Below, one piece after another: positions 1-64,000 of a stretch of 64,000 nucleotides of DNA (position 1 is its first letter; each line of letters opens with the position of its first letter). The DNA comes from Limosilactobacillus sp. (GTDB lineage: Bacteria; Bacillota; Bacilli; Lactobacillales; Lactobacillaceae), in the NCBI RefSeq assembly GCF_022482365.1, contig NZ_JAKVPE010000001.1, positions 186,001 through 250,000 on the forward strand, in the 5' to 3' direction. A program made the position numbers and the translations under genes. The notes under the pieces were generated by a model. It saw only the letters and a list, made by a program, of their open reading frames with translations, had not been told where the DNA came from and searched no databases.

Positions 1-636
1 GACTTCGTGGCTGCTAGTGAACCATTCAAGGCCCTGCTGAAGGAAGTTACCAAGCTGATCAGCGAAAACAAGCCTGCCAACGTTGAAGAAGCACTGGCCA
101 TCAAGACGGCCAACGGGACGCTGAACGACGACATCATCAGCACCACCCAAAAGACCGGTGAAAAGGTTAGCCTGCGGCGGTTTACTGTCGTTGAAAAGAA
201 CGACGGCGACAGCTTCGGTGCTTACCTGCACCAGGGTGGCCAAATTGCAGCCTTAGTTGTTCTGGAAGGTGCTAATGAAGCCACTGCCAAGGACGTTGCA
301 ATGCACGTTGCTGCCATTAACCCTGAATTCATGACTCGTGAAGAAGTTTCTCAAGACCGGCTGGACCACGAACGTGCCGTCTTCAAGGAAGAAACGCTGA
401 ACGAAGGCAAGCCTGAAAAGATCGTTGACAAGATTGTCGAAGGTCGGCTCAACAAGTTCCTGTCCCAGATCTGCCTGGCCGACCAGGACTTTGTTAAGAA
501 CCCAGACCAAACGGTTGCTGAATACGTTGCTGCCAATGACGGTAAGCTGAAGTCCTTCATCCGTTACGAAGTCGGTGAAGGGATTGAAAAGAAGCAGGAT
601 GACTTCGCTCAAGAAGTTAAGGACCAAATGAACTAA
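1..636 (+). CDS. tsf: Elongation factor Ts, 5'-truncated by window edge
   Basis: EF-Ts is the guanine nucleotide exchange factor that recycles EF-Tu in the cytosol. The reading frame is open from base 1, and the first residues (D-F-V-A) fit the conserved TDFV motif that contacts EF-Tu, so about 80 N-terminal residues lie outside the window. A GTG at position 7 is just the Val codon of that motif and should not be read as a start. The core and dimerisation regions follow to a normal C-terminus. A strong hairpin terminator follows the stop codon. tsf is normally preceded by rpsB, which would lie just outside. The family call is very secure; only the start is missing. Confidence 0.95.
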   Translation, partial: DFVAASEPFKALLKEVTKLISENKPANVEEALAIKTANGTLNDDIISTTQKTGEKVSLRRFTVVEKNDGDSFGAYLHQGGQIAALVVLEGANEATAKDVAMHVAAINPEFMTREEVSQDRLDHERAVFKEETLNEGKPEKIVDKIVEGRLNKFLSQICLADQDFVKNPDQTVAEYVAANDGKLKSFIRYEVGEGIEKKQDDFAQEVKDQMN

Positions 637-650
637 GGTTCGATTGGCGA

Positions 651-682
651 AAGGACGTACTCGCTGCAGTGCGTCCTTTTTT
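651..682 (+). terminator. Rho-independent terminator after tsf
   Basis: An 11-bp stem (AAGGACGTACT with AGTGCGTCCTT, one G-U pair) with a 6-nt loop runs straight into a T tract. It separates tsf from pyrH, so pyrH transcription depends on read-through or on a weak promoter in the next 30 bases. Confidence 0.85.
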
Positions 683-708
683 ACAATAGTTACTTAACAA
701 ATTCCTAG

Positions 709-1440
<732 letters not shown>

Positions 1441-1443
1441 ATT

Positions 1444-2007
1444 ATGGCTAATGGTAATGAAATTTTAAAGAGTGCTAAGGACAAGATGAAAAAGTCCGGG
1501 GAAGCTCTGCAGCGGACTCTGGCAGACATTCGGGCTGGCCAAGCCAACGCGAGCCTGTTGAACTCCATCAAGGTTGAATATTACGGGGCCCCGACGCCGC
1601 TGAACCAGGTGGCATCGATCACGATTCCGGAAGCCCGGCAATTGCTGATCACTCCGTACGACGGGAGCATCCTTGAAGAAATCGAACGGGCAATCTACGC
1701 TTCTAACCTGGGCCTGACGCCGCAAAACGACGGGACCGCCATCCGGCTGATCATCCCACAACTGACGGAGGACCGCCGGAAGGAACTGGTTAAGCAGGTC
1801 AAGGCTGAAATGGAAAAGTCCAAGGTGGCTGTTCGAAACGTCCGGCGTGAAGCCATGGACGACCTGAAGAAGGGGAACAAGGATGGCGACTTCAACGATG
1901 ACGTCTTCCACGACCTCGAAAAGAAGGTTCAAGACGAAACCGATGCCGGCATTAAGAACCTGGAAGACATTGCTGCTGCCAAGGAAAAAGAACTGCTGGA
2001 AGGCTAA
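1444..2007 (+). CDS. frr: Ribosome recycling factor
   Basis: Splits post-termination ribosomes together with EF-G. The 187-aa length, the N-terminal helix, the LxxIRAGQAN segment around residues 28-34, and the C-terminal helix with the VRNVRREA block (about 132-139) are typical. Its ribosome binding site (GAGGGGGA) lies inside the end of pyrH, and the genes are 3 nt apart. A G-rich hairpin terminator candidate follows, after which uppS starts a new block. Confidence 0.97.
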   Translation: MANGNEILKSAKDKMKKSGEALQRTLADIRAGQANASLLNSIKVEYYGAPTPLNQVASITIPEARQLLITPYDGSILEEIERAIYASNLGLTPQNDGTAIRLIIPQLTEDRRKELVKQVKAEMEKSKVAVRNVRREAMDDLKKGNKDGDFNDDVFHDLEKKVQDETDAGIKNLEDIAAAKEKELLEG

Positions 2008-2027
2008 TTGAATCTGAACGCAATCGA

Positions 2028-2058
2028 CGAGGGTGGGGCACACCATCCCCGTCTTTTT
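2028..2058 (+). terminator. Probable terminator after frr
   Basis: GACG(A)GGG..TGG pairs imperfectly with CCA(T)CCCCGTC around a short loop, followed by a CTTTTTG tract. There are two bulges, so confidence is moderate. Confidence 0.55.
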
Positions 2059-2143
2059 GCTTTTCTATCAAGTAGCTTTTTGATCCGAGCAGCTTTATAA
2101 TTAATGAGTGAAAAATTTGACAAATCCAACGGAGGCGAAATAC

Positions 2144-2908
2144 TTGTTTTCCAGTAAGAAAGATGTCGACCAAGCGCAGGCGCTGGATATGAATCGCATC
2201 CCGGCTCACATTGCGATCATCATGGATGGTAACGGCCGGTGGGCGCAAAAACGGCACCTTCCCCGGGTGGCCGGCCATAAGCAGGGGATGCAGACCGTTA
2301 AGACGGTCACCATGGCCGCCAGTGACTTGGGCGTCAAGGTCCTGTCGCTTTACGCTTTTTCAACCGAAAATTGGAAGCGGCCCAGTTCCGAGGTTAACTA
2401 CCTGATGCAGCTGCCGATCCGCTTTTTCTCTACCTTTGTTCCCGATCTGGTTAAGCACAACGTTCGGGTGATGGTGATGGGGGACACGACACGGTTACCC
2501 GAAGCAACGCAAAAAGCGGTCAACGACGCCATCAAGGATACGGCCGATTGTGATGGGATGGTGCTGAACTTTGCCCTCAACTACGGAAGTCGGGATGAAA
2601 TTACCCGGGCGGTCAAGCAGATCGCGGGCGAAGTTCAAAACGGCCAGCTAGCCCCAGAAGACATTACGGAGCAAACAATCAGCGATCACTTGATGTCGGC
2701 ACCGCTTGGTGAGCTGGCCGATCCAGACCTCTTGATTCGAACCAGTGGTGAGGAGCGGATCAGCAACTTCATGCTCTGGCAGATCGGTTACAGTGAGTTA
2801 GAATTTGTCGATGAGCACTGGCCGGACTTCGATGGTGATTCACTGAAGCGAGCCATCATCGACTTTCAGGGCCGTCACCGGCGTTTCGGTGGGCTCGTCA
2901 ATCAATAA
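2144..2908 (+). CDS. uppS: Isoprenyl transferase (undecaprenyl diphosphate synthase)
   Basis: A cis-prenyltransferase that condenses isopentenyl diphosphate units to make the C55 carrier lipid for peptidoglycan and other wall polymers. The catalytic block IAIIMDGNGRWAQ, with its essential Asp, is followed by the AFSTENWKRP and RTSGEERISNFMLWQ substrate-binding motifs, all intact. A TTG at 2144 is chosen as start because GGAGG lies 8 nt upstream (2131-2135). The in-frame GTG at 2108 has no ribosome binding site and would add 12 unconserved residues. The gene is followed 16 nt later by cdsA, so carrier lipid and phospholipid synthesis share a transcript. Confidence 0.93.
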   Translation: MFSSKKDVDQAQALDMNRIPAHIAIIMDGNGRWAQKRHLPRVAGHKQGMQTVKTVTMAASDLGVKVLSLYAFSTENWKRPSSEVNYLMQLPIRFFSTFVPDLVKHNVRVMVMGDTTRLPEATQKAVNDAIKDTADCDGMVLNFALNYGSRDEITRAVKQIAGEVQNGQLAPEDITEQTISDHLMSAPLGELADPDLLIRTSGEERISNFMLWQIGYSELEFVDEHWPDFDGDSLKRAIIDFQGRHRRFGGLVNQ

Positions 2909-2924
2909 GGAGGACACAAAATAA

Positions 2925-3710
2925 ATGAGAACACGGATAATTACCGCGGTAGTTGCCCTGGCGATCTTTATTCCACTGATCGTCTACGGCCACTGGCCGC
3001 TAACGATTGCAGCCGTTGCGCTGGGGATCATTGCCATGTCGGAAATCTTGGTCATGAAGAAGATGTTTTTAATTTCCTTTGAGGCGATTGTCAGTTACCT
3101 CGGGGTGGCACTCTTGATCCTGCCCGATAGCTGGCTGGACTTCCTGCCGAGCGTGGCGACCCGTTGGTTTGGCTTTTACGTCCTGGTAGTACTGCTGCTC
3201 TTGCACACGGTATTGCGCAAGCAGCGGTTCACCTTTGACGATGCCGGTGTCCTGACGCTGGCAATGCTCTACATCGGGCTGGGCTTCCACTACTTTGTGG
3301 CTGCCCGGGCGGTGAACTTCATCACTCTCTTGTACGGGATGCTGATTGTTTGGCTGACCGACAGTGGCGCCTACCTGATTGGGCGCAAAATCGGGAAAAA
3401 TAAGTTGGCACCAAAGATCAGCCCGAACAAGACCTGGGAAGGCTCGATCGGTGGGACCGTTTCTGCCAGCATCATCCTGGCGATCTATCTCTACTTCCTG
3501 CCAGTTGGTGGTGCTTGGCTGCCGATGGTCCTTTTGACGATTGTTCTGTCGATCATGGGTCAATTTGGTGACCTGATCGAATCGTCTTTGAAGCGTTTCT
3601 ACGGGGTGAAGGATTCTGGAAAGATCTTGCCGGGTCACGGTGGAATCCTCGACCGGTTTGACAGCATGCTGATTGTAATGCCGATGTTGCACCTGCTCGG
3701 CATTATTTAG
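2925..3710 (+). CDS. cdsA: Phosphatidate cytidylyltransferase
   Basis: Makes CDP-diacylglycerol from phosphatidic acid and CTP, the entry point to phospholipid head-group synthesis, in the membrane. 261 aa with about eight hydrophobic segments. The family signature is clear near the C-terminus: SPNKTWEGSIGG (about 165-176), then GQFGDLIESSLKR and KDSGKILPGHGGILDRFDS (about 232-250). TAAGGAGG precedes the ATG and overlaps the uppS stop. rseP follows after 23 nt, the standard uppS-cdsA-rseP-proS-polC order of lactobacilli. Confidence 0.96.
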   Translation: MRTRIITAVVALAIFIPLIVYGHWPLTIAAVALGIIAMSEILVMKKMFLISFEAIVSYLGVALLILPDSWLDFLPSVATRWFGFYVLVVLLLLHTVLRKQRFTFDDAGVLTLAMLYIGLGFHYFVAARAVNFITLLYGMLIVWLTDSGAYLIGRKIGKNKLAPKISPNKTWEGSIGGTVSASIILAIYLYFLPVGGAWLPMVLLTIVLSIMGQFGDLIESSLKRFYGVKDSGKILPGHGGILDRFDSMLIVMPMLHLLGII

Positions 3711-3733
3711 CGGCAACGTAAAGAAGTGATTTT

Positions 3734-5008
3734 GTGATAGTAACAATTATTACCTTTATCCTGGTCTTCGGGATCCTGGTCCTGGTGCACGAATACGGTC
3801 ACTACTTTTTTGCCAAACGTGCCGGTATTCTAGTTCGGGAATTTTCCATCGGGATGGGGCCGAAGATCTGGTGGAGACGTAAAAATGGCACTACCTATAC
3901 GGTCCGGATTCTGCCGATCGGGGGCTATGTCCGCCTGGCCGGGAATGACGATGAGGACCAAGATGAGCTGCGTCCCGGGACCCCGGTGACGATCCAGCTT
4001 AACGAGCAGAACCAGGTCGTCACGATCAACGCCAGCTCCAAGGGATCACTCTTTCAGGGAATTCCTTTGCAGCTGGTTGATTGCGACCTGACGGATGAAC
4101 TGTGGATCAAGGGCTACGTCAACGGTGACGAGACCGAGCTAAAGAATTACCCCGTTAACCATGACGCGGTGATTATCGAACGCGACGGGACCCACGTGCA
4201 GATTGCGCCTAAGGACGTTCAATTCCGGTCGGCCAGTCTGCCTGCCCGGATGATGACCAACTTTGCCGGGCCGATGAACAATTTCATCCTTTCACTGGTT
4301 GTCTTCATCATCCTCGGCTTTACCCTGGGTGGGGTGCCAACCAACAGCAATAAGATTGGCCAGGTCAATTCCCATTCCGTGGCTTCCCGGGCCGGTTTAG
4401 TGGCTGGGGACCGCATTACCAAGGTGGGAACAACCAAGGTCAGCAACTGGAGCGAGTTGGCAACCAGCATTTCGAATAAGTCTGGCAAAACGGTGCAACT
4501 GACCTATGTTCGTGACCATCATCAGCACACGGTGAAGGTCAAACCCAAGGCGGTTCACCAGGGAAAGCAGGTCGTTGGTCAAATCGGAATCCTGGAAGAG
4601 GAAAACACCAGCGTCAAGGCCCGGCTAAGCTTTGGCTGGCAACGGTTCGTTCAGGCCGGCACCTTGATTTTTAGCGTGTTGGGGAGTATGTTTACACATG
4701 GCTTTAGCTTAAACGATCTCGGCGGTCCGGTGGCAATCTATGCCGGAACGTCCCAGGCAACGGCCCTCGGTTTTAATGGGGTTCTTAACTTCCTGGCGTT
4801 ACTGTCGATTAACCTGGGAATTGTCAACTTGTTGCCAATCCCGGCCCTCGACGGTGGGAAGCTGTTATTAAATATTATCGAAGCGATCATTCGTCGGCCA
4901 ATCCCCGAAAAGGCAGAGGGGATCGTGACGATGATCGGTTTCATGTTACTGATGCTATTGATGATTTTGGTGACCTGGAACGACATCCAGCGTTACTTTA
5001 TTCGTTAA
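3734..5008 (+). CDS. rseP: Site-2 protease family zinc metalloprotease (RseP/RasP)
   Basis: An intramembrane-cleaving protease that cuts within membrane segments of anti-sigma factors, remnant signal peptides and similar substrates. The zinc-binding HEYGH lies at residues 19-23 in the first membrane helix, and the second motif (LPIPALDGGKLL) is near residue 370. A PDZ domain spans about 200-285. 424 aa, GTG start with an AAGAAGTGAT ribosome binding region. The sequence is complete, with catalytic His, Glu and Asp present. Its substrate cannot be told from the context. Confidence 0.95.
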   Translation: MIVTIITFILVFGILVLVHEYGHYFFAKRAGILVREFSIGMGPKIWWRRKNGTTYTVRILPIGGYVRLAGNDDEDQDELRPGTPVTIQLNEQNQVVTINASSKGSLFQGIPLQLVDCDLTDELWIKGYVNGDETELKNYPVNHDAVIIERDGTHVQIAPKDVQFRSASLPARMMTNFAGPMNNFILSLVVFIILGFTLGGVPTNSNKIGQVNSHSVASRAGLVAGDRITKVGTTKVSNWSELATSISNKSGKTVQLTYVRDHHQHTVKVKPKAVHQGKQVVGQIGILEEENTSVKARLSFGWQRFVQAGTLIFSVLGSMFTHGFSLNDLGGPVAIYAGTSQATALGFNGVLNFLALLSINLGIVNLLPIPALDGGKLLLNIIEAIIRRPIPEKAEGIVTMIGFMLLMLLMILVTWNDIQRYFIR

Positions 5009-5032
5009 ACGAGTTTGGAGGAATAGTTTTTT

Positions 5033-6763
5033 ATGCGACAATCAAAGGTTTTGATTCCAACCAAGAAAGAGGCACCAAGCGATGCCGAAGCCTTGAGCCA
5101 TCAGATGATGATTCGGGCCGGCTACATCTACCAGGTTTCCGCCGGGGTTTGGTCCTACCTGCCACTGGCTTACCGGGTGATTCGCAAGGTTGAAAACATC
5201 ATTCGTGAGGAGATGGACCGGGCGGATGCCGTTGAGATGATGATGCCGGGTCTCTTGCCTGCCGACCTGTGGAAGGAATCAGGCCGTTACGAGACTTATG
5301 GTGACAACCTCTTCAAGCTAAAGGACCGGCGTGACCGGGACTTCATCCTGGGCCCAACCCACGAGGAAACCTTTACGGAAGTGATTCGTGACAGCATCAA
5401 GTCCTACAAGAAGCTGCCTCTGGTTGTTTACCAGCTGCAGGACAAGTTCCGGGACGAGGATCGGCCGCGTTACGGGATCCTGCGGGGCAAGGAATTTGAA
5501 ATGCTGGATGCCTACTCCTTCTCCGCGGACCAAGCGGGACTGGATGAAGCTTACGACAAGCAGGCTCGGGCCTACCGGAACATCTTTGATCGGGTCGGCT
5601 TGAACTACAAGGTCATCCTGGCCGATTCCGGGACGATGGGGGGCAAGAACTCCCAAGAATTCTCCGCACCCGCAAAGGTCGGTGAGGACATCATTGCCTA
5701 CACCGACGGGACTTACGCCGCCAACATCGAGAAGGCCACCAGCAAGTTTACCGGGGTTCAACAGACTGCTGAGCCGGCCGAACTGACCAAGAAAGCAACA
5801 CCGGGCGCCCACTCCGTCGATGAGGCAGCCGAAAGTCTGGGCGTTCCTGCTGACCAGATCCTGAAGGCAATGTTCTTCATGGCTAAGATGAGCGAGGACG
5901 AGTACCAGCCGGTCATGGTTCTGATGCGGGGCAACGACGAGGTAAACGAGGCCAAGGTCAAGAATGCCCTGGACTGCGAAGACCTGACGCTTGCCGATGA
6001 AGAGGATGCCGTTAAGTACCTCGGCGCTCATCCGGGTTCCCTGGGTCCGGTTGGCGTTGGCGAAGACGTTAAGATCCTGGCCGACAACTACGTCAAGGTT
6101 CTGGTCAACATGGCCTGTGGTGCTAACGACGATGGCCACCACTACATCAACGCCAACATTGACCGCGACTTCCGGGTGGACCAATTCGGTGACTTCCGGA
6201 ACGTCAAGGAGGGCGAAATTGCCCCTGACGGTCAGCCGCTGAAATTCACGCCGGGGATCGAAGTCGGTCACATCTTCAAGCTGGGAACCCACTATTCTGA
6301 AAAGCTCGGTGCCCAGGTGCTTGATAACAATGGTCGCCTGGTCGATGTAATCATGGGTTCATACGGAATCGGGGTTACCCGGCTGCTCTCCGCGGTTGCC
6401 GAACAAAATGCGGACGAAAACGGTCTGGTTTGGCCGGACAGCATTGCACCATTTGACGTTCACGTCATTCCGGTCAACGCGAAGAAGGATGACCAAATGG
6501 CCATGGCCGACGAGTTGGACAAACAGCTGACCGCTGCCGGCTACGAAGTGCTGGTCGACGACCGGAAGGAACGGGCCGGGGTTAAGTTTGCCGACTCCGA
6601 TCTGATTGGTCTGCCAATCCGGATCACGGTTGGTAAGAAGGCGGCCGATGGAATCGTGGAAGTCAAGATCCGCAAGACCGGTGAAACCATTGAGGTCAAG
6701 CAGGAAGAAGTTGTCAACACGGTTGGCATCCTGCTGAAGCAATTGAATGGCGAAGCTAAGTAA
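5033..6763 (+). CDS. proS: Prolyl-tRNA synthetase
   Basis: Charges tRNA-Pro; a bacterial-type class II enzyme of 576 aa. Motif 2 (KFRDEDRPRYGILRGKEF) and motif 3 (IMGSYGIGVTRLL) are present, as is the YbaK-like editing insertion between roughly residues 230 and 400 that clears Ala-tRNA-Pro, and the C-terminal anticodon-binding domain. A strong GGAGG ribosome binding site sits 10 nt before the ATG. A terminator hairpin separates it from polC. Confidence 0.97.
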   Translation: MRQSKVLIPTKKEAPSDAEALSHQMMIRAGYIYQVSAGVWSYLPLAYRVIRKVENIIREEMDRADAVEMMMPGLLPADLWKESGRYETYGDNLFKLKDRRDRDFILGPTHEETFTEVIRDSIKSYKKLPLVVYQLQDKFRDEDRPRYGILRGKEFEMLDAYSFSADQAGLDEAYDKQARAYRNIFDRVGLNYKVILADSGTMGGKNSQEFSAPAKVGEDIIAYTDGTYAANIEKATSKFTGVQQTAEPAELTKKATPGAHSVDEAAESLGVPADQILKAMFFMAKMSEDEYQPVMVLMRGNDEVNEAKVKNALDCEDLTLADEEDAVKYLGAHPGSLGPVGVGEDVKILADNYVKVLVNMACGANDDGHHYINANIDRDFRVDQFGDFRNVKEGEIAPDGQPLKFTPGIEVGHIFKLGTHYSEKLGAQVLDNNGRLVDVIMGSYGIGVTRLLSAVAEQNADENGLVWPDSIAPFDVHVIPVNAKKDDQMAMADELDKQLTAAGYEVLVDDRKERAGVKFADSDLIGLPIRITVGKKAADGIVEVKIRKTGETIEVKQEEVVNTVGILLKQLNGEAK

Positions 6764-6787
6764 AACAGGTTAAAATAAACGCAGGAA

Positions 6788-6833
6788 AAAATGTGGTTGC
6801 AAAGCTAATCAAAGATTTGCACCACATTTTTAG
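6788..6833 (+). terminator. Terminator between proS and polC
   Basis: AAATGTGGTTGCAAA pairs with TTTGCACCACATTT (one bulge) around a 12-nt loop, followed by a T tract. It overlaps the region just before the polC ribosome binding site, so it could also act as an attenuator. Confidence 0.75.
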
Positions 6834-6849
6834 ATAGGAGGATACTAGC

Positions 6850-9800
6850 TTGGGTTTGAATCGACACGAACTGTTTGGCAAATTAATGGAACAGATTCAC
6901 TTCCCGGAAAAGGACAACGCCGCCTTTCAAAGTGCTGCCATCCAATCGGTGGTGGTTCACAAGAATTCGCGGGTGTGGGAATTTCACCTGCTCTTTCGTC
7001 AGGCACTGCCCTTTGGCCTGTTTCAGGAATTAATGGCGGCCCTGACCCGGGGCTTTAGCGATATTGCCGGGGTGCGGGTCCAGATTAGCAGCCCGATGAC
7101 CGAATTGGACCAGCAGAAGATTGGTGACTACTGGGAATACATCGTCGATGAAACGGCCCAGGATTCGGCGATGCTGCGCCAGGCCTGCATGCAGACCAGT
7201 CCCGAGGTCAAGGACGGCCGAGTCACCCTGGTGGTGGAAAACGAGGTGGTCAAGGATCTCCTGGTACAAAAGCTTCTGAGCCGGGTTGAGCAGCGCTACC
7301 AGGAACTGGGCTTTCCCAAGTTCCGGATTCACCCCTTCGTAGACGAGTCGGCCTCCCAGGCGATGATCAAGGAACTCAAGGCGAAGCATGAGGCGGCCGA
7401 CGCGGCCCTGGCGGCCAAGGCGATGGCCCAGATCAAGAAGAACAGTGCCAAGGCCAAGAGCCGGGCCAAGCATGATGCGCCCGCACCAGCCGATGGTCCG
7501 GCCCAGCTTGGGCGGGTGATCAATGACCAGCAGCCGGTGGTCCAGATGAAGGATATTCAGGGGGAAGAGCGCAACGTGGTCGTCGAGGGCTACGTTTTTA
7601 ACTCCGAAGTGCGCGAACTGCGCTCCGGCCGTCAGCTGTTGACCTTTGAAATTACCGACTACACCTCTTCTTTTGCGGTCAAGAAGTTCTCCCGCAACGC
7701 CGACGACGAGGCTCAGTTTGCCAACATCAAGGCGGGAATGTGGCTGAAGGTCCGGGGACCGGTGCAGGAAGACACCTGGATGCATGACCTGGTAATCAAC
7801 GCCTACGACATCAACCAAATTCAGCATGCCCAGCGCCAGGACAAGGCCCCGGCAGACGACAAGCGAATCGAACTCCACGCTCACACCGAGATGAGCCAGA
7901 TGGACGCTACCAATTCGATTACCGAACTGGCCCAGCGCGCCCACGAGTGGGGCCAGCCAGCAATTGCCGTGACTGACCACGGAAACGTTCAAGCCTTTCC
8001 GGAAGCCTTCAAGGCCAGTAAGAAGTTCAACTTAAAGATGATCTACGGGATGGAGGCCAACGTGGTCGACGACGGGATCCCGCTGGTTTATAACGAAAAT
8101 CACGCGACCCTAAAGGGCAATACCTACGTGATCTTCGACGTGGAAACGACCGGGCTGTCCGCCATCTACGATAAGGTGATCGAACTATCCGCCGTTAAGA
8201 TGCAGGATGGCAATGTTTTGGAGCGTTTCGACGAATTCATTGACCCCGGCTTCCCGCTGTCGGAGCAGACGACCAACCTGACCAGCATCACGGATGAGAT
8301 GGTGCACGGCTCGAAGACCGAAGAAGAAGTCTTCAAGATGTTCAAGGCTTTCTGCGACGGTTGCATCATTGCCGGGCACAACGTTTCCTTCGACATGGGC
8401 TTTATGGACACCGGTTACCGGCGCCACGGAATGGAAGAGATTACCGAACCAGTTATCGATACCCTGCCGCTGGCCCGGTTCCTTTATCCAGAAATGCGGG
8501 GTTACCGGCTGAACACCCTAAGTAAGAAGTTCAAGGTTTCGCTGGAACACCACCACCGGGCCAACTACGATGCGGAGGCCACGGGACACCTGCTCTACAA
8601 GTTCCTCAAGGACGCCGAAAAGCGCTACGAGATTCGTTACGTGGACGACCTTAACAAGCACATGGCCGATAACGATGCCTACAAGCACGGGCGGCCATAC
8701 CACGTGACCCTGCTGGCTCAAACCCAAGTCGGATTGAAGAACCTCTTTAAGCTGGTCTCCTTTGCCAACGTCAAGTACTTCCACCGGGTACCGCGGATTC
8801 CGCGGACGGTGCTGGAGAAGTACCGCAAGGGAATTCTGCTGGGGACCGCCTGCTCATCCGGCGAGGTCTTCACGGCAATGATGGAAAAGGGATACCCGGT
8901 TGCGCTGCGCAAGGCCCAGGACTATGATTTCATCGAGGTCCAGCCCAAGCCAAACTACGCGCCACTCTTGGAGCAGCACGTGATCGCTGACGATGCCCAC
9001 CTGGAAGACATTCTCAAGAACATGGTCAAGCTGGGGACGGAACTCAAGAAGCCGGTGGTGGCGACCGGTGACGTTCACTACCTGGATCCCCACGACGGCA
9101 TCTACCGCAAGATTCTGATCAATTCCCAGGGGGGCGCCAACCCACTGAACCGGACCCAGCGGCCCGACGTTCACTTCCGGACGACCGATGAGATGCTCAA
9201 CGAGTTCAGCTTCCTGGGGGCGGACAAAGCTCACGAGATCGTCGTTGACAACACCCACCAGGTGGCCGATATGATCGATGACGATATTCGACCGGTCAAG
9301 GACCGCCTTTACACGCCGCACATGAAGGGGGCCGAACAGGAAATTCAGGACCGGACCTGGAATACCGCCAAGGCCTGGTACGGGGATCCACTGCCAAAGA
9401 TTGTTCAGGACCGGGTGCGCCTGGAATTAAATAGTATCGTCAAGAACGGGTTCTCGGTCATTTACCTGATTGCCCAGCGGCTGGTTGCCAAGTCCAACAA
9501 GGACGGCTACCTGGTTGGGTCCCGGGGTTCCGTTGGTTCCAGTGTGGTGGCCACTTTGTCAGGGATCACCGAGGTTAACCCGTTGCCACCGCATTATCGT
9601 TGCCCGAAGTGTCAGTACTGTCACTTCTATACCAAGGGTGAGTACAGCTCGGGCTTTGACCTTCCCGAGCGCAAGTGCCCGAAGTGTGGCACCCTCCTGG
9701 TCAAGGATGGGCACGATATTCCATTCCAGACCTTCTTAGGGTTCAAGGGGAATAAGGTGCCGGATATCGATTTGAACTTCTCCGGTGACTACCAGCCAAT

Positions 9801-11181
9801 TGCCCACAACTACATGAAGGTCCTCTTCGGTGAGAAGAACGTGTTCCGGGCCGGGACGATCGGAACGGTGGCCGACAAGACCGCCTACGGATATGTCAAG
9901 GCCTACGAGCGGGACAAGGATGTTCAGTTCCGCGGGGCCGAGGAAGATCGGCTGGCTAAGGGCGCAACCGGCGTCAAGCGGACGACCGGGCAGCACCCGG
10001 CCGGGATCATCATTGTTCCCGATGATATGGACATTTACGACTTTACGCCGGTTCAATACCCGGCCGATGACCAAAACGCCGCCTGGGAAACGACCCACTT
10101 TGATTTCCACTCGATCCACGATAACATCCTGAAGATGGATATACTGGGCCACGATGACCCGACGATGATCCGTGCCCTTCAGGACCTTTCCGGGATCAAC
10201 CCGCGGACGATTCCAATGAATGATCCGGGGGTCATGTCGCTCTTCTCCAGTCCAAAGCAACTCGGCGTGACCGAGGAACAGATCCAGAGTAAGACCGGGA
10301 CGCTGGGGCTGCCGGAATTCGGGACCCGCTTCGTCCGGGGGATGTTAAACGATACCCACCCGAAGAACTACTCGCAGCTGCTGCAGATTTCCGGCCTCTC
10401 GCACGGGACCGGGGTGTGGCTGGACAACGCCCAGGAGCTGATCAAGGAGGGGACGGCCACGATTGCCAACGTGATTGGTTGTCGTGACAACATCATGACC
10501 GACCTGATTCACTACGGGTTGGACTCCGAAACCTCCTTCCAGGTGATGGAATCCGTTCGGCACGGCCGGGGGATCCCGGACGAATGGCAGGAAAAGATGC
10601 GCAAGGCTAACGTCCCGCAATGGTACATGGATTCTTGTCTTAAGATCAAGTACATGTTCCCGCGGGCCCACGCCGCCGCCTACGTCCTGATGGCGCTGCG
10701 GATTGCCTACTTTAAGGTCTACTTCCCGCTGGTCTACTACTGTGCCTACTTCTCCGTGCGGGCCGATGACTTTGATGTTGTTGCCATGGCCCACGGTAAG
10801 GATGCCGTTAAGCACCGGATGGCGGAAATCAACCAGCAGGGGAACGACGCCTCCGCCAAGGACAAGAGCCTGCTGACGATCCTGGAACTGGCCAACGAAA
10901 TGCTGGAGCGGGGCTTTAAGTTCAAGATGGTGGACCTGAACCGTTCCGATGCCTCGAACTGGCTGATCGACGGCGACAGCCTGATCGCGCCGTTCCGGGC
11001 CGTTCCGGGCTTGGGTCTCAACGTTGCTAAGCAGATTGTGGCCGCCAGAGAGGAAAAGCCCTTCCTGTCGAAGGAGGACCTGGCCGAGCGGGGCAAGGTT
11101 TCACAGACGCTCATTGACTTCTTGACGACCAATCACGTCTTAGACGATCTGCCGGACGAGAATCAACTGAGCCTGTTCTAA
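6850..11181 (+). CDS. polC: DNA polymerase III alpha subunit, PolC type
   Basis: The replicative DNA polymerase of low-GC Gram-positives, 1443 aa. Domains in order: N-terminal region; an OB fold at about 235-325; a PHP domain beginning near [18 protein letters not shown] (about 338); an inserted DEDD 3'-5' exonuclease starting at [12 protein letters not shown] (about 425); the zinc motif with CPKCQYC..CPKCG (about 918-946); and the palm with [12 protein letters not shown] (about 971-982). The C-terminus ends in the clamp-binding-like QLSLF. The start is TTG, 6 nt after AGGAGG. Length and motifs match functional PolC. Confidence 0.98.
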
Positions 11182-11191
11182 AATCAAAGCT

Positions 11192-11246
11192 AACTGAAAA
11201 CTACGTCAGCCCTGACGAACTTTGTCAACGGCTGGCGTTTTAGTTT
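11192..11246 (+). terminator. Extended hairpin after polC
   Basis: AACTGAAAAC..CAGCC pairs with GGCTGGCGTTTTAGTT, giving a long stem with a short T run in the 3' arm. Likely the polC terminator. Confidence 0.6.
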
Positions 11247-11262
11247 GTCTTTGCGGTCCTTT

Positions 11263-11323
11263 TATGCTAAACTAAATCATGGTAAATAACTCGTGGGAGT
11301 GAGCAGTGATGCTCGCTCTTTTT
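11263..11323 (+). promoter_or_regulatory. Promoter and leader hairpin of the rimP-nusA operon
   Basis: A TATGCT -10 element (11263-11268) is followed about 30 nt later by a 9-bp hairpin, GAGTGAGCA (11297-11305) with TGCTCGCTC (11310-11318, one wobble) and a GTGA loop. This runs directly into TTTTTA, and then comes the rimP ribosome binding site. A terminator between promoter and first gene suggests attenuation. NusA-dependent autoregulation of this operon has been reported in Bacillus subtilis; applying it here is inference. The -35 box is weak. Confidence 0.55.
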
Positions 11324-11349
11324 ATTGCAAACGATGGAGGTGACAAAAT

Positions 11350-11823
11350 ATGAGTACTGTTGTCGAAACCGTCAAAGGACTGGTTGAACCGATCCTGGCA
11401 GAACACGACTTCTACCTTTACGATATTGAATTCGTCAAGGAAGGGAAGAGTTGGTACCTGCGGGTCTACATTGATAAGGACGGCGGGATCACCCTGGAGG
11501 ACTGCGCGACGGTCAGTGACCAGCTGAGCGAGGCCCTGGACAACGTCGAGCCCGACCCGATTCCCCAGGCCTACTTCCTGGAGGTGTCATCACCGGGTGC
11601 CGAGCGGCCGCTGAAGAACGAACAGGATTACCAGCGGGCGGTTAATGATTACATCCACGTTTCCCTCTACCAGCAAATTGATGGCAAGAAGGTCTACGAG
11701 GGAACCCTGACCAAGCTGTCGGATAAGGAATTAACGTTGGATTACATGGACAAGACCCGTCATCGCCAGGTCGTCATCGACCGGAGTAAAATTGCCCAAG
11801 CACGGTTGGCAATCAAGTTTTAA
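11350..11823 (+). CDS. rimP: Ribosome maturation factor RimP
   Basis: Needed for maturation of the 30S subunit. 157 aa with the two-domain RimP layout: an N-terminal alpha/beta domain containing [21 protein letters not shown] and [15 protein letters not shown] (about residues 74-88), then a small SH3-like C-terminal domain. GGAGG lies 8 nt before the ATG. It heads the rimP-nusA-rnpM-ylxQ-infB-rbfA operon. Confidence 0.95.
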
Positions 11824-11840
11824 TTAAAGGAGTGTCTCAA

Positions 11841-13130
11841 GTGAGCAAGTCAAGAGTCAATGAGGAAATGATTGGCGCCCTGAACTACCTGGAAAAGGAA
11901 AAGGAGATCAAGAAGGAAGTTATTATTGACGCCCTCGAGCAAGCGCTCGAAACGGCCTACAAACAAAACTACGGTGAGAAAAACGTCGAGGTTGAATTCA
12001 ATTCCCTGACCGGTAACATCAAGGTATACGCGGTCAAGACGATTACCGATGACGAAGAGGCCGTGGAAAATGACCCGAACGAATTCATGAGCCTGGAAGA
12101 CGCCCGGAAGCTGCCTCACGGCCAGGGCTACGATGTTGGCGATGAAATTCGTGAAGAGGTGACGCCACGCAACTTCGGCCGGATTGCCGCCCAAACTGCC
12201 AAACAGGTCGTCATGCAACGGCTGCGTGAAGAAGAGCGGAAAATCATTTACAATAAGTACAAGACCTACGAAAACGAAATCGTCACCGGTGAGGTTTCCC
12301 GGGAGGACAAACGCTTTACCTACGTTGACCTTGGCGACGGTGTCGAGGGGGCAATGGGCTTCCGGGACAAGATGCCAAACGAGCATTACCACGTTCACGA
12401 CCGGATTCAGGTTTACGTTTCCCGGGTCAACGATGACAAGCGGGGGCCGCAGATTTACGTCAGTCGGACTGCCCCAGAACTGTTGAAGCGGCTCTTTGAA
12501 CGGGAAGTTCCTGAAATCAAGGACGGGACCGTTCTGATTGAAAACATCGCTCGTGAAGCCGGCGACCGGGCCAAGGTCGCGGTTTACTCCAACGATCCAA
12601 ACGTCGACCCAGTCGGCACCTGCGTTGGTCCGCGGGGCTCCCGGGTTCAAGCAATTGTCAACGAATTGGATGGCGAAAACATGGACATCGTCGAATACGT
12701 CAAGGATCCGGCCCAGTTCATCGCTAACGCCCTCAATCCGGCCGACGTTCAGGACGTAATTTTCAACGAACCGGAAGAACAACCAGCACCGGAAACTGAA
12801 GACACGGACCAGCCAGCAGAAGATCAGGTGGACACTGACACGGACGCACCGGAGACGGAAGAAACCACTGCAAGCGAAGCGCCGGCGCCAAAGGAAGTCG
12901 AGCGTTCCTGCACGGTCGTGGTTCCAGATAACCAGCTGTCACTGGCCATCGGGAAGCGGGGGCAAAACGCCCGCTTGGCTGCCCGGCTGACGAAGTACAA
13001 GATCGACATCAAGTCCGTTTCCGAAATGGAAGAACTGGAAAAGCAGGAAGCCATGGCTGATGAGGACGCACCGGTAGACACCGATGACGCACCTGCAGCA
13101 GGCGATGATCAACCAACGGACGCTGAATAG
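11841..13130 (+). CDS. nusA: Transcription termination/antitermination protein NusA
   Basis: Binds RNA polymerase and nascent RNA, controlling pausing and intrinsic termination. Domains: N-terminal polymerase-binding domain (about 1-125), S1 (about 130-200), KH1, and KH2 (PDNQLSLAIGKRGQNARLAA, from about residue 362). The GTG at 11841 is 8 nt after AAAGGAG. The GTG at 11832 overlaps the ribosome binding site and is rejected, giving 429 aa. Unusual: about 45 residues rich in Glu, Asp, Pro and Thr (roughly 309-354) separate KH1 and KH2, where the Bacillus protein has only a few residues, and an acidic tail ends the protein. Confidence 0.96.
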   Translation: MSKSRVNEEMIGALNYLEKEKEIKKEVIIDALEQALETAYKQNYGEKNVEVEFNSLTGNIKVYAVKTITDDEEAVENDPNEFMSLEDARKLPHGQGYDVGDEIREEVTPRNFGRIAAQTAKQVVMQRLREEERKIIYNKYKTYENEIVTGEVSREDKRFTYVDLGDGVEGAMGFRDKMPNEHYHVHDRIQVYVSRVNDDKRGPQIYVSRTAPELLKRLFEREVPEIKDGTVLIENIAREAGDRAKVAVYSNDPNVDPVGTCVGPRGSRVQAIVNELDGENMDIVEYVKDPAQFIANALNPADVQDVIFNEPEEQPAPETEDTDQPAEDQVDTDTDAPETEETTASEAPAPKEVERSCTVVVPDNQLSLAIGKRGQNARLAARLTKYKIDIKSVSEMEELEKQEAMADEDAPVDTDDAPAAGDDQPTDAE

Positions 13131-13166
13131 CAGCAGAATTAATAATTGAGCAACGGGGTGAAAATA

Positions 13167-13472
13167 ATGAAAAAGAGAAAAGTACCGATGCGCAAGGATA
13201 TTGTAACGGGCGAAATGATGCCCAAGCGGCAATTGATCCGGGTCGTTAAGAACAAGGATGGCGAGGTTTCCCTCGACCCAACCGGCAAGAAAGCCGGCCG
13301 GGGAGCTTACATCGCCGTTGACGTTGCCATTGCCAAACGGGCCAAGGCGGAACGGACCTTTGAGAAGGCCTTTCACGTGGATTTAGATGACTCATTTTAC
13401 GATGAGCTGATCCAGTACACTGACCACCTGCAGGCCCGGCAGGAACTCTTTGGCAAAGATGCAAAAAACTAA
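13167..13472 (+). CDS. rnpM: YlxR/RnpM family RNA-binding protein
   Basis: A small basic protein of the DUF448 family; in Bacillus it has been described as an RNase P modulator. 101 aa. The conserved block KKRKVPMRKDIVTGEMMPKR is followed by DPTGKKAGRGAYI. The ATG at 13167 has GGGGTG 6 nt upstream and gives the usual family N-terminus. An upstream in-frame start at 13146 would add 7 residues without a ribosome binding site. It lies between nusA and ylxQ as in Bacillus, and overlaps the following gene by 14 nt. Confidence 0.93.
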   Translation: MKKRKVPMRKDIVTGEMMPKRQLIRVVKNKDGEVSLDPTGKKAGRGAYIAVDVAIAKRAKAERTFEKAFHVDLDDSFYDELIQYTDHLQARQELFGKDAKN

Positions 13473-13773
13473 TCAAGAAGCGATCTTAAATCTGCTGGGG
13501 CTTGCCCGTCGCGCGGGTCAGCTGACCAGTGGTGAGGGAATCGTCTTAAAAAACATTCAAACGAATAAGGCAAAGTTTGTCTTCCTCGCAAGTGATGCGG
13601 GTGCGGCGAGCGTGAAAAAGTTTACCGATAAGTGTAAGTTTTATCACGTCCCGTGCGACCAGCACTTTACGCGGGAACAACTCAGTCAGGCAACGGGCCA
13701 GGCAAGAACCGTTTTTGGTGTGATGCAATCTGGATTTGCAAGAAAGTTTGAGGAATTAACTACAATGGAATAA
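13459..13773 (+). CDS. ylxQ: L7Ae-family ribosomal protein YlxQ
   Basis: An L7Ae/L30e-type kink-turn RNA-binding protein of about 104 aa. The fold core is seen in [17 protein letters not shown] near the N-terminus and the [12 protein letters not shown] strand. The ATG at 13459 is used; a TTG at 13450 lies closer to an AGGAA site and cannot be excluded. It overlaps the end of rnpM, suggesting coupled translation. Its exact ribosomal role is unclear even in model species. Confidence 0.88.
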
Positions 13774-13786
13774 GGAGCGTGAGCGT

Positions 13787-16081
13787 ATGGCCAAGGAACG
13801 AATTTATGAACTAGCAAAAGAGCTCAAGATGCCAAGCAAGAACTTGGTGAAGGTGGCAAAGCAGCAGGGCATGGCGATTAAGAGCCACATGTCTTCGGTA
13901 ACCCCCGAAGAAGCCAACAAGCTGCGCAGCGTTGTGAAGAACGGTAGCGCTAATAGTAAGGGCAATAAGCCGCAGGCAAAGGCCAAGCCGGCTGCCCAGC
14001 AAAAGGCCAAGCCTGCCAAGCATCAAGCAGCTAAGCATCAGGAGAACCACTCCCATAAGAGCCAGCAAAAGGCTAGTCAACAACAGCATGAGGAACGTCA
14101 CGAACACAAGGCCAACCATGCCGAAGCCCAGACCCGGCGTGAAAATAACGAGAATAATAACCACCAGCGCCATAATGGTGGGGGCCGGTTCGGCGGCAGC
14201 TTAAACAATAATAACAACAACCGCCACAATAAGAAGCGCAACAAGCGCAATAAGCATAACAAGAACCGCCGTCTCCGCGAGGTTGAGCATAAGCAGCCAA
14301 CCCAGCGGAAGGATAAGCCGTTGCCGGACGTTCTGGAATACACCGAAGGGATGAACGCCCAGGACCTGGCCAAGCTCTTGCACCGGTCACCAGCTGAAAT
14401 CATCAAGAAGCTGTTCATGCTGGGGGTAATGATCAACCAGAACCAGTCACTGGACAAGGACACGATTGAACTGCTGGCAGCTGATTACGGCATCGAAGCC
14501 AAGGAAAAGGTTGAAGTGGACGTTTCCGATATCGACAAGATCTTTGAGGAAGAGGAAGAAAACACCACTCACCTCGTTTCACGGCCACCAGTTGTTACGG
14601 TAATGGGTCACGTTGACCACGGGAAGACGACCCTGCTGGATAAGCTGCGTCACTCCCACATTACCGAGCACGAAGCCGGTGGGATCACCCAGGAAATCGG
14701 TGCCTACCAGGTTCACTACAATGACCAGCTGATTACCTTCCTGGATACGCCAGGGCACGCGGCCTTCACCGAAATGCGTGCGCGGGGTGCCGACATCACC
14801 GATATCACCGTTCTGGTGGTTGCGGCCGATGACGGGGTCATGCCACAGACGGTCGAGGCCATTCACCACGCCCAGGCAGCGAAGACACCAATCATCGTTG
14901 CTATCAACAAGATTGATAAGCCGGGTGCTAACCCCGACCGGGTCACTGAAGAGCTGGCCAAGTACAACCTGATTCCTGAAGACTGGGGTGGGGACACGAT
15001 CTTCGTCAACATCTCAGCCAAGTTCGGCAAGAACATCGACGAGCTGCTGGACATGATCCTGCTCCAGGCCGAAATGATGGAACTGAAGGCCAACCCAGAC
15101 CAAAACGGTGCCGGTTCCGTTGTCGAAGCACGGCTTGACCAGGGTAAAGGTCCAGTTGCGACCGTCCTGATTCAACAGGGGACCCTTCACGTTGGGGACC
15201 CGGTCGTTGTCGGCAATACCTTTGGTCGGATTCGGACGATGACCAACGAAAACGGTCGTCGGATCAAGTCCGCTACACCAGCCACGCCAGTCGAAATCAC
15301 CGGGTTAAACGATGTGCCAGAAGCCGGGGACCGGTTCGTGGCCTTCGACGATGAAAAGACGGCGCGAGCAGCCGGTGAAGCCCGGGCAAAGCAGGCCCAG
15401 GAGAAGGAACGGCAACGGACTTCTCACGTTACCCTGGACAACCTCTTCGCCACGATGCAGAAGGGGAAGATGAAGACCCTGCCGCTGATCATCAAGGCCG
15501 ATGTGCAGGGTTCCGTTGAGGCCCTGAGCCAGAGTCTGCAGAAGATCAAGGTTGATGGCGTCCGGGTGGACATCATTCACCAGGCCGTTGGTGCCATCAG
15601 CCAGAGCGACGTTACCCTGGCCGAGGCTTCCAACGCCGTTATCATTGGTTTCAACGTTCGGCCAACACCGGTTGCTAAGTCGCTGGCTGATTCCAACAAC
15701 ATCGATATTCGGCTTCACCGGGTCATTTACAAGGCCATCGAGGAAGTTGAAGACGCCATGAAGGGGATGCTGGAACCAGTCTACAAGGAAGAGACGATTG
15801 GTGAAGTTGAAGTTCGTCAATTGTACAAGGCTTCCAAGATTGGGACGATTGCCGGTGGGATGGTTACTTCCGGTAAGATTACCCGGGATTCCAAGGTTCG
15901 TCTGGTTCGTGACGGCGTGGTCGTTTACGAAGGTGAACTGGGGAGTCTGAAGCGGTTCAAGGACGACGTTAAGGAAGTCAAGGCCGGCTTTGAATGCGGG
16001 CTGACGATTGCCAACTACAACGACATCAAGGAAAATGATGTGATCGAAGCTTACCAAATGAAGGAAGTTCCGGTTAAGTAG
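13787..16081 (+). CDS. infB: Translation initiation factor IF-2
   Basis: GTPase that brings initiator tRNA to the 30S subunit and promotes subunit joining. 764 aa. Conserved N-terminal IF2-N domain (about 1-50), then a low-complexity linker very rich in Lys, His, Asn and Gln (about 55-160), a second IF2-N domain, the G domain with GHVDHGKT (about 273-280), DTPGH and NKID, and C-terminal domains C1/C2. GGAGCGTGAG precedes the ATG. The linker composition (runs of Asn and His) is unusual but such linkers vary freely in IF-2. Confidence 0.98.
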
Positions 16082-16098
16082 AACTGAAGGAGAATTTT

Positions 16099-16461
16099 AT
16101 GCCAAGCAAACAATTTCGGGTTGACCGCCTGGCTGGGGAAATCCAGCGGGAGGTTGATGATATCCTGTTAAAACGGGTGCGTGATCCCCGGGTGAAGGGC
16201 ATTACGATTACCGGCGTTGACGTGACCGGTGATCTTCAGCAGGCCACCATTTACTACAGTCTGCTGTCCGATTTGGCTTCCGACGGTGAGAAGGCCCAGG
16301 CCGGCCTTGACAAGGCAACCGGCCTGATCCGGAGCGAACTGGGGGCCCGCTTGAACATCTTCAAGACCCCGGCCATCAAGTTCGAACGGGATAAGTCAAT
16401 CGCCTATGGCAGCCGGATTGATCAATTAATCAACCAGCTGCACCAACAGGAAAAGAACTAA
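16099..16461 (+). CDS. rbfA: Ribosome-binding factor A
   Basis: Assists late 30S assembly and 16S rRNA 5'-end maturation, with cold-adaptation roles in other species. 120 aa with a KH-like fold; typical segments are [18 protein letters not shown] near the N-terminus and [18 protein letters not shown]. It starts 17 nt after infB with GAAGGAG. A terminator follows, closing the nusA-infB transcript. Confidence 0.95.
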
Positions 16462-16463
16462 CA

Positions 16464-16491
16464 AGAGCGGGGCGGATTACCCCGCTTTTTA
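16464..16491 (+). terminator. Terminator after rbfA
   Basis: AGCGGGG pairs with CCCCGCT around a 7-nt loop, followed by TTTTATTTTT. Confidence 0.85.
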
Positions 16492-16512
16492 TTTTTGTGG
16501 AGGAATGATGGA

Positions 16513-17412
16513 ATGGATGGAATTATTCCCTTATACAAAGAACGCGGCATGACGAGCTTTGACTGCGTTAGTCGCTTACGCAGGATCCTGCAAACCAAAA
16601 AGATTGGCCACTCGGGGACCCTCGATCCGGCCGTCGACGGGGTCCTGCCAATCTGTGTCGGCAGTGCCACCAAGGTCGTCGATTACCTGATGCAGTCGGG
16701 AAAACAGTACCAGGGTGAACTCCTCATTGGTGAGGCCACCACGACCGAGGACCTGGAGGGGGAGATCATTGCGGCTCAGCCGGTAACCGCAGCGATTCCC
16801 GCCGAAAGGATCCAGGAAGAAATGGATAAAATGACCGGGGAAATCACCCAAATCCCCCCGATGTATTCGGCCGTCAAGGTCAAGGGCAAGCGGCTTTACG
16901 AGTATGCCCGGGCCGGAGAGACCGTTGAGCGTCCGGTTCGCCACGTCACCATCGAGCGCTTTGCCCTACTAGGAACCGACTATGATGACCAGACCAAGCA
17001 GCAGCGGGTCAGGTTCAAGGTTGACTGCACGAAGGGGACCTACGTCCGGACCCTGGTGGTGGATCTCGCCAAAAACCTGGGGTATCCGGGAACAATGAGC
17101 TGGCTGACCCGGCTGAAGAGCGGGGGGTTCACCCTTGACCAAACGCTGAGCCTGAGCGACATTCAGGACGCCGTCGCGACGGGAACGATTCAGCACTACT
17201 TCTACCCACTCGACTACGCCCTCAAGGACTATCCGGCCATGGAGCTGAGTGCCGACCAGTGGAAGGCAGTGCAAAACGGTGGTTGGCTGAAAAGCGATGA
17301 GGTCAAGCCGGCCGGCGATTCAATCGTCTTGAAGTATCAACAGGCCGTAAAAGCCCTGTATCACCGTGACCACCAGTACTACAAGCCAACTAAGATGTTT
17401 TCGGTTAAATAG
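16513..17412 (+). CDS. truB: tRNA pseudouridine(55) synthase TruB
   Basis: Makes the universally conserved pseudouridine 55 in the T loop of tRNAs. 299 aa. The catalytic Asp lies in SGTLDPAVDGVLPIC (about residues 33-47); KERGMTSFD and the C-terminal PUA-like region are also present. GGAGG (16499-16503) lies 9 nt before the ATG at 16513, so the upstream in-frame TTG at 16495 is rejected. ribF follows 13 nt later, the usual truB-ribF pair. Confidence 0.96.
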   Translation: MDGIIPLYKERGMTSFDCVSRLRRILQTKKIGHSGTLDPAVDGVLPICVGSATKVVDYLMQSGKQYQGELLIGEATTTEDLEGEIIAAQPVTAAIPAERIQEEMDKMTGEITQIPPMYSAVKVKGKRLYEYARAGETVERPVRHVTIERFALLGTDYDDQTKQQRVRFKVDCTKGTYVRTLVVDLAKNLGYPGTMSWLTRLKSGGFTLDQTLSLSDIQDAVATGTIQHYFYPLDYALKDYPAMELSADQWKAVQNGGWLKSDEVKPAGDSIVLKYQQAVKALYHRDHQYYKPTKMFSVK

Positions 17413-17425
17413 GGGGGAATGAGTC

Positions 17426-18397
17426 GTGCAAGTAATTAAAATTCATCATCCCCTGGATTCCAAGCTGATTCCGGCGGGTCCCGTCGTGCTTGCGATGGGC
17501 TTCTTCGATGGAGTCCACCGGGGACACCAGGCGGTCATTCGGCGGGCCAAGGAGATTGCCCAGCAACGGGACTTGCCTTTAGCAGTGCTCACCTATAGCC
17601 ACGCTCCTGGCGTCGTTTACCGGCAATACCCGGGCGGCTTCAAGTACCTTTCGACGACCGAACGCAAGCTGGCTTTGCTGGAGCAGCTGGGTGTTGACCG
17701 CGTCTACCTCGTTAGCTTTACCTCCCAGTTTGCCGCGCTGGCGCCCCAAGACTTTGTCGACCAGTACCTGGCGGACGGTTTTCACAGTCAGGTGGTAGTG
17801 GCGGGCTTTGACCACACCTATGGCCCAGCTGAAACTGCCTCGATGGCTAAGCTGCCCGCCTATGCCCGCGGCCGTTTTGAGGTTGTCACGGTGCCGAAAT
17901 TTACGGAGGACGGTAACGAAAAGGTGGGGTCCCGCCTGATCCGTCAGCTGATCGATGCCGGCCAGATCCAGGAGGCAAACGCGGAGCTCGGTTACTACTA
18001 CACCACCACCGGCCTAATTGTTCACGGCCTGGCCCGGGGGCGGACGTTGGGCTTCCCAACCATCAATGTTGAGACGCCAACGCCGGAGCGCCTTCCCGGG
18101 ATCGGCGTGTACGCCACCGACGTTTTGATCGGTGGCCACTGGTACGGGGGAATGGCGAGTGTTGGTCGTAACATTACCTTTGGCGACGACAACCAACTGA
18201 CCCTCGAGATTAACCTCTTTGACTTCTCCCAGATGGTTTATGGCGAAGAGGTCAAGGTGCGCTGGTACCAGTACCTGCGCGGTGAGGAGAAGTTTGCCGG
18301 GGCCGATGAGCTCGTTGCCCAGATGAAGCGCGACGAACAGGCAGCCCGCCAGGTGGTTGCCCACCGTCCCGTACTCGAAGACCAAATTTTATCCTAA
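17426..18397 (+). CDS. ribF: Bifunctional riboflavin kinase/FAD synthetase
   Basis: Converts riboflavin to FMN and then FAD. 323 aa. The N-terminal nucleotidyltransferase domain shows GFFDGVHRGHQAVI (about 26-39), and the C-terminal kinase domain shows GLARGRTLGFPTINVE (about 197-212) with its GRxxGFPTxN motif. GTG start preceded by AGGGGGG. A terminator follows directly. Confidence 0.96.
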   Translation: MQVIKIHHPLDSKLIPAGPVVLAMGFFDGVHRGHQAVIRRAKEIAQQRDLPLAVLTYSHAPGVVYRQYPGGFKYLSTTERKLALLEQLGVDRVYLVSFTSQFAALAPQDFVDQYLADGFHSQVVVAGFDHTYGPAETASMAKLPAYARGRFEVVTVPKFTEDGNEKVGSRLIRQLIDAGQIQEANAELGYYYTTTGLIVHGLARGRTLGFPTINVETPTPERLPGIGVYATDVLIGGHWYGGMASVGRNITFGDDNQLTLEINLFDFSQMVYGEEVKVRWYQYLRGEEKFAGADELVAQMKRDEQAARQVVAHRPVLEDQILS

Positions 18398-18401
18398 AGG
18401 A

Positions 18402-18437
18402 AAAGGCCAAGCACTGTTGCGGTGCTTGACCTTTTTA
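18402..18437 (+). terminator. Terminator after ribF
   Basis: AAAAGGCCAAGCAC pairs with GTGCTTGACCTTTT (one mismatch) around TGTTGCG, ending in T5. Confidence 0.85.
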
Positions 18438-18519
18438 TGTTGAAAATAAAATTTTCTCTTGCCTCGGGTAACCGGAGCGGGCGTATGATCGTTCTAATCA
18501 AAGAAAAGGAGCGATTGAA

Positions 18520-18741
18520 ATGAACGTTTTAGTGATTGAGGCCACGAGTCCGCTGGGGCAAGAAATTTGCGCGCGTTTGGAGCAAAGCAGTCACCACCTG
18601 CGGGCCATGACCCGTTCGGCGGCTAAGTTAGCTAACGCAAATTATGAAGTTGTTGAGGCCGATCCGCGGGCGGTAGTGGATCTGATTGACCAGGGCTCGG
18701 ATAAATATGCCAACGCTAGCATCAGCATTACCAATAAATAA
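18520..18741 (+). CDS. Short Rossmann-like protein, probably a truncated NAD(P)-binding family member
   Basis: A 73-aa ORF with a good ribosome binding site (AAAGGAG, 9 nt upstream). The start reads like the first beta-alpha-beta unit of NmrA/SDR-type NAD(P)-binding proteins: MNVLVIEATSPLGQEICARL, then VVEADP, as in the second strand and adenosine-ribose Asp of that fold. The glycine motif is degraded (one Gly kept of three), and the protein stops after about a third of the usual length, with an unrelated SISITNK tail. A terminator shared with the convergent gene follows. Either a decayed remnant or a repurposed mini-protein; function unknown. Confidence 0.55.
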   Translation: MNVLVIEATSPLGQEICARLEQSSHHLRAMTRSAAKLANANYEVVEADPRAVVDLIDQGSDKYANASISITNK

Positions 18742-18745
18742 TAAT

Positions 18746-18779
18746 AAAAACGAGCTCACCTTGAGGCGGCTCGTTTTTA
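18746..18779. terminator. Bidirectional terminator between convergent genes
   Basis: AAAAACGAGC pairs with GCTCGTTTTT around a 13-nt loop, with A and T tracts on both sides, serving 18520-18741 (+) and 18780-19151 (-). Confidence 0.8.
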
Positions 18780-19151
18780 TTAATGCCGACTAGCACGGTG
18801 GCCGCCGGTTTGGTGAATGCGGTGCACGTGGCGCTTGAACTTTGGCCCGTCGTCGACCGCCAGTTGGAAGTGCCGCATCTTGCCGTAGAAGGGGTGGCCG
18901 GTCAATTTGAGGTTGGTCCAGGACCGCATGATGTCGGTCATCTGGTCAATCTCCTTGAGACGTTCCGGATTGCCTTCCTTCTTGGCCGCTTCTTTGATGT
19001 CCGACTGCAGGCGGTAGATCAGGTTGTTGTGATAGGCCAGCAGCTCGTTGGTCAGTGGCGCGTTGCGGTACTTATTGAAGAGGCGCTGGATGATCTCCAT
19101 TGCCTCCTGTGCACTGTGCGGCTGGAGGTAGCGTTGCTGATTATTATCCAT
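18780..19151 (-). CDS. Conserved-looking hypothetical protein, helical
   Basis: 123 aa; I do not recognise the family. The first 90 residues look mainly helical (SAQEAMEIIQRLFNKYRN, LIYRLQSDIKEAAKKEG), while the last 20 are rich in His, Arg and Lys, which may bind nucleic acid or metal. No signal peptide or membrane segment. A GAGG ribosome binding site precedes the ATG. It is transcribed divergently from hrcA, so the hrcA/CIRCE promoter region also serves as its upstream region, but no clear promoter of its own was seen. Confidence 0.7.
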   Translation of the reverse strand: MDNNQQRYLQPHSAQEAMEIIQRLFNKYRNAPLTNELLAYHNNLIYRLQSDIKEAAKKEGNPERLKEIDQMTDIMRSWTNLKLTGHPFYGKMRHFQLAVDDGPKFKRHVHRIHQTGGHRASRH

Positions 19152-19184
19152 TAAAAAATCTCCTCAAAACTGTTTGACATTTCT

Positions 19185-19214
19185 TGACTTTTAGCGTGGT
19201 GGTTGGTATATTAT
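19185..19214 (+). promoter_or_regulatory. Promoter of the hrcA-grpE-dnaK operon
   Basis: TTGACT at 19185-19190 and TATATT/TATTAT around 19207-19214 (spacing 16-18), with the CIRCE operator starting about 10 nt downstream. Confidence 0.75.
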
Positions 19215-19223
19215 ACAGTGTGC

Positions 19224-19250
19224 TTAGCACTTAACCCTAAAGAGTGCTAA
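19224..19250 (+). promoter_or_regulatory. CIRCE operator (HrcA binding site)
   Basis: Left arm TTAGCACTT (19224-19232), 9-nt spacer, right arm GAGTGCTAA (19242-19250). This matches the CIRCE consensus with a single change in the left arm (T for C at its last base). It lies between the promoter and the hrcA start, as expected for HrcA autoregulation. Confidence 0.95.
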
Positions 19251-19267
19251 AAGGGGAAGTGATTAAT

Positions 19268-20317
19268 ATGCTAACACAGCGTCAAAACAAGATCCTGCAA
19301 GCGATTGTACGTCAATACACGTCAACTGGTCAACCCGTGGGTTCCAAGCACCTGGCTGAAAAGCTGCCGTTTAAGGTCAGCCCGGCGACGGTGCGCAACG
19401 AGATGGCGGTTCTGGAAAAACAGGGCCTGATCGCTAAGGAACACTCGTCTTCGGGGCGGGTGCCTTCCAAGGACGGTTACCGTTATTACATTGATCACCT
19501 GCTTAATCCGCGGGCGGTCACCGATAACGACCTGATCGTTATTCAGAACTCACTGGGGACCAGTTTCCAGAAGATTGATGAAATCATCTCGCACTCGGCT
19601 GATATTTTATCAAACCTGACGTCATACACCGCCGTGACCCTGAAGCCAGAGCAAGAAGACGTTCGCTTGAGCGGCTTCCGTCTGGTCCCACTGGGCAACC
19701 AAAAGGTGATTGCCATCCTGGTTACCGACAGCGGGGACGTGGAGAGCCAAGCCTTCACCCTGTCACGGGACGTTGACCCGGAGGCCCTGCAAGCGGTCAT
19801 TCGAATGATCAATGACCAACTGGTGGGCCTGCCACTGTCAACCGTCTTGAAGCGGCTGAATGACGATATCCCATTGCGCGTCATGCACTACATGCACAGC
19901 GCCGATGGCTTCCTGGATCTTTTTGATAATGTCGTTTCCAAGGCTGCCCGGGAGCAATTCTTCATTGGCGGCCGACTGAACCTTTTGAATTTCTCGAACA
20001 ACAAGGATCCGCAGTCGCTGCAGACGATGTACCAGCTGCTCGACCACAATGATCAGCTTTCCCACCTGCTTGACGCCGATCTCAACGACCAGGGCGTCAA
20101 CGTGCGGATTGGTTCCGAGATTTCCAAGGATAAGGTACTCGACAACTACAGTCTGATTACGGCGACCTACGATGTTGACCAATATGGCAAGGGCATCATC
20201 GCCGTGCTCGGGCCGACCAGAATGCCGTACTCACGGACAATTGGTCTGGTGAATGCCTTCCGGCAGGAGCTGGCCAAGCGTCTGTTAGGTTTCTATCGAC
20301 ATTACTACGATTCATAG
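19268..20317 (+). CDS. hrcA: Heat-inducible transcription repressor HrcA
   Basis: Represses class I heat-shock genes by binding CIRCE, with activity linked to chaperonin. 349 aa with an N-terminal winged helix (LTQRQNKILQAIVRQYTSTGQPVGSK, VSPATVRNEMAVLEKQGLI) and a GAF-like regulatory domain. The ATG at 19268 follows AAGGGGAAGTG; an upstream in-frame GTG at 19244 lies inside the CIRCE arm and is rejected. It is first in hrcA-grpE-dnaK and autoregulated through the operator just upstream. Confidence 0.97.
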   Translation: MLTQRQNKILQAIVRQYTSTGQPVGSKHLAEKLPFKVSPATVRNEMAVLEKQGLIAKEHSSSGRVPSKDGYRYYIDHLLNPRAVTDNDLIVIQNSLGTSFQKIDEIISHSADILSNLTSYTAVTLKPEQEDVRLSGFRLVPLGNQKVIAILVTDSGDVESQAFTLSRDVDPEALQAVIRMINDQLVGLPLSTVLKRLNDDIPLRVMHYMHSADGFLDLFDNVVSKAAREQFFIGGRLNLLNFSNNKDPQSLQTMYQLLDHNDQLSHLLDADLNDQGVNVRIGSEISKDKVLDNYSLITATYDVDQYGKGIIAVLGPTRMPYSRTIGLVNAFRQELAKRLLGFYRHYYDS

Positions 20318-20329
20318 GAGGCGAGTTAA

Positions 20330-20911
20330 TTGGCAGACAAGGAAGAACAGCAAGCCAAGAAACAAGCGGCCTCATCTAAAGCAAATGAAGCAAAGGATGA
20401 GCAAAAGCAGGCAAAGCAGGCTGACAAAGCCGCTAAGCCAAGCCGTGAAGAAGAGCTTGAAGCACAGATCAAGGATTTGAAGCAACAACTCGATGACAAG
20501 GACGACAAGTACCTGCGGGCTGAGGCGGAGATTCAAAACATGACGAACCGCTTCAACAAGGAACGGGCCCAGATCTTAAAGTATGATGGTCAGGACCTCG
20601 CCAAGTCCGTCCTGCCGGTGCTGGACAACCTGAAGCGCGCCCTGACGATTGAAGTCACGGACGAAAACGGTAAGCAGCTCAAGCACGGGATCCAGATGGT
20701 TCACGACCACCTGATTGCTGCCCTAAAGGATCACGGAATTACCGAGATCGAGGCTTTGGACAAGCCCTTTGATCCGACCCTGCACCAGGCGGTTCAAACC
20801 GTTCCGGTTCAGGATGATCAAAAACCAGACACCGTGGTCCAGGTTCTGCAGGCTGGCTACCAGCTGAAGGACCGGGTCCTGCGCCCAGCAATGGTTGTTG
20901 TTGCACAATAA
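20330..20911 (+). CDS. grpE: Nucleotide exchange factor GrpE
   Basis: DnaK co-chaperone that drives ADP release. 193 aa with a charged, low-complexity N-terminus (Lys/Ala/Glu/Gln, about 1-45), a long coiled coil (about 45-90, EELEAQIKDLKQQLDDKDDKY) and the C-terminal beta domain ending in AMVVVAQ. TTG start, 7 nt after GGAGGCG. It lies 12 nt after hrcA. Confidence 0.95.
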   Translation: MADKEEQQAKKQAASSKANEAKDEQKQAKQADKAAKPSREEELEAQIKDLKQQLDDKDDKYLRAEAEIQNMTNRFNKERAQILKYDGQDLAKSVLPVLDNLKRALTIEVTDENGKQLKHGIQMVHDHLIAALKDHGITEIEALDKPFDPTLHQAVQTVPVQDDQKPDTVVQVLQAGYQLKDRVLRPAMVVVAQ

Positions 20912-20949
20912 TTAATGATAATTAAATATTAAAAAGAGGGAATTAAACA

Positions 20950-22827
20950 ATGGCAAGTAACAAGATTATTGGTATTGATTTAGGTACTACTAACTCCGCC
21001 GTTGCCGTGATGGAAGGTAACGAACCAAAGATTATTACTAACCCGGAAGGTAGTCGGACGACGCCATCCGTTGTTTCATTCAAGAATGGCGAAACACAAG
21101 TCGGTGAAGTTGCCAAGCGGCAAGCAATCACCAACCCGAACACGATTTCATCCATCAAGAGTCACATGGGTGAAGCCGGCTACACGGTTGAAGTTGATGG
21201 CAAGAAGTACACGCCACAAGAAATTTCTGCCATGATTCTGCAGTACCTGAAGAAGTACGCCGAAGACTACATCGGTGACACGGTTGACAAGGCCGTTATC
21301 ACCGTGCCAGCCTACTTCAACGATGCTCAGCGTCAGGCAACCAAGGATGCCGGAAAGATTGCCGGCCTGGATGTTAAGCGGATTATCAACGAACCAACTG
21401 CTTCCTCACTGGCTTACGGCCTGGACAAGCAGGATAAGGACGAAAAGATCCTGGTTTACGACCTTGGTGGTGGGACCTTCGATGTTTCCATCCTGGAACT
21501 CGGTGACGGGGTCTTCCAAGTACTCTCCACGAACGGTGACACGCACCTGGGTGGGGATGACTTCGACCAAAAGATCATGGATTGGTTGATCGATGGCTTC
21601 AAGGAAGAACACGGCGTTGACCTGTCCACCGACAAGATGGCCCTGCAACGGCTGAAGGATGCCGCTGAAAAGGCCAAGAAGGACCTTTCCGGTGTTCAAG
21701 AAGCCCAAATCAGCCTGCCATTCATTTCCGCTGGTGAAAACGGTCCACTGCACCTGGAAAAGACGCTGAGCCGTGCCCAATTCAACCAACTGACTAATGA
21801 TCTGGTTGAACGGACTAAGCAACCAGTTCTGAATGCTTTGAAGGATGCTGACCTGTCATTTGATGACATTGACGAAGTGATCTTAAACGGTGGTTCTACC
21901 CGGATCCCAGCCGTTCAGGAAATGGTTAAGGACCTGACTGGCAAGGAACCAAACCACTCCATCAACCCTGACGAAGCCGTTGCCCTCGGTGCTGCCATTC
22001 AGGGTGGTGTGCTGACCGGTGACGTTAAGGATGTTGTGCTGCTTGATGTTACGCCACTGTCCCTGGGGATTGAAACCATGGGTGGGGTCTTCACCAAGCT
22101 GATTGATCGGAACACGACCATTCCAACTTCCAAGAGTCAGATCTTCTCCACGGCTGCTGATAACCAGTCTGCCGTTGACATCCACGTCCTGCAGGGTGAA
22201 CGGCCAATGGCTGCCGACAACAAGACCCTGGGGAACTTCCAGCTGACTGACATTCCAGCTGCTCCCCGTGGTGTTCCACAAATCAAGGTTACCTTCGACA
22301 TCGACAAGAACGGGATCGTAAACGTTTCTGCCGAAGACCAGGGGACCCACAAGAAGCAAAACATCACGATCAAGTCCAACTCCGGCCTGTCCGATGAAGA
22401 AATTGAACGGATGAAGAAGGATGCCGAAGAGCACGCCGCTGCCGACAAGAAGAAGAAGGAAGAGGTTGACCTCAAGAACGAAGTTGACCAGGAGCTCTTC
22501 CAAGTCGACAAGACCTTGAAGGAAGTCAAGGGCAAGGTTCCTGAAGACGACATCAAGAAGGCTGAAAGCGCTCGTGACGACCTGAAGAAGGCCAAGGAGA
22601 GCGGCAACTTGGACGACATGAAGGCCAAGAAGGACGCCTTGAACAAGGTTATCCAGGACCTGAGTGTCAAGCTTTACCAACAGGCGCAGGGCCAACAAGG
22701 CAACGCCCAAGGTGGCGCAAACCCGAATAACGGTGGTGCCAACAACGGTAACAACGGCCAAAATGGCGATGATGGCAATACTGTTAACGGCGACTTCAAG
22801 GACGTTACGCCAGACGACAAGAAGTAA
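20950..22827 (+). CDS. dnaK: Chaperone DnaK (Hsp70)
   Basis: Hsp70 chaperone; 625 aa. The ATPase domain starts with [16 protein letters not shown] and contains the shortened Gram-positive N-terminal lobe; [16 protein letters not shown] and [10 protein letters not shown] are intact. The substrate-binding domain follows the [11 protein letters not shown] linker region, then a helical lid and a disordered tail rich in Gly, Asn and Gln. AGAGGG precedes the ATG. Regulated from the CIRCE promoter upstream of hrcA; codon use is strongly biased, consistent with high expression. Confidence 0.98.
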
Positions 22828-22841
22828 TCAGACAAAAATGT

Positions 22842-22891
22842 AAGTAAAAAGCCAAAGGCCATCGTTTGACAGGACTTTGGCTTTTACTTTG
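22842..22891 (+). terminator. Terminator after dnaK
   Basis: AGTAAAAAGCCAAAG pairs with CTTTGGCTTTTACT around a loop of about 16 nt, followed by a short T run. A likely dnaJ -10 (TATAAC, about 22908) lies downstream, so dnaJ may have its own promoter. Confidence 0.7.
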
Positions 22892-22943
22892 CTTTGCGAA
22901 GTGTGGTATAACTAAACAAGCAATTAAGTTGTGAGGGATATAA

Positions 22944-24110
22944 ATGGCAGAAGAAAGTTACTATGATATTTTAGGTGTTTCTAAGGACGCCTCAGACTCA
23001 GACATTAACCATGCTTACCGGCGCCTGGCTGCTAAGTACCACCCTGACGTCAACCACGAACCGGGAGCGGAAGAAAAGTTTAAGAAGATCAACGAGGCCT
23101 ACGAGGTCCTGCATGACAAGAATAAGCGGGCCCAGTACGACCAATTCGGGACCACGGCTGACCAGGCCGGTGCCGGCCAGGGCGGCTTTGGTGGTTTCGG
23201 CGGCCAGGGCTTTGGTGGTCAAGGCTTCGGCGGTGCTGGCGGTTTTGACGACATCTTTAGCCAGTTCTTTGGTGGCGGCCGCTCGCGGCAGCAGGACCCA
23301 ACGGCACCACGTCCGGGACGGGACCTTCAGTATGCCATGACCCTGGACTTTATGGATGCCGTCTTTGGGAAGACCACGACCATCAAGTACGACCGGGATG
23401 AGCAGTGCAAGACCTGTCACGGCACCGGTGCTAAGCCGGGCAAATCCGCTTCGACCTGTCAGCGCTGTGGCGGTCGGGGCTTCATCGTGACCGTTCGGCA
23501 GACGCCGCTGGGCAACATCCAGTCCCAGACGACCTGCCCAGAATGTAACGGGACCGGTCAGGTGATCAAGCCTGAAAATCGTTGTACCACCTGCCACGGG
23601 AGCGGGCACGTTCACGAGCGCCACGAACTGGAAGTCAAGGTTCCAGCCGGGGTTGACGACGGCCAGCAGATGCGCCTCCAGGGCCAGGGTGACGCCGGTG
23701 AAAACGGTGGCCCAGCCGGGGATCTCTACATCGTCTTCCGGGTAACGCCAAGCCGCGAATTCCGGCGTGACGGATCAACCATCAATGTTGACCGTGATAT
23801 CTCCTTTGCCCAGGCGGCACTGGGGGATGAGGTCCAGGTCAAGACCGTCCACGGGGATGTCAGCCTGAAGATTCCAGCCGGGACCCAGTCCGAGACCAAC
23901 TTCCGCCTGCGTGGCAAGGGGGTTCCGCACCTCAACGGCAAGGGGAACGGTGACGAATTCGTGACGATTCACGTTAAGACCCCGAAGAGCCTGAACAAGC
24001 GTCAAAAAGAGGCCATGATGGCCTTTGCCGCAGCCAGTGGCGAAGAGGTCAAGGGCGTCAAGAAGTCCGTTTTGGACAAGCTCAAGGATGCCTTTGAGGA
24101 TCATAACTAA
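22944..24110 (+). CDS. dnaJ: Chaperone DnaJ (Hsp40)
   Basis: DnaK co-chaperone, 388 aa. J domain with HPD (YHPDVNHE, about residue 33); Gly/Phe-rich segment (about 75-110); four CxxCxGxG zinc repeats ([32 protein letters not shown], about 155-225); and the C-terminal substrate-binding domains. Complete and typical. GTGAGGG precedes the ATG. No CIRCE is visible in its own upstream region. Confidence 0.97.
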
Positions 24111-24119
24111 TATTATTAC

Positions 24120-24152
24120 AAAAGGCGATCAGCTGGGCTGGTCGTCTTTTGT
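24120..24152 (+). terminator. Terminator after dnaJ
   Basis: AAAAGGCGATCAGC pairs with GCTGGTCGTCTTTT (wobbles) around a short loop, then a T run. A TATACT -10 candidate for lepA follows near 24184-24190. Confidence 0.75.
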
Positions 24153-24233
24153 ACTATCACTGGTCATTTTTCGGCAGAGTTTGTTATACTAGGAATAGTA
24201 TTTGCGTAGAAAGTAGTGAAGATAGAAATGACA

Positions 24234-26069
24234 ATGAGTCTAGATGAAATGAAAGAGCGGCAAAAGCACATCCGGAATTTCTCGATCGTGGCCCACATCG
24301 ATCACGGGAAATCGACCCTGGCCGATCGGATTCTGGAGCTGACCGACTCGATTAGCAAGCGGGAAATGAAAAATCAGGTCCTGGATGATATGCCTCTGGA
24401 ACGGGAACGGGGCATCACCATCAAGCTGAACGCGGTAGCCCTGACCTACCACGCCAAGGACGGGCAGGACTACATCTTCCACCTGATTGACACTCCCGGG
24501 CATGTCGACTTCTCCTATGAGGTTTCGCGGTCTCTGGCGGCCTGTGAAGGGGCCCTGCTGGTCGTCGATGCCACCCAGGGGGTCGAGGCCCAGACGCTGG
24601 CCAACACCTATCTGGCATTGGATAACGACCTGGAAATCCTGCCGGTGATCAACAAGATCGACCTGCCATCTGCCGACCCAGACGGCACGAAGGCCCAGAT
24701 TGAGGACGAAATTGGTCTAGATACTAGTGAGGCGGTGGACGTCAGTGCCAAGACCGGCTTGGGCGTTGACAAGGTCTTAGAGAAAATCGTCAAGGATGTC
24801 CCGGCCCCGACCGGTGATCTGACGGCGCCGCTTAAGGCCCTGATCTTCGACTCCAAGTACGATGACTACCGCGGGGTGGTTCTGTCCGTGCGGATCTTTG
24901 AAGGAACGGTCAAGAAGGGCGACCGGATTCGGCTGATGAACAGCGGCACCGAGTACGAGGTGGCCGAGGTCGGCATCAACTCCCCGAAGCCACTGGCCAG
25001 AGACGTGCTGATGGCCGGGGACGTTGGTTACATTACCGCCGCCATCAAGGACATCAAGGATACCCGGGTCGGTGATACGGTTACCAATGCCGACAACCCG
25101 ACGGATAAGCCACTGGAAGGCTACCGGCGGATGACGCCGATGGTTTATGCCGGGTTGTACCCAACCGACAACGCCAAGTTTAACGACCTGCGGGATGCGC
25201 TGGAAAAGCTGCAGTTGAACGATGCTGCCCTGACCTTTGAGCCCGAATCGTCACAGGCCCTGGGCTTCGGGTTCCGTTGTGGTTTCTTGGGCCTGCTCCA
25301 CATGGACGTGGTGCAGGAACGGCTGGAGCGGGAGTTCGGCCTGGACCTGATCACGACCGCCCCGTCGGTTACCTACCACGTTGACCTGGCGGACGGTTCG
25401 ATGAAGGAGGTCGAAAACCCGGCCGAGATGCCGGATGCTTCCTCAATTAAGGACATCAAGGAACCATTCGTGCGCGCCTCGATCATGGTGCCAAACGATT
25501 ACGTTGGTCCGGTGATGGAGCTCTGTCAGCGCAAGCGGGGCGTTTTCGACACGATGGAATACCTGAGCGACACCCGGGTAAACGTCATTTACCACATCCC
25601 GCTATCGGAAATCATCTTTGACTTCTTCGACAAGTTGAAGAGTTCGACCCGGGGCTATGCTTCCCTGGACTACGAGATCGACGACTACCGGCCAAGCAAG
25701 CTGGTCAAGATCGACATCCTGCTCAACGGGGACAAGGTCGATGCCCTGAGCTTTATTGCTCACAAGGACTTTGCGGCGGCACGTGGTCGTGACATCACCG
25801 CCAAGCTGAAGAAGATCATCCCACGGCAGAACTTCGAAATTCCAATCCAGGCGGCGATCGGTTCAAAGATCATCGCCCGGACTAACATCAAGGCCTACCG
25901 GAAGGACGTTACCGCCCGGATCCACACGGGGGACCCGGACCGGCGTGCCAAGCTGCTGGAAAAGCAGAAGCGTGGGAAAAAGCGGATGAAGGCTGTTGGG
26001 AAGGTTGATATCCCTCAGGAAGCCTTCATGGCCGTTTTAAAGACCGATGAGCAAGTTAATGATGACTAA
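24234..26069 (+). CDS. lepA: Elongation factor 4 (LepA)
   Basis: Ribosome-associated GTPase, EF-G-like. 611 aa from the ATG at 24234; a GTG (24216) and another ATG (24228) are in frame upstream, and the ribosome binding site is weak for all, so the start is uncertain by up to 6 residues. The G domain shows [20 protein letters not shown] and NKID. The C-terminal domain ends [20 protein letters not shown] plus a short acidic tail. The stop codon lies at the start of a palindrome and next to an integrase-bearing island. A diverged copy of the last 15-20 codons occurs at 30039-30104, implying insertion at this 3' end. Confidence 0.95.
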
Positions 26070-26089
26070 ATGCTGATGTATCAGCATTT
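26068..26089. repeat. Perfect 9-bp palindrome at the lepA stop codon
   Basis: AAATGCTGA and TCAGCATTT flank a TGTA spacer and overlap the lepA TAA. It may be a terminator (short T run) or part of the left attachment region of the adjoining island. Confidence 0.6.
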
Positions 26090-26140
26090 GCTACTTGCTG
26101 AAATTCACAAACTAGACCAAAATTAGACCAATATAAGGTA

Positions 26141-26218
26141 CTTTGCCCACCATTTGCCCCCATGAAGTACCTTCGTGGGCAAGACGAAAGATACTTTGAG
26201 GGCAAATGGTGGGCAAAG
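26141..26218. repeat. 19-bp perfect inverted repeat downstream of the integrase
   Basis: CTTTGCCCACCATTTGCCC (26141-26159) is the exact reverse complement of 26200-26218, with a 40-nt spacer. It lies between lepA and the end of the integrase gene. A tandem octamer TAGACCAA (about 26113-26131) sits just before it. Candidates: recombinase arm-binding sites, or a convergent terminator-like structure. Confidence 0.75.
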
Positions 26219-26221
26219 AAT

Positions 26222-27382
26222 TTACCTCTTAGCAATTTGATCGAATAAGTTAGCTGTCTGATGCTTCTTTTTATTGCTGAGGTGGACATAGGTATCTAGG
26301 GTGGTTGAAATTCTGCTGTGGCCAAGACGTACTTGAACCTCTTTGGCAGAAGCCCCTGCCTCTAGTAGCATAGTCGCGTGGGTATGACGCAGACTATGAA
26401 AATTGAATGGGAAGCCTAGCTGCTCAGTGACGGTACTAGCATAGTACTTGATCGAATTGGGAGTGACTGGCTTCCCATTTTCTTTTGTACATACAAAATT
26501 GGATTCATAATAGTATTTGCCATAACGTAGTCGATTCTCATTTTGTAAGCGGCGTTGGAGCTGCAATGCCTTGATTAATTGATCACCGATGGCAATAGTT
26601 CGATAGCTTGCGGGTGTTTTTAATTTACCCAGCCGGACGTCCGTCTTGGAGTACTGCTTCATTTGATGAACCACGTTAATCTCTGCGTCGGTGAGGCTAA
26701 CATTGTCCCACTCAAGACCTGCTACCTCGCCACGACGCATTCCGGTATAGAAGCTAATGAGCAGGGGCAGATGGAAAGGGTGTCCAACGGGGAAAAGCTC
26801 CAAGATTTGATTGAACTGCTGCAAAGTAATGATCTTTAAGTCCTCACGCGTTGTCTGGGGATGATTATATTTCGGCTGACGAACATACTCAGCAGGCGAT
26901 TGAGTTAGGATGTGCCAGGGGTGTACAGCCTGGCGGAAGGCTTCTTTGATCACCATTAGGATGATCTCCACGGTATGTCCATTTAGCTTCTTGTGATCCG
27001 GCTTGTACTCAGTGGAATCGGCAATTTTGTTGATGGTTTTCTGGATTAATTCAGGGGTGACCTTCTTCAATTCGTATATGCCGAGGGTTGGCTGAACGTA
27101 CTTGTCAAGGACATGACGATAATTGAGCTGAGTATTCTTAGATAGGTTAGTTAAAACATGGTTGTTATACCAGAACTCAAAGTAGTCATGAGTTGAGATC
27201 TTGTCGGCATTAGTCACCGCACCAGTATTTTCGTAAAGCTCCAACGCAACTCGCAAGCGGTGCATTGCTTCTTTATATGAATCACCTCCGACTCGTTCAT
27301 ATTGCCGCCGCTTACCGTCTTTGTCAGCAATATCGAAACGGTAGTACCATTTTTTACCACGCTTTCTAACATTACCATTCAT
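26222..27382 (-). CDS. Site-specific tyrosine recombinase (phage/ICE-type integrase)
   Basis: Catalyses integration and excision of mobile DNA. 386 aa: an N-terminal AP2-like arm-binding domain (RKRGKKWYYRFDIADKDGKR), a SAM-like core-binding domain (about 60-165), and a C-terminal catalytic domain. Active-site residues are visible: Arg in TGMRRGEVAGLEW (about 216), HSLRHTHA (His/Arg pair), LGHS, and the Tyr in TLDTYVHLS. The ATG at 27382 follows AGGAG at 7 nt; an in-frame start at 27427 without a ribosome binding site is rejected. Related to Tn916/phage-type integrases of lactobacilli. It points toward lepA, its probable target. Confidence 0.93.
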   Translation of the reverse strand: MNGNVRKRGKKWYYRFDIADKDGKRRQYERVGGDSYKEAMHRLRVALELYENTGAVTNADKISTHDYFEFWYNNHVLTNLSKNTQLNYRHVLDKYVQPTLGIYELKKVTPELIQKTINKIADSTEYKPDHKKLNGHTVEIILMVIKEAFRQAVHPWHILTQSPAEYVRQPKYNHPQTTREDLKIITLQQFNQILELFPVGHPFHLPLLISFYTGMRRGEVAGLEWDNVSLTDAEINVVHQMKQYSKTDVRLGKLKTPASYRTIAIGDQLIKALQLQRRLQNENRLRYGKYYYESNFVCTKENGKPVTPNSIKYYASTVTEQLGFPFNFHSLRHTHATMLLEAGASAKEVQVRLGHSRISTTLDTYVHLSNKKKHQTANLFDQIAKR

Positions 27383-27452
27383 AGTAAAACTCCTTTCTGC
27401 TATAATAAAAACGTACTGAGGGTGCACTCCACCCCTGGTATTGCAATGCTTG

Positions 27453-27496
27453 CCTCAATGATCAGCCGGCCAAAGTTGGATCATTGAGGTTTTTTA
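27453..27496 (+). terminator. Orphan + strand terminator inside the island
   Basis: CCTCAATGATC pairs exactly with GATCATTGAGG, followed by T6. It points in the + direction, yet no + strand gene lies upstream of it within the island (the integrase is on -). It could end an antisense or small RNA transcribed against the integrase promoter region, or be a remnant. Confidence 0.75.
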
Positions 27497-27563
27497 ATGT
27501 TTTAAATGGTTCTTTTCAAGGGATGGACTAAAATGATATACTTCCTATAAGGGGGTGGGCTAT

Positions 27564-27710
27564 ATGCAAAAGGTAAGACTCTTTCTAGCAAAGCTTACAG
27601 GTTATATTGCTATTTTGAGTTGGCTCACCCTACTAACATTTATATTTTTATATCTAATCTTAAATAAATTCCTAAATTTCAAGAATAAGTTAGCCACTGG
27701 ACTCAAATAA
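27564..27710 (+). CDS. Small single-span membrane protein, 3' end replaced by an IS30 element
   Basis: A 48-aa ORF with a strong purine-rich ribosome binding site (AAGGGGGTGGG) and an upstream TATACT. One hydrophobic span (GYIAILSWLTLLTFIFLYLIL) and a basic tail. The IS terminal repeat begins at about 27687, so the last 7 codons come from the insertion element. Joined across the IS, the original frame would continue with a few other residues and stop soon after. Family unknown; a small hydrophobic peptide on a mobile element could be toxin-like, but no known type I toxin signature is seen. Confidence 0.45.
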   Translation: MQKVRLFLAKLTGYIAILSWLTLLTFIFLYLILNKFLNFKNKLATGLK

Positions 27711-28933
27711 ATAATACTGACCAATTGATTATTGGTTGATGGAGCTGTGATATCTCTTGGTAGAAGGCCTTACGATAGATATCCATTGACGAATGTCCAT
27801 TAAACATAGCTCGTGGATAGTGATTCATCCAATCATTAGTCGCTATGATCTGAGCACTACTATAGTTATTTATAGCTTCACCTTTGGTAATCTCCTTGCG
27901 GAGAAACCGGTTATTGATCTCATTGGATCCACGTTCCCAAGGGGAATACGGATCAGCATAGAAAACATGATCGTGAACTTGTGTTAACTCACTAAATTCT
28001 GAACCGTTGTCAGAGGTTATTGTCTTAAAAATGCGATAGTAAGCATCTGTGCCCATTTTCTGGCGCAAATTTATAAAGAACTGATTTACTGCATGCGCAG
28101 TTTTACCAGCAATTTTACTCGTGATATTAACTCGTGAAAGGCGATCAGTCATTACTAGTACAACACTGTCATTACCGTTTTTCTGTCCCTGAACTGTATC
28201 CAGTTCCCAATGGCCAATTTCGGACCGTTGGTCCGCAGTTTGAGGTCGTTGAGCAATATTAGGCCCTAAGCACCTTTTAGCTTGCGGATGAGTTTGATGA
28301 TGCTTACGTTTAGGTTTTTCAAAGAGGTCTAAATTGGACGTACGAAGCACACCCTCATTAATCCATTGATATAAAGTTACAACCGACTTTGGGATCAGGG
28401 TGCCATCATTCATTAAATCTCGAGCCTTATAAATAACCGCTTGTGGGGAGTAATGGTGGTCGTCAAACTCACCAAGCATTAGCTGATCAGCTAATCGTAA
28501 AAATTGCTTTGAAGAATAATATAAGCGACGACGACCAGAATGGCGGTGATGTTCAAGATATGTGGCCTGACCAGCTTCATAACTATAGATGTAGTAAGAA
28601 TATTCGTAAATCTTACCATTAGATTTTTGACGACGAAGTTGGCGGACCGTACCACGGTTGAGCTCGTTATTAATTGTTTGATGATTAACTCCTAATTGGC
28701 GACCAATTGCGCGATTGGAAAGTCCTTGCGACTTTAAAGTCGCAATCATCACACGTTCTTCTTTAGTAAGATGAGCATTCTTTTTATGAGTAGTCAATAA
28801 AATAGTAGACATGGTATCATTTAAGTGCGTCATTTGACGGACATCCTTTCATATAGGTTTGGTTCACTTAATATGATACCTGATGTCACGCCGAATGGCG
28901 TTTTTTATTTACCACCAACTGGGTGGCTAACTT
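27687..28933. mobile_element. IS30-family insertion sequence
   Basis: About 1.25 kb. Ends share the inverted repeat AAGTTAGCCAC (27687-27697) and GTGGCTAACTT (28923-28933), with weaker similarity further in. It contains one transposase gene. Target-site duplication is not clear. It sits between the small membrane ORF and the nuclease-like gene. Confidence 0.7.
27703..28833 (-). CDS. IS30 family transposase
   Basis: DDE transposase, 376 aa. N-terminal helix-turn-helix (LTKEERVMIATLKSQGLSNR, then AIGRQLGVNHQTINNEL), and an integrase-like catalytic core with IGHWELDTVQG (first Asp), TSDNGSEF (second Asp) and the downstream Glu in PWERGSNEINNRFLR. All motifs are intact, so it is probably active. 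AAAGGATG lies 8 nt before the ATG. Its stop codon overlaps the last codons of the neighbouring small ORF on the other strand. Confidence 0.95.
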   Translation of the reverse strand: MTHLNDTMSTILLTTHKKNAHLTKEERVMIATLKSQGLSNRAIGRQLGVNHQTINNELNRGTVRQLRRQKSNGKIYEYSYYIYSYEAGQATYLEHHRHSGRRRLYYSSKQFLRLADQLMLGEFDDHHYSPQAVIYKARDLMNDGTLIPKSVVTLYQWINEGVLRTSNLDLFEKPKRKHHQTHPQAKRCLGPNIAQRPQTADQRSEIGHWELDTVQGQKNGNDSVVLVMTDRLSRVNITSKIAGKTAHAVNQFFINLRQKMGTDAYYRIFKTITSDNGSEFSELTQVHDHVFYADPYSPWERGSNEINNRFLRKEITKGEAINNYSSAQIIATNDWMNHYPRAMFNGHSSMDIYRKAFYQEISQLHQPIINWSVLFI

Positions 28934-28944
28934 CATTCTATAAT

Positions 28945-29958
28945 CTACCTATTTGTTTGAAGATAATCGGAATTAACAAATGTAATGTAATCATCAAATG
29001 AGATGTCATAGATTCCATCCTTATAATTTTTGGGATCGAATCCAGTATTATGATAGGCATTTGCTTGAACGTTGCTTTTAAGTATCTCTTCATCAGTTCC
29101 ATAAGTTAATAGCCAATCGTCATAATTATTAGATAGCATATGGTAGCCAATGACCTGATTGGACACTTTATATTTCACTTTATTGCTAATATTTTTTACG
29201 GCAAGTCTATAAGCAATATTACTACAAGGGTTGAAAATTCCTATATATTTAATTTTATGATAGTAATCAGCGGAAGAATGCATTCCTAGTATATAGTAAA
29301 CTAAGACCTGTAAGGCCCATACAGGTGAGAGTCGTTGACTATAACATTTAAGATCCCAAAGAGTATTATCGGCAATAAGGTCACCATCTCCCTTTGCTAT
29401 GACCTGTGTAAATGCAGTCAAATCGAAATTTAATTCAGTAATTATATTTCTAGAACCCTTAAAGAATGTTAGAGATCGTTTCAGAAGCTTGATTACGTTT
29501 TCGGTTACAAAATCAGATGGCTTTGGGAAGGGTGATTCTATATAAAAATCATAGGTTTGCCCTATTACGTCTGACAGCCAGATAGGTTTAGCGATACCAG
29601 TACGATATACTGAATCGAACTGAACCAAATTAAACGCTGCATTAATTGTGTCCTGATCTGCAACTTCAGGATTAAGCCTCTTACACTGGGCTTTGGCAAA
29701 TGTATATGGATCTTGATTATTATCAGGATTAAGTTTTCCTTCTAGTAATGCTCCCTTTAGAGAAATAGAGAATGCCTTTTCTGGCGTTGCGCCTAGATAA
29801 AACCTGGTTAAATAATCAACTACCAAACCATATGAACTGTTAGACTTTAATTTGTCCGTTGGATAAAATTTTTCCTTTGAAAACTGTTTTATTGTAATAT
29901 ATTGCCCTGGACAGCGTACTTTTCTACAACGACTAGTTACGGTATCCATCATCATCAT
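28945..29958 (-). CDS. Hypothetical protein with PD-(D/E)XK nuclease-like signature
   Basis: Up to 337 aa (the start may be any of four Met codons in a row; the ribosome binding site is poor). I do not recognise a named family, but the middle holds the layout of PD-(D/E)XK nucleases: a Glu in IITELNF (E175), then AKGDGDLIADNTLWDLKC with acidic residues at 191/193 and D202-L-K204, then ALQVLVYYILG with Gln217 and Tyr as in the QxxxY helix seen in RecB-like members. No membrane segment. AT-rich, with codon use unlike its chromosomal neighbours. As the main cargo of a small integrative element it may act in defence or element maintenance; this is inference. Confidence 0.7.
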   Translation of the reverse strand: MMMMDTVTSRCRKVRCPGQYITIKQFSKEKFYPTDKLKSNSSYGLVVDYLTRFYLGATPEKAFSISLKGALLEGKLNPDNNQDPYTFAKAQCKRLNPEVADQDTINAAFNLVQFDSVYRTGIAKPIWLSDVIGQTYDFYIESPFPKPSDFVTENVIKLLKRSLTFFKGSRNIITELNFDLTAFTQVIAKGDGDLIADNTLWDLKCYSQRLSPVWALQVLVYYILGMHSSADYYHKIKYIGIFNPCSNIAYRLAVKNISNKVKYKVSNQVIGYHMLSNNYDDWLLTYGTDEEILKSNVQANAYHNTGFDPKNYKDGIYDISFDDYITFVNSDYLQTNR

Positions 29959-30038
29959 CTTCTTGTAGGAAATAATAGGTAACTGCCAAAATTTTTAATC
30001 TTTAATTATATTTTACACATCTTACTCGGTTATTGATA

Positions 30039-30104
30039 ATGAATGATACTAGGAAAATCTTAGTGGCCATTTCAAAGACAGATGAAGAGGTTGCCGAGAA
30101 GTAA
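30039..30104 (+). pseudogene. Remnant resembling the 3' end of lepA
   Basis: A 21-codon open frame whose last 15 codons (..LVAISKTDEEVAEK) line up without gaps with the lepA C-terminus (..[14 protein letters not shown]), both ending in TAA. Over the final 18 codons I count 35 of 54 identical bases, with the best block at GCC..AAAGAC.GATGA. It lies at the right edge of the island, just before the aromatic operon promoter. Best read as the displaced or diverged lepA end left by site-specific insertion. It is short enough that chance similarity is not fully excluded. Confidence 0.5.
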
Positions 30105-30120
30105 ACATTGATATGAGAGC

Positions 30121-30149
30121 TTGACAACCAAAAATTAAAATGTTTTAAT
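30121..30149 (+). promoter_or_regulatory. Promoter of aromatic leader I
   Basis: Consensus TTGACA (30121-30126), 17-nt spacer, TTTAAT (30144-30149). Transcription would start near 30156, giving a leader of about 270 nt before the first gene. The TTGACAACC context is shared with the promoter of leader II. Confidence 0.85.
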
Positions 30150-30179
30150 AATTGCAACCAAAACGAAGGAGGGAAAGCG

Positions 30180-30242
30180 ATGACCATGAATTCACTAACC
30201 AAGTTGACCAACTCCTTTGCTGGCTTTGCGTATTTCAACTGA
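30180..30242 (+). CDS. Aromatic leader peptide I
   Basis: 20-codon ORF, MTMNSLTKLTNSFAGFAYFN, with a near-perfect GAAGGAGGG ribosome binding site 6 nt upstream. Three Phe and one Tyr fall within eight residues near the end. Codons 3-7 and 15-17 are themselves pairing segments of the attenuator that follows (30188-30198 and 30223-30229), so ribosome position would alter the RNA fold. It precedes the PDT/BacA-like gene and tyrA. Confidence 0.75.
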   Translation: MTMNSLTKLTNSFAGFAYFN

Positions 30243-30401
30243 GGCCCGGCCGAATGGTGCGGGCTGCGGTTCGCACCATGGCAAAGCTTGTTTAGTGAGT
30301 TCTTTGCTAGGTGTTTAATCTAGCAAGGGCTAATTCCTCATCCAAATAGAAATGAAGCCAACTAGATTAACTACCGCTAAGTTAAACTAGTTGGCTTTTT
30401 G
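30188..30401 (+). promoter_or_regulatory. Attenuator I (six alternating RNA segments)
   Basis: Pairings read by eye. 1:2 = 30188-30198 with 30292-30302 (11 bp, one wobble) enclosing 30223-30229 with 30281-30287 (GCTTTGC/GCAAAGC) and a 7-bp hairpin 30255-30278. 2:3 = TGGCAAAG (30279-30286) with CTTTGCTA (30302-30309). 3:4 = 30302-30310 with CTAGCAAGG (30320-30328). 4:5 antiterminator = TTAATCTAG (30315-30323) with CTAGATTAA (30362-30370), plus GGCT with AGCC. 5:6 terminator = AGCCAACTAG (30356-30365) with 30387-30396 and a T run. Stalling on Phe/Tyr codons masks segment 1, favours 2:3 and 4:5, and so read-through. The logic is inferred; the complementarity is seen. Confidence 0.7.
30355..30401 (+). 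terminator. Terminator of leader I
   Basis: 10-bp stem AGCCAACTAG/CTAGTTGGCT, an A-A mismatch, then 6 further bp (TTAACT/AGTTAA), a 7-nt loop and T5. Placed before the first gene, so it is an attenuator stem and not an end-of-operon terminator. Confidence 0.9.
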
Positions 30402-30427
30402 TTATTGCAGAAAGGAGGAACGCCACG

Positions 30428-30961
30428 ATGATCATTCATACATTGGGACCTGAGCAGACCGATAGCTATGCCGCAGCGCTAGTTTACCAGCACCAGCATT
30501 CCGTCGCCGACTGCCAGATCGTTCTCCATCCCAGTTTCGACGCGCTCTACCACCACCTGGCCGATTATCCGAGCGATTATCTCCTGGTCCCCGCGGCCTA
30601 TCGCAGCCGGGCAGGGCTGAGTTGGGGCGACCTGCACTACCGTTATCTTAACCAGCTCACTCTGGTCGATAGCCTCATTACCCAGCTTGATCCGCTGGTC
30701 CTCGTTCAGGATCCGCAGCGCGCGCGGGCCGTGGTCTATACCCACGCCGCCACCGCCGACCTGGCCCGTCAGCATCTTCCGGGCAACGTCCGCCTGGAGC
30801 TGGCGCCAAGCAAATACCTGGCCTACCAGGCATTCCGGCGCTACGGCGGCTATGCTCTGGTGAGCCAAAAGCTGGTGGACCCGACTGCCGGCGTCCGAAT
30901 CCTGCAGCACTTCCCGGCGCGGATGCTCTGGAGCGTGTATTTAATCGAAAAGCAAAATTAA
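30428..30961 (+). CDS. Prephenate dehydratase/BacA-like protein
   Basis: 177 aa, about the size of the prephenate dehydratase catalytic domain without an ACT domain. The start (HTLGPEQTDSYAAAL) fits the LGPEGT block of that fold, and LLVPAAYRS fits its second conserved block. The C-terminal TRF catalytic motif of PheA is absent; instead the end reads ARMLWSVYLIEK, which from memory recalls the tail of BacA (prephenate decarboxylase of bacilysin synthesis, ending near PMSWSLF). So it may use prephenate without being a normal dehydratase. It follows attenuator I and lies 34 nt before tyrA. Exact reaction unknown. Confidence 0.65.
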   Translation: MIIHTLGPEQTDSYAAALVYQHQHSVADCQIVLHPSFDALYHHLADYPSDYLLVPAAYRSRAGLSWGDLHYRYLNQLTLVDSLITQLDPLVLVQDPQRARAVVYTHAATADLARQHLPGNVRLELAPSKYLAYQAFRRYGGYALVSQKLVDPTAGVRILQHFPARMLWSVYLIEKQN

Positions 30962-30995
30962 CAAACCATCACATTTTCTTGAGGAGGAAAAAACT

Positions 30996-32075
30996 ATGAC
31001 AACCGTCTTTATCAGCGGCCTAGGTCTGATCGGCAGCTCCCTGGCCCGGGCAATCAAGGAAGAACACCCCGCGGTCCGCATCATCGCCCGCGACACCAAC
31101 GAAGAATCGCTGCGCTACGCCGTCAGCCACCAGATCATTGACCAGACCGCCGACAGCTTGGCCGCCGCAGACCAGGCCGACCTGATCATCCTGGCCAGCC
31201 CTGTTTCACAGATTGTCCGTGACCTGGAACAGCTGAGCCAGCTTCAGCTCAAGCCGGGCGCGATCGTCACCGACGTCGGCAGCACCAAGCAGACGATCAT
31301 GAAGGCCGCCCAGCGCCTGATCGACAAGGGAGTTACCTTCATCGGCGGGCACCCGATGGCGGGATCCCACAAGTCGGGGGTTCGGGCCGGGCGCGCCGAC
31401 CTGATCGAGAATGCCTTCTACTTCCTGATCCCCGGCCAAGACGATCCGGCCGCCGTTCAGCACCTGACCGACCTGCTCAGCGGGACGCACGCCAAGTGGC
31501 TCACCGTTCAGCCGCACCAGCACGACAAGATCGTGGCCCAGATCAGCCATGTGCCCCACGTTATTGCGGCGGAACTGGTCAATCAGACCCAGCAGACCCT
31601 TGAAAACGAGCCGATCGGGATGCGGGTGGCTGCCGGGGGCTTTAAGTCCGTGACCCGGATCGCCGCCTCCGACCCAACGATGTGGAGTGCGATCCTCCTC
31701 AACAACCAGGAGCTGATCACCCATCAGCTGGACGAATACATCCGGGGACTGCAGGAGGTCAACCAGCAGATCAAAGCCGGGGACCGGGATCAGCTCTTCG
31801 ACTTCTTTGCCCGGGCGAAGGCGAGTCGGGAGAGCCTCAATCACCCGGCCAAGAAGCCGTTCTACGACCTCTTCGTCAACATCCCCGACCACACCGGTGA
31901 GCTGGGGCGGGTGACCACCATGCTCGGCACGGCAGGAATCTCGATCATCAACTTGCAGATCCTGGAAGTGCGGGAAGACGTCAACGGGATTCTCCAGCTG
32001 ACCTTTGCCTCCCAGAAGGATCGCGAACAAGCGGCAGCGGTCCTTAAGCCCCACTACGAGATCGTGACCCGCTGA
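30996..32075 (+). CDS. tyrA: Prephenate dehydrogenase
   Basis: Oxidises prephenate to 4-hydroxyphenylpyruvate for tyrosine. 359 aa. The N-terminal Rossmann domain has FISGLGLIGSSLARAI (about 5-20), followed by the GGHPMAGSHKSGVRAG substrate region (about 117-132). The helical dimerisation domain follows, and a C-terminal ACT domain starts near DHTGELGRVTTMLGTAGISI (about 300-320), which usually gives feedback control. GAGGAGG precedes the ATG. Cotranscribed with the upstream PDT/BacA-like gene under attenuator I; no clear terminator separates it from promoter II. Confidence 0.93.
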   Translation: MTTVFISGLGLIGSSLARAIKEEHPAVRIIARDTNEESLRYAVSHQIIDQTADSLAAADQADLIILASPVSQIVRDLEQLSQLQLKPGAIVTDVGSTKQTIMKAAQRLIDKGVTFIGGHPMAGSHKSGVRAGRADLIENAFYFLIPGQDDPAAVQHLTDLLSGTHAKWLTVQPHQHDKIVAQISHVPHVIAAELVNQTQQTLENEPIGMRVAAGGFKSVTRIAASDPTMWSAILLNNQELITHQLDEYIRGLQEVNQQIKAGDRDQLFDFFARAKASRESLNHPAKKPFYDLFVNIPDHTGELGRVTTMLGTAGISIINLQILEVREDVNGILQLTFASQKDREQAAAVLKPHYEIVTR

Positions 32076-32110
32076 GAGGAAAATTAATAAAATTAAATTT
32101 AGATTAGAGG

Positions 32111-32139
32111 TTGACAACCGATTCCTCATAATATATACT
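32111..32139 (+). promoter_or_regulatory. Promoter of aromatic leader II
   Basis: TTGACA (32111-32116), 17-nt spacer, TATACT (32134-32139), close to the sigma-A ideal. Shares the GAG.TTGACAACC context with promoter I. Confidence 0.88.
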
Positions 32140-32181
32140 TTAGCCAACGTCAAGGAAGAAAAGAAAAAGGAGTTTTGAATC

Positions 32182-32226
32182 ATGACAATGATTAACTGGT
32201 ATGCGTTTTATTATCGAGTGCACTAG
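32182..32226 (+). CDS. Aromatic leader peptide II
   Basis: 14-codon ORF, MTMINWYAFYYRVH, with AAAGGAG 9 nt upstream. Trp, Tyr, Phe, Tyr, Tyr occupy residues 6, 7, 9, 10 and 11, so it could sense all three aromatic amino acids. The Tyr-Tyr-Arg codons (32209-32217) pair exactly with 32276-32284 in the leader RNA. Begins MTM like leader I. Confidence 0.82.
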   Translation: MTMINWYAFYYRVH

Positions 32227-32404
32227 GGTTCACACCACACGGGTTGCGGGCTCTAGCCTTTGACAGCCTGTGTGGTCGATAATAAGCCATGATTACCGAT
32301 TACACAGTAAATTCCAAACACTGTGTGGTCGGGAAAACTCCACTAGCATTTACATAATGCTCATTATCCTCACAGTGTTTTCACACCGTGAGGATATTTT
32401 TTTA
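32209..32404 (+). promoter_or_regulatory. Attenuator II (six alternating RNA segments) before aroF
   Basis: 1:2 = TATTATCGA (32209-32217) with TCGATAATA (32276-32284), plus CCACACGGG (32235-32243) with CCTGTGTGG (32267-32275). 2:3 = 32268-32283 with 32292-32307, a 16-position stem with one mismatch and an 8-nt loop. 3:4 = CCGATTACACAGT (32296-32308) with ACTGTGTGGTCGG (32320-32332), 13 bp with two wobbles. 4:5 antiterminator = 32317-32328 with CCTCACAGTGTT (32368-32379), 11 of 12. 5:6 terminator = 32368-32378 with 32383-32393. A ribosome held on the Tyr codons frees segment 2, which should give 2:3 and 4:5 and so expression when aromatic tRNAs are uncharged. Confidence 0.75.
32368..32404 (+). 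terminator. Terminator of leader II
   Basis: CCTCAC-A-GTGT pairs with ACAC-C-GTGAGG (one A-C mismatch), loop TTTC, then ATATTTTTTT. It stands before aroF, so it is an attenuator stem. Confidence 0.88.
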
Positions 32405-32431
32405 CCAAGAATTTGAGAAGGGATGATTGAG

Positions 32432-33427
32432 ATGATTATTGTACTCCACGAAGAACAAGCCACCGAAATGATTAAGCAGCTGCAGGAACGCTTTAGCGAT
32501 CACCATCAGGTCTTTGTCCACGGCAATCGGGTGGCCGTGCAGGGGATCGCACCCGCCGACCTGACAATGGAACAGCGGGAAGCCGCTACGGAATTAATCA
32601 CCAACGTTCCCAAGGCGGTCCAGGCTTCCCGGCTCTTCCACCCAGAGGACACGGTGATCAAAACCGCCCATTCAATCATCGGCGGCGGCCACTTCGCCCT
32701 GATGGCCGGGCCGTGCTCGGTTGAATCAGCCGACCACGTGATGAAGATGGCGGCGGTTGTCAAGGAATCCGGGGCCACCGTTCTCCGGGGCGGTGCCTTC
32801 AAGCCACGGACCTCACCATACTCCTTCCAGGGGCTGGGAAAAGAGGGGCTGGTTGCTCTGCGGAAGGCGGCCGATCACTTTGGTCTCGACGTCATCACCG
32901 AGGTTATGGACGACGAACACGTTCCATTGGTTGAGGAATTTACCGACATCTTCCAAATCGGGGCGCGGAACATGCAGAACTTCTCCCTCCTCAAGGCGGT
33001 CGGCAAGACCAACAAGCCGGTGATGCTAAAGCGGGGGATGTCCGCCACCGTTGATGACATCCTAAACGCCAGCGAGTACATCGCCGCGGGGGGCAATCAC
33101 CAGATCATGATTGCCGAGCGGGGGATCCGGACCTTCGACAACAAGTACACCCGGAACACCTTTGACGTCGGCGTCGTGCCGGTCCTGCAGAAGCTGACCC
33201 ACTACCCGGTAATCGTCGACCCGAGCCACGCGGCCGGTCACACCGAATTCGTGACGCCGCTGGCCCTGGCCGGGGTCGCCGCCGGGGCGGATGGCCTGAT
33301 CGTCGAAATCCACGATGATCCCGCCCACGCCCTCTCCGATGGTCCCCAGGCACTGAAGCCGGACCAATTCCAGGAAATGGTCAAGAAGGTCAACGTAGTG
33401 CGGACGGCCCTCACTGCGGCAGAGTAA
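32432..33427 (+). CDS. aroF: 3-deoxy-7-phosphoheptulonate (DAHP) synthase, type I beta
   Basis: First committed step of the shikimate pathway: PEP plus erythrose 4-phosphate to DAHP. 331 aa: an N-terminal ferredoxin-like regulatory domain (about 1-75), then the TIM barrel with MAGPCSVES (about 92-100), [33 protein letters not shown] and DPSHAAGH. The ATG at 32432 is 9 nt after AAGGG; the ATG at 32423 abuts the ribosome binding site and is rejected. It leads aroF-aroB-orf-microORF-aroE-aroD, directly behind attenuator II. Confidence 0.95.
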
Positions 33428-33439
33428 GGGGATGAGCGA

Positions 33440-34513
33440 ATGAAGAAGATTACGGTTAAACTGAGCACTAAGCAATACGATGTCCTGATTGAAAAAGGTT
33501 TGCTGAAACAGGCGGGCAGCCTGGTGGCCGGTGTCTGGTCGCCACGCAAGGTCGCCATCGTCAGCGACAGCAACGTTGCCCCGCTCTACCAAGCGCAACT
33601 GGCTGCCGAGCTGAAGAAGAGCGGCTTCACGGTTCACTGCTACCAATTCCCGGCGGGGGAGGCCTCCAAATCTCTTCCGCAGCTGCAGGAGCTGACCGAG
33701 CAATTGGTGGCCGACAACTTCAATCGGGACGACGGGGTGATTGCCCTGGGCGGCGGGGTGACCGGCGACCTGGCCGGCTTCCTGGCCGCCACCTACATGC
33801 GGGGCATCGCTTTAATTCAAATTCCGACTTCGCTGCTAGCCCAGGTTGACAGTTCGGTCGGCGGCAAGACCGCCGTTGACCTCGGGACCACCAAGAACAT
33901 TGTCGGGGCCTTTTACGAACCCGACCTGGTGATCATCGACCCGACAACGTTAACCACCTTGGAACAGCGGGATCTGGTCGAAGGTTACGGCGAAATCGTC
34001 AAGGTCGCGGCGATGACCGGCGGGGACTTCTGGAAACTAATTACCGAAATTCAAACCCCAGCCGACATTTTCCAGCACGCGACCGAGCTGAGCGAGGGGG
34101 CCATCCAATTCAAGGCCGACATCGTCATGGCGGACGAAAAGGAAGGTGGCCAACGTCAACTACTGAACTTTGGTCACACGATCGGGCACGCCGTTGAAGC
34201 CCTAGCGGCCGGCGAGCTGCGCCACGGTGAAGCCGTCAGCATCGGCACCGTCGCTATCTGCCAAGCATTTGAAGCCGCCGGTAAAACCGCGCCGGGGGTG
34301 ACCGAACAGATTCGCGATCGTTTCGCCACCGTCGGCCTGCCGGTGGACTCACCCTTATTAAAGTCGCCAGCGATGCTCGACAAGATTAAACACGACAAGA
34401 AAAATCATAACGGCCACTTAAACCTGGTTTACGTTCACACGATCGGTGAACCGGCCATCCTGACCGTTCCTGAAAAAGAAATTGCTGCCACACTGCAACT
34501 ACCACGAAAATAA
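33440..34513 (+). CDS. aroB: 3-dehydroquinate synthase
   Basis: Second shikimate step, DAHP to 3-dehydroquinate; NAD- and metal-dependent. 357 aa. NAD-binding ALGGGVTGDLAGFLAATYMRG (about 101-121), PTSLLAQVDSSVGGKTAVD (about 130-148), metal ligands in EGYGEIVK, NFGHTIGHAVEA and HGEAVSIG. It starts 12 nt after aroF. Complete. Confidence 0.96.
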   Translation: MKKITVKLSTKQYDVLIEKGLLKQAGSLVAGVWSPRKVAIVSDSNVAPLYQAQLAAELKKSGFTVHCYQFPAGEASKSLPQLQELTEQLVADNFNRDDGVIALGGGVTGDLAGFLAATYMRGIALIQIPTSLLAQVDSSVGGKTAVDLGTTKNIVGAFYEPDLVIIDPTTLTTLEQRDLVEGYGEIVKVAAMTGGDFWKLITEIQTPADIFQHATELSEGAIQFKADIVMADEKEGGQRQLLNFGHTIGHAVEALAAGELRHGEAVSIGTVAICQAFEAAGKTAPGVTEQIRDRFATVGLPVDSPLLKSPAMLDKIKHDKKNHNGHLNLVYVHTIGEPAILTVPEKEIAATLQLPRK

Positions 34514-34525
34514 GGAGCGATAAAT

Positions 34526-34936
34526 ATGATCATCGAAGAACTCAACACCAACGGAATCGTCGTTAAGAATAATGCCGGCCAAGAGGAACACATCTCCGAC
34601 CTGGCCTGGGTCGAGGGGAGCACGAACTCCGTGGCGGCCAACCAGCAGATTAAGCTGGCCCTGGCCAACCAGCGCCCGGTCTTCTTCCACCTCGATGAGG
34701 GTGGTCAGCGGCTCACCCCATTCGAATTCGCCGAGCGTATTGACGCCCAGATCAGTGCTTGCCTGGCTGGGATTCGTGCTAGCCTGGTGGCCGAGATTAA
34801 CTTCGTTTACCAGCCACTTCACCAATTAAGCCAGCAGGAACAAGCCATCATCAATCGTCGCATCCACGACGTTTTGACCGACTTGTTCGGTGCCAACATT
34901 GCTACCGCACAAGTCATCATTGAACAAGCCGCCTAG
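34526..34936 (+). CDS. Unrecognised 136-aa protein in the shikimate operon
   Basis: I do not recognise this family. Soluble, no signal peptide or membrane span. The N-terminal half looks beta-rich (IIEELNTNGIVVKNNAG, HISDLAWVEG); the C-terminal half is helical (LTPFEFAERIDAQISACLAG, LSQQEQAIINRRIHDVLTDLFG). It has no resemblance to AroH- or AroQ-type chorismate mutase or to shikimate kinase that I can see. It sits 12 nt after aroB with AAGGAG before the ATG, and its codon use matches the flanking aro genes, so it is a real gene of this operon. A regulatory or assembly role with the neighbouring enzymes is possible but only inferred. Confidence 0.85.
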   Translation: MIIEELNTNGIVVKNNAGQEEHISDLAWVEGSTNSVAANQQIKLALANQRPVFFHLDEGGQRLTPFEFAERIDAQISACLAGIRASLVAEINFVYQPLHQLSQQEQAIINRRIHDVLTDLFGANIATAQVIIEQAA

Positions 34937-34952
34937 GAAGGGAGGGGATACT

Positions 34953-35048
34953 ATGAATAAGGAACAAGAACTGATGCGCCAAGCCAGCGAACAGGAACTG
35001 AAGTTAGTTGCGGAAGACCTCGAAGACAACCTGGAAGGGAGAGATTAG
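34953..35048 (+). CDS. 31-aa microprotein between the unknown gene and aroE
   Basis: ATG at 34953, stop at 35046-35048. A strong AGGAAGGGAGGGG ribosome binding region lies upstream, and the aroE ATG comes 1 nt after the stop. The peptide is very rich in Glu, Gln, Leu and Asp (MNKEQELMRQASEQELKLVA at the start) and would form an acidic amphipathic helix. The spacing and ribosome binding site argue for real translation; at the least it couples translation into aroE. No family recognised. Confidence 0.6.
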   Translation: MNKEQELMRQASEQELKLVAEDLEDNLEGRD

Positions 35049-35049
35049 G

Positions 35050-35934
35050 ATGGTGCAGATCGACGGCCACACCGGCCTGCTGGGAATCTTTGCGACCCCG
35101 ATTGGCCACACCCTTTCGCCCCGTATGCACAACTACTCCTTTCGGCGGCTAGGCCTTAACTACGTCTACCTCGCCTTTGAGGTTGGCAACGAGGAACTAG
35201 CCAGTGCCGTTCAGTCGATCCGCACGCTCAACATGCGGGGTGTCAACGTCTCAATGCCCAATAAACAGGCCATCGTTCCCCTCCTGGACCGGCTCTCACC
35301 GGCGGCCCGGCTGACGGGGACGGTCAACACGGTCGTCAACGATCACGGCGTCTTGACGGGCCATATTACCGACGGGATTGGCTTCATGCGAGCACTCCAG
35401 GATGAGGGACTCGACATCACGGGCCGCAAGATGGTGCTTGCCGGTGCCGGGGGCGCGGGGACGGCCGTGGCGGTCCAGGCCGCCCTTGACGGTGTCGGCG
35501 AGATTGCGCTCTTCAACCGCCAGCACGGTACCAAGTGGGCCCAGGCGCAGAAAATCGTGGCACTGATTAATGCACAGACGAACTGCCAAGCCAGCTTGCA
35601 TGCCTTGGAGAATCAGGACGAATTACAAGCCGCACTGAAGGAGGCCGATATTTACGCCGACACGACCAGCCTGGGGATGAAACCGCACGAAAACGAGGCG
35701 GTCGTTAATGACCCGACTTGGTTTCACCCGGACATGATCGTCTTCGATGCCGTTTACGCCCCGCGGGAAACCAAGTTGCTGAAGGTGGCCCGCCAGGCGG
35801 GAGTTCAGCACTGTCTGAATGGCATTGGGATGATTATTGAACAGGGGGCGGCGGCCTTTGAGCTCTGGACTGGCAAGCAGATGCCGGTCAACGAGGTTCG
35901 CCACCTGCTCTTTGAGGAGGATCAACATGACTAA
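35050..35934 (+). CDS. aroE: Shikimate dehydrogenase
   Basis: NADPH-dependent reduction of 3-dehydroshikimate to shikimate. 294 aa. The shikimate-binding Ser pair is in TPIGHTLSPRMHN; NVSMPNKQ carries the catalytic Lys (the family usually has Thr where Ser is found here); the glycine-rich LAGAGGAGTAVAVQAA (about 131-146) binds the cofactor. The ATG at 35050 lies just after the microORF stop with GGAAGGGAGA upstream; an earlier in-frame start at 35008 would overlap the microORF and is rejected. Confidence 0.94.
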   Translation: MVQIDGHTGLLGIFATPIGHTLSPRMHNYSFRRLGLNYVYLAFEVGNEELASAVQSIRTLNMRGVNVSMPNKQAIVPLLDRLSPAARLTGTVNTVVNDHGVLTGHITDGIGFMRALQDEGLDITGRKMVLAGAGGAGTAVAVQAALDGVGEIALFNRQHGTKWAQAQKIVALINAQTNCQASLHALENQDELQAALKEADIYADTTSLGMKPHENEAVVNDPTWFHPDMIVFDAVYAPRETKLLKVARQAGVQHCLNGIGMIIEQGAAAFELWTGKQMPVNEVRHLLFEEDQHD

Positions 35935-36688
35935 AGAAACACTAACGATTAAGGAAACGGTATTCGGGGCTGGTCGCCCGAAGATTGCCGTTCCGGTGAC
36001 CGCTGATACGATGGCGGCGGCAGTTGTCCAGGCACAGCAGTCCGCCCTGCCAGCGGTGGACGTAATTGAATGGCGAATCGACTTCCTGAAGGGAACAGTG
36101 GATCCGCAAGCAATCGCCAAGACGGCGCGACGAATTCAAGCAGTGATTTCGCCGCGCCTTTTGCTCGTGACGCTGCGGACCAAGGAGGAGGGCGGCCAGG
36201 TCCAGGTCACTGACGAGCGCTACCAGGAGCTGTACCGCCCCCTGTTGGCGACGGGAAGCACGGATCTGGTCGACCTGGAGCTGTTGGCCAACTCCAGCGC
36301 GTGCCTTACTGCGCTGACTGCTTTGGCCCATGAGCACCAGGTCAAGGTAATCATGAGCAGCCACGACTTTGCCAAGACACCGCGTCCAGCAATTCTTAAG
36401 CAACGGCTTAACCAGATGGAAGTGGCGGGGGCGGACATTGCCAAGCTCGCGGTGATGCCACACAGCCCCACCGACGTCCTGGAGGTGCTGGAGCTGACCC
36501 AGGACTACCACCTTCATGGTCAGCTGCCCCTGATCACCATGGCGATGGGCGACCTGGGAAAGATCACCCGGGTCAGCGGTGAGCTGTTTGGTTCCTGTCT
36601 GACCTTTGCCAGCGTGGGGCGGGCATCGGCGCCCGGCCAGATCGCCGTGGAGGAGCTGGATCGGATTCTAAATGACCTCAGAATATAA
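35927..36688 (+). CDS. aroD: 3-dehydroquinate dehydratase, type I
   Basis: Schiff-base dehydratase making 3-dehydroshikimate. 253 aa. Catalytic residues are visible: Glu/Arg in VIEWRIDF, His in IMSSHDFAKTP and the Schiff-base Lys in DIAKLAVMPHS, with SVGRASAPGQI near the C-terminus. The ATG at 35927 overlaps the end of aroE by 8 nt and has GAGGAGGATC upstream. Last gene of the + strand shikimate operon. Confidence 0.95.
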   Translation: MTKETLTIKETVFGAGRPKIAVPVTADTMAAAVVQAQQSALPAVDVIEWRIDFLKGTVDPQAIAKTARRIQAVISPRLLLVTLRTKEEGGQVQVTDERYQELYRPLLATGSTDLVDLELLANSSACLTALTALAHEHQVKVIMSSHDFAKTPRPAILKQRLNQMEVAGADIAKLAVMPHSPTDVLEVLELTQDYHLHGQLPLITMAMGDLGKITRVSGELFGSCLTFASVGRASAPGQIAVEELDRILNDLRI

Positions 36689-36698
36689 TTGAGCACAA

Positions 36699-36738
36699 TA
36701 AAAGCAGGTTTCGGGAAAAATCTCGAAATCTGCTTTTC
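36699..36738. terminator. Bidirectional terminator between the two shikimate operons
   Basis: AAAGCAGGTTTCG pairs with CGAAATCTGCTTT (one wobble) with A and T tracts on either side. It ends aroD (+) and aroK (-). Confidence 0.88.
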
Positions 36739-36743
36739 GTTAG

Positions 36744-37247
36744 CTAGTCTTCAATAAGGCCAATGATCTGATCAACAATCTCCTGTGGTGTCCGGCCGTC
36801 CGTGTCGATAGTGAAGTCAGCACACTCGTCGTAGCGGGCCTGGCGCTTGGCTAGCAGTGCCGCTAACCCAGCTGTGTCAAGCGTATCGGCCAGTGGACGT
36901 TCGCCATCGTGCTGGATTCGCCGTGCCGTTTCTTCCGGGCTGGCGTGCAGCAGAATGACGGGGGCGGGATCCGCCGTCAGTGCCCGGCGGTTGTCAGCCC
37001 GCAATGGGGTGCCGCCGCCCGTGGCGAGGATCCCGTCGCGCCTCTGGAGGACCATGGTCAGGGTCTGGTGTTCGACCGTCCGGAAGCCCTCCTCACCGCT
37101 CTCTTGAAAGATCTGCGGAATTGATTTCCCGCTGGACTGTTCGATCGCCCGGTCCAGGTCGGTGACGGGAAGGTGGAGTTGGTCGGCCAGCAAGGTGCTG
37201 ACGGTGGTCTTCCCGCTCCCCATGAAGCCAATTAAAATAATTCGCAT
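36744..37247 (-). CDS. aroK: Shikimate kinase
   Basis: Phosphorylates shikimate with ATP. 167 aa. P-loop IGFMGSGKTTVS (about 6-17), substrate Asp in TDLDRAIEQ, Arg in EEGFRTVE, and GGGTPL (about 78-83). Last gene of the - strand operon MFS-CM-aroC-aroA-aroK, 27 nt after aroA. Confidence 0.95.
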   Translation of the reverse strand: MRIILIGFMGSGKTTVSTLLADQLHLPVTDLDRAIEQSSGKSIPQIFQESGEEGFRTVEHQTLTMVLQRRDGILATGGGTPLRADNRRALTADPAPVILLHASPEETARRIQHDGERPLADTLDTAGLAALLAKRQARYDECADFTIDTDGRTPQEIVDQIIGLIED

Positions 37248-37274
37248 AGAAATGCACCTCAGTTTCTGTTGGAA

Positions 37275-38567
37275 TTAGTCCTGACCAAGCAACTTGGTGA
37301 GGTCGTCGAAGAAGGTCGGGTAGGACACCGCCACCGCCGCCGCATTCTGCAGCTGCAGGGGCTGCGGGCTCTTCAGGGCGGCAATCGCGTCCATCATCCC
37401 CAGCCGGTGGTCGCCGTAGCTGTCCAGGTGCGAATCCTGGATATCCCAGTCCGGCCGGCCGTCGATCACCATGCCATCCGGCAGTTCGGTTACCGCGACG
37501 CCGAGCTTGCGGAGCTCCGCCACCACCGTCTTGATCCGGTCGGTTTCCTTGACCCGCAGCTCCTGGGCCCCGGTAATCCGGGACCGTCCGTTTGCGCAGG
37601 CGGCAAGCAGGGCTACCAGCGGCAGTTCATCAATAACAGCGGGAACGTCTTCGGCCCCAAGCTCGATTGGCTTGAGTGTGCTGGTCGCAATGGTGATGTC
37701 GCCCTGGGGTTCGCCGGGGCCGTCAAGCGGGGTGATTTCCAGCTGGGCACCCATCTTCTTGAGCACAGTCAGAATGCCTGTCCGGGTGGGGTTCAGGTTT
37801 ACCCCGGTCAGCGTGACCTTGGAGTGGGGAACGATTGCCGCGGCAACCAGGAAGAAGGCAGCGGAGGATATGTCCCCGGGTACCGTAATTTCCTGCCCCA
37901 CAAGCGGTGCCCCGGGAGTCACCGTGATGGTCTTCCCACTGGTCTGAATGTCCGCGCCAAACTGACGCAGCATGATCTCGGTATGGTCACGGGTCGGCAG
38001 CTTTTCAACGATGGTTGACGGCTCCGTGGCCTGGAGGGCGGCGAAGATGAGGGCGCTCTTCACCTGGGCGGAGGCGACCTTCATCTGGTAGTGGGTCCCG
38101 TGGAGCGGGTGGCCGATAATCGTTGCCGGCAGGGTTCCCTCAGGACTGAGCCGGACCTCGCCCCCGAAGCTCTTCAAGGGTTCGCTGACCCGCTTCATCG
38201 GCCGGGACTCCAACGATTGGTCACCGGTGAGGGTGGTTGAGAAATTGCTGCCCGCGAGAATGCCCATCATCAGGCGGGTCGTCGTTCCCGAATTGCCCAT
38301 GTCCAAGGGGTGCGTTGGTGCCTGGAGCCTGTCAAAGCCGGTACCGTGAACCACGATGTCTTCACCCGTCGCGTCGATCCTGACGCCGAGGTCACGGAAG
38401 GCCTGGAGGGTGGAAAGGCAGTCATTGCCCTTTAGAAAATGGTGGATGGTGGTGGTGCCCTGACTGACGGCACCGATCATGATGGCCCGGTGGGAGATGC
38501 TCTTGTCCCCGGGAACAGCCAGGCTGCCATGTAGCCCGGTCGAATGTGCGCTTGGTAAATTCTTCAT
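37275..38567 (-). CDS. aroA: 3-phosphoshikimate 1-carboxyvinyltransferase (EPSP synthase)
   Basis: Joins PEP to shikimate 3-phosphate. 430 aa, two-domain inside-out barrel. PGDKSISHRAIM (about 18-29) carries the S3P/PEP-binding Lys, GNSGTTTRLMMGIL (about 91-104) the PEP loop, and KETDRIKTV lies near residue 340. Complete. 22 nt downstream of aroC with GGGAGGCACC before the ATG. Confidence 0.96.
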   Translation of the reverse strand: MKNLPSAHSTGLHGSLAVPGDKSISHRAIMIGAVSQGTTTIHHFLKGNDCLSTLQAFRDLGVRIDATGEDIVVHGTGFDRLQAPTHPLDMGNSGTTTRLMMGILAGSNFSTTLTGDQSLESRPMKRVSEPLKSFGGEVRLSPEGTLPATIIGHPLHGTHYQMKVASAQVKSALIFAALQATEPSTIVEKLPTRDHTEIMLRQFGADIQTSGKTITVTPGAPLVGQEITVPGDISSAAFFLVAAAIVPHSKVTLTGVNLNPTRTGILTVLKKMGAQLEITPLDGPGEPQGDITIATSTLKPIELGAEDVPAVIDELPLVALLAACANGRSRITGAQELRVKETDRIKTVVAELRKLGVAVTELPDGMVIDGRPDWDIQDSHLDSYGDHRLGMMDAIAALKSPQPLQLQNAAAVAVSYPTFFDDLTKLLGQD

Positions 38568-38589
38568 TGAAAGGTGCCTCCCTAAATAA

Positions 38590-39756
38590 CTAGAAGTTTG
38601 CGAGTTGGTGGCGGTATTCTGCGATCCCCGCCTGCAGCCGCGTCAGGCTGGCGGCCTCGAAGGTATCGGTGATCGCCTTGGCCAGTTCGATTGCGACCAC
38701 GTTTTCGACCACGAGCGAGGCCGGCACGATGGCGGTGACGTCGGATCGTTCCACGTTGGCCTTCAGCTTTTCCTTGGTGTTGATGTCGACGGTCTGCAGT
38801 GGCTTGTAGAGGGTCGGGATGGGTTTCATCGCCGCGTTGATGATGATCGGCATTCCGTTGGTCATTCCGCCCTCGAAGCCGCCGAGGTGGTCGGACAGGC
38901 GAGAAAAGCCCTGACCGACTTGGTAGTCGATCTCGTCCATGACCTGGCTGCCGGGAGCCTTGGCAACATCGAAGCCGTCCCCGAAGCTGACGCCCTTGAT
39001 TGCGTTGACGCCCATGACCGCCCCGGCAAGTTTAGCATCGAGCTTGGTGTCCCAGCTGATGTAGGAACCCAGCCCGGCCGGCACGTTTTGGGCCACTACC
39101 CGGATCAGCCCCCCCAGGGAATCCCCGGCGCGCTTCGTCGAGTCGATTAGCTGGTGAATTGATTCGACCTGGTCCTGGTTGAGGATTCGCAGGTCGTTTT
39201 GCTGAATCTTTTGCTGAATCTGGGCAACGTCCAACAGCGGCTCGGCCTCGACGTGGATCGAGCCAACCTGCTGGACAAAGCCGACCAGGCGGATGTCTAA
39301 AGCGGCAAGCAATTGTTCACAGACGTTGCCGATGGCGACCCGCATGGCGGTTTCCCGGGCGGACGAACGCTCTAGGACGTTCCGCAGGTCGCGGTGGTTG
39401 TACTTCATCCCCCCAACCAGGTCGGCGTGGCCCGGCCGCGGGTGTTCGACCTTACGGACCGTGTTGGCAGGTGTGGCCGGGCTGATCGGGTCCATGATCC
39501 GGGACCAGTTGGCGTGATCGCGGTTCTGGATAACCAGGGCGATCGGTGAGCCCAGGGTGACGCCGTGGCGGACACCCCCGACGATTTGGACCTGGTCGTG
39601 CTCGATCTTCTGACGGTTGCCCCGACCGTAGCCACCTTGGCGGGCGGCCAAGGCCGCGTTGATTTGGTCGACGTCAAGGTGCAGTCCGGCGGGAATTCCT
39701 TCAATGATTCCCGTCAGCTGTGGGCCGTGTGATTCTCCGGCAGTAATAAAGTTCAT
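38590..39756 (-). CDS. aroC: Chorismate synthase
   Basis: Makes chorismate from EPSP with reduced FMN. 388 aa. MNFITAGESHGPQLTGIIEG at the start, RPGHADLVGGMKY (about 101-113) and SARETAMRVAIG are signature blocks. The ATG at 39756 is 9 nt after AAAGG; an ATG at 39765 abuts the ribosome binding site. The chorismate mutase stop ends just 1 nt before the start, so the two are translationally coupled. Confidence 0.96.
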   Translation of the reverse strand: MNFITAGESHGPQLTGIIEGIPAGLHLDVDQINAALAARQGGYGRGNRQKIEHDQVQIVGGVRHGVTLGSPIALVIQNRDHANWSRIMDPISPATPANTVRKVEHPRPGHADLVGGMKYNHRDLRNVLERSSARETAMRVAIGNVCEQLLAALDIRLVGFVQQVGSIHVEAEPLLDVAQIQQKIQQNDLRILNQDQVESIHQLIDSTKRAGDSLGGLIRVVAQNVPAGLGSYISWDTKLDAKLAGAVMGVNAIKGVSFGDGFDVAKAPGSQVMDEIDYQVGQGFSRLSDHLGGFEGGMTNGMPIIINAAMKPIPTLYKPLQTVDINTKEKLKANVERSDVTAIVPASLVVENVVAIELAKAITDTFEAASLTRLQAGIAEYRHQLANF

Positions 39757-39757
39757 T

Positions 39758-40033
39758 TTATTCATCCTTTCGTAATGCTTCTTCGTAAGCGCGTGATTGG
39801 TGCATGATCTCTTGGAAAACGGCGGCGATAAAAGGTGCCTTTTGGGGATCGGCAACTGCCGCTTCGACCTGCTTTAGGACGGCGGTTTCCCGCTGGGGGT
39901 CCAGGACGGGCAGGTGGTGTTCTTCCTTATAATAGTTGACCTGAGTCACCGCGGTGAAACGTTCTTCCAATAGCTTGACGAGCGCGGCGTTGAGCTGGTT
40001 GATCGACTGACGTGCTTGGTCTAGTTCGTTCAT
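39758..40033 (-). CDS. Chorismate mutase, AroQ class
   Basis: 91 aa, all-helical AroQ fold, converting chorismate to prephenate. LDQARQSINQLNAALVKLLEERF carries the helix 1 pattern; the Lys/Arg/Glu residues in YYKEEHHLPVLDPQRE (about 45-60) fit the active site, and the C-terminal helix has EIMHQSRAYEEAL. It lies between the MFS gene and aroC in the - strand operon. Feeds the prephenate-using genes at 30.4-32.1 kb. Confidence 0.9.
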   Translation of the reverse strand: MNELDQARQSINQLNAALVKLLEERFTAVTQVNYYKEEHHLPVLDPQRETAVLKQVEAAVADPQKAPFIAAVFQEIMHQSRAYEEALRKDE

Positions 40034-40056
40034 AGCAATTATCTCCTTTACCTCTA

Positions 40057-41262
40057 TTATGCGCGCTTTTGGCCCTTTTGTAAGCAGGCCAGGGCGATCA
40101 TTAAGAGTGTCCCGACGATGCCGACGAAAATGTCGCCGCCAAAGGTGAGGGTGATGCTGCTGGTGGAGAGGACCCCAGTGATCAGCGGCACGGTGAATGA
40201 GGCGATCGAGCCGAAGAAGTAGAAGATCCCGGTGATCATGCCCCGGTGCTGGGGAAACATGTTCATGAAGACGGTCAGGCCGGTCTGCATGACCCCCGAA
40301 GCGGCGGAAAGCCCGAAGACGAAGGCGGCCGCGTTGGCTACGAGGACGTTTTGGCCGGCCAGCAGGATGACGGCCAGGGCGCAGACGGCAGTCAGGTTCA
40401 AGCCCACCAGCAGGATCAATTCGTTAGCGTTGTGCTTGAGCAGGAAGAAGAGGGCGATTACGCCGGCCATCGAACCAATGCTGTAGCAGGAGAGGACGGT
40501 GTGGGCGGCCAGGTTGCCGAAGTGAAAGGCCCGTTGGGTGAAGAGGGTGATCCACTGGGTGAACCAGATCATCAGGGCCATTGAGGTGTAGCCGTATGCC
40601 AAGAGAATAATGGTTGAGAGAACCTTCTTGGCCTTGCCCTGCCGCAGCTGGGGCTGGTGCAGCTTAACGTGTTCGGCTTTCTTGATGGTTGGAAAACGCA
40701 GGGTTGCCATGTTGACAATGTTGATGATCAGGAGGGCGGCCATGATGATGAAGGACCAGCCGAACCAGAGGTTGTTAGCGTTGAGGCTGGCAACGATCAG
40801 GGGCAGGATGAATTCACCGATCGACATGAAGCCCTTGATCAGGATGGTGTCGTAGCCATTGCCATCATTCATTTCGACCAAGGTGGTGTAGGTCCCGGCA
40901 TCCAGGGCCGAGTTGGCAATTCCGGCAAGAATTGCCAGGCAGTATGCGACCGGGACGCTGTGGGTCATGACCATGCCCAGGGCAAAGATGAGGTAGGAGA
41001 ACATCCCGATATTGACCAGGAGCTTACGGCTCAGGAGGTCGGCGAGGCTCCCGGTGATCAGGTAGGAGATCAGCCGGCCGATGCCGACGCCGGAGATGAC
41101 GAAGGAAACGGTCTTGACCGGGACGGCCCACGCCCCACCCAACGCAACCATGTTTTGGGCGAGGATGATCAGACCGAAGCCGTGAACCAGGTAATTGAGG
41201 TAGAGGCTGGCGGTCAGGCGTTTTCGATTAACTTGTGAATTTGTACTTACTGTTGCTTGCAT
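40057..41262 (-). CDS. MFS transporter heading the - strand shikimate operon
   Basis: 401 aa with about 12 hydrophobic segments and the MFS loop motif as GSLADLLSRKLL (about 71-82). The substrate cannot be read from sequence. Being first gene of the operon behind attenuator III, with chorismate mutase and aroC-aroA-aroK after it, it is likely controlled by aromatic amino acid supply and may carry a shikimate-pathway intermediate, quinate/shikimate or an aromatic amino acid. AAGGGAG precedes the ATG. Confidence 0.85.
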   Translation of the reverse strand: MQATVSTNSQVNRKRLTASLYLNYLVHGFGLIILAQNMVALGGAWAVPVKTVSFVISGVGIGRLISYLITGSLADLLSRKLLVNIGMFSYLIFALGMVMTHSVPVAYCLAILAGIANSALDAGTYTTLVEMNDGNGYDTILIKGFMSIGEFILPLIVASLNANNLWFGWSFIIMAALLIINIVNMATLRFPTIKKAEHVKLHQPQLRQGKAKKVLSTIILLAYGYTSMALMIWFTQWITLFTQRAFHFGNLAAHTVLSCYSIGSMAGVIALFFLLKHNANELILLVGLNLTAVCALAVILLAGQNVLVANAAAFVFGLSAASGVMQTGLTVFMNMFPQHRGMITGIFYFFGSIASFTVPLITGVLSTSSITLTFGGDIFVGIVGTLLMIALACLQKGQKRA

Positions 41263-41284
41263 TTGGATCGACTCCCTTGATTAA

Positions 41285-41334
41285 AAACGAAAAGGACCAG
41301 CTAGTTGAGACGTTGCTCAATCTAGCTGGTCCTT
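41285..41334 (-). terminator. Terminator of leader III
   Basis: A 13-bp stem (AAGGACCAGCTAG with CTAGCTGGTCCTT) extended by TTGAG/CTCAA past one bulge, 6-nt loop, then TTTTCGTTTTT on the - strand. It stands about 25 nt before the MFS start. Confidence 0.9.
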
Positions 41335-41508
41335 CAGGCTTTGTTGACAAGTAGCCGGGTGAAAGATGAATGAACTCTGCTAGATTGCTGTCCCCAGCAG
41401 AGCGTCATTAATGAGACTATGCTGAGGTACGAACGTCCCGTCCGCACCTCCAAGCGCGGACATTAATTCATGTCAGCATAGCTATAAAACTTCGTCAGCA
41501 TTAATGAC
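41285..41508 (-). promoter_or_regulatory. Attenuator III (six alternating RNA segments)
   Basis: Coordinates on the + strand, RNA read on -. 1:2 = 41499-41508 with 41404-41413 (10 bp, GTCATTAATG/CATTAATGAC) enclosing 41473-41481 with 41417-41425 (9 bp, CTATGCTGA/TCAGCATAG) and a 6-bp hairpin 41440-41461. 2:3 = 41420-41427 with 41392-41399 (8 bp, one wobble). 3:4 = 41396-41402 with 41375-41381 (CTCTGCT/AGCAGAG). 4:5 antiterminator = 41379-41387 with 41318-41326 (9 bp, exact). 5:6 = terminator 41292-41334. Same topology as I and II with unrelated sequence. Read-through is expected when a ribosome stalls at the Phe/Tyr codons. Confidence 0.75.
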
Positions 41509-41519
41509 TTATGATTCAT
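41463..41519 (-). CDS. Aromatic leader peptide III
   Basis: 18-codon ORF, MNHKSLMLTKFYSYADMN, with AAAGGAAG about 6 nt upstream of the ATG. Phe, Tyr, Ser, Tyr at residues 11-14; these codons overlap pairing segment 1 (41473-41481), and codons 4-8 overlap the outer pairing segment (41499-41508). Confidence 0.75.
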   Translation of the reverse strand: MNHKSLMLTKFYSYADMN

Positions 41520-41551
41520 CGTTACTCTTCCTTTCGTTTGATGTTGATATT

Positions 41552-41580
41552 ATTAAAACATTCTCATTTTATTTTGTCAA
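41552..41580 (-). promoter_or_regulatory. Promoter of aromatic leader III
   Basis: On the - strand: TTGACA (41580-41575), 17-nt spacer, TTTAAT (41557-41552), the same -10 as promoter I. Confidence 0.85.
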
Positions 41581-41606
41581 CCGCTAATTTCAATTTAATT
41601 TTTCAC

Positions 41607-41634
41607 TTGTTGATCGATGGTGGGGCGCTATAAT
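41607..41634 (+). promoter_or_regulatory. Promoter of the divergent MFS gene
   Basis: TTGTTG (41607-41612), 16-nt spacer, TATAAT (41629-41634). The start codon follows at 41663, so no long leader is present, unlike the aromatic operons. Confidence 0.7.
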
Positions 41635-41662
41635 GGTTATTAATACGACGAGGGGGAGAATA

Positions 41663-42841
41663 ATGGCAAAAAAGGAATCCGTTTTTACGAAGGATGTCGT
41701 CTTAGTAATGATGGCGTCGTTCTTCTTTATTTTTTCAAATATGTACTGCAACCCGCTGATCAACGGCTACGCTAAGGAGCTGGGGGCCTCCAGCGCTTTT
41801 GCCGGCGTTATCGTCGGCATGATGAGCATCGTCGCCATGTTCTTGCGGCCGATCGTCGGGAACTTGACGGACCGCTTTTCCAAGTACCGCTTGGCGCTCT
41901 GGGGCGGCCTGCTTTCGTTCATCGGGGTCGCCGGCTACGTCTTGACGCCCAACAGCGGCTTGCTGATCGTCTTCCGGCTGATCAACGGGACCGGCTATGT
42001 TCTCTGCACGGTCTGCATGACGACCTGGCTGTCCTATCTGGTGCCACTGGCGCACGTGGGTGAGGCGATGAGCTTTTACGGGATCATGAACGCCCTGGCG
42101 ATGGCCTGTGCCCCGGCCGTTTCGATTAACCTCTATCACGTCATCGGTTACCGGCCGGCAATCATCATTTCAGCGTTTTCGGCATTGATGGTGGTGGTAA
42201 CGGTCCAGTTCGTTTCCGACCGGGCCCAGCCGAGTCCCAAACAGGTGGCGGCGGCCAAGGCTGGGCACCTGAAGCTGATTCAAAAGGACTGCATCCCGAT
42301 TGCCTTGATCGTGGCTCTGATTGCGATGCCCTATTTTACCACCCAGGCGGACATCGTGACCTACACCGAGCAGGCTCACATCCCGGTGGCGGTCGGCTTC
42401 TACTTCCTGATCTACGCGGCGGTCTTGGTCCTCAGTCGGATCTTTTTGCGCAACCAGTTTGACACGGTTCGCTTTGGCGTCTGGCTCTACGTCAGCGTGA
42501 TCGCCACCGTTTTTTACCTGTTGATGCTGATTTTTATGCAAAACAACTGGCAGATGGCCCTGGCCGCGATCGGGATGGCCGTCGCCTACGGGTTGCTGTA
42601 TTCGGTTTGTCAGTCGACTGCGATGATGCTAGCGCCGTCGAGCGAGCGGGGACTGGCCTCAGCGACCTTCTTCCTCGGCCTGGACGTTGGGATGTCGTTT
42701 GGCCCGATCATCGCCGGCCTGGTCGATACCTACCTGCCGATCAGGGCCTTCTACCTCGTCTGGTTAATCACGGTGCCGCTGATTCTCATAATCTACTGGG
42801 CCAACCGGAAGAAACTAAACTCCGCGGTTTCGCGACACTAA
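41663..42841 (+). CDS. MFS transporter
   Basis: 392 aa, about 12 membrane helices, with the loop motif GNLTDRFSKYRLALWG (about 66-81) typical of drug/sugar-type MFS proteins. The ATG at 41663 follows GAGGGGGAG; the in-frame ATG at 41633 overlaps the -10 box and is rejected. Divergent from the aromatic operon, sharing its upstream region but not its leader. Substrate unknown. Confidence 0.88.
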   Translation: MAKKESVFTKDVVLVMMASFFFIFSNMYCNPLINGYAKELGASSAFAGVIVGMMSIVAMFLRPIVGNLTDRFSKYRLALWGGLLSFIGVAGYVLTPNSGLLIVFRLINGTGYVLCTVCMTTWLSYLVPLAHVGEAMSFYGIMNALAMACAPAVSINLYHVIGYRPAIIISAFSALMVVVTVQFVSDRAQPSPKQVAAAKAGHLKLIQKDCIPIALIVALIAMPYFTTQADIVTYTEQAHIPVAVGFYFLIYAAVLVLSRIFLRNQFDTVRFGVWLYVSVIATVFYLLMLIFMQNNWQMALAAIGMAVAYGLLYSVCQSTAMMLAPSSERGLASATFFLGLDVGMSFGPIIAGLVDTYLPIRAFYLVWLITVPLILIIYWANRKKLNSAVSRH

Positions 42842-42842
42842 T

Positions 42843-42889
42843 AAAAAGCGAGTGTGACCAAAAATGATTGATCACATTCGCTTTTTATG
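42843..42889. terminator. Bidirectional terminator
   Basis: AAAAAGCGAGTGTGA pairs with TCACATTCGCTTTTT (one wobble). It serves the MFS gene (+) and the LapA-like gene (-). Confidence 0.85.
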
Positions 42890-43265
42890 GTTGAGCAGAC
42901 TTCGCGGGCTGACTGGATTCAGCCGGGTGAGTGGTTATCGGTTTGGCCGCTGCCGGTGCCTTGAGTCGGGCGTTTTCCTTTTGCAGGCGGTCGATTTGCT
43001 GACGAAGCTTGGCGACCTCCTTTGGTGAGACCTTGGATTCACGCAAGGCCTTGAGTTCCTTGGTGACCTTGAGGTGGTTGGTCCAGGAGAGGAGGTAGAT
43101 GATCAGTGCCCCGATCAGCATGCAGATCAAGATCAGGAGAACCAGTGGCGTCTTGACCGTGCCAAAGAGCAGGTTGACTTTGACGGTGGCCGTGTTGAGG
43201 AGGGCAAAGATGACGAAGACGATTAAAAGAATGATCGAAACGATCAGGGTTGATTGCTTTTTCAC
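42885..43265 (-). CDS. LapA-domain membrane protein
   Basis: 126 aa. Two hydrophobic segments (about 8-28 and 41-61) separated by NTATVKVNLLFG, the arrangement of LapA/DUF1049 proteins, followed by a coiled-coil-like stretch (ELKALRES..LRQQIDRLQKENARL) and a Pro/Ala-rich tail. In other bacteria LapA-type proteins take part in envelope lipid handling; the role here is unknown. Confidence 0.85.
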   Translation of the reverse strand: MKKQSTLIVSIILLIVFVIFALLNTATVKVNLLFGTVKTPLVLLILICMLIGALIIYLLSWTNHLKVTKELKALRESKVSPKEVAKLRQQIDRLQKENARLKAPAAAKPITTHPAESSQPAKSAQP

Positions 43266-43310
43266 AAGAAAACTTCCTAACTTTAATAAACTAGCCTTAG
43301 TATAGCATTT

Positions 43311-43697
43311 CTAATAGATCAGCGGTGCAATTGCTTGCTGGAACCATTGGTGGGCGCCTGGGGATGTGGGGTCGACAACCGGGGCGCGCCGGACTAATTC
43401 GTCGGCGACGTTAAAAAGGCCCAATTGTCCCTTAACGGGGAGGGGCTGAATCCAGTAGGAGCCGCCGGGACCAAAGGGGGCGAGCTGCCAGCCGCAATCA
43501 CGATTGCCGTACTGAATAACATCGACTAAGCGAACGACACAGATCGCGTGGCCGGGGACGCCACCATGAACTTTTTTGGCGGTTCCACAGATTAATAAAT
43601 CGCCACGGTAATTGGTTGACCAGGTTCGGTACTCGATGGTTTTGGTACCGCGGAAAATCTCCATTGCATAATCGGCACGAATCGAAAGAGCCTTCAT
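43311..43697 (-). CDS. ASCH-domain protein
   Basis: 128 aa. The N-terminal MKALSIRADYAMEIFRGTKTIEYRTW, with a conserved Lys/Thr-Glu-Arg pattern, and LLICGTAKK, fit the ASCH (PUA-like) RNA-binding fold. GAGGAGG precedes the ATG. Some ASCH proteins are nucleases or amidohydrolases acting on modified nucleosides; no specific activity is claimed here. Confidence 0.8.
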   Translation of the reverse strand: MKALSIRADYAMEIFRGTKTIEYRTWSTNYRGDLLICGTAKKVHGGVPGHAICVVRLVDVIQYGNRDCGWQLAPFGPGGSYWIQPLPVKGQLGLFNVADELVRRAPVVDPTSPGAHQWFQQAIAPLIY

Positions 43698-43726
43698 TTA
43701 AATTATTCCTCCTCAGCAATAAAAAA

Positions 43727-43861
43727 GGGAGTGGAACAGAACTCGCTTGCGAGTTCGTCTTTCCACCCCCGCGAGGCTGGCTAGGCGTCCTGGACGTTGA
43801 TTTATCAACGTTCAGGATCCAGCCAGCTACCGCGCTGTAGCATTTATAGCTGTATAACAGC
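43727..43861. repeat. Structured intergenic repeat, copy 1
   Basis: About 135 bp. Contains the palindrome AACTCGC-TT-GCGAGTT and the inverted pair around GTTGATTTATCAAC, plus GGCTGG/CCAGCC segments. The same blocks recur in reverse orientation at 63735-63916. Next to a GGCTGGG terminator. Looks like a dispersed extragenic element or structured RNA. Confidence 0.8.
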
Positions 43862-43893
43862 AAAAAGGCTGGGTTAGGTCCCAGCCTTTTTTA
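43862..43893. terminator. Bidirectional terminator between ldh and the intergenic repeat
   Basis: AAAAAGGCTGGG pairs with CCCAGCCTTTTT around TTAGGT. On the - strand it ends ldh. Confidence 0.85.
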
Positions 43894-43917
43894 GGTTAAG
43901 CAAGTACAGCTAATGAA

Positions 43918-44991
<1,074 letters not shown>

Positions 44992-45024
44992 TTGTCGCGA
45001 AAGCGTGTTAATTATTACGATAAT

Positions 45025-45201
45025 TTAGTTAAATGCGCCGTAGCCGGCGACCAGTAGGGCCAGGATAACCACCGGCCACAACAAAACGTGGACCAGTGCT
45101 CCAATCAATAGGAGGACAAAGATGATTCCCAGAACCTTCAGGGTAAAGATTCCCAGCTTCCAGAGAATCCACAGTCCTAAGATTAACAATAAAATACTCA
45201 T
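45025..45201 (-). CDS. 58-aa hydrophobic membrane protein
   Basis: Starts MSILLLILGLWILWKLGIFT, and almost the whole peptide is hydrophobic, with two likely spans (about 2-20 and 22-53) and an AGYGAFN end. A GAGGTG ribosome binding site lies about 10 nt upstream of the ATG. An overlapping ORF in another frame (45029-45214) has no ribosome binding site and is not plausible. Function unknown. Confidence 0.65.
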   Translation of the reverse strand: MSILLLILGLWILWKLGIFTLKVLGIIFVLLLIGALVHVLLWPVVILALLVAGYGAFN

Positions 45202-45291
45202 TATATTTGTTCACCTCAAGTTAAAAATCTGAAGCTTGTGGACAGAAGTATAGCACCACCCAACGGAGCGTGGTATAGTAAGGAGAAAACT

Positions 45292-45320
45292 TTGGCACTT
45301 TCTTAACCATGTGATAAAAT
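45292..45320 (+). promoter_or_regulatory. Promoter immediately before a start codon
   Basis: TTGGCA (45292-45297), 17-nt spacer, TAAAAT (45315-45320). The predicted start of transcription (about 45327) is only about 6 nt before the ATG at 45333. Confidence 0.6.
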
Positions 45321-45332
45321 ATAGATATCTGA

Positions 45333-45713
45333 ATGGCTGATTATACGACAATTAGCTACGAATATACGCTGGAGGAGGTGGTTACCATTCTGAATCGAAC
45401 CAAGCACTTTATGCGCGAAAATGATTTGATGTATAAAAAAGAGTACATTCGTCCAATGATGACGCCACAGCACGTCTACGTCTTTCGGTTTGGTAAACAC
45501 AGACTAAACAATCGGGTAATCATTCGGTATTCCCATACGTGGACTGGTCGTCTGCGCATCAACGAAATTGATGTCCGACTTCATCATCAGCATCACCCGC
45601 GGATTTTTCTGACGGAAGCCGATTTGATCGACTACTTAAAGCATCACATGGAAAAAGAGAAGCGTCGGGAGCAAGAACGATCACGTACCGATGATGACGA
45701 TGATGCGGAATAA
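45333..45713 (+). CDS. Uncharacterised protein, possibly read from a leaderless mRNA
   Basis: 126 aa, unrecognised. Many Arg, His and Tyr residues in the middle (VYVFRFGKHRLNNRVIIRY, VRLHHQHHP) and a highly charged end (EKEKRREQERSRTDDDDDAE). No signal peptide or membrane span. No ribosome binding site fits between the apparent promoter and the ATG at 45333. An internal GGAGGAGGTGG (about 45370-45380) is not followed by ATG at normal spacing; the next ATG is 45410. prmA follows after 65 nt. Confidence 0.7.
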   Translation: MADYTTISYEYTLEEVVTILNRTKHFMRENDLMYKKEYIRPMMTPQHVYVFRFGKHRLNNRVIIRYSHTWTGRLRINEIDVRLHHQHHPRIFLTEADLIDYLKHHMEKEKRREQERSRTDDDDDAE

Positions 45714-45778
45714 GTGATCGGGTAATTGATCGTGACCATTAAGTGGCCACGATTTTGTCATTTAAAGGAGGAAAACAA

Positions 45779-46741
45779 ATGGACTGGACAGCAATCACGG
45801 TCGTGACCTCAAGCGAGGCCGTCGAAGCCGTTAGCTACATTCTCACCAACGAGGGAGCGCAGGGGGTCCAAATCGATGACGCCGCCGACTTTGCCAAGCT
45901 CAAGCCGGGGCGGTATGGCGATCACGGCGAGATCATTGATCCCCAAGAAATTCCCCACCGCAAGTCCGGCGCGGCGGTCACCGGCTACTTCCCGGCTAAG
46001 ACCTTTGTGCCGGAACTTTTACCGACGATTCGCCAGCGGGTGGCCAAGCTCAAGGATTACGGGCTCAATCCGGGTGAAAATGATGTTACTTCCGCAGTGG
46101 TCGATAATCAGCAGTGGTCGACGGTTTGGCAAAAGTACTACCACCCGCTGCGGGTCACCAACGAACTGACCATCGTGCCCGAGTGGGAGGACTACCAACC
46201 CCAGCAACCACAAGAAAAGCTTCTGATCCTGGATCCGGGGATGGCCTTTGGGACCGGAACTCACCCGACGACCGAACTGATGCTCCAGGCACTGGAGAAG
46301 GTCATTCGTGGTGGCGAATCTGTCTTGGACGTCGGCACCGGTTCCGGCGTCCTCAGCATTGCGGCCAAGCAACTGGGGGCCGGGGACGTGACCGCCTACG
46401 ACATTGATTCGGTCGCCGTTCGCTCTGCCAAGAAGAACCTGGCGCTCAACCCGGTTGCTGCCGACGTCAAGGTGGGCGTCAACAGCCTCCTGGACGGCAT
46501 TCACACCCAGGTCGATGTGGTAGTGGCTAACATTTTGGCCGAGATCATCGTGCCCCTGGTTCCCCAGGCCTTCGAAAACCTCAAGCCCGGTGGCTACTTC
46601 TTGACCTCGGGAATCATTGATGACAAGGCTGACCTGGTCCGGAAGACGATCAAGGACCAAGGGATGATTATTGACAGTGAGACGAAGATGAAGGATTGGC
46701 ACGGGATCATTGCCCACAAGCCGAGCGGGGATGAAGACTGA
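45779..46741 (+). CDS. prmA: Ribosomal protein L11 methyltransferase
   Basis: SAM-dependent methylation of ribosomal protein L11. 320 aa. N-terminal L11-recognition domain, then the Rossmann methyltransferase with [35 protein letters not shown] (about 182-200) and the NILAEII motif (catalytic-site NxLA). AAAGGAGG sits 7 nt before the ATG at 45779; the upstream in-frame start at 45743 is not supported. It overlaps rsmE by 1 nt (stop/start TGATG). Confidence 0.95.
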
Positions 46742-47493
46742 TGCAACGCTACTTTTTAAATGCGACGGCTGACCAGGGGACCCTGGAGCTGCCCAAGGAG
46801 ATTGCCCACCACCTGGTGACGGTCCTGCGCGCCCAGCCGGGAGACCAAGTTGAATTGGCACTGGCCGATCGACAGGTTTACCTGGCTAGCGTTGTGAATA
46901 CTAAGCCAGCCCGGGTGGAGATTATCAAAAACCTGCACCGGAATAGTGAGCTGCCCATCCACGTCACCTTGCTGTGCGGCCTGCCTAAGACCAAGGAAAA
47001 GCCGGAGTTGATTGTGCAAAAGGCGACTGAGCTCGGGGCCGAGCAAATTGTCTTCTTTGAATCAACCCGGTCCGTCAGCCACTGGAACGCCAGCAAGCAG
47101 GACAAAAAACTTGCTCGCCTGCAAAAGATTGCCGACGGAGCGGCCGAACAGTCGCACCGCAACCTGCAGCCGACGGTGGCCTATTGTCCGAACCTGACTC
47201 AGGCACTGGCGACTTATCAGGCCGATGCGCGGGTCGTTGCCTGGGAGGAGTCGGCCAAGCAGGGTGAGACTAGTGCCCTTCACCAGGTGCTTTCCCAGCT
47301 AACGGCGGGTCAGTCGATTGTGGCAATCTTTGGGCCCGAGGGTGGTTTGACGGAGCAGGAGATCGATCAGATGACGGCGGCCGGTGTCGTTCCGGTTGGC
47401 CTGGGTCCCCGGATTCTGCGTACGGAAACGGCGCCGCTTTATTTCATGGCCGCCGTGTCCTACGCCAGTGAATTAGCACTTCAGCGACGTTAA
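46741..47493 (+). CDS. rsmE: 16S rRNA (uracil-1498-N3)-methyltransferase
   Basis: Methylates U1498 in helix 44 of 16S rRNA. 250 aa, PUA-like N-terminus and SPOUT (knotted) C-terminal domain with FGPEGGLTEQEIDQM (about 198-212) and LGPRILRTETAPLY (about 221-234) forming the SAM site. Coupled to prmA by overlapping stop and start. Confidence 0.95.
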   Translation: MQRYFLNATADQGTLELPKEIAHHLVTVLRAQPGDQVELALADRQVYLASVVNTKPARVEIIKNLHRNSELPIHVTLLCGLPKTKEKPELIVQKATELGAEQIVFFESTRSVSHWNASKQDKKLARLQKIADGAAEQSHRNLQPTVAYCPNLTQALATYQADARVVAWEESAKQGETSALHQVLSQLTAGQSIVAIFGPEGGLTEQEIDQMTAAGVVPVGLGPRILRTETAPLYFMAAVSYASELALQRR

Positions 47494-47554
47494 GGCCGGG
47501 CGAACTGTGATACAATAAAGCAAATTAATAATAGATAATAAGGTGTTGAAGAGA

Positions 47555-47887
47555 ATGGCAAGAATTAAGATTGGACGGTTGAGTTTTGACAAGTGGTTAT
47601 GGGGATTGGGCATAGTCTTTGGGATGCTGATCCCGGTGCTGACGCATAAGCTCCCGTTTTTACCCCGGGTGCAATGGGTGGAGATTGTCCTGCTGCTAAT
47701 CAACGGGATCTATAGCATCTGGCTGGGCCGTTACCTGGCTCGCAAGGAAATGTCGACCTGGCTGCTGCTGGTCTTCCCCGGGTTGTTCCTGATCGCGGCG
47801 TACTTCTTCCTGCCACGCTACACGTACTTTTTGGCACCGGCCTACTGGGCAATTAGCTACCTGGCGTGTGCAATGCGTCGGGAATAA
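47555..47887 (+). CDS. Small membrane protein
   Basis: 110 aa with three or four hydrophobic segments (WLWGLGIVFGMLIPVL, IVLLLINGIYSIWLG, WLLLVFPGLFLIAAYFFL, and a short C-terminal span). ATG at 47555, 9 nt after AAGGTG; a GTG at 47543 is in frame but overlaps the ribosome binding site. A TACAAT -10 lies near 47510. Family unknown. Just before the (p)ppGpp synthetase. Confidence 0.75.
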   Translation: MARIKIGRLSFDKWLWGLGIVFGMLIPVLTHKLPFLPRVQWVEIVLLLINGIYSIWLGRYLARKEMSTWLLLVFPGLFLIAAYFFLPRYTYFLAPAYWAISYLACAMRRE

Positions 47888-47908
47888 TGATAATAGGGGG
47901 GACTGGGA

Positions 47909-50146
<2,238 letters not shown>

Positions 50147-50161
50147 AAAGGAATTAAAAAG

Positions 50162-50599
50162 ATGCGAATTGTATTGCAAAAGGTGAGTCACGCCCAGGTT
50201 AGCATTGACGGCACGGTCGTCGGCAAGATCGGCCCGGGCTACATGCTTTTGGTTGGCTTTGCTCCAGACGACACCGACGAACAACTCGACTACCTGGTTC
50301 ATAAGGTGGTCAACCTGCGGGTCTTCGAGGACGAAAACGGTAAGATGAACAAGGGGCTCAAGGATGTCAACGGTGAAATCCTGTCGATCTCCCAGTTCAC
50401 CCTCTATGCCGATACCCGTCACGGGAACCGGCCGGGCTTCACCGACGCCGCCAGACCAGAGATCGCCGAACCACTCTATGACCGCTTCAACGAGAAGCTG
50501 GCGGCAACCGGGGTTCACGTCGAAACCGGACGCTTCGGTGCTGACATGCAGGTCGATCTGGAAAACGACGGGCCGATCACGATTATCTATGAAAAATAA
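50162..50599 (+). CDS. dtd: D-aminoacyl-tRNA deacylase
   Basis: Removes D-amino acids mischarged on tRNA. 145 aa. [21 protein letters not shown] (about 79-99) and the cross-subunit GP motif in NDGPITII at the C-terminus are intact. Cotranscribed with the RSH gene. A hairpin (AAAGGAGTTCCG with CGGAACTCCTTTT, about 50605-50637) ends it. Confidence 0.95.
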
Positions 50600-50602
50600 C
50601 GT

Positions 50603-50640
50603 TAAAAGGAGTTCCGCACCAAAACGGAACTCCTTTTCTA
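50603..50640. terminator. Bidirectional terminator after dtd
   Basis: AAAAGGAGTTCCG pairs with CGGAACTCCTTTT around a short loop, serving dtd (+) and the kinase gene (-). Confidence 0.85.
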
Positions 50641-50644
50641 TTAG

Positions 50645-51493
50645 TTAATATTGGCTAAGAATCCGGTCGACAGCATCACCGTAGCTTTCGCCGAAGAGGA
50701 CCAAGTGCATGCAGAGGTAGTAGAACCGGTACCAGGGTAGGCGGTCATTGATGCCTGGGGTAAAGGGGTACTGGGCGGCGTAGGCCTGGTAGAATTCCTG
50801 GTCGAAGCCCCCGAAGACGGTCGTCATTGCCAGGTCGAATTCGCGATCCCCGTAAACGGCGTCGGGATCAATCAGGTAGGGCTCGTCGTTTGCAAACATG
50901 AAGTTGCCGGCCCAGAGATCCCCGTGCAGGAGACTGGGCTTAACGGTGTGCTCCTGGTAGTAGGCGGTGAACTGCTTGACAAGCTGGTCAAAGTGCTCCT
51001 GACGCCAGCGGTTCCAGCGGCCGCGCTCTGCGGCGACCTTGACCTCGGGCAAGAGGCGCTGGTTGACGTAAAAGTCCGCCCAGCTCCGGTTCCAGGAATT
51101 ATCCTTCACCAGGGCCTTGGTGCGGTGGTTGTCGACAAAGCCAAACTGGCCGTTGGCACTCTCCTGCTGGTGCATGGTGGCCACCGCCCGACCGAGCGCG
51201 GCCTGGCTGCCGGCGCTCTCGTCCAGCCAGTTGAGGACCAGGTAGGCGTTGCCGTCAATCACGCCATTGTGCAGCGGTGTCGGAGTGTTGGTGACCTTGC
51301 CGATCGCCTTTAAGCCGTTGATTTCGTGTTGAAAGTAGGTCGCCGGCTGGTTGGGCTGGATCTTGATGAAGTAGGAATGCCCATCGGCCTCGATGCGGTA
51401 GGATTCGTTGATGTCCCCGCCGCTGACCGGTTGGAAGCTGTCCAGCTTTTTGAAGGGCAGCTGTGCAAACCAGGCTTGATTTAACTTACTCAT
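50645..51493 (-). CDS. Fructosamine kinase family protein
   Basis: 282 aa with a protein-kinase-like fold of the aminoglycoside phosphotransferase/fructosamine kinase group. VSGGDINESYRIEADGHSYFIKIQ (N-lobe with Lys), LLHGDLWAGNFMF (catalytic Asp, about residue 192) and LIDPDAVYGDREFDLAM (metal-binding Asp) are clear. Family members phosphorylate fructosamines or ribulosamines for protein deglycation; the exact substrate is not shown. ATG at 51493 after AGGAAG. Confidence 0.88.
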   Translation of the reverse strand: MSKLNQAWFAQLPFKKLDSFQPVSGGDINESYRIEADGHSYFIKIQPNQPATYFQHEINGLKAIGKVTNTPTPLHNGVIDGNAYLVLNWLDESAGSQAALGRAVATMHQQESANGQFGFVDNHRTKALVKDNSWNRSWADFYVNQRLLPEVKVAAERGRWNRWRQEHFDQLVKQFTAYYQEHTVKPSLLHGDLWAGNFMFANDEPYLIDPDAVYGDREFDLAMTTVFGGFDQEFYQAYAAQYPFTPGINDRLPWYRFYYLCMHLVLFGESYGDAVDRILSQY

Positions 51494-51552
51494 AAAAACC
51501 ACTTCCTTTCCTCTAATCCTAAGGTTAATCGGGGGAAAAGCAAGGCAGCGTA

Positions 51553-51581
51553 TTGACTTTCGGAGGGGAGACGAGTAAGGT
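51553..51581 (+). promoter_or_regulatory. Promoter of the aspS T-box transcript
   Basis: TTGACT (51553-51558), 17-nt spacer, TAAGGT (51576-51581). Confidence 0.6.
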
Positions 51582-51587
51582 AAAAAC

Positions 51588-51800
51588 TGAAAATTTGATA
51601 TTCGTGACCGATAATAAAAGAATGCTCGACCACTAGGAAAGACAGCGAGCGGGGTTGGTGTAAGCCCGTATGACGAGTGCTCGATTGACGCTTTTTAGGT
51701 TTGGGACGTGTCCCCGTCAGAGTCTGACGTTATCATGAGTAGATACCAAGGTGGTACCGTGCATTTGCACCCTTGCAGTCGGCAGGGGCGCTTTTTTATT
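51588..51800 (+). promoter_or_regulatory. T-box riboswitch upstream of aspS
   Basis: The T-box core AAGGTGGTACCGTGC lies at 51748-51762, followed by a terminator (GCACCCTTGC..GCAGGGGCGC, then T7, about 51767-51797). A GAC triplet at 51672-51674, at the 3' side of the large first stem, is a fitting Asp specifier. Uncharged tRNA-Asp would stabilise the antiterminator and switch on aspS. Confidence 0.88.
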
Positions 51801-51833
51801 ATTTTCATGGATAAAAAGGAGCAGAACAAGAGA

Positions 51834-53618
51834 ATGAAGCGAACTAATTACGCTGGGGACACCAGCGAACAACAAGTTGGTCAAGAAGTCGTCCTCAAGG
51901 GTTGGGTGGCCAAGCGCCGGAATCTCGGTGGCCTGATCTTCATCGACCTGTGGGACCGCGAAGGCATCGTTCAGCTGGTCTTCAACGAAAAAGAAAATCC
52001 GGAGGCCTTCAAGGTGGCTAACGCGGTGCGGAACCAATACGTCCTGGAGGTCCAGGGGAAGGTTCAATTGCGGGCCGAAAAGGAAATCAACCCCGACATG
52101 AAGACTGGGAAGGTCGAAGTTGCCGTTGAGACGATCAAGGTCCTGGCCCAATCCGAAACGACGCCGTTCGACATTACCGACGGCGTGGACGCTTCCGAGG
52201 ATCTGCGGATGAAATACCGCTACCTCGACCTGCGGCGGCCGGAAATGATGAAGAAGCTGATGCTGCGGTCCAAGGTGACCCACGTCGTTCACCGTTACTT
52301 TGAAAAGAACGGCTTCCTGGACGTGGAAACCCCTGACCTGACCCGGTCCACGCCAGAAGGGGCCCGGGACTACATCGTGCCTTCCCGGGTTTATCCTGGT
52401 CACTTCTATGCCCTGCCGCAGTCACCCCAGCTTTTCAAGCAATTGCTGATGGCCGCTGGGGTCGACAAGTACTACCAGATCGCCAAGTGTTTCCGGGACG
52501 AGGACCTGCGTGGTGACCGTCAGCCGGAATTCACCCAGATCGATACCGAAATGAGCTTTGCGACGCCGGAAGAGATCCAGGACATGACGGAAGGTCTGAT
52601 CAAGGACGTCATGAAGGAAGTTCTCGGCATCGACGTTAAATTACCGTTCCCACGGATGGAATGGCAGGACGCCATGGACAAGTACGGGACTGACAAGCCA
52701 GACACCCGCTTTGGCATGCTGATCCACGACTTAAACGACATCGTCAAGGACTCCTCCTTCAAGGTCTTCTCCGGCACGGTTGCTGCGGGCAACTACGTCC
52801 GGGCAATCGCCGTTCCGGGTGGGGCCGACAAGTACTCCCGCAAGGACATCTCCAAGCAGGAAGACTACATCAAACGTTACGGCGCCAAGGGCCTGGCCTG
52901 GGTCAAGGTCACCGCGGACGGTTACAGCGGTCCGGTTGCCAAGTTCCTGGGTGACCAGGCTGACGCCATCAATGCCGAGTTGGGCGCCAAGACCGGTGAC
53001 CTGATCCTCTTTGTTGCCGGCAGCTTCCACGTGGTTTGTGACTCCCTGGGCTACCTGCGGCGTCACTTTGGCGAAGAACTGGGGCTGACCAACCCGAACC
53101 AGTGGAACTACGTCTGGGTTGTCAACTGGCCAATGTTTGAATACGACGAAGGCTTCGGTAAGTGGATCGCGGCTCACCACCCGTTCACGATGCTCAACCC
53201 CGAAGACCTGCACTACTTAGAAGACGGCGAGGACCCGCACAAGGCCCACGCCCAGAGTTACGACATCGTCTTGAACGGTCAGGAAATTGGTGGGGGTTCC
53301 ATCCGTATCCACGATCCAAAGGTCCAGGAGAAGGTTTTGAAGGCCCTCGGCTACACCAAGGAACGTGCCGAGGCCCGCTTCGGCTTTCTGCTTAAAGCCC
53401 TGACGCTGGGGATGCCGCCCGAGGGTGGTCTGGCCATTGGTTTGGACCGCTGGGTAATGTTCTTGGCCCAGGCCGACAACATTCGGGACGTCATCGCCTT
53501 CCCGAAGAACTCCAAGGCGGTCGAACCGCTGACGGCTGCACCTGGCAAGGTCAGTGCTCAGCAACTTGACGACCTGAAGATCGAGTTCGGTGACAAGGTT
53601 GACTACAAGTTGGATTAA
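51834..53618 (+). CDS. aspS: Aspartyl-tRNA synthetase
   Basis: Charges tRNA-Asp; bacterial class IIb enzyme, 594 aa. N-terminal OB fold ([26 protein letters not shown]), catalytic core with [18 protein letters not shown] (motif 2) and GLDRWVMFL (motif 3), and the GAD insertion. The ATG at 51834 gives the family N-terminus; in-frame starts further upstream (51708, 51808) lie in the T-box or before the ribosome binding site. In several lactobacilli hisS precedes aspS in one T-box transcript; here aspS stands alone. Confidence 0.96.
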
Positions 53619-53624
53619 AATGAA

Positions 53625-53658
53625 GAGCATCCTGGCGATGGCCGGGGTGCTTTTTTAC
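53625..53658 (+). terminator. Terminator after aspS
   Basis: AGCATCCTGGC pairs with GCCGGGGTGCT (wobbles) around GATG, then T6. Confidence 0.8.
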
Positions 53659-53677
53659 TAAAAAGGGGACGACAAAC

Positions 53678-54820
53678 TTGAAATTTGTGATTGCACCGGA
53701 TTCGTTTAAAGGAAGCCTGACCGCCAAGGAGACGGCCCAGGCGATTGCCGACGGGTTGCGGCGGATCTTCCCGACTGCCGACTATAAGCTGGTCCCGATG
53801 GCTGATGGTGGGGAAGGCACCGTCCAGGCCCTGGTCGACGCCACGGCGGGCCGATTCATCGAAAGAAAGGTCACCGGACCCCTGGGCAAACCGGTTCGGG
53901 CCCAGTATGGCCTGCTGGGGGATGGACAGACAGCCGTGATTGAAATGGCCGCGGCCAGCGGGATCCAGTACGTCGATGAGCAGACCCATAACCCGCTGGT
54001 AACGACGACCTATGGCACCGGTGAACTGATCCAGGACGCGGCTCACCGCGGCGCTCGCCAGATCATCATCGGCCTGGGCGGCAGCGCGACAACCGATGGC
54101 GGCGCCGGGATGGCCCAGGCCCTCGGCGTCCACCTGCTGGATCAAGCCGGTCAGGAGTTGCCGGCCGGCGGGGGTGCACTGGATTGCCTTGCCAGAATTG
54201 ACACCGGGGACCGCGATCCGGCGCTTGCCAGGGTCAAAATCAAGCTGGCCGCCGACGTCACCAACCCGCTGACTGGACCCCAGGGGGCGGCGGCCGTCTT
54301 CGGCCCGCAAAAGGGTGCCACCCCGGCGATGGTCCAAACGCTGGATGCCAACCTCCACCACTTTGCCCGTGTCGTTTGCCGGGACCTGGACGTAGATCTT
54401 GAGAAAACTGCTGGTGCCGGTGCCGCCGGGGGCCTGGGTTTTGGCCTGCTGGCCTTTACCAATGCCGAGATGCATCACGGGGTGGATCTGGTGATGGCCT
54501 GCAACCACCTGGCTGACCAGTTAGCGGGTGCCGACTATGTGTTTACCGGCGAGGGGAGTCTTGACTTTCAAACCCAGTTCGGCAAGGCGCCGTTCGGGGT
54601 CGCCCGGTTAGCGAGCCGGGTCGCTCCCGAAGCACCGGTGATTGGCCTGGCCGGTCGCCTGGGTCCGGGTGCCGCCAAATTATACGACTGTGGCTTCACG
54701 GCGCTCTTTGCTAGCCCGACCGGGGCGAAGAGCCTTCAAGCGGCCTGTGCAAGTGCGGTGGATGACCTAACGACGACGGCGGAAAACATTGCAAGGCTGA
54801 TCAAAGTGCGTTGCCCATAA
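53678..54820 (+). CDS. garK: Glycerate kinase
   Basis: Phosphorylates glycerate with ATP (GarK/GlxK family). 380 aa. Typical blocks: IAPDSFKGSLTAKETAQAIA (about 4-23), MADGGEGTVQAL (about 42-53), GLGGSATTDGGAGMAQALG (about 131-149) and TGEGSLDFQTQFGKAP (about 289-304). TTG start with AAAAAGGGG upstream. A monocistronic unit bounded by terminators. Confidence 0.94.
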   Translation: MKFVIAPDSFKGSLTAKETAQAIADGLRRIFPTADYKLVPMADGGEGTVQALVDATAGRFIERKVTGPLGKPVRAQYGLLGDGQTAVIEMAAASGIQYVDEQTHNPLVTTTYGTGELIQDAAHRGARQIIIGLGGSATTDGGAGMAQALGVHLLDQAGQELPAGGGALDCLARIDTGDRDPALARVKIKLAADVTNPLTGPQGAAAVFGPQKGATPAMVQTLDANLHHFARVVCRDLDVDLEKTAGAGAAGGLGFGLLAFTNAEMHHGVDLVMACNHLADQLAGADYVFTGEGSLDFQTQFGKAPFGVARLASRVAPEAPVIGLAGRLGPGAAKLYDCGFTALFASPTGAKSLQAACASAVDDLTTTAENIARLIKVRCP

Positions 54821-54863
54821 AGATGGCGGGATGTCAATGATGACATTCCGTCATCTTTTTTTG
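54819..54863 (+). terminator. Terminator after glycerate kinase
   Basis: AAAGATGGCGGGATGTCA pairs with TGACATTCCGTCATCTTT around ATGA, then T7. Confidence 0.9.
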
Positions 54864-54984
54864 TGAAAAAATATTTATACGGATGACCACCGGTTGCGGG
54901 CGCTTTTAACGAATAAGACGAACGATAAATAGAATTTTGCCTTCAATAAAGAATATTTATTAAATCCTTTTACCTTAAGCTATA

Positions 54985-55013
54985 TTGACAGTTATAACGT
55001 TTTACTTTAGAAT
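54985..55013 (+). promoter_or_regulatory. Promoter of the LPXTG protein gene
   Basis: TTGACA (54985-54990), 17-nt spacer, TAGAAT (55008-55013). The upstream 100 bp are AT-rich, unlike the flanking genes. Confidence 0.8.
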
Positions 55014-55053
55014 GCAAAACGTGCTGATAAATAAAGTTGAGGAGTAAATTGGA

Positions 55054-57498
55054 ATGAGAAAAATTGGGAAGTTAACTGCTTTCCTGGTTGTCTCGGCGTG
55101 CTTCTTAGCTAGTTTTGCATTTTTAACAAAAACTGTTCACGCGGCCGATAATAGTTCGGTAACGCAAGCACAAACAACGGCAGCAGTGCCGACTACTAAT
55201 CCGCCAACCGGCAGTGCAGTAGAAAATAGTGAACAGGGGACCGCGGGTTCAAACGCAGCGTCGACACCAGCACAGGCGACGCAGCAAGAATCAAATGCGG
55301 CCCCTGCTCCCGCACCTTCACAAGTGAATAATTCGACAACTCAGAGTCGGGATGTTAGCAATCGTATTACTAGCATTGACGTCACGAGTTTGGACACTGG
55401 TAAGGCTGAGGCTACCTATAATGATGGTGCTCGTTTGAAGGTGAAGGGTATGTTCAGTGATGCTGCTGGTAAGATTCATGAAAATGATTTTATCAAGATC
55501 ACTTGGCCCTTAGATACGAGTGCCAAAGCATATATTCAAGGCTTTAATGGTGGTAAGGATGTTGCAATTGATGGGATCAATGTTGGTCGCTATCAAGTTA
55601 GCGAAACTGGTGCCATTTTAACGTTTAACAAGAACATCGAAAACTTTACAGAAGATGTTCATGGGGACTTTTCCTTTGAAGTTCAAGCCCGTAACCTTGA
55701 TACTGAAGATCATAATCTGACCTTTTCCTCTGGTAACGAGGTAAAGGTCATCACTGAAAAAGGACAAAGCAATACACCACAGGAAGGACCAGGCCATAAA
55801 GCTTGGCAGGGATCTAAGGTCGGTGATATTCGTACGAAGGATGATGGCACGCGTTACATTATGTGGGGTGTTTATCTCAATAGTGACGCCGCTTACCTGG
55901 ATGATGATATTGTAATGACTGATCCAATTGGTGATGGGATGAAGCTTGATACTTCTGATCCTTCATCGATTTACTTCTACATTGACGGTAAATCATACAA
56001 CTTGAAGGAGTTCAAGCAGGCATTCCCAACGGTTCGTCTGACTACTGATGACAATGTCTTAAAGCTGACACTAGATCGTAATTACTTTAGCGGTCGGTCA
56101 GTAATGGTTGGTTACAAGACCATCTTAACTAACACGTCACTGCCTAATTACGACAACACCGCGACGGTAACTTACCGTTTGAGTGGCGAAAAGCAACCGA
56201 CGACGGTTCACTGGTCAAAGACTGTTAAAAATATCGCCTTCGATGCTCATGTTTACGGGACGAATCCTCGCGAACTGAAAATCATCAAGCAGTATCAAGA
56301 TGATGATGGTTCAACTAAGACGGCCCAAGGGGTAGTTTTTGAAATCACATACCCTGATGGCAAGACGGTAAAGAAAACGACTGATGCAAAGGGGATTATC
56401 GATCTGACGGACCTGGATGCTGGTACTTACATGATTAAGGAAATTTCAGCACCAAGTTACTTGGAAGTGAGCGATCAGACTTGGAAATACGTGGTTTCTG
56501 CGAAGGAAAAAGGCCAGGGATTGATAGTTACTGATAAGAAGAAATTTTCGATGCCGTGGAAGCCGTTAACTCCAGCGAAGAAGCCGGCAACGGATTACAG
56601 TAACACGCATGCATGGTATCCGCTGACACCAGCAACAAAGCCAGCAACGGATTACAGCAACACACATGCATGGTACCCGTTAACTCCAGCGAAGAAGCCG
56701 GCAACGGATTACAGTAACACACATGCATGGTACCCGTTAACTCCAGCGAAGAAGCCGGCAACGGATTACAGCAACACGCATGCATGGTATCCGTTAACTC
56801 CAGCGAAGAAGCCGGCAACGGATTACAGTAACACACATGCATGGTACCCGTTAACTCCAGCAACGAAGCCATCCACTGAAACATCAATTCCGTGGACGCC
56901 ACTGACTCCAGCGAAGGAAGTTAAGCCATGGACACCGCTGACCCCGTCAACGAAGGTAATTCCGTGGACAGACTACAGTAACAACAAGTCTCAAACTGTA
57001 ATCCCATGGACAGATTACAGTAATAATAAGTCCAAGACGGTAATTCCGTGGACGCCACTGGTTCCGCAGGACGTTCCAAGCCTGGAACCGGGTAAACGTG
57101 CTCAGGATTCGGCCACGCCGACTACCGAGGACGTAATTCCGTGGACGTCGCTGACGCCTTCTACGCCGGCAACGTCAAATGAAAATCAGCCAACGACTGA
57201 TGATTCAACGATGCCAAGCGCCACGACGACGAGTGAAACTGACCTGGCAGTGCCAGAGGATGTTCCTACTTCGTCCACGCCACAGCAACCAGTTGTCGAA
57301 AATACTTCACAGCCGGTGTTGGCAACGACGGATCGGGTTCTGCCCGCTTCAACAATCAAGACTGACACTCAAGAAAATGTTGTTCGTGGCAATCAATTGC
57401 CGCAAACTGGAAATAATAAAAATGCACAACTAGCAATCTTTATGCTGGGTGGCCTCCTGCTGGTCGCCAGCCTGGCAGTTGCACCGAAGAGAAACTAG
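55054..57498 (+). CDS. LPXTG-anchored repeat-containing surface adhesin
   Basis: 814 aa, exported and sortase-anchored. Signal peptide about 1-30 (..KTVHA, then ADNSS). A Thr/Ala/Gln/Pro-rich linker (31-105), then a region like the Ig-fold adhesion modules of Sdr-type surface proteins (about 105-395), a Cna_B/SpaA-like domain (about 405-490, ELKIIKQYQDDDG..GTYMIKEISAPS), and five exact-length 19-aa repeats (KKPATDYSNTHAWYPLTPA type). A run of PWTPLTPA/WTDYSNNKS variants follows, then LPQTG (from about 782), a hydrophobic span and the KRN tail. Codon use and GC differ from neighbouring housekeeping genes, suggesting transfer or fast evolution. Ligand unknown. Confidence 0.93.
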   Translation: MRKIGKLTAFLVVSACFLASFAFLTKTVHAADNSSVTQAQTTAAVPTTNPPTGSAVENSEQGTAGSNAASTPAQATQQESNAAPAPAPSQVNNSTTQSRDVSNRITSIDVTSLDTGKAEATYNDGARLKVKGMFSDAAGKIHENDFIKITWPLDTSAKAYIQGFNGGKDVAIDGINVGRYQVSETGAILTFNKNIENFTEDVHGDFSFEVQARNLDTEDHNLTFSSGNEVKVITEKGQSNTPQEGPGHKAWQGSKVGDIRTKDDGTRYIMWGVYLNSDAAYLDDDIVMTDPIGDGMKLDTSDPSSIYFYIDGKSYNLKEFKQAFPTVRLTTDDNVLKLTLDRNYFSGRSVMVGYKTILTNTSLPNYDNTATVTYRLSGEKQPTTVHWSKTVKNIAFDAHVYGTNPRELKIIKQYQDDDGSTKTAQGVVFEITYPDGKTVKKTTDAKGIIDLTDLDAGTYMIKEISAPSYLEVSDQTWKYVVSAKEKGQGLIVTDKKKFSMPWKPLTPAKKPATDYSNTHAWYPLTPATKPATDYSNTHAWYPLTPAKKPATDYSNTHAWYPLTPAKKPATDYSNTHAWYPLTPAKKPATDYSNTHAWYPLTPATKPSTETSIPWTPLTPAKEVKPWTPLTPSTKVIPWTDYSNNKSQTVIPWTDYSNNKSKTVIPWTPLVPQDVPSLEPGKRAQDSATPTTEDVIPWTSLTPSTPATSNENQPTTDDSTMPSATTTSETDLAVPEDVPTSSTPQQPVVENTSQPVLATTDRVLPASTIKTDTQENVVRGNQLPQTGNNKNAQLAIFMLGGLLLVASLAVAPKRN
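56575..56859 (+). repeat. Five tandem 57-bp repeats in the adhesin gene
   Basis: Units begin at 56575, 56632, 56689, 56746 and 56803. Each encodes 19 residues around DYSNTHAWYP. The units differ by only a few synonymous bases and a Lys/Thr swap, showing recent expansion or homogenisation. Confidence 0.95.
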
Positions 57499-57502
57499 GA
57501 CA

Positions 57503-57547
57503 GCAAAAAAAGCTATGCAGATAGTCGCATCTGCATGGCTTTTTTTC
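57503..57547. terminator. Bidirectional terminator after the adhesin gene
   Basis: AAAAAAAGCTATGCAGAT pairs with ATCTGCATGGCTTTTTTT (one wobble) around AGTCGC. It serves the adhesin (+) and the ABC operon (-). Confidence 0.9.
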
Positions 57548-57556
57548 GTCCATTGG

Positions 57557-58297
57557 TTATTTCAAAATCTTCTGCAAAAATTCCTTGGCCCGCTCACTGG
57601 TCGGGTGGGTAAAGAATTCTTCCGGTTTGCCGCTTTCTTGGATGTAGCCATCGGCCATGAACCAAATCTGGTCGGCAACTTCCCTGGCAAAGCCCATTTC
57701 GTGGGTGACGACGACCATCGTCATCCCAGAAGCGGCCAGATCCCGCATAACCTTGAGTACTTCCTCGACCATCTCCGGGTCCAGGGCGCTGGTCGGTTCG
57801 TCGAAGAGCATCACCTCGGGATCCATTGCTAGAGCCCGCGCGATGGCCACCCGCTGCTTTTGCCCCCCGGAGAGCTGGTCAGGATACTGGTCAGCCTTGT
57901 CTTCCAGGCCGACCTGCTTGAGGAGCTTCAGGGCCGTTTGCTTGGCCTGGTCTTCGTCGATTCCCTTGACCTTTACCGGGGCAATCATGATGTTCTTCAG
58001 GACGTTCATGTTTGGGAAGAGGTTGAACCCCTGGAAAACCATGCCCATCTTTTCCCGAATCTGGTCGAGCTGCTTATCGGTCATTCCGGTCAGGTCCTGG
58101 CCTTCAAACAGTACCTGGCCGCCGGTGGGCTGCTCCAGGGCGTTCAGGCAGCGCAGGAAGGTACTCTTCCCGGCCCCGGACGGTCCGATCACGCAGATCA
58201 CCTGGCCTTTGTCGACCTCCTCGGAGATATCCTTCAGGACGATGTTGTCCTTGTACTTCTTCTGCAAATTTTTAACTTCAATCATTTTAGTGGGCAT
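57557..58297 (-). CDS. Polar amino acid ABC transporter, ATP-binding protein
   Basis: 246 aa, GlnQ/ArtP class. Walker [13 protein letters not shown] (about 36-47), signature [15 protein letters not shown] (about 142-156), Walker [15 protein letters not shown], and the switch His in VVTHEMG. ATG at 58297 with AAGGGAG upstream; it overlaps the permease stop by 11 nt, so the two are coupled. Works with the fused binding protein-permease upstream. Confidence 0.94.
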
Positions 58298-59828
58298 GTT
58301 TCATTCTCCCTTCAAAGTAAAGCAGTACCCGTGAAAGGGTAAAGGTCATGACAAAGTAGATCATCATTGTAATGAACAATGGCAGGACCCCTTTATAAGT
58401 ATCCGCCTGAACCAGCTGGGTTTCAAACATTAACTCCCCAACCCCGATGGTGGAAACCAGGGAACTGTCCTTTAAGAGGGTGATTAATTCATTCCCCAGC
58501 GCCGGCCAGATGTTCTTGAGGGCTTGCGGCATGATGACGTAGTGGAATGAAGTGCTCTTGCTCATTCCGAGGCTCCGGGCGGCTTCGGTCTGGCCGAGCG
58601 GGATGGATTGGATCCCGGAACGGATGATTTCGGCCACGTAGGCACCGGAGTTTAATGAGACGGCGATAATCCCGGCGAGCAGGGCGGGCATCGAACGAAT
58701 TACGGCACCAATCCCGAAGTAGACGAACATAATCTGAACCATCATTGGAGTTCCCCGCAGGAATTCAATGTAGCAAACGGAAATTGCGTGCAGAAGCTTG
58801 TTCTTGGATAGCCGCATCAGGGCAAAGAGGGTCCCGAGGATGAAACCAAAGAATACTGAGACGACCGTGATGATCAGGGTGTACTCAACCCCCTTGGCGA
58901 AGTAGCGCCAGTAGGAAAGCACGGTGTTTTGTTTTTTGTAGCTCCGCATATATTTGGAAGCTTCTGGCAGCCATTTTTTATTAATCACATTTTCCTTATT
59001 AACTTCATCGATCGTCTTATTAGCCGCAGCCACTAGTGCGGTTGAACCTTTAGGAAAGGCAATTGCCATATCGCCAGCAGTACTTGGCAGCTTGGAATTA
59101 AAGGCAACAAAGTTATCATTATTGGCAGCATAGGCTTTTGCCGTAGCTTCATCCATTAAGACAGCATCTACCTTGTGAGATTGTAAGGCAATTACCAAGT
59201 TAGAAAGTTTTGCGAGGCCCTTATTCGTGGCATATGGCATACTTTTCTTGATCATTGATGACTGCGTGGTCCCGTTCTGAGCACCAACCGTCTTGCCCTT
59301 AAAGTCTTTTGCAGTTTTGTAGCGGCTCCGATCGTTTTTATTGATTAAGAAGTAACTATTCCCGGAGTAGTAAGTGTGGGAAAAATCAACACTCTTTTTC
59401 CGTTCGTTGGTAACGTTCAGTGCACCAACAACAGCATCGATTTTGCCCGTTTCCAAGGCGACCATAAGCGAATCAAAGTCCATGTTTTTAATAACCAGTT
59501 TGACGCCGAGATCTTTTGCCAAACGCTTATCCAGTTGAATTTCAAAACCAACATATTTGGTTTTACCATTGATCTTAGTAGTGAATTCGTACGGTGGATA
59601 GTCGGCGCTGGTCCCAACAACTAACGTTCCCTTTTGTTTGATCTTTTGCAGCGAATCATCGGTTGAACTGCTCGACGAAGAGCTGCTGGAGACGGCGCTG
59701 GATGAACTGGCGCTGGTCGAACTGGTTGAACTACTCGAGCTGCTGGAGGTCGCGGCCAGAACCGTGCTTGGCATGACCAGCGACCACAGCAGAATGAATA
59801 GCATGAATAATTGCTTGAGGTGTTTCAT
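58287..59828 (-). CDS. Amino acid ABC transporter, fused substrate-binding protein and permease
   Basis: 513 aa. Signal peptide (about 1-27) followed by about 30 residues almost all Ser, with no lipobox Cys, then a type 3 solute-binding domain (about 60-290, [32 protein letters not shown]) and an HEQRO-type permease with several spans and the [22 protein letters not shown] coupling loop. The fusion tethers the receptor to the permease, as in GlnPQ-type systems of lactic acid bacteria. ATG at 59828 with GGAGTCACC upstream; an earlier in-frame start has no support. Substrate probably a polar amino acid. Confidence 0.92.
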
Positions 59829-59865
59829 AGTGGTGACTCCTTTGTCTGAATTAATGATTGTTAGC

Positions 59866-59894
59866 AATATACACCTTTATTTTTATTTATGCAA
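59866..59894 (-). promoter_or_regulatory. Promoter of the amino acid ABC operon
   Basis: On -: TTGCAT (59894-59889), 17-nt spacer, TATATT (59871-59866). The rest of the gap to 60080 is AT-rich, with one small GC hairpin (CCCG..CGGG, 59947-59966) and no gene that I can support. Confidence 0.65.
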
Positions 59895-60080
59895 TATAAA
59901 ACAGAAAAATAGTATAAATATGCAACGAGCTGAATGGGTTTTCATTCCCGTGCCGAGGGGATCGGGTAAGAAAAAATAAATTTTCCAGGGTGATTAACGC
60001 ACGGTTTACGTTAATACGGAAAAAATAGAGTTTCTACTTAAATTTGTGTCAGCATAAATGTAAGATTTTTTAACAAAACA

Positions 60081-60109
60081 TTGACAGTCAAGATGGGATT
60101 AGGTACAAT
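60081..60109 (+). promoter_or_regulatory. Promoter of rpsU
   Basis: TTGACA (60081-60086), 17-nt spacer, TACAAT (60104-60109). Confidence 0.85.
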
Positions 60110-60180
60110 ACCATTTGTAGTGAAAAGGCGCATTTCGTAGCCTTGTTACGTAACTTTAAGCTCGGAGGGAGGGAATCAAC

Positions 60181-60372
60181 ATGTCAAAAACAGTCGTTCG
60201 TAAGAATGAATCTTTAGACGACGCTCTTCGACGCTTTAAACGTTCAGTTTCACGTAACGGAACTCTGCAAGAATACCGCAAGCGTGAATTCTACGAAAAG
60301 CCTAGTGTACGACGGAAGTTAAAATCTGAAGCGGCACGGAAGCGCAAGAACAAGCGTGGTCGTCGTTACTAA
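60181..60372 (+). CDS. rpsU: 30S ribosomal protein S21
   Basis: 63 aa, very basic. [19 protein letters not shown] at the start and a Lys/Arg-rich end ([11 protein letters not shown]) are typical. GGAGGGAGG precedes the ATG. Paired with yqeY as in Bacillus, separated by a terminator hairpin (about 60380-60412). Confidence 0.97.
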
Positions 60373-60379
60373 AATGTTT

Positions 60380-60412
60380 GCTCCTACCTTTTGATGGTGG
60401 GGGCTTTTTTCG
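60380..60412 (+). terminator. Terminator between rpsU and yqeY
   Basis: GCTCCTACC pairs with GGTGGGGGC (wobble) around TTTTGAT, then T6. Some read-through into yqeY is expected. Confidence 0.75.
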
Positions 60413-60430
60413 TCAAGAGGAGGAAATATA

Positions 60431-60880
60431 ATGAGTTTATTAAAACAGCTGCAAGCCGACATGATTAGTGCAATGAAGAACCGTGACAAGGACACCCTGG
60501 CCGTGGTCCGGATGTTAAAGGCCGCCGTCCAAAATGCCCAGATTGAGGCCGGCCACGACCTGACGAGCGACGAAGAGATTGCCGTTATGGCCCGCGAATA
60601 CAAACAACGCAAGGAATCCCTGGCCGAATTTGAAAAGGGTGGCCGGGATGACCTGGTCGAAGCCACCAAGAAGGAAATGGCTGTGGTCGAGAAGTACATG
60701 CCAAAGCAGCTCTCCGCTGACGACGTTAAGAAGATCGTCACCGAGACCGTCCAAGCCGTCGGTGCTTCCAGCATGAAGGACTTCGGGAAGGTCATGGGTG
60801 CCGTGATGCCAAAGGTCAAGGGCCAAGCCGATGGTAAGCTGGTCAACCAGACCGTCAAGGAAACCCTGAGCAACTTATAA
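60431..60880 (+). CDS. yqeY: GatB/YqeY domain protein
   Basis: 149 aa, helical; the domain is shared with the tail of the tRNA amidotransferase subunit GatB, which binds tRNA. LKQLQADMISAMKNRDKDTLAVVRML (about 4-29) and the C-terminal GKVMGAVMPKVKGQADG, with its conserved Gly pattern, are typical. AGAGGAGG precedes the ATG. Exact role unknown. Confidence 0.92.
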   Translation: MSLLKQLQADMISAMKNRDKDTLAVVRMLKAAVQNAQIEAGHDLTSDEEIAVMAREYKQRKESLAEFEKGGRDDLVEATKKEMAVVEKYMPKQLSADDVKKIVTETVQAVGASSMKDFGKVMGAVMPKVKGQADGKLVNQTVKETLSNL

Positions 60881-60902
60881 AAGAGAAAATTAAATTGTAA
60901 TC

Positions 60903-60949
60903 TGCCCGTCACAATCGGCCGCAAATGGCATTGTGACGGGCTTTTTCTT
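60903..60949 (+). terminator. Terminator after yqeY
   Basis: GCCCGTCACAAT pairs with ATTGTGACGGGC around a 14-nt loop, followed by T5. Confidence 0.92.
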
Positions 60950-60999
60950 TGTCATTATTATGCAATAATTCTGTATATTTTACGAAAATAAAAGAAATT

Positions 61000-61040
61000 T
61001 GCGAATAATTGTTGATTTTTATTCAGTCGAAGCGTATATT
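61000..61040 (+). promoter_or_regulatory. argG promoter with possible ARG boxes
   Basis: TTGATT (61012-61017), 17-nt spacer, TATATT (61035-61040). The -35 lies in an A/T-rich partial palindrome (GCGAATAATTGTTGATTTTTATTCA, in two halves 61001-61012 and 61012-61025) that loosely resembles arginine repressor sites. The regulator assignment is a guess from position. Confidence 0.5.
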
Positions 61041-61080
61041 AGTCACCAATCACAAATCAAGTAATTGGAGGACGAGAATT

Positions 61081-62313
61081 ATGGCAAAAGAAAAAATCGT
61101 ATTAGCATACTCTGGTGGTTTAGACACGTCAGTCGCAATTGCGTGGCTGAAGAATAAGGGTTATGACGTGATCGCATGTTGTATTGACGTCGGTGAAGGG
61201 CTCGATCTGGAAGCCATCCAAAAGAAGGGTGAGTCAATCGGCGCCTGGAAGTCCGTGGTGATCGATGCTAAGCGCGACTTCGCCGAACAATTCGTACTGC
61301 CAGCCCTGCAGGCCCACGCCATGTATGAACAAAAATACCCACTGGTATCTGCCCTGTCTCGTCCACTGATCGTGCAGAAATTAGTTGCCGTTGCTAACCA
61401 GTACGGGGCGACCGCGATCGCCCATGGTTGCACCGGGAAGGGGAACGACCAAGTTCGTTTTGAAGCCGGCATCCACGCCCTGGCACCCGACATGAAGATC
61501 GAGGATCCGATTCGTGACTGGCACTGGTCACGGGAAGAAGAAATTCAATACGCTAAGGACAACGGGATTCTGGTCCCGATCACCAAGGCCAGCCCGTACT
61601 CAATCGATGAAAACCTCTGGGGTCGGGCCAATGAATGTGGGATCCTCGAAGATCCATGGGTTGCTGCTCCAGCTGACGCTTACGCCCGGACCAAGGCCAT
61701 CGAGGATACGCCGGACATGCCAACCACCTTGGAGATTAGCTTCAAAGAAGGGGTCCCAACCGCCATTAACGGCGAAGAATTGTCGCTGGATCAACTGATC
61801 ATGAAGCTCGACAAGCTCGCTGGCGACAACGGAATTGGCCGGATTGACCACGTCGAAAACCGGCTGGTCGGCATCAAGTCCCGGGAAATCTACGAATGCC
61901 CGGCGGCCACGGTCTTACTGGCGGCGCACAAGGACCTCGAAGACCTGACCCAGGAGCGGGAAGTCGCCCACTTCAAGCCGATCGTCGAACAAAAGATGAG
62001 CGAGATCATCTACAACGGTCTCTGGTACTCACCATTAATGAAGGCGATGGTTGCCTTCATCGATCAGACCCAGCAGGTTGTGAACGGGGTTGTGCGGGTC
62101 AAGCTCTTCAAGGGCAACGTGGTCTGCGAAGGCCGGAAGTCACCAAACTCCCTCTACGACAAGAACCTGGCAACCTACACCTCTGCCGACGAGTTCGACC
62201 AGGAAGCTGCGACCGGCTTCATCAAGCTGTGGGAGCTACCGGATAAGGTCTACGCCCAGGTTCAGAACAAGAGCAAGCAGAACCAGGCAAAGGGGGTTCA
62301 CGATGCCGATTAA
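61081..62313 (+). CDS. argG: Argininosuccinate synthase
   Basis: Joins citrulline and aspartate with ATP, arginine pathway. 410 aa from the ATG at 61081, which follows GGAGGACG; an in-frame start at 61009 lies within the promoter. The N-type ATP loop is [14 protein letters not shown] (about 7-20); [14 protein letters not shown] (about 116-129) and [12 protein letters not shown] are present. It overlaps argH by 11 nt. Confidence 0.96.
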
Positions 62314-63697
62314 ACGGATGTGGGGCGGCCGGTTCGAGCAGGCGGGAGACGCCCTGGTTGACCAGTTCGGCGCCTCCATTTCCTTTGACCAGGAGATGGC
62401 TAAGGAGGATATCATGGGGTCACTGGCCCACGTGAAGATGCTCAAGGCCACCAAAATTCTTTCGGCCGGGGATGCCGACCAGATCATCGCCGGCTTGGAG
62501 AAGCTGGCCAAGCGGCTCGAACAGGACGGCCTGCCCTTTACGGTTGAAAATGAAGATATTCATATGAACATCGAGGCCCTCTTGACCAAGGAAATCGGGC
62601 CGGTCGCCGGCAAGCTTCACACAGGGCGGAGTCGGAATGACCAGGTGGCTACCGACTTCCATCTCTATGTTAAGGAGCGTCTGCCCAAGATCGTGGATGC
62701 GCTGCAGGACTTGCAGCGGGCCCTGGTCAAGCGGGCGGCGGAGAACGTCGAGACGGTCATGCCGGGCTACACCCACATGCAGCACGCCCAGCCGATCTCC
62801 TACGGCCACTATCTAATGGCCTACTTCCAGATGTTCCAGCGGGACGTCGAGCGTTTCCAGTTCAACATGCAGCACACCGACCTATCGCCGCTGGGGGCGG
62901 CCGCCCTGGCCGGGACGACCTTCCCAATTGACCGGAAGCTGAGCGCGGACTACCTGGGCTTTGCGGCGCCCTACGCCAATTCCTTAGACGCCGTGTCCGA
63001 CCGGGACTTTGCCCTAGAGTTCTTGAGCAACGCCAGCATCCTGATGGTCCACCTGTCACGGCTGTGCGAGGAGATCATCTACTGGTGCTCCTACGAGTTC
63101 GGCTACATCGAGCTGGCCGACTCCTATTCGACGGGGAGCTCGATCATGCCGCAGAAGAAGAATCCAGACATGGCGGAACTGATCCGGGGCAAGTCCGGCC
63201 GGGTCTTCGGTGACCTGATGGGGCTCTTAACGGTGATGAAGGGCCTGCCGCTGGCCTACAATAAGGACATGCAGGAGGACAAGGAAGGGGTCTTCGATGC
63301 GGTCAAGACGATCCTGCCGAGCCTGAAGGTGATGACGGGGATGATCGAAACCCTGACGGTCAAGAAGGACAAGATGGCCCACGCTACCCACAACGACTTC
63401 TCCAACGCCACCGAGCTGGCCGACTACCTGGCTACTAAGGGAATCCCGTTCCGGCAGGCGCACGAGATCGTCGGGGAACTGGTGCTAAAGGGGATCAAGA
63501 CCGGCACCAACCTCGCCGATATTTCATTGGAAGACTTTCAAAAGATCGATCCGCGGATTGAAAAGGACGTTTACACGGTCCTCAAGCCGCGGGTGGCCGT
63601 TCAACGGCGGAATTCATACGGCGGGACCGGCTTTGACCAGGTCCGGGCCCAGATTGCGGCGGCCAAGCAGCTGCTCGCCCAAGAAAAAGCAAATTAG
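62303..63697 (+). CDS. argH: Argininosuccinate lyase
   Basis: Splits argininosuccinate to arginine and fumarate. 464 aa. WGGRFEQ at the start, [13 protein letters not shown] (about 107-119), the catalytic His region THMQHAQP, and the superfamily signature [12 protein letters not shown] (about 278-289). The ATG at 62303 lies inside the end of argG with AAGGGGG upstream, so argGH are coupled; earlier in-frame codons overlap argG extensively and are rejected. Confidence 0.96.
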
Positions 63698-63705
63698 TAT
63701 GCCAA

Positions 63706-63740
63706 AAGAGGCTGGGAATTAACCTAGCCTCTTTGCTGTT
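63706..63740. terminator. Terminator after argH
   Basis: AAAGAGGCT(G)GG pairs with CC(T)AGCCTCTTT around AATTAA. It abuts the second copy of the intergenic repeat. Confidence 0.8.
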
Positions 63741-63916
63741 ATATAGCTTATAAATGCTGCAGCGCGGTAGCTGGCTGGATCCTGAACGTTGATAAATCAA
63801 CACCCACCAGATAGGCTAGCTTCGCGTCGGGACGCCTAGCCAGCCTCCCAAATAGGCTTGCTCCGCGTCGACGGGGGTGGGAAGACGAACTCGCAAGCGA
63901 GTTCTGTCCCACTCCC
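63735..63916. repeat. Structured intergenic repeat, copy 2 (inverted)
   Basis: About 182 bp, reverse orientation to 43727-43861. Shared blocks include GCGCGGTAGCTGGCTGGATC, CTGAACGTTGATAAATCAAC and the palindrome AACTCGC-AA-GCGAGTT. It is longer than copy 1 by inserted segments with their own near-repeats (TAGGCTAGCTTCGCGTCG and TAGGCTTGCTCCGCGTCG). Confidence 0.8.
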
Positions 63917-63917
63917 T

Positions 63918-64000
63918 TTACGCAACAATTGAATAATTGATCATATTGGACCGAAGAGCTTGGCAGTTTTGGCTTGCCAGGTGGGTCAGAGCGATCGCCA
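63918..64000 (-). CDS. Possible 3' end of a gene continuing past the window
   Basis: The - strand frame from the window edge is open for 26 codons (..ALTHLASQNCQALRSN..) and ends in TAA at 63920-63918, just next to the repeat. Too short to identify, and other frames in this stretch are also open. Confidence 0.25.
   Translation of the reverse strand, partial: AIALTHLASQNCQALRSNMINYSIVA

Follow-up and report, generated by a model that had tools for sequence, protein, structure and literature searches.

We identified in the window (the whole 64,000-nucleotide stretch of Limosilactobacillus DNA that was analyzed) three units of genes for aromatic supply, each headed by a predicted promoter, a mini-ORF with aromatic codons and a ribosome binding site (RBS), an alternately pairing leader RNA and a terminator. 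Judging from sequence, we put at about 0.9 the probability that each leader works by ribosome-mediated transcription attenuation. The first-pass annotation had proposed these three units; sequences and folds bear out their architecture, and the span given for them also holds, from the -35 element of promoter I (30121) to that of promoter III (41580, minus strand). Leader I heads pdt-tyrA, leader II heads aroF-aroB-orf-aroE-aroD and leader III heads MFS-CM-aroC-aroA-aroK. Of the 13 proteins searched against Pfam (pdt to MFS2), 11 had a family above cut-off that confirmed the gene content; pdt and orf136 had none.

30428..30961, plus strand: pdt-like gene (177 aa), predicted fold closest to prephenate dehydratases
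30996..32075, plus strand: tyrA, prephenate dehydrogenase
32423..33427, plus strand: aroF, DAHP synthase
33440..34513, plus strand: aroB, 3-dehydroquinate synthase
34526..34936, plus strand: orf136, whose sole match is weak (Tautomerase, below cut-off)
35050..35934, plus strand: aroE, shikimate dehydrogenase
35927..36688, plus strand: aroD, type I 3-dehydroquinase
36744..37247, minus strand: aroK, shikimate kinase
37275..38567, minus strand: aroA, EPSP synthase
38590..39765, minus strand: aroC, chorismate synthase
39758..40033, minus strand: chorismate mutase type II (CM)
40057..41262, minus strand: MFS transporter, first gene behind leader III

All three leaders folded far more stably than their dinucleotide shuffles. 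For leader I (z -4.7) the elements are as follows.

30121..30149, plus strand: promoter I, TTGACA (30121-30126), 17 nt, TTTAAT (30144-30149), with TGn just 5' of the -10; aligned with promoter III
30180..30242, plus strand: leader ORF I, MTMNSLTKLTNSFAGFAYFN, RBS 30166-30172, C-terminal FAYF as in relatives
30254..30279, plus strand: hairpin 1c (30254-30264) with 2 (30268-30279), terminator-state (fold, family covariation)
30274..30313, plus strand: helix 2:3 (30274-30286 with 30302-30313), antiterminator-state (covariation of the family's 2:3 helix)
30302..30328, plus strand: helix 3:4 (30302-30313 with 30317-30328), terminator-state (fold, covariation)
30317..30368, plus strand: helix 4:5 (30317-30328 with 30358-30368), antiterminator (covariation)
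about 30355..30397, plus strand: intrinsic terminator (5:6) and U-run (terminator search, fold)

In leader III (z -8.0), arm 1b starts directly behind the mini-ORF stop codon.

41552..41580, minus strand: promoter III, TTGACA (41580-41575), 17 nt, TTTAAT (41557-41552)
41463..41519, minus strand: leader ORF III, MNHKSLMLTKFYSYADMN, RBS 41527-41534, kept in L. kribbianus and L. frumenti
41420..41462, minus strand: alternates 1b:1c (41454-41462 with 41440-41451) and 1c:2 (41440-41451 with 41420-41437) (fold, covariation)
41392..41437, minus strand: helix 2:3 (41420-41437 with 41392-41402), antiterminator-state (covariation)
41375..41402, minus strand: helix 3:4 (41392-41402 with 41375-41386), terminator-state (fold, covariation)
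41316..41386, minus strand: helix 4:5 (41375-41386 with 41316-41332), antiterminator (covariation)
about 41291..41335, minus strand: terminator (5:6) and U-run (z -7.7)

Leader II (z -7.0) sits where tyrA transcripts need ending (tyrA stop, 32075); by eye, no other terminator was seen between that stop and 32365.

32111..32139, plus strand: promoter II, TTGACA-17-TATACT
32182..32226, plus strand: leader ORF II, MTMINWYAFYYRVH, RBS 32166-32172
32207..32285, plus strand: helix 1:2, pairing 32266-32285 with the Tyr codons (32207-32217) and with an arm behind the stop (32233-32245) (fold, covariation)
32266..32307, plus strand: helix 2:3 (32266-32285 with 32296-32307), antiterminator-state (covariation)
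32296..32332, plus strand: helix 3:4 (32296-32307 with 32319-32332), terminator-state (fold, covariation)
32319..32378, plus strand: helix 4:5 (32319-32332 with 32366-32378), antiterminator (covariation)
about 32365..32396, plus strand: terminator (5:6) and U-run (z -6.8)

A generic promoter scan of the window listed promoter II (11/12) and missed promoters I and III as described here, because its rule excludes their -10, TTTAAT. The generic terminator scan of the window listed none of the three leader terminators.

The impression that the leaders share no obvious sequence stood for leader II, which showed no above-null alignment with either of the others, and fell for leaders I and III, which are related. 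The local alignment of the latter two, from the -35 into the mini-ORF, scored 53 against a maximum of 26 in 200 mononucleotide shuffles, and leader I matched a leader-III-type leader of another member of the genus (L063) over ~220 nt by blastn (E 1e-12). The shared 'MTM' starts singled out earlier are missing in diverged relatives and look like chance.

Relatives have kept the mini-ORFs. Seven of 50 Limosilactobacillus genomes carried aroF, and the leader ORF started 237-279 nt upstream in all seven. An ORF ending [F/Y]YYYWF preceded the transketolase-aroF operon at 13/13 named loci in four other Lactobacillaceae genera; leaders were not found directly 5' of aroF in other genera and were found 2.3 to 3.3 kb further upstream, because the operon there begins with tkt. 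The next gene was tkt (16) or aroF (7) for all 23 distinct leaders checked from the retrieved loci. Lactiplantibacillus plantarum (L023) has a class A leader, one of leader II's kind. Among the 43 pdt-bearing genomes examined, 14 had no clear leader ORF. A leader-peptide pattern search matched 52 of 397 genomes, a figure that includes chance matches and is not a count of leaders.

Compensatory changes were found in the mutually exclusive terminator-state and antiterminator-state helices of both leader families, aligned across Lactobacillaceae as A1 (I/III kind; 28 of 30 sequences, omitting B_L114 and C_L108) and A2 (II kind; 30 of 33, omitting A_L010, A_L013 and A_L022). In A1, 91.5% of cells were paired in the terminator state and 87.9% in the antiterminator state, with double-sided changes in 30/38 and 18/28 pairs; the corresponding values for A2 were 92.2% and 88.3%, with 31/38 and 15/22 pairs. 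Sliding the helices as a control brought pairing down to 23-49%. The covariation score was reached by 0/500 shuffles in each of the four tests (A1 and A2, both states) and the number of pair types by 4/500 in the A2 antiterminator test, although these shuffle values, like the Wilcoxon values, overstate independence because the leaders are related. In leader II, covariation of helix 1:2 extends to the wobble positions of its Tyr codons. Alignment A4 omits L120 and L121 of A2's 30 sequences; in alignment A3 (28 rows), the row for L128 starts three sense codons 5' of its stop, in mostly gap columns. All 63 leaders had a terminator hairpin at or below -13 kcal/mol, compared with 10/189 block-shuffled leaders and 22/189 random windows, and the terminator was misplaced in at least three of the 63 (B_L115, A_L010 and A_L022). 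B_L115 entered the ribosome-position calculation below with its terminator placed correctly, whereas A_L010 and A_L022 are absent from the alignments and counted in that calculation as they stood; leader L009 (UBA5807), cut at the locus edge, is in no count.

The codon mix of the leaders follows gene content across genera, with the TrpX-like proteins and L243 as exceptions. Phe codons stand before stand-alone pdt, Tyr codons before an NhaC-like transporter, Phe and Tyr codons before the chorismate operon, and Phe, Tyr and Trp codons before the DAHP-synthase operon. This comparison counts distinct peptides; those of classes A-D were partly picked for Phe, Tyr and Trp together, so that for them only the split among the three aromatics is informative. 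Nearly all NhaC, TrpX and Ile entries come from R1, an I/III-type covariance model that starts at the mini-ORF stop codon; the R1 leaders L172, L181, L205, L206, L211, L213, L215, L225, L243, L244 and L246 were left out of the comparison. As to the exceptions, the leaders of the TrpX-like binding proteins (a Trp name in NCBIfam, below cut-off) contain Phe and Tyr codons and lack Trp, and L243, also of the Phe/Tyr type, precedes a permease that scores best, again below cut-off, against the model for branched-chain BcaP. We found no convincing Trp-rich leader before trpE in the 27 loci scanned; 20 of these were given to Rfam, which returned one T-box at gathering (L156).

The R1 search enlarged the set of leaders within Lactobacillales. 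Some of those it added carry isoleucine codons and stand ahead of threonine ammonia-lyase or a branched-chain binding protein. At least four Phe/Tyr/Trp codons or at least four Ile codons were present at 55 of the 59 new R1 loci (below four: L191, L204, L222 and L245) versus 13 of 2360 random positions, and an RBS-led ORF ended within 4 nt of the model start in 57 of the 59. These 59 are the loci that were opened; they include near-identical genomes (e.g., L237, L238, L239) and omit L171, L186, L187 and L190 (contig ends) and matches without a fetched stretch. Genome counts for R1 and R2 are lower bounds, because scoring was limited to the 10 to 84 top candidates of each genome. L204 lies in the same genome outside the window, before an NhaC-like transporter, and has three aromatic codons, all of them Tyr; this fourth predicted leader extends the putative regulon beyond the window.

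Kept mini-ORFs, covariation of both helix sets and the match of codons to genes support the proposal, made at first pass, of a ribosome-sensed regulon tuned by branch, for which we infer transcription start, ribosome stalling and a response to tRNA charging. RNA polymerase would initiate at one of the three promoters, and a ribosome would enter the mini-ORF. With Phe-, Tyr- or, in leader II, Trp-tRNA scarce, the ribosome would stall on the aromatic codons, so that 2:3 pairs, 4 is free for 5, the 5:6 terminator is blocked and the operon is transcribed. With charged tRNA plentiful, the ribosome would reach the stop codon and depart, the upstream arm (1 or 1c) would capture 2, 3:4 would pair and 5:6 would terminate. 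In the I/III family 1b lies directly behind the stop, and a ribosome waiting there would therefore cover 1b and free 1c for 2.

An equilibrium calculation of 4:5 pairing with no ribosome, a ribosome at the sensing codons or one at the stop backs this switch, on average, for the R1-type leaders (predicted means 0.57, 0.71 and 0.61, respectively; n = 86). In 71 of the 86, a ribosome at the sensing codons raised predicted pairing above the ribosome-free value; three ran opposite to the expected direction by more than 0.2. In the same order, the predicted values were 0.45, 0.57 and 0.66 for class A (n = 23) and 0.43, 0.52 and 0.59 for class D (n = 10), both of leader II's kind, and in the window 0.32, 0.72 and 0.77 for leader I, 0.17, 0.50 and 0.38 for leader II and 0.36, 0.78 and 0.62 for leader III. 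Contrary to expectation, pairing in this calculation did not fall with the ribosome at the stop, on average, in classes A and D, nor did it in leader I.

Arrest by the nascent peptide, in which the leader peptide and a free amino acid ligand, rather than tRNA starvation, jam the ribosome (as in TnaC- or Erm-like systems), would account for C-termini well kept beyond the aromatic residues in some leaders (NRFYYYWF, FAYF, a final R before the stop). We consider it improbable, since the N-terminal half of the peptides varies and one RNA scaffold carries a sensing stretch whose make-up changes with the gene (Tyr throughout, Phe throughout, a mixture, or Ile throughout), a swapping that fits codon sensing better than a single arrest sequence. 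The covariation of Tyr-codon wobble bases with an RNA arm in leader II's kind also speaks against it.

Aromatic genes of Firmicutes are often under T-box control, and the leaders might instead be T-boxes or some other established kind of leader that binds a tRNA or a protein (TRAP, riboswitch). NhaC transporters, too, have Tyr T-boxes in several Firmicutes (PMC2494555). Such an identity is very unlikely here: no Rfam family reached gathering within the window, where the T-box model (RF00230) had no match, and the only models returned for the region 29950-42000 at E up to 1 were for microRNAs and snoRNAs, with scores well short of gathering. Equally hard to credit is the view that the terminators are boundary terminators or separate small RNAs and that the mini-ORFs are incidental, a reading favored by the publication of an Enterococcus relative as a putative sRNA (PMC5593968) and by the position of leader II where tyrA transcripts must end, but opposed by the covariation of the antiterminator helices and by the RBS-led ORFs beside the model start in 57 of 59 matches.

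Returning to attenuation by the ribosome, leaders I and III probably represent a modular Lactobacillales family in which one RNA scaffold, beginning at the mini-ORF stop, is combined with varied sensing codons (Phe, Tyr, Phe and Tyr, Ile) and genes (pdt, threonine ammonia-lyase, the chorismate operon, and transporters of the NhaC-like and ABC types), making it the leader-peptide analog of the T-box. Enterococcus sRNA_2410 would then be a prematurely ended leader transcript of this family rather than a regulator in its own right, and leader II would belong to a second, similarly built family that reads all three aromatics. If so, lactic acid bacteria, in which T-boxes are the commonly reported device, have a ribosome-based aromatic system, and a published sRNA is re-explained as a leader. 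As the codons name the sensed amino acid, they also predict what unassigned genes do: the pdt-like protein of 177 aa would serve the Phe branch, NhaC-like proteins would transport Tyr, and TrpX-like ABC proteins would transport Phe/Tyr rather than Trp. The apparent swapping of codons on one scaffold would make the origin of new attenuator specificities testable.

The his operon attenuator of enteric bacteria is a six-segment (A-F) leader. The window leaders resemble it in their cognate-codon mini-ORF, their alternative 1:2/3:4/5:6 and 2:3/4:5 helices and a terminator before the first gene; they differ in phylum and, in the I/III family, in the added arm 1b behind the stop, with 1b:1c alternating with 1c:2. 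The first-pass annotation knew of no described counterpart; leader-peptide attenuators in Firmicutes are already published (PMC2965389; PMC9413887; PMC8632094). The histidine leader peptides (PMC2965389; PMC9413887) were likewise predicted from sequence and replace T-boxes; the portions of these reports on which we draw describe them for His alone, from bacilli and certain clostridial and erysipelotrichal groups, with no aromatic ones from lactobacilli, and his genes of Lactobacillales are reported with T-boxes (PMC9413887). Another is uORFC-13-1, a Phe-coding uORF and terminator before aroF, as here, which the material drawn on confines to Acholeplasma and environmental sequences (PMC8632094). 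Rfam's RF01743 leu/phe leader, a Lactococcus lactis class named for Leu and Phe (PMC2864571), had no match in the window or in the other leaders scanned. RF02863 (sRNA_2410), a 195-nt putative sRNA of E. faecium seen by Northern (PMC5593968), matched an R1-type leader (L224) from a different family within the order at 64.2, above the gathering score of 61, and six more leaders below gathering among 12 loci scanned at E 0.01; it had no match to the window leaders at E up to 1, nor to leader III at E up to 10. In S. aureus (PMC5794164) and in Listeria (PMC5864092), branched-chain attenuators are likewise reported to place Firmicute amino acid genes under leader-peptide control. Like the window's I/III scaffold, the T-box (RF00230) is a single scaffold whose codon is changed for different amino acids, whereas sensing by the leaders described here would require a translated ORF.

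The host genome is a single 2.34-Mb contig, of which the window covers positions 186001–250000. Searches of Pfam and NCBIfam placed the aromatic genes of the window in three transcription units, each behind a candidate attenuator leader:

Leader I, + strand: pdt-tyrA (pdt, the 177-aa pdt-like gene, at window 30428–30961)
Leader II, + strand: aroF-aroB-orf136-aroE-aroD (orf136 at window 34526–34936)
Leader III, − strand: MFS-CM-aroC-aroA-aroK (aroK scoring under the NCBIfam curated cut-offs)

The promoter, mini-ORF and terminator that the first-pass annotation had assigned to each unit are all present in the sequence, and leaders I, II and III fold far below their own shuffles (z of −4.7, −7.0 and −8.0, respectively). 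Just upstream of leader I (window 26222–29958) are a phage-type integrase, a transposase that we judged to be IS30-like and a 337-aa protein without an assigned family; the segment comprising leader I, pdt and tyrA (window 30064–32130) is missing at the corresponding Limosilactobacillus kribbianus site (L008 3488–3996). Homology to L. kribbianus restarts 4 nt upstream of the promoter II −10 element, so the L. kribbianus promoter II has a different −35 element. L. kribbianus and L. frumenti retain leader III. Both also carry orf136 (at 42% identity in L. frumenti), for which a family search returned nothing above cut-off and only a weak Tautomerase match.

Covariation supports the leaders as RNA switches. 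We aligned 28 leaders related to I and III (A1) and 30 relatives of leader II (A2), taking the helices from one reference row each, and tested two mutually exclusive sets: the terminator state (1c:2, 3:4 and 5:6 in A1, plus 1:2 in A2), in which 5:6 is the intrinsic terminator, and the antiterminator state (1b:1c, 2:3 and 4:5). Compensatory changes supported both. In the terminator state, 91.5% of cells were paired in A1 and 92.2% in A2, with double-sided changes in 30/38 and 31/38 pairs; the antiterminator state gave 87.9% (18/28 pairs) and 88.3% (15/22). The covariation score was equalled by none of 500 shuffles in any of the four tests, the number of pair types in the A2 antiterminator test was reached by 4/500, and partners slid by 1–3 columns paired in 23–49% of cells. 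The least-supported helix was 1b:1c of A2 (76.6% paired), and RNAalifold independently recovered the terminator-state helices of A1. In the Tyr/Trp-codon helix of A2, wobble bases of the codons (columns 51 and 54) took part in double-sided changes, which argues that coding and pairing are maintained jointly. Finally, all 63 leaders had a terminator of −13 kcal/mol or lower, compared to 10/189 block-shuffled leaders and 22/189 windows drawn at random from the loci (these may include genuine terminators).

Leader ORFs also recur in relatives. A DAHP synthase of the window's type occurs in 7/50 genomes of the genus, and all seven carry a mini-ORF with a ribosome binding site (RBS) starting 237–279 nt upstream of aroF. 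Their N-termini have diverged and their ends are rich in Phe and Tyr (WYAFYYRVH twice, FSYYYYQPR, FSYYYQSY, FSYYYQSR, HSFYYWS and RFGYYWP). Thirteen named loci came from Liquori-, Lactiplanti-, Levi- and Ligilactobacillus, and every one has a mini-ORF whose peptide ends in FYYYWF or YYYYWF. This ORF lies 2.3–3.3 kb before aroF, immediately ahead of a transketolase gene followed by aroE-aroF or, in L022, by aroF at once. Relatives of the 177-aa gene are found in 115/397 Lactobacillaceae genomes. Among the 43 of these that we examined (the host's own plus 8, 20 and 14), 29 had a clear leader ORF: 16 ahead of pdt-containing chorismate-type operons opening with MFS, aroE or CM (mostly YYFGFAYF-like), 9 ahead of stand-alone pdt (Phe only, as in FNFSFFR), 3 ahead of operons in which tkt or aroE comes first and aroF follows, and the window's own. 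No clear leader ORF was found in the other 14, in one case because the contig ends. Around the nine stand-alone loci, the window's other aromatic genes had no match in the fetched 4–6 kb upstream or 3.1 kb downstream.

We also searched genomes with covariance models of both kinds. R1, built from A1 between the stop codon and segment 4, contains no sense codons except for one row starting three codons early. In the host genome it matched leaders I and III, both training sequences, and a fourth leader of this kind outside the window (1452988–1453084, − strand). The peptide of this leader, MKSLNTAKYYNNDAYSA, has three Tyr codons, and the next gene encodes an NhaC-like transporter, which passes the Pfam cut-off for Na_H_antiporter and scores 366 with NCBIfam NhaC (cut-off 370). 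R1 matched at least 35/47 genomes in the genus, 41/395 in the order (14 from other families) and 3/299 in the class (1 from another order). Of the 30 loci of the genus that we opened, 23 lie before this same transporter, recognised from the start of its sequence (KYYNNYAYRA is one of their peptides), 6 lie before the MFS transporter and 1 is cut. Most of the many Limosilactobacillus genomes with the NhaC-like arrangement have no aroF match. Across 59 opened non-training loci, 57 had an RBS-led ORF with its stop within 4 nt of the R1 start (71/2360 random positions in the same loci) and 55 had, among their final 12 residues, four or more F/Y/W or four or more I (13/2360), the stop position being partly trained and the codons untrained. 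At L222 (G062), roughly 100 nt before the R1 match, the leader's SYYWLSYF stretch is in a different frame from the RBS-led ATG, and the next gene is one we judged peptide-transporter-like; perhaps the leader has decayed or the sequence contains an error. Beyond Lactobacillales, L246 (G865) has one R1-type leader, with DYYGFYYYFR; by eye, the gene after it is homologous to the MFS transporter gene of the window, possibly through horizontal transfer. R2, the model of leader II's kind, matched at least 7/47 genomes in the genus, the seven with aroF and all in or near the training set, and 4/236 in the order.

Codon content tracks gene content across operons, as expected if codon mixes are tuned to each branch, which the first-pass annotation had proposed.

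Table. Mean residues per distinct peptide, counted over the last 12.
NhaC-like (n = 20): Tyr 4.10, Phe 0.15
Stand-alone pdt (n = 9): Phe 3.56, Tyr 0
TrpX-like ABC binding protein (n = 15): Phe 3.80, Tyr 1.13, Trp 0
Chorismate operon (n = 22): Phe 2.23, Tyr 3.14, Trp 0.09
DAHP-synthase operon (n = 30): Phe 1.70, Tyr 3.03, Trp 0.93 (Trp present in 27/30)
Isoleucine leaders (n = 3): Ile 4.67

Two of the genomes have their isoleucine leader before threonine ammonia-lyase (for L230 the family match was confirmed to exceed cut-off); in L242 the gene that follows encodes a branched-chain ABC binding protein, scoring under the NCBIfam cut-off. Tyr leaders before NhaC-like genes agree with the Tyr T-boxes that PMC2494555 places on NhaC transporters in other Firmicutes. 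Two cases do not match: the TrpX-like proteins are Trp-named in NCBIfam (304 and 301 bits versus 390) yet their leaders lack Trp codons, and the L243 leader (QSFFNFAYF) precedes a permease closest to the branched-chain BcaP (577 versus 690). Either the protein names are wrong or the codon-gene rule fails there. Upstream of trpE (L154, L157, L159, L160), small RBS-led ORFs recur whose only Trp sits in an RW context (KRWQ, ERWH); these are too weak to call as leaders.

The 177-aa protein matched nothing in Pfam or NCBIfam, and those of its 29 homologues that are named at all are labelled "amino acid biosynthesis protein" or hypothetical. A structure predicted for it (mean pLDDT 94.4) retrieved prephenate dehydratase chains (four entries) as 8 of the ten best PDB matches, with TM-scores of only 0.5–0.6; many further two-lobed binding proteins ranked below them. 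Because of this predicted fold and the Phe-only leaders of the stand-alone copies, the protein is likely a prephenate dehydratase without the regulatory domain.

For the nascent RNA, a simple equilibrium estimate of 4:5 pairing in which the ribosome is placed codon by codon supports switching in the I/III kind on average only. The 86 R1-type leaders averaged 0.57 without a ribosome, 0.71 when it stood at the sensing codons and 0.61 when it stood at the stop. Relative to no ribosome, sensing codons raised pairing in 71 leaders (34 by >0.2) and lowered it by >0.2 in 3; relative to the stop, 16 were higher by >0.2 and none lower by >0.2. The average profile peaked over the region of the sensing codons, 4–8 codons upstream of the stop.

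Table. Calculated 4:5 pairing with no ribosome, at aromatic codons and at the stop (classes A and D are of leader II's kind).
Leader I: 0.32, 0.72, 0.77
Leader II: 0.17, 0.50, 0.38
Leader III: 0.36, 0.78, 0.62
Class A (23 leaders): 0.45, 0.57, 0.66
Class D (10 leaders): 0.43, 0.52, 0.59

Arm 1b lies directly 3' of the stop codon in nearly all A1 rows; a ribosome positioned on that codon would presumably mask 1b and free 1c to take 2.

Leader-peptide attenuation is classical. The first-pass annotation knew of no described counterpart. For aromatic leader peptides of lactobacilli, titles and abstract openings of papers outside subscription yielded no report; for Firmicutes at large, published work describes leader-peptide attenuation of hisS/hisZ (PMC2965389) and of his operons (PMC9413887), a uORF before aroF in Acholeplasma (PMC8632094) and, reportedly, a Leu-rich attenuator in Staphylococcus aureus (PMC5794164). 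The only Rfam family matching the scanned R1-type leaders was RF02863 (sRNA_2410): among 20 loci scanned, L224 reached 64.2 bits (gathering score 61), and a scan of 12 loci at E 0.01 added six below gathering. The L224 match runs from the last leader-ORF codons through the leader, with a TrpX-like gene next. PMC5593968 describes sRNA_2410 as a putative sRNA of 195 nt in Enterococcus faecium, detected by RNA-seq, qPCR and Northern blot (two transcripts); judging from the L224 match rather than the E. faecium locus, it is probably an aborted leader transcript. As far as our searches reach, three things are new relative to these systems: the two leader families that covariation supports in Lactobacillaceae, the agreement between codons and genes from operon to operon, and a single scaffold being reused in Lactobacillales with different codons.
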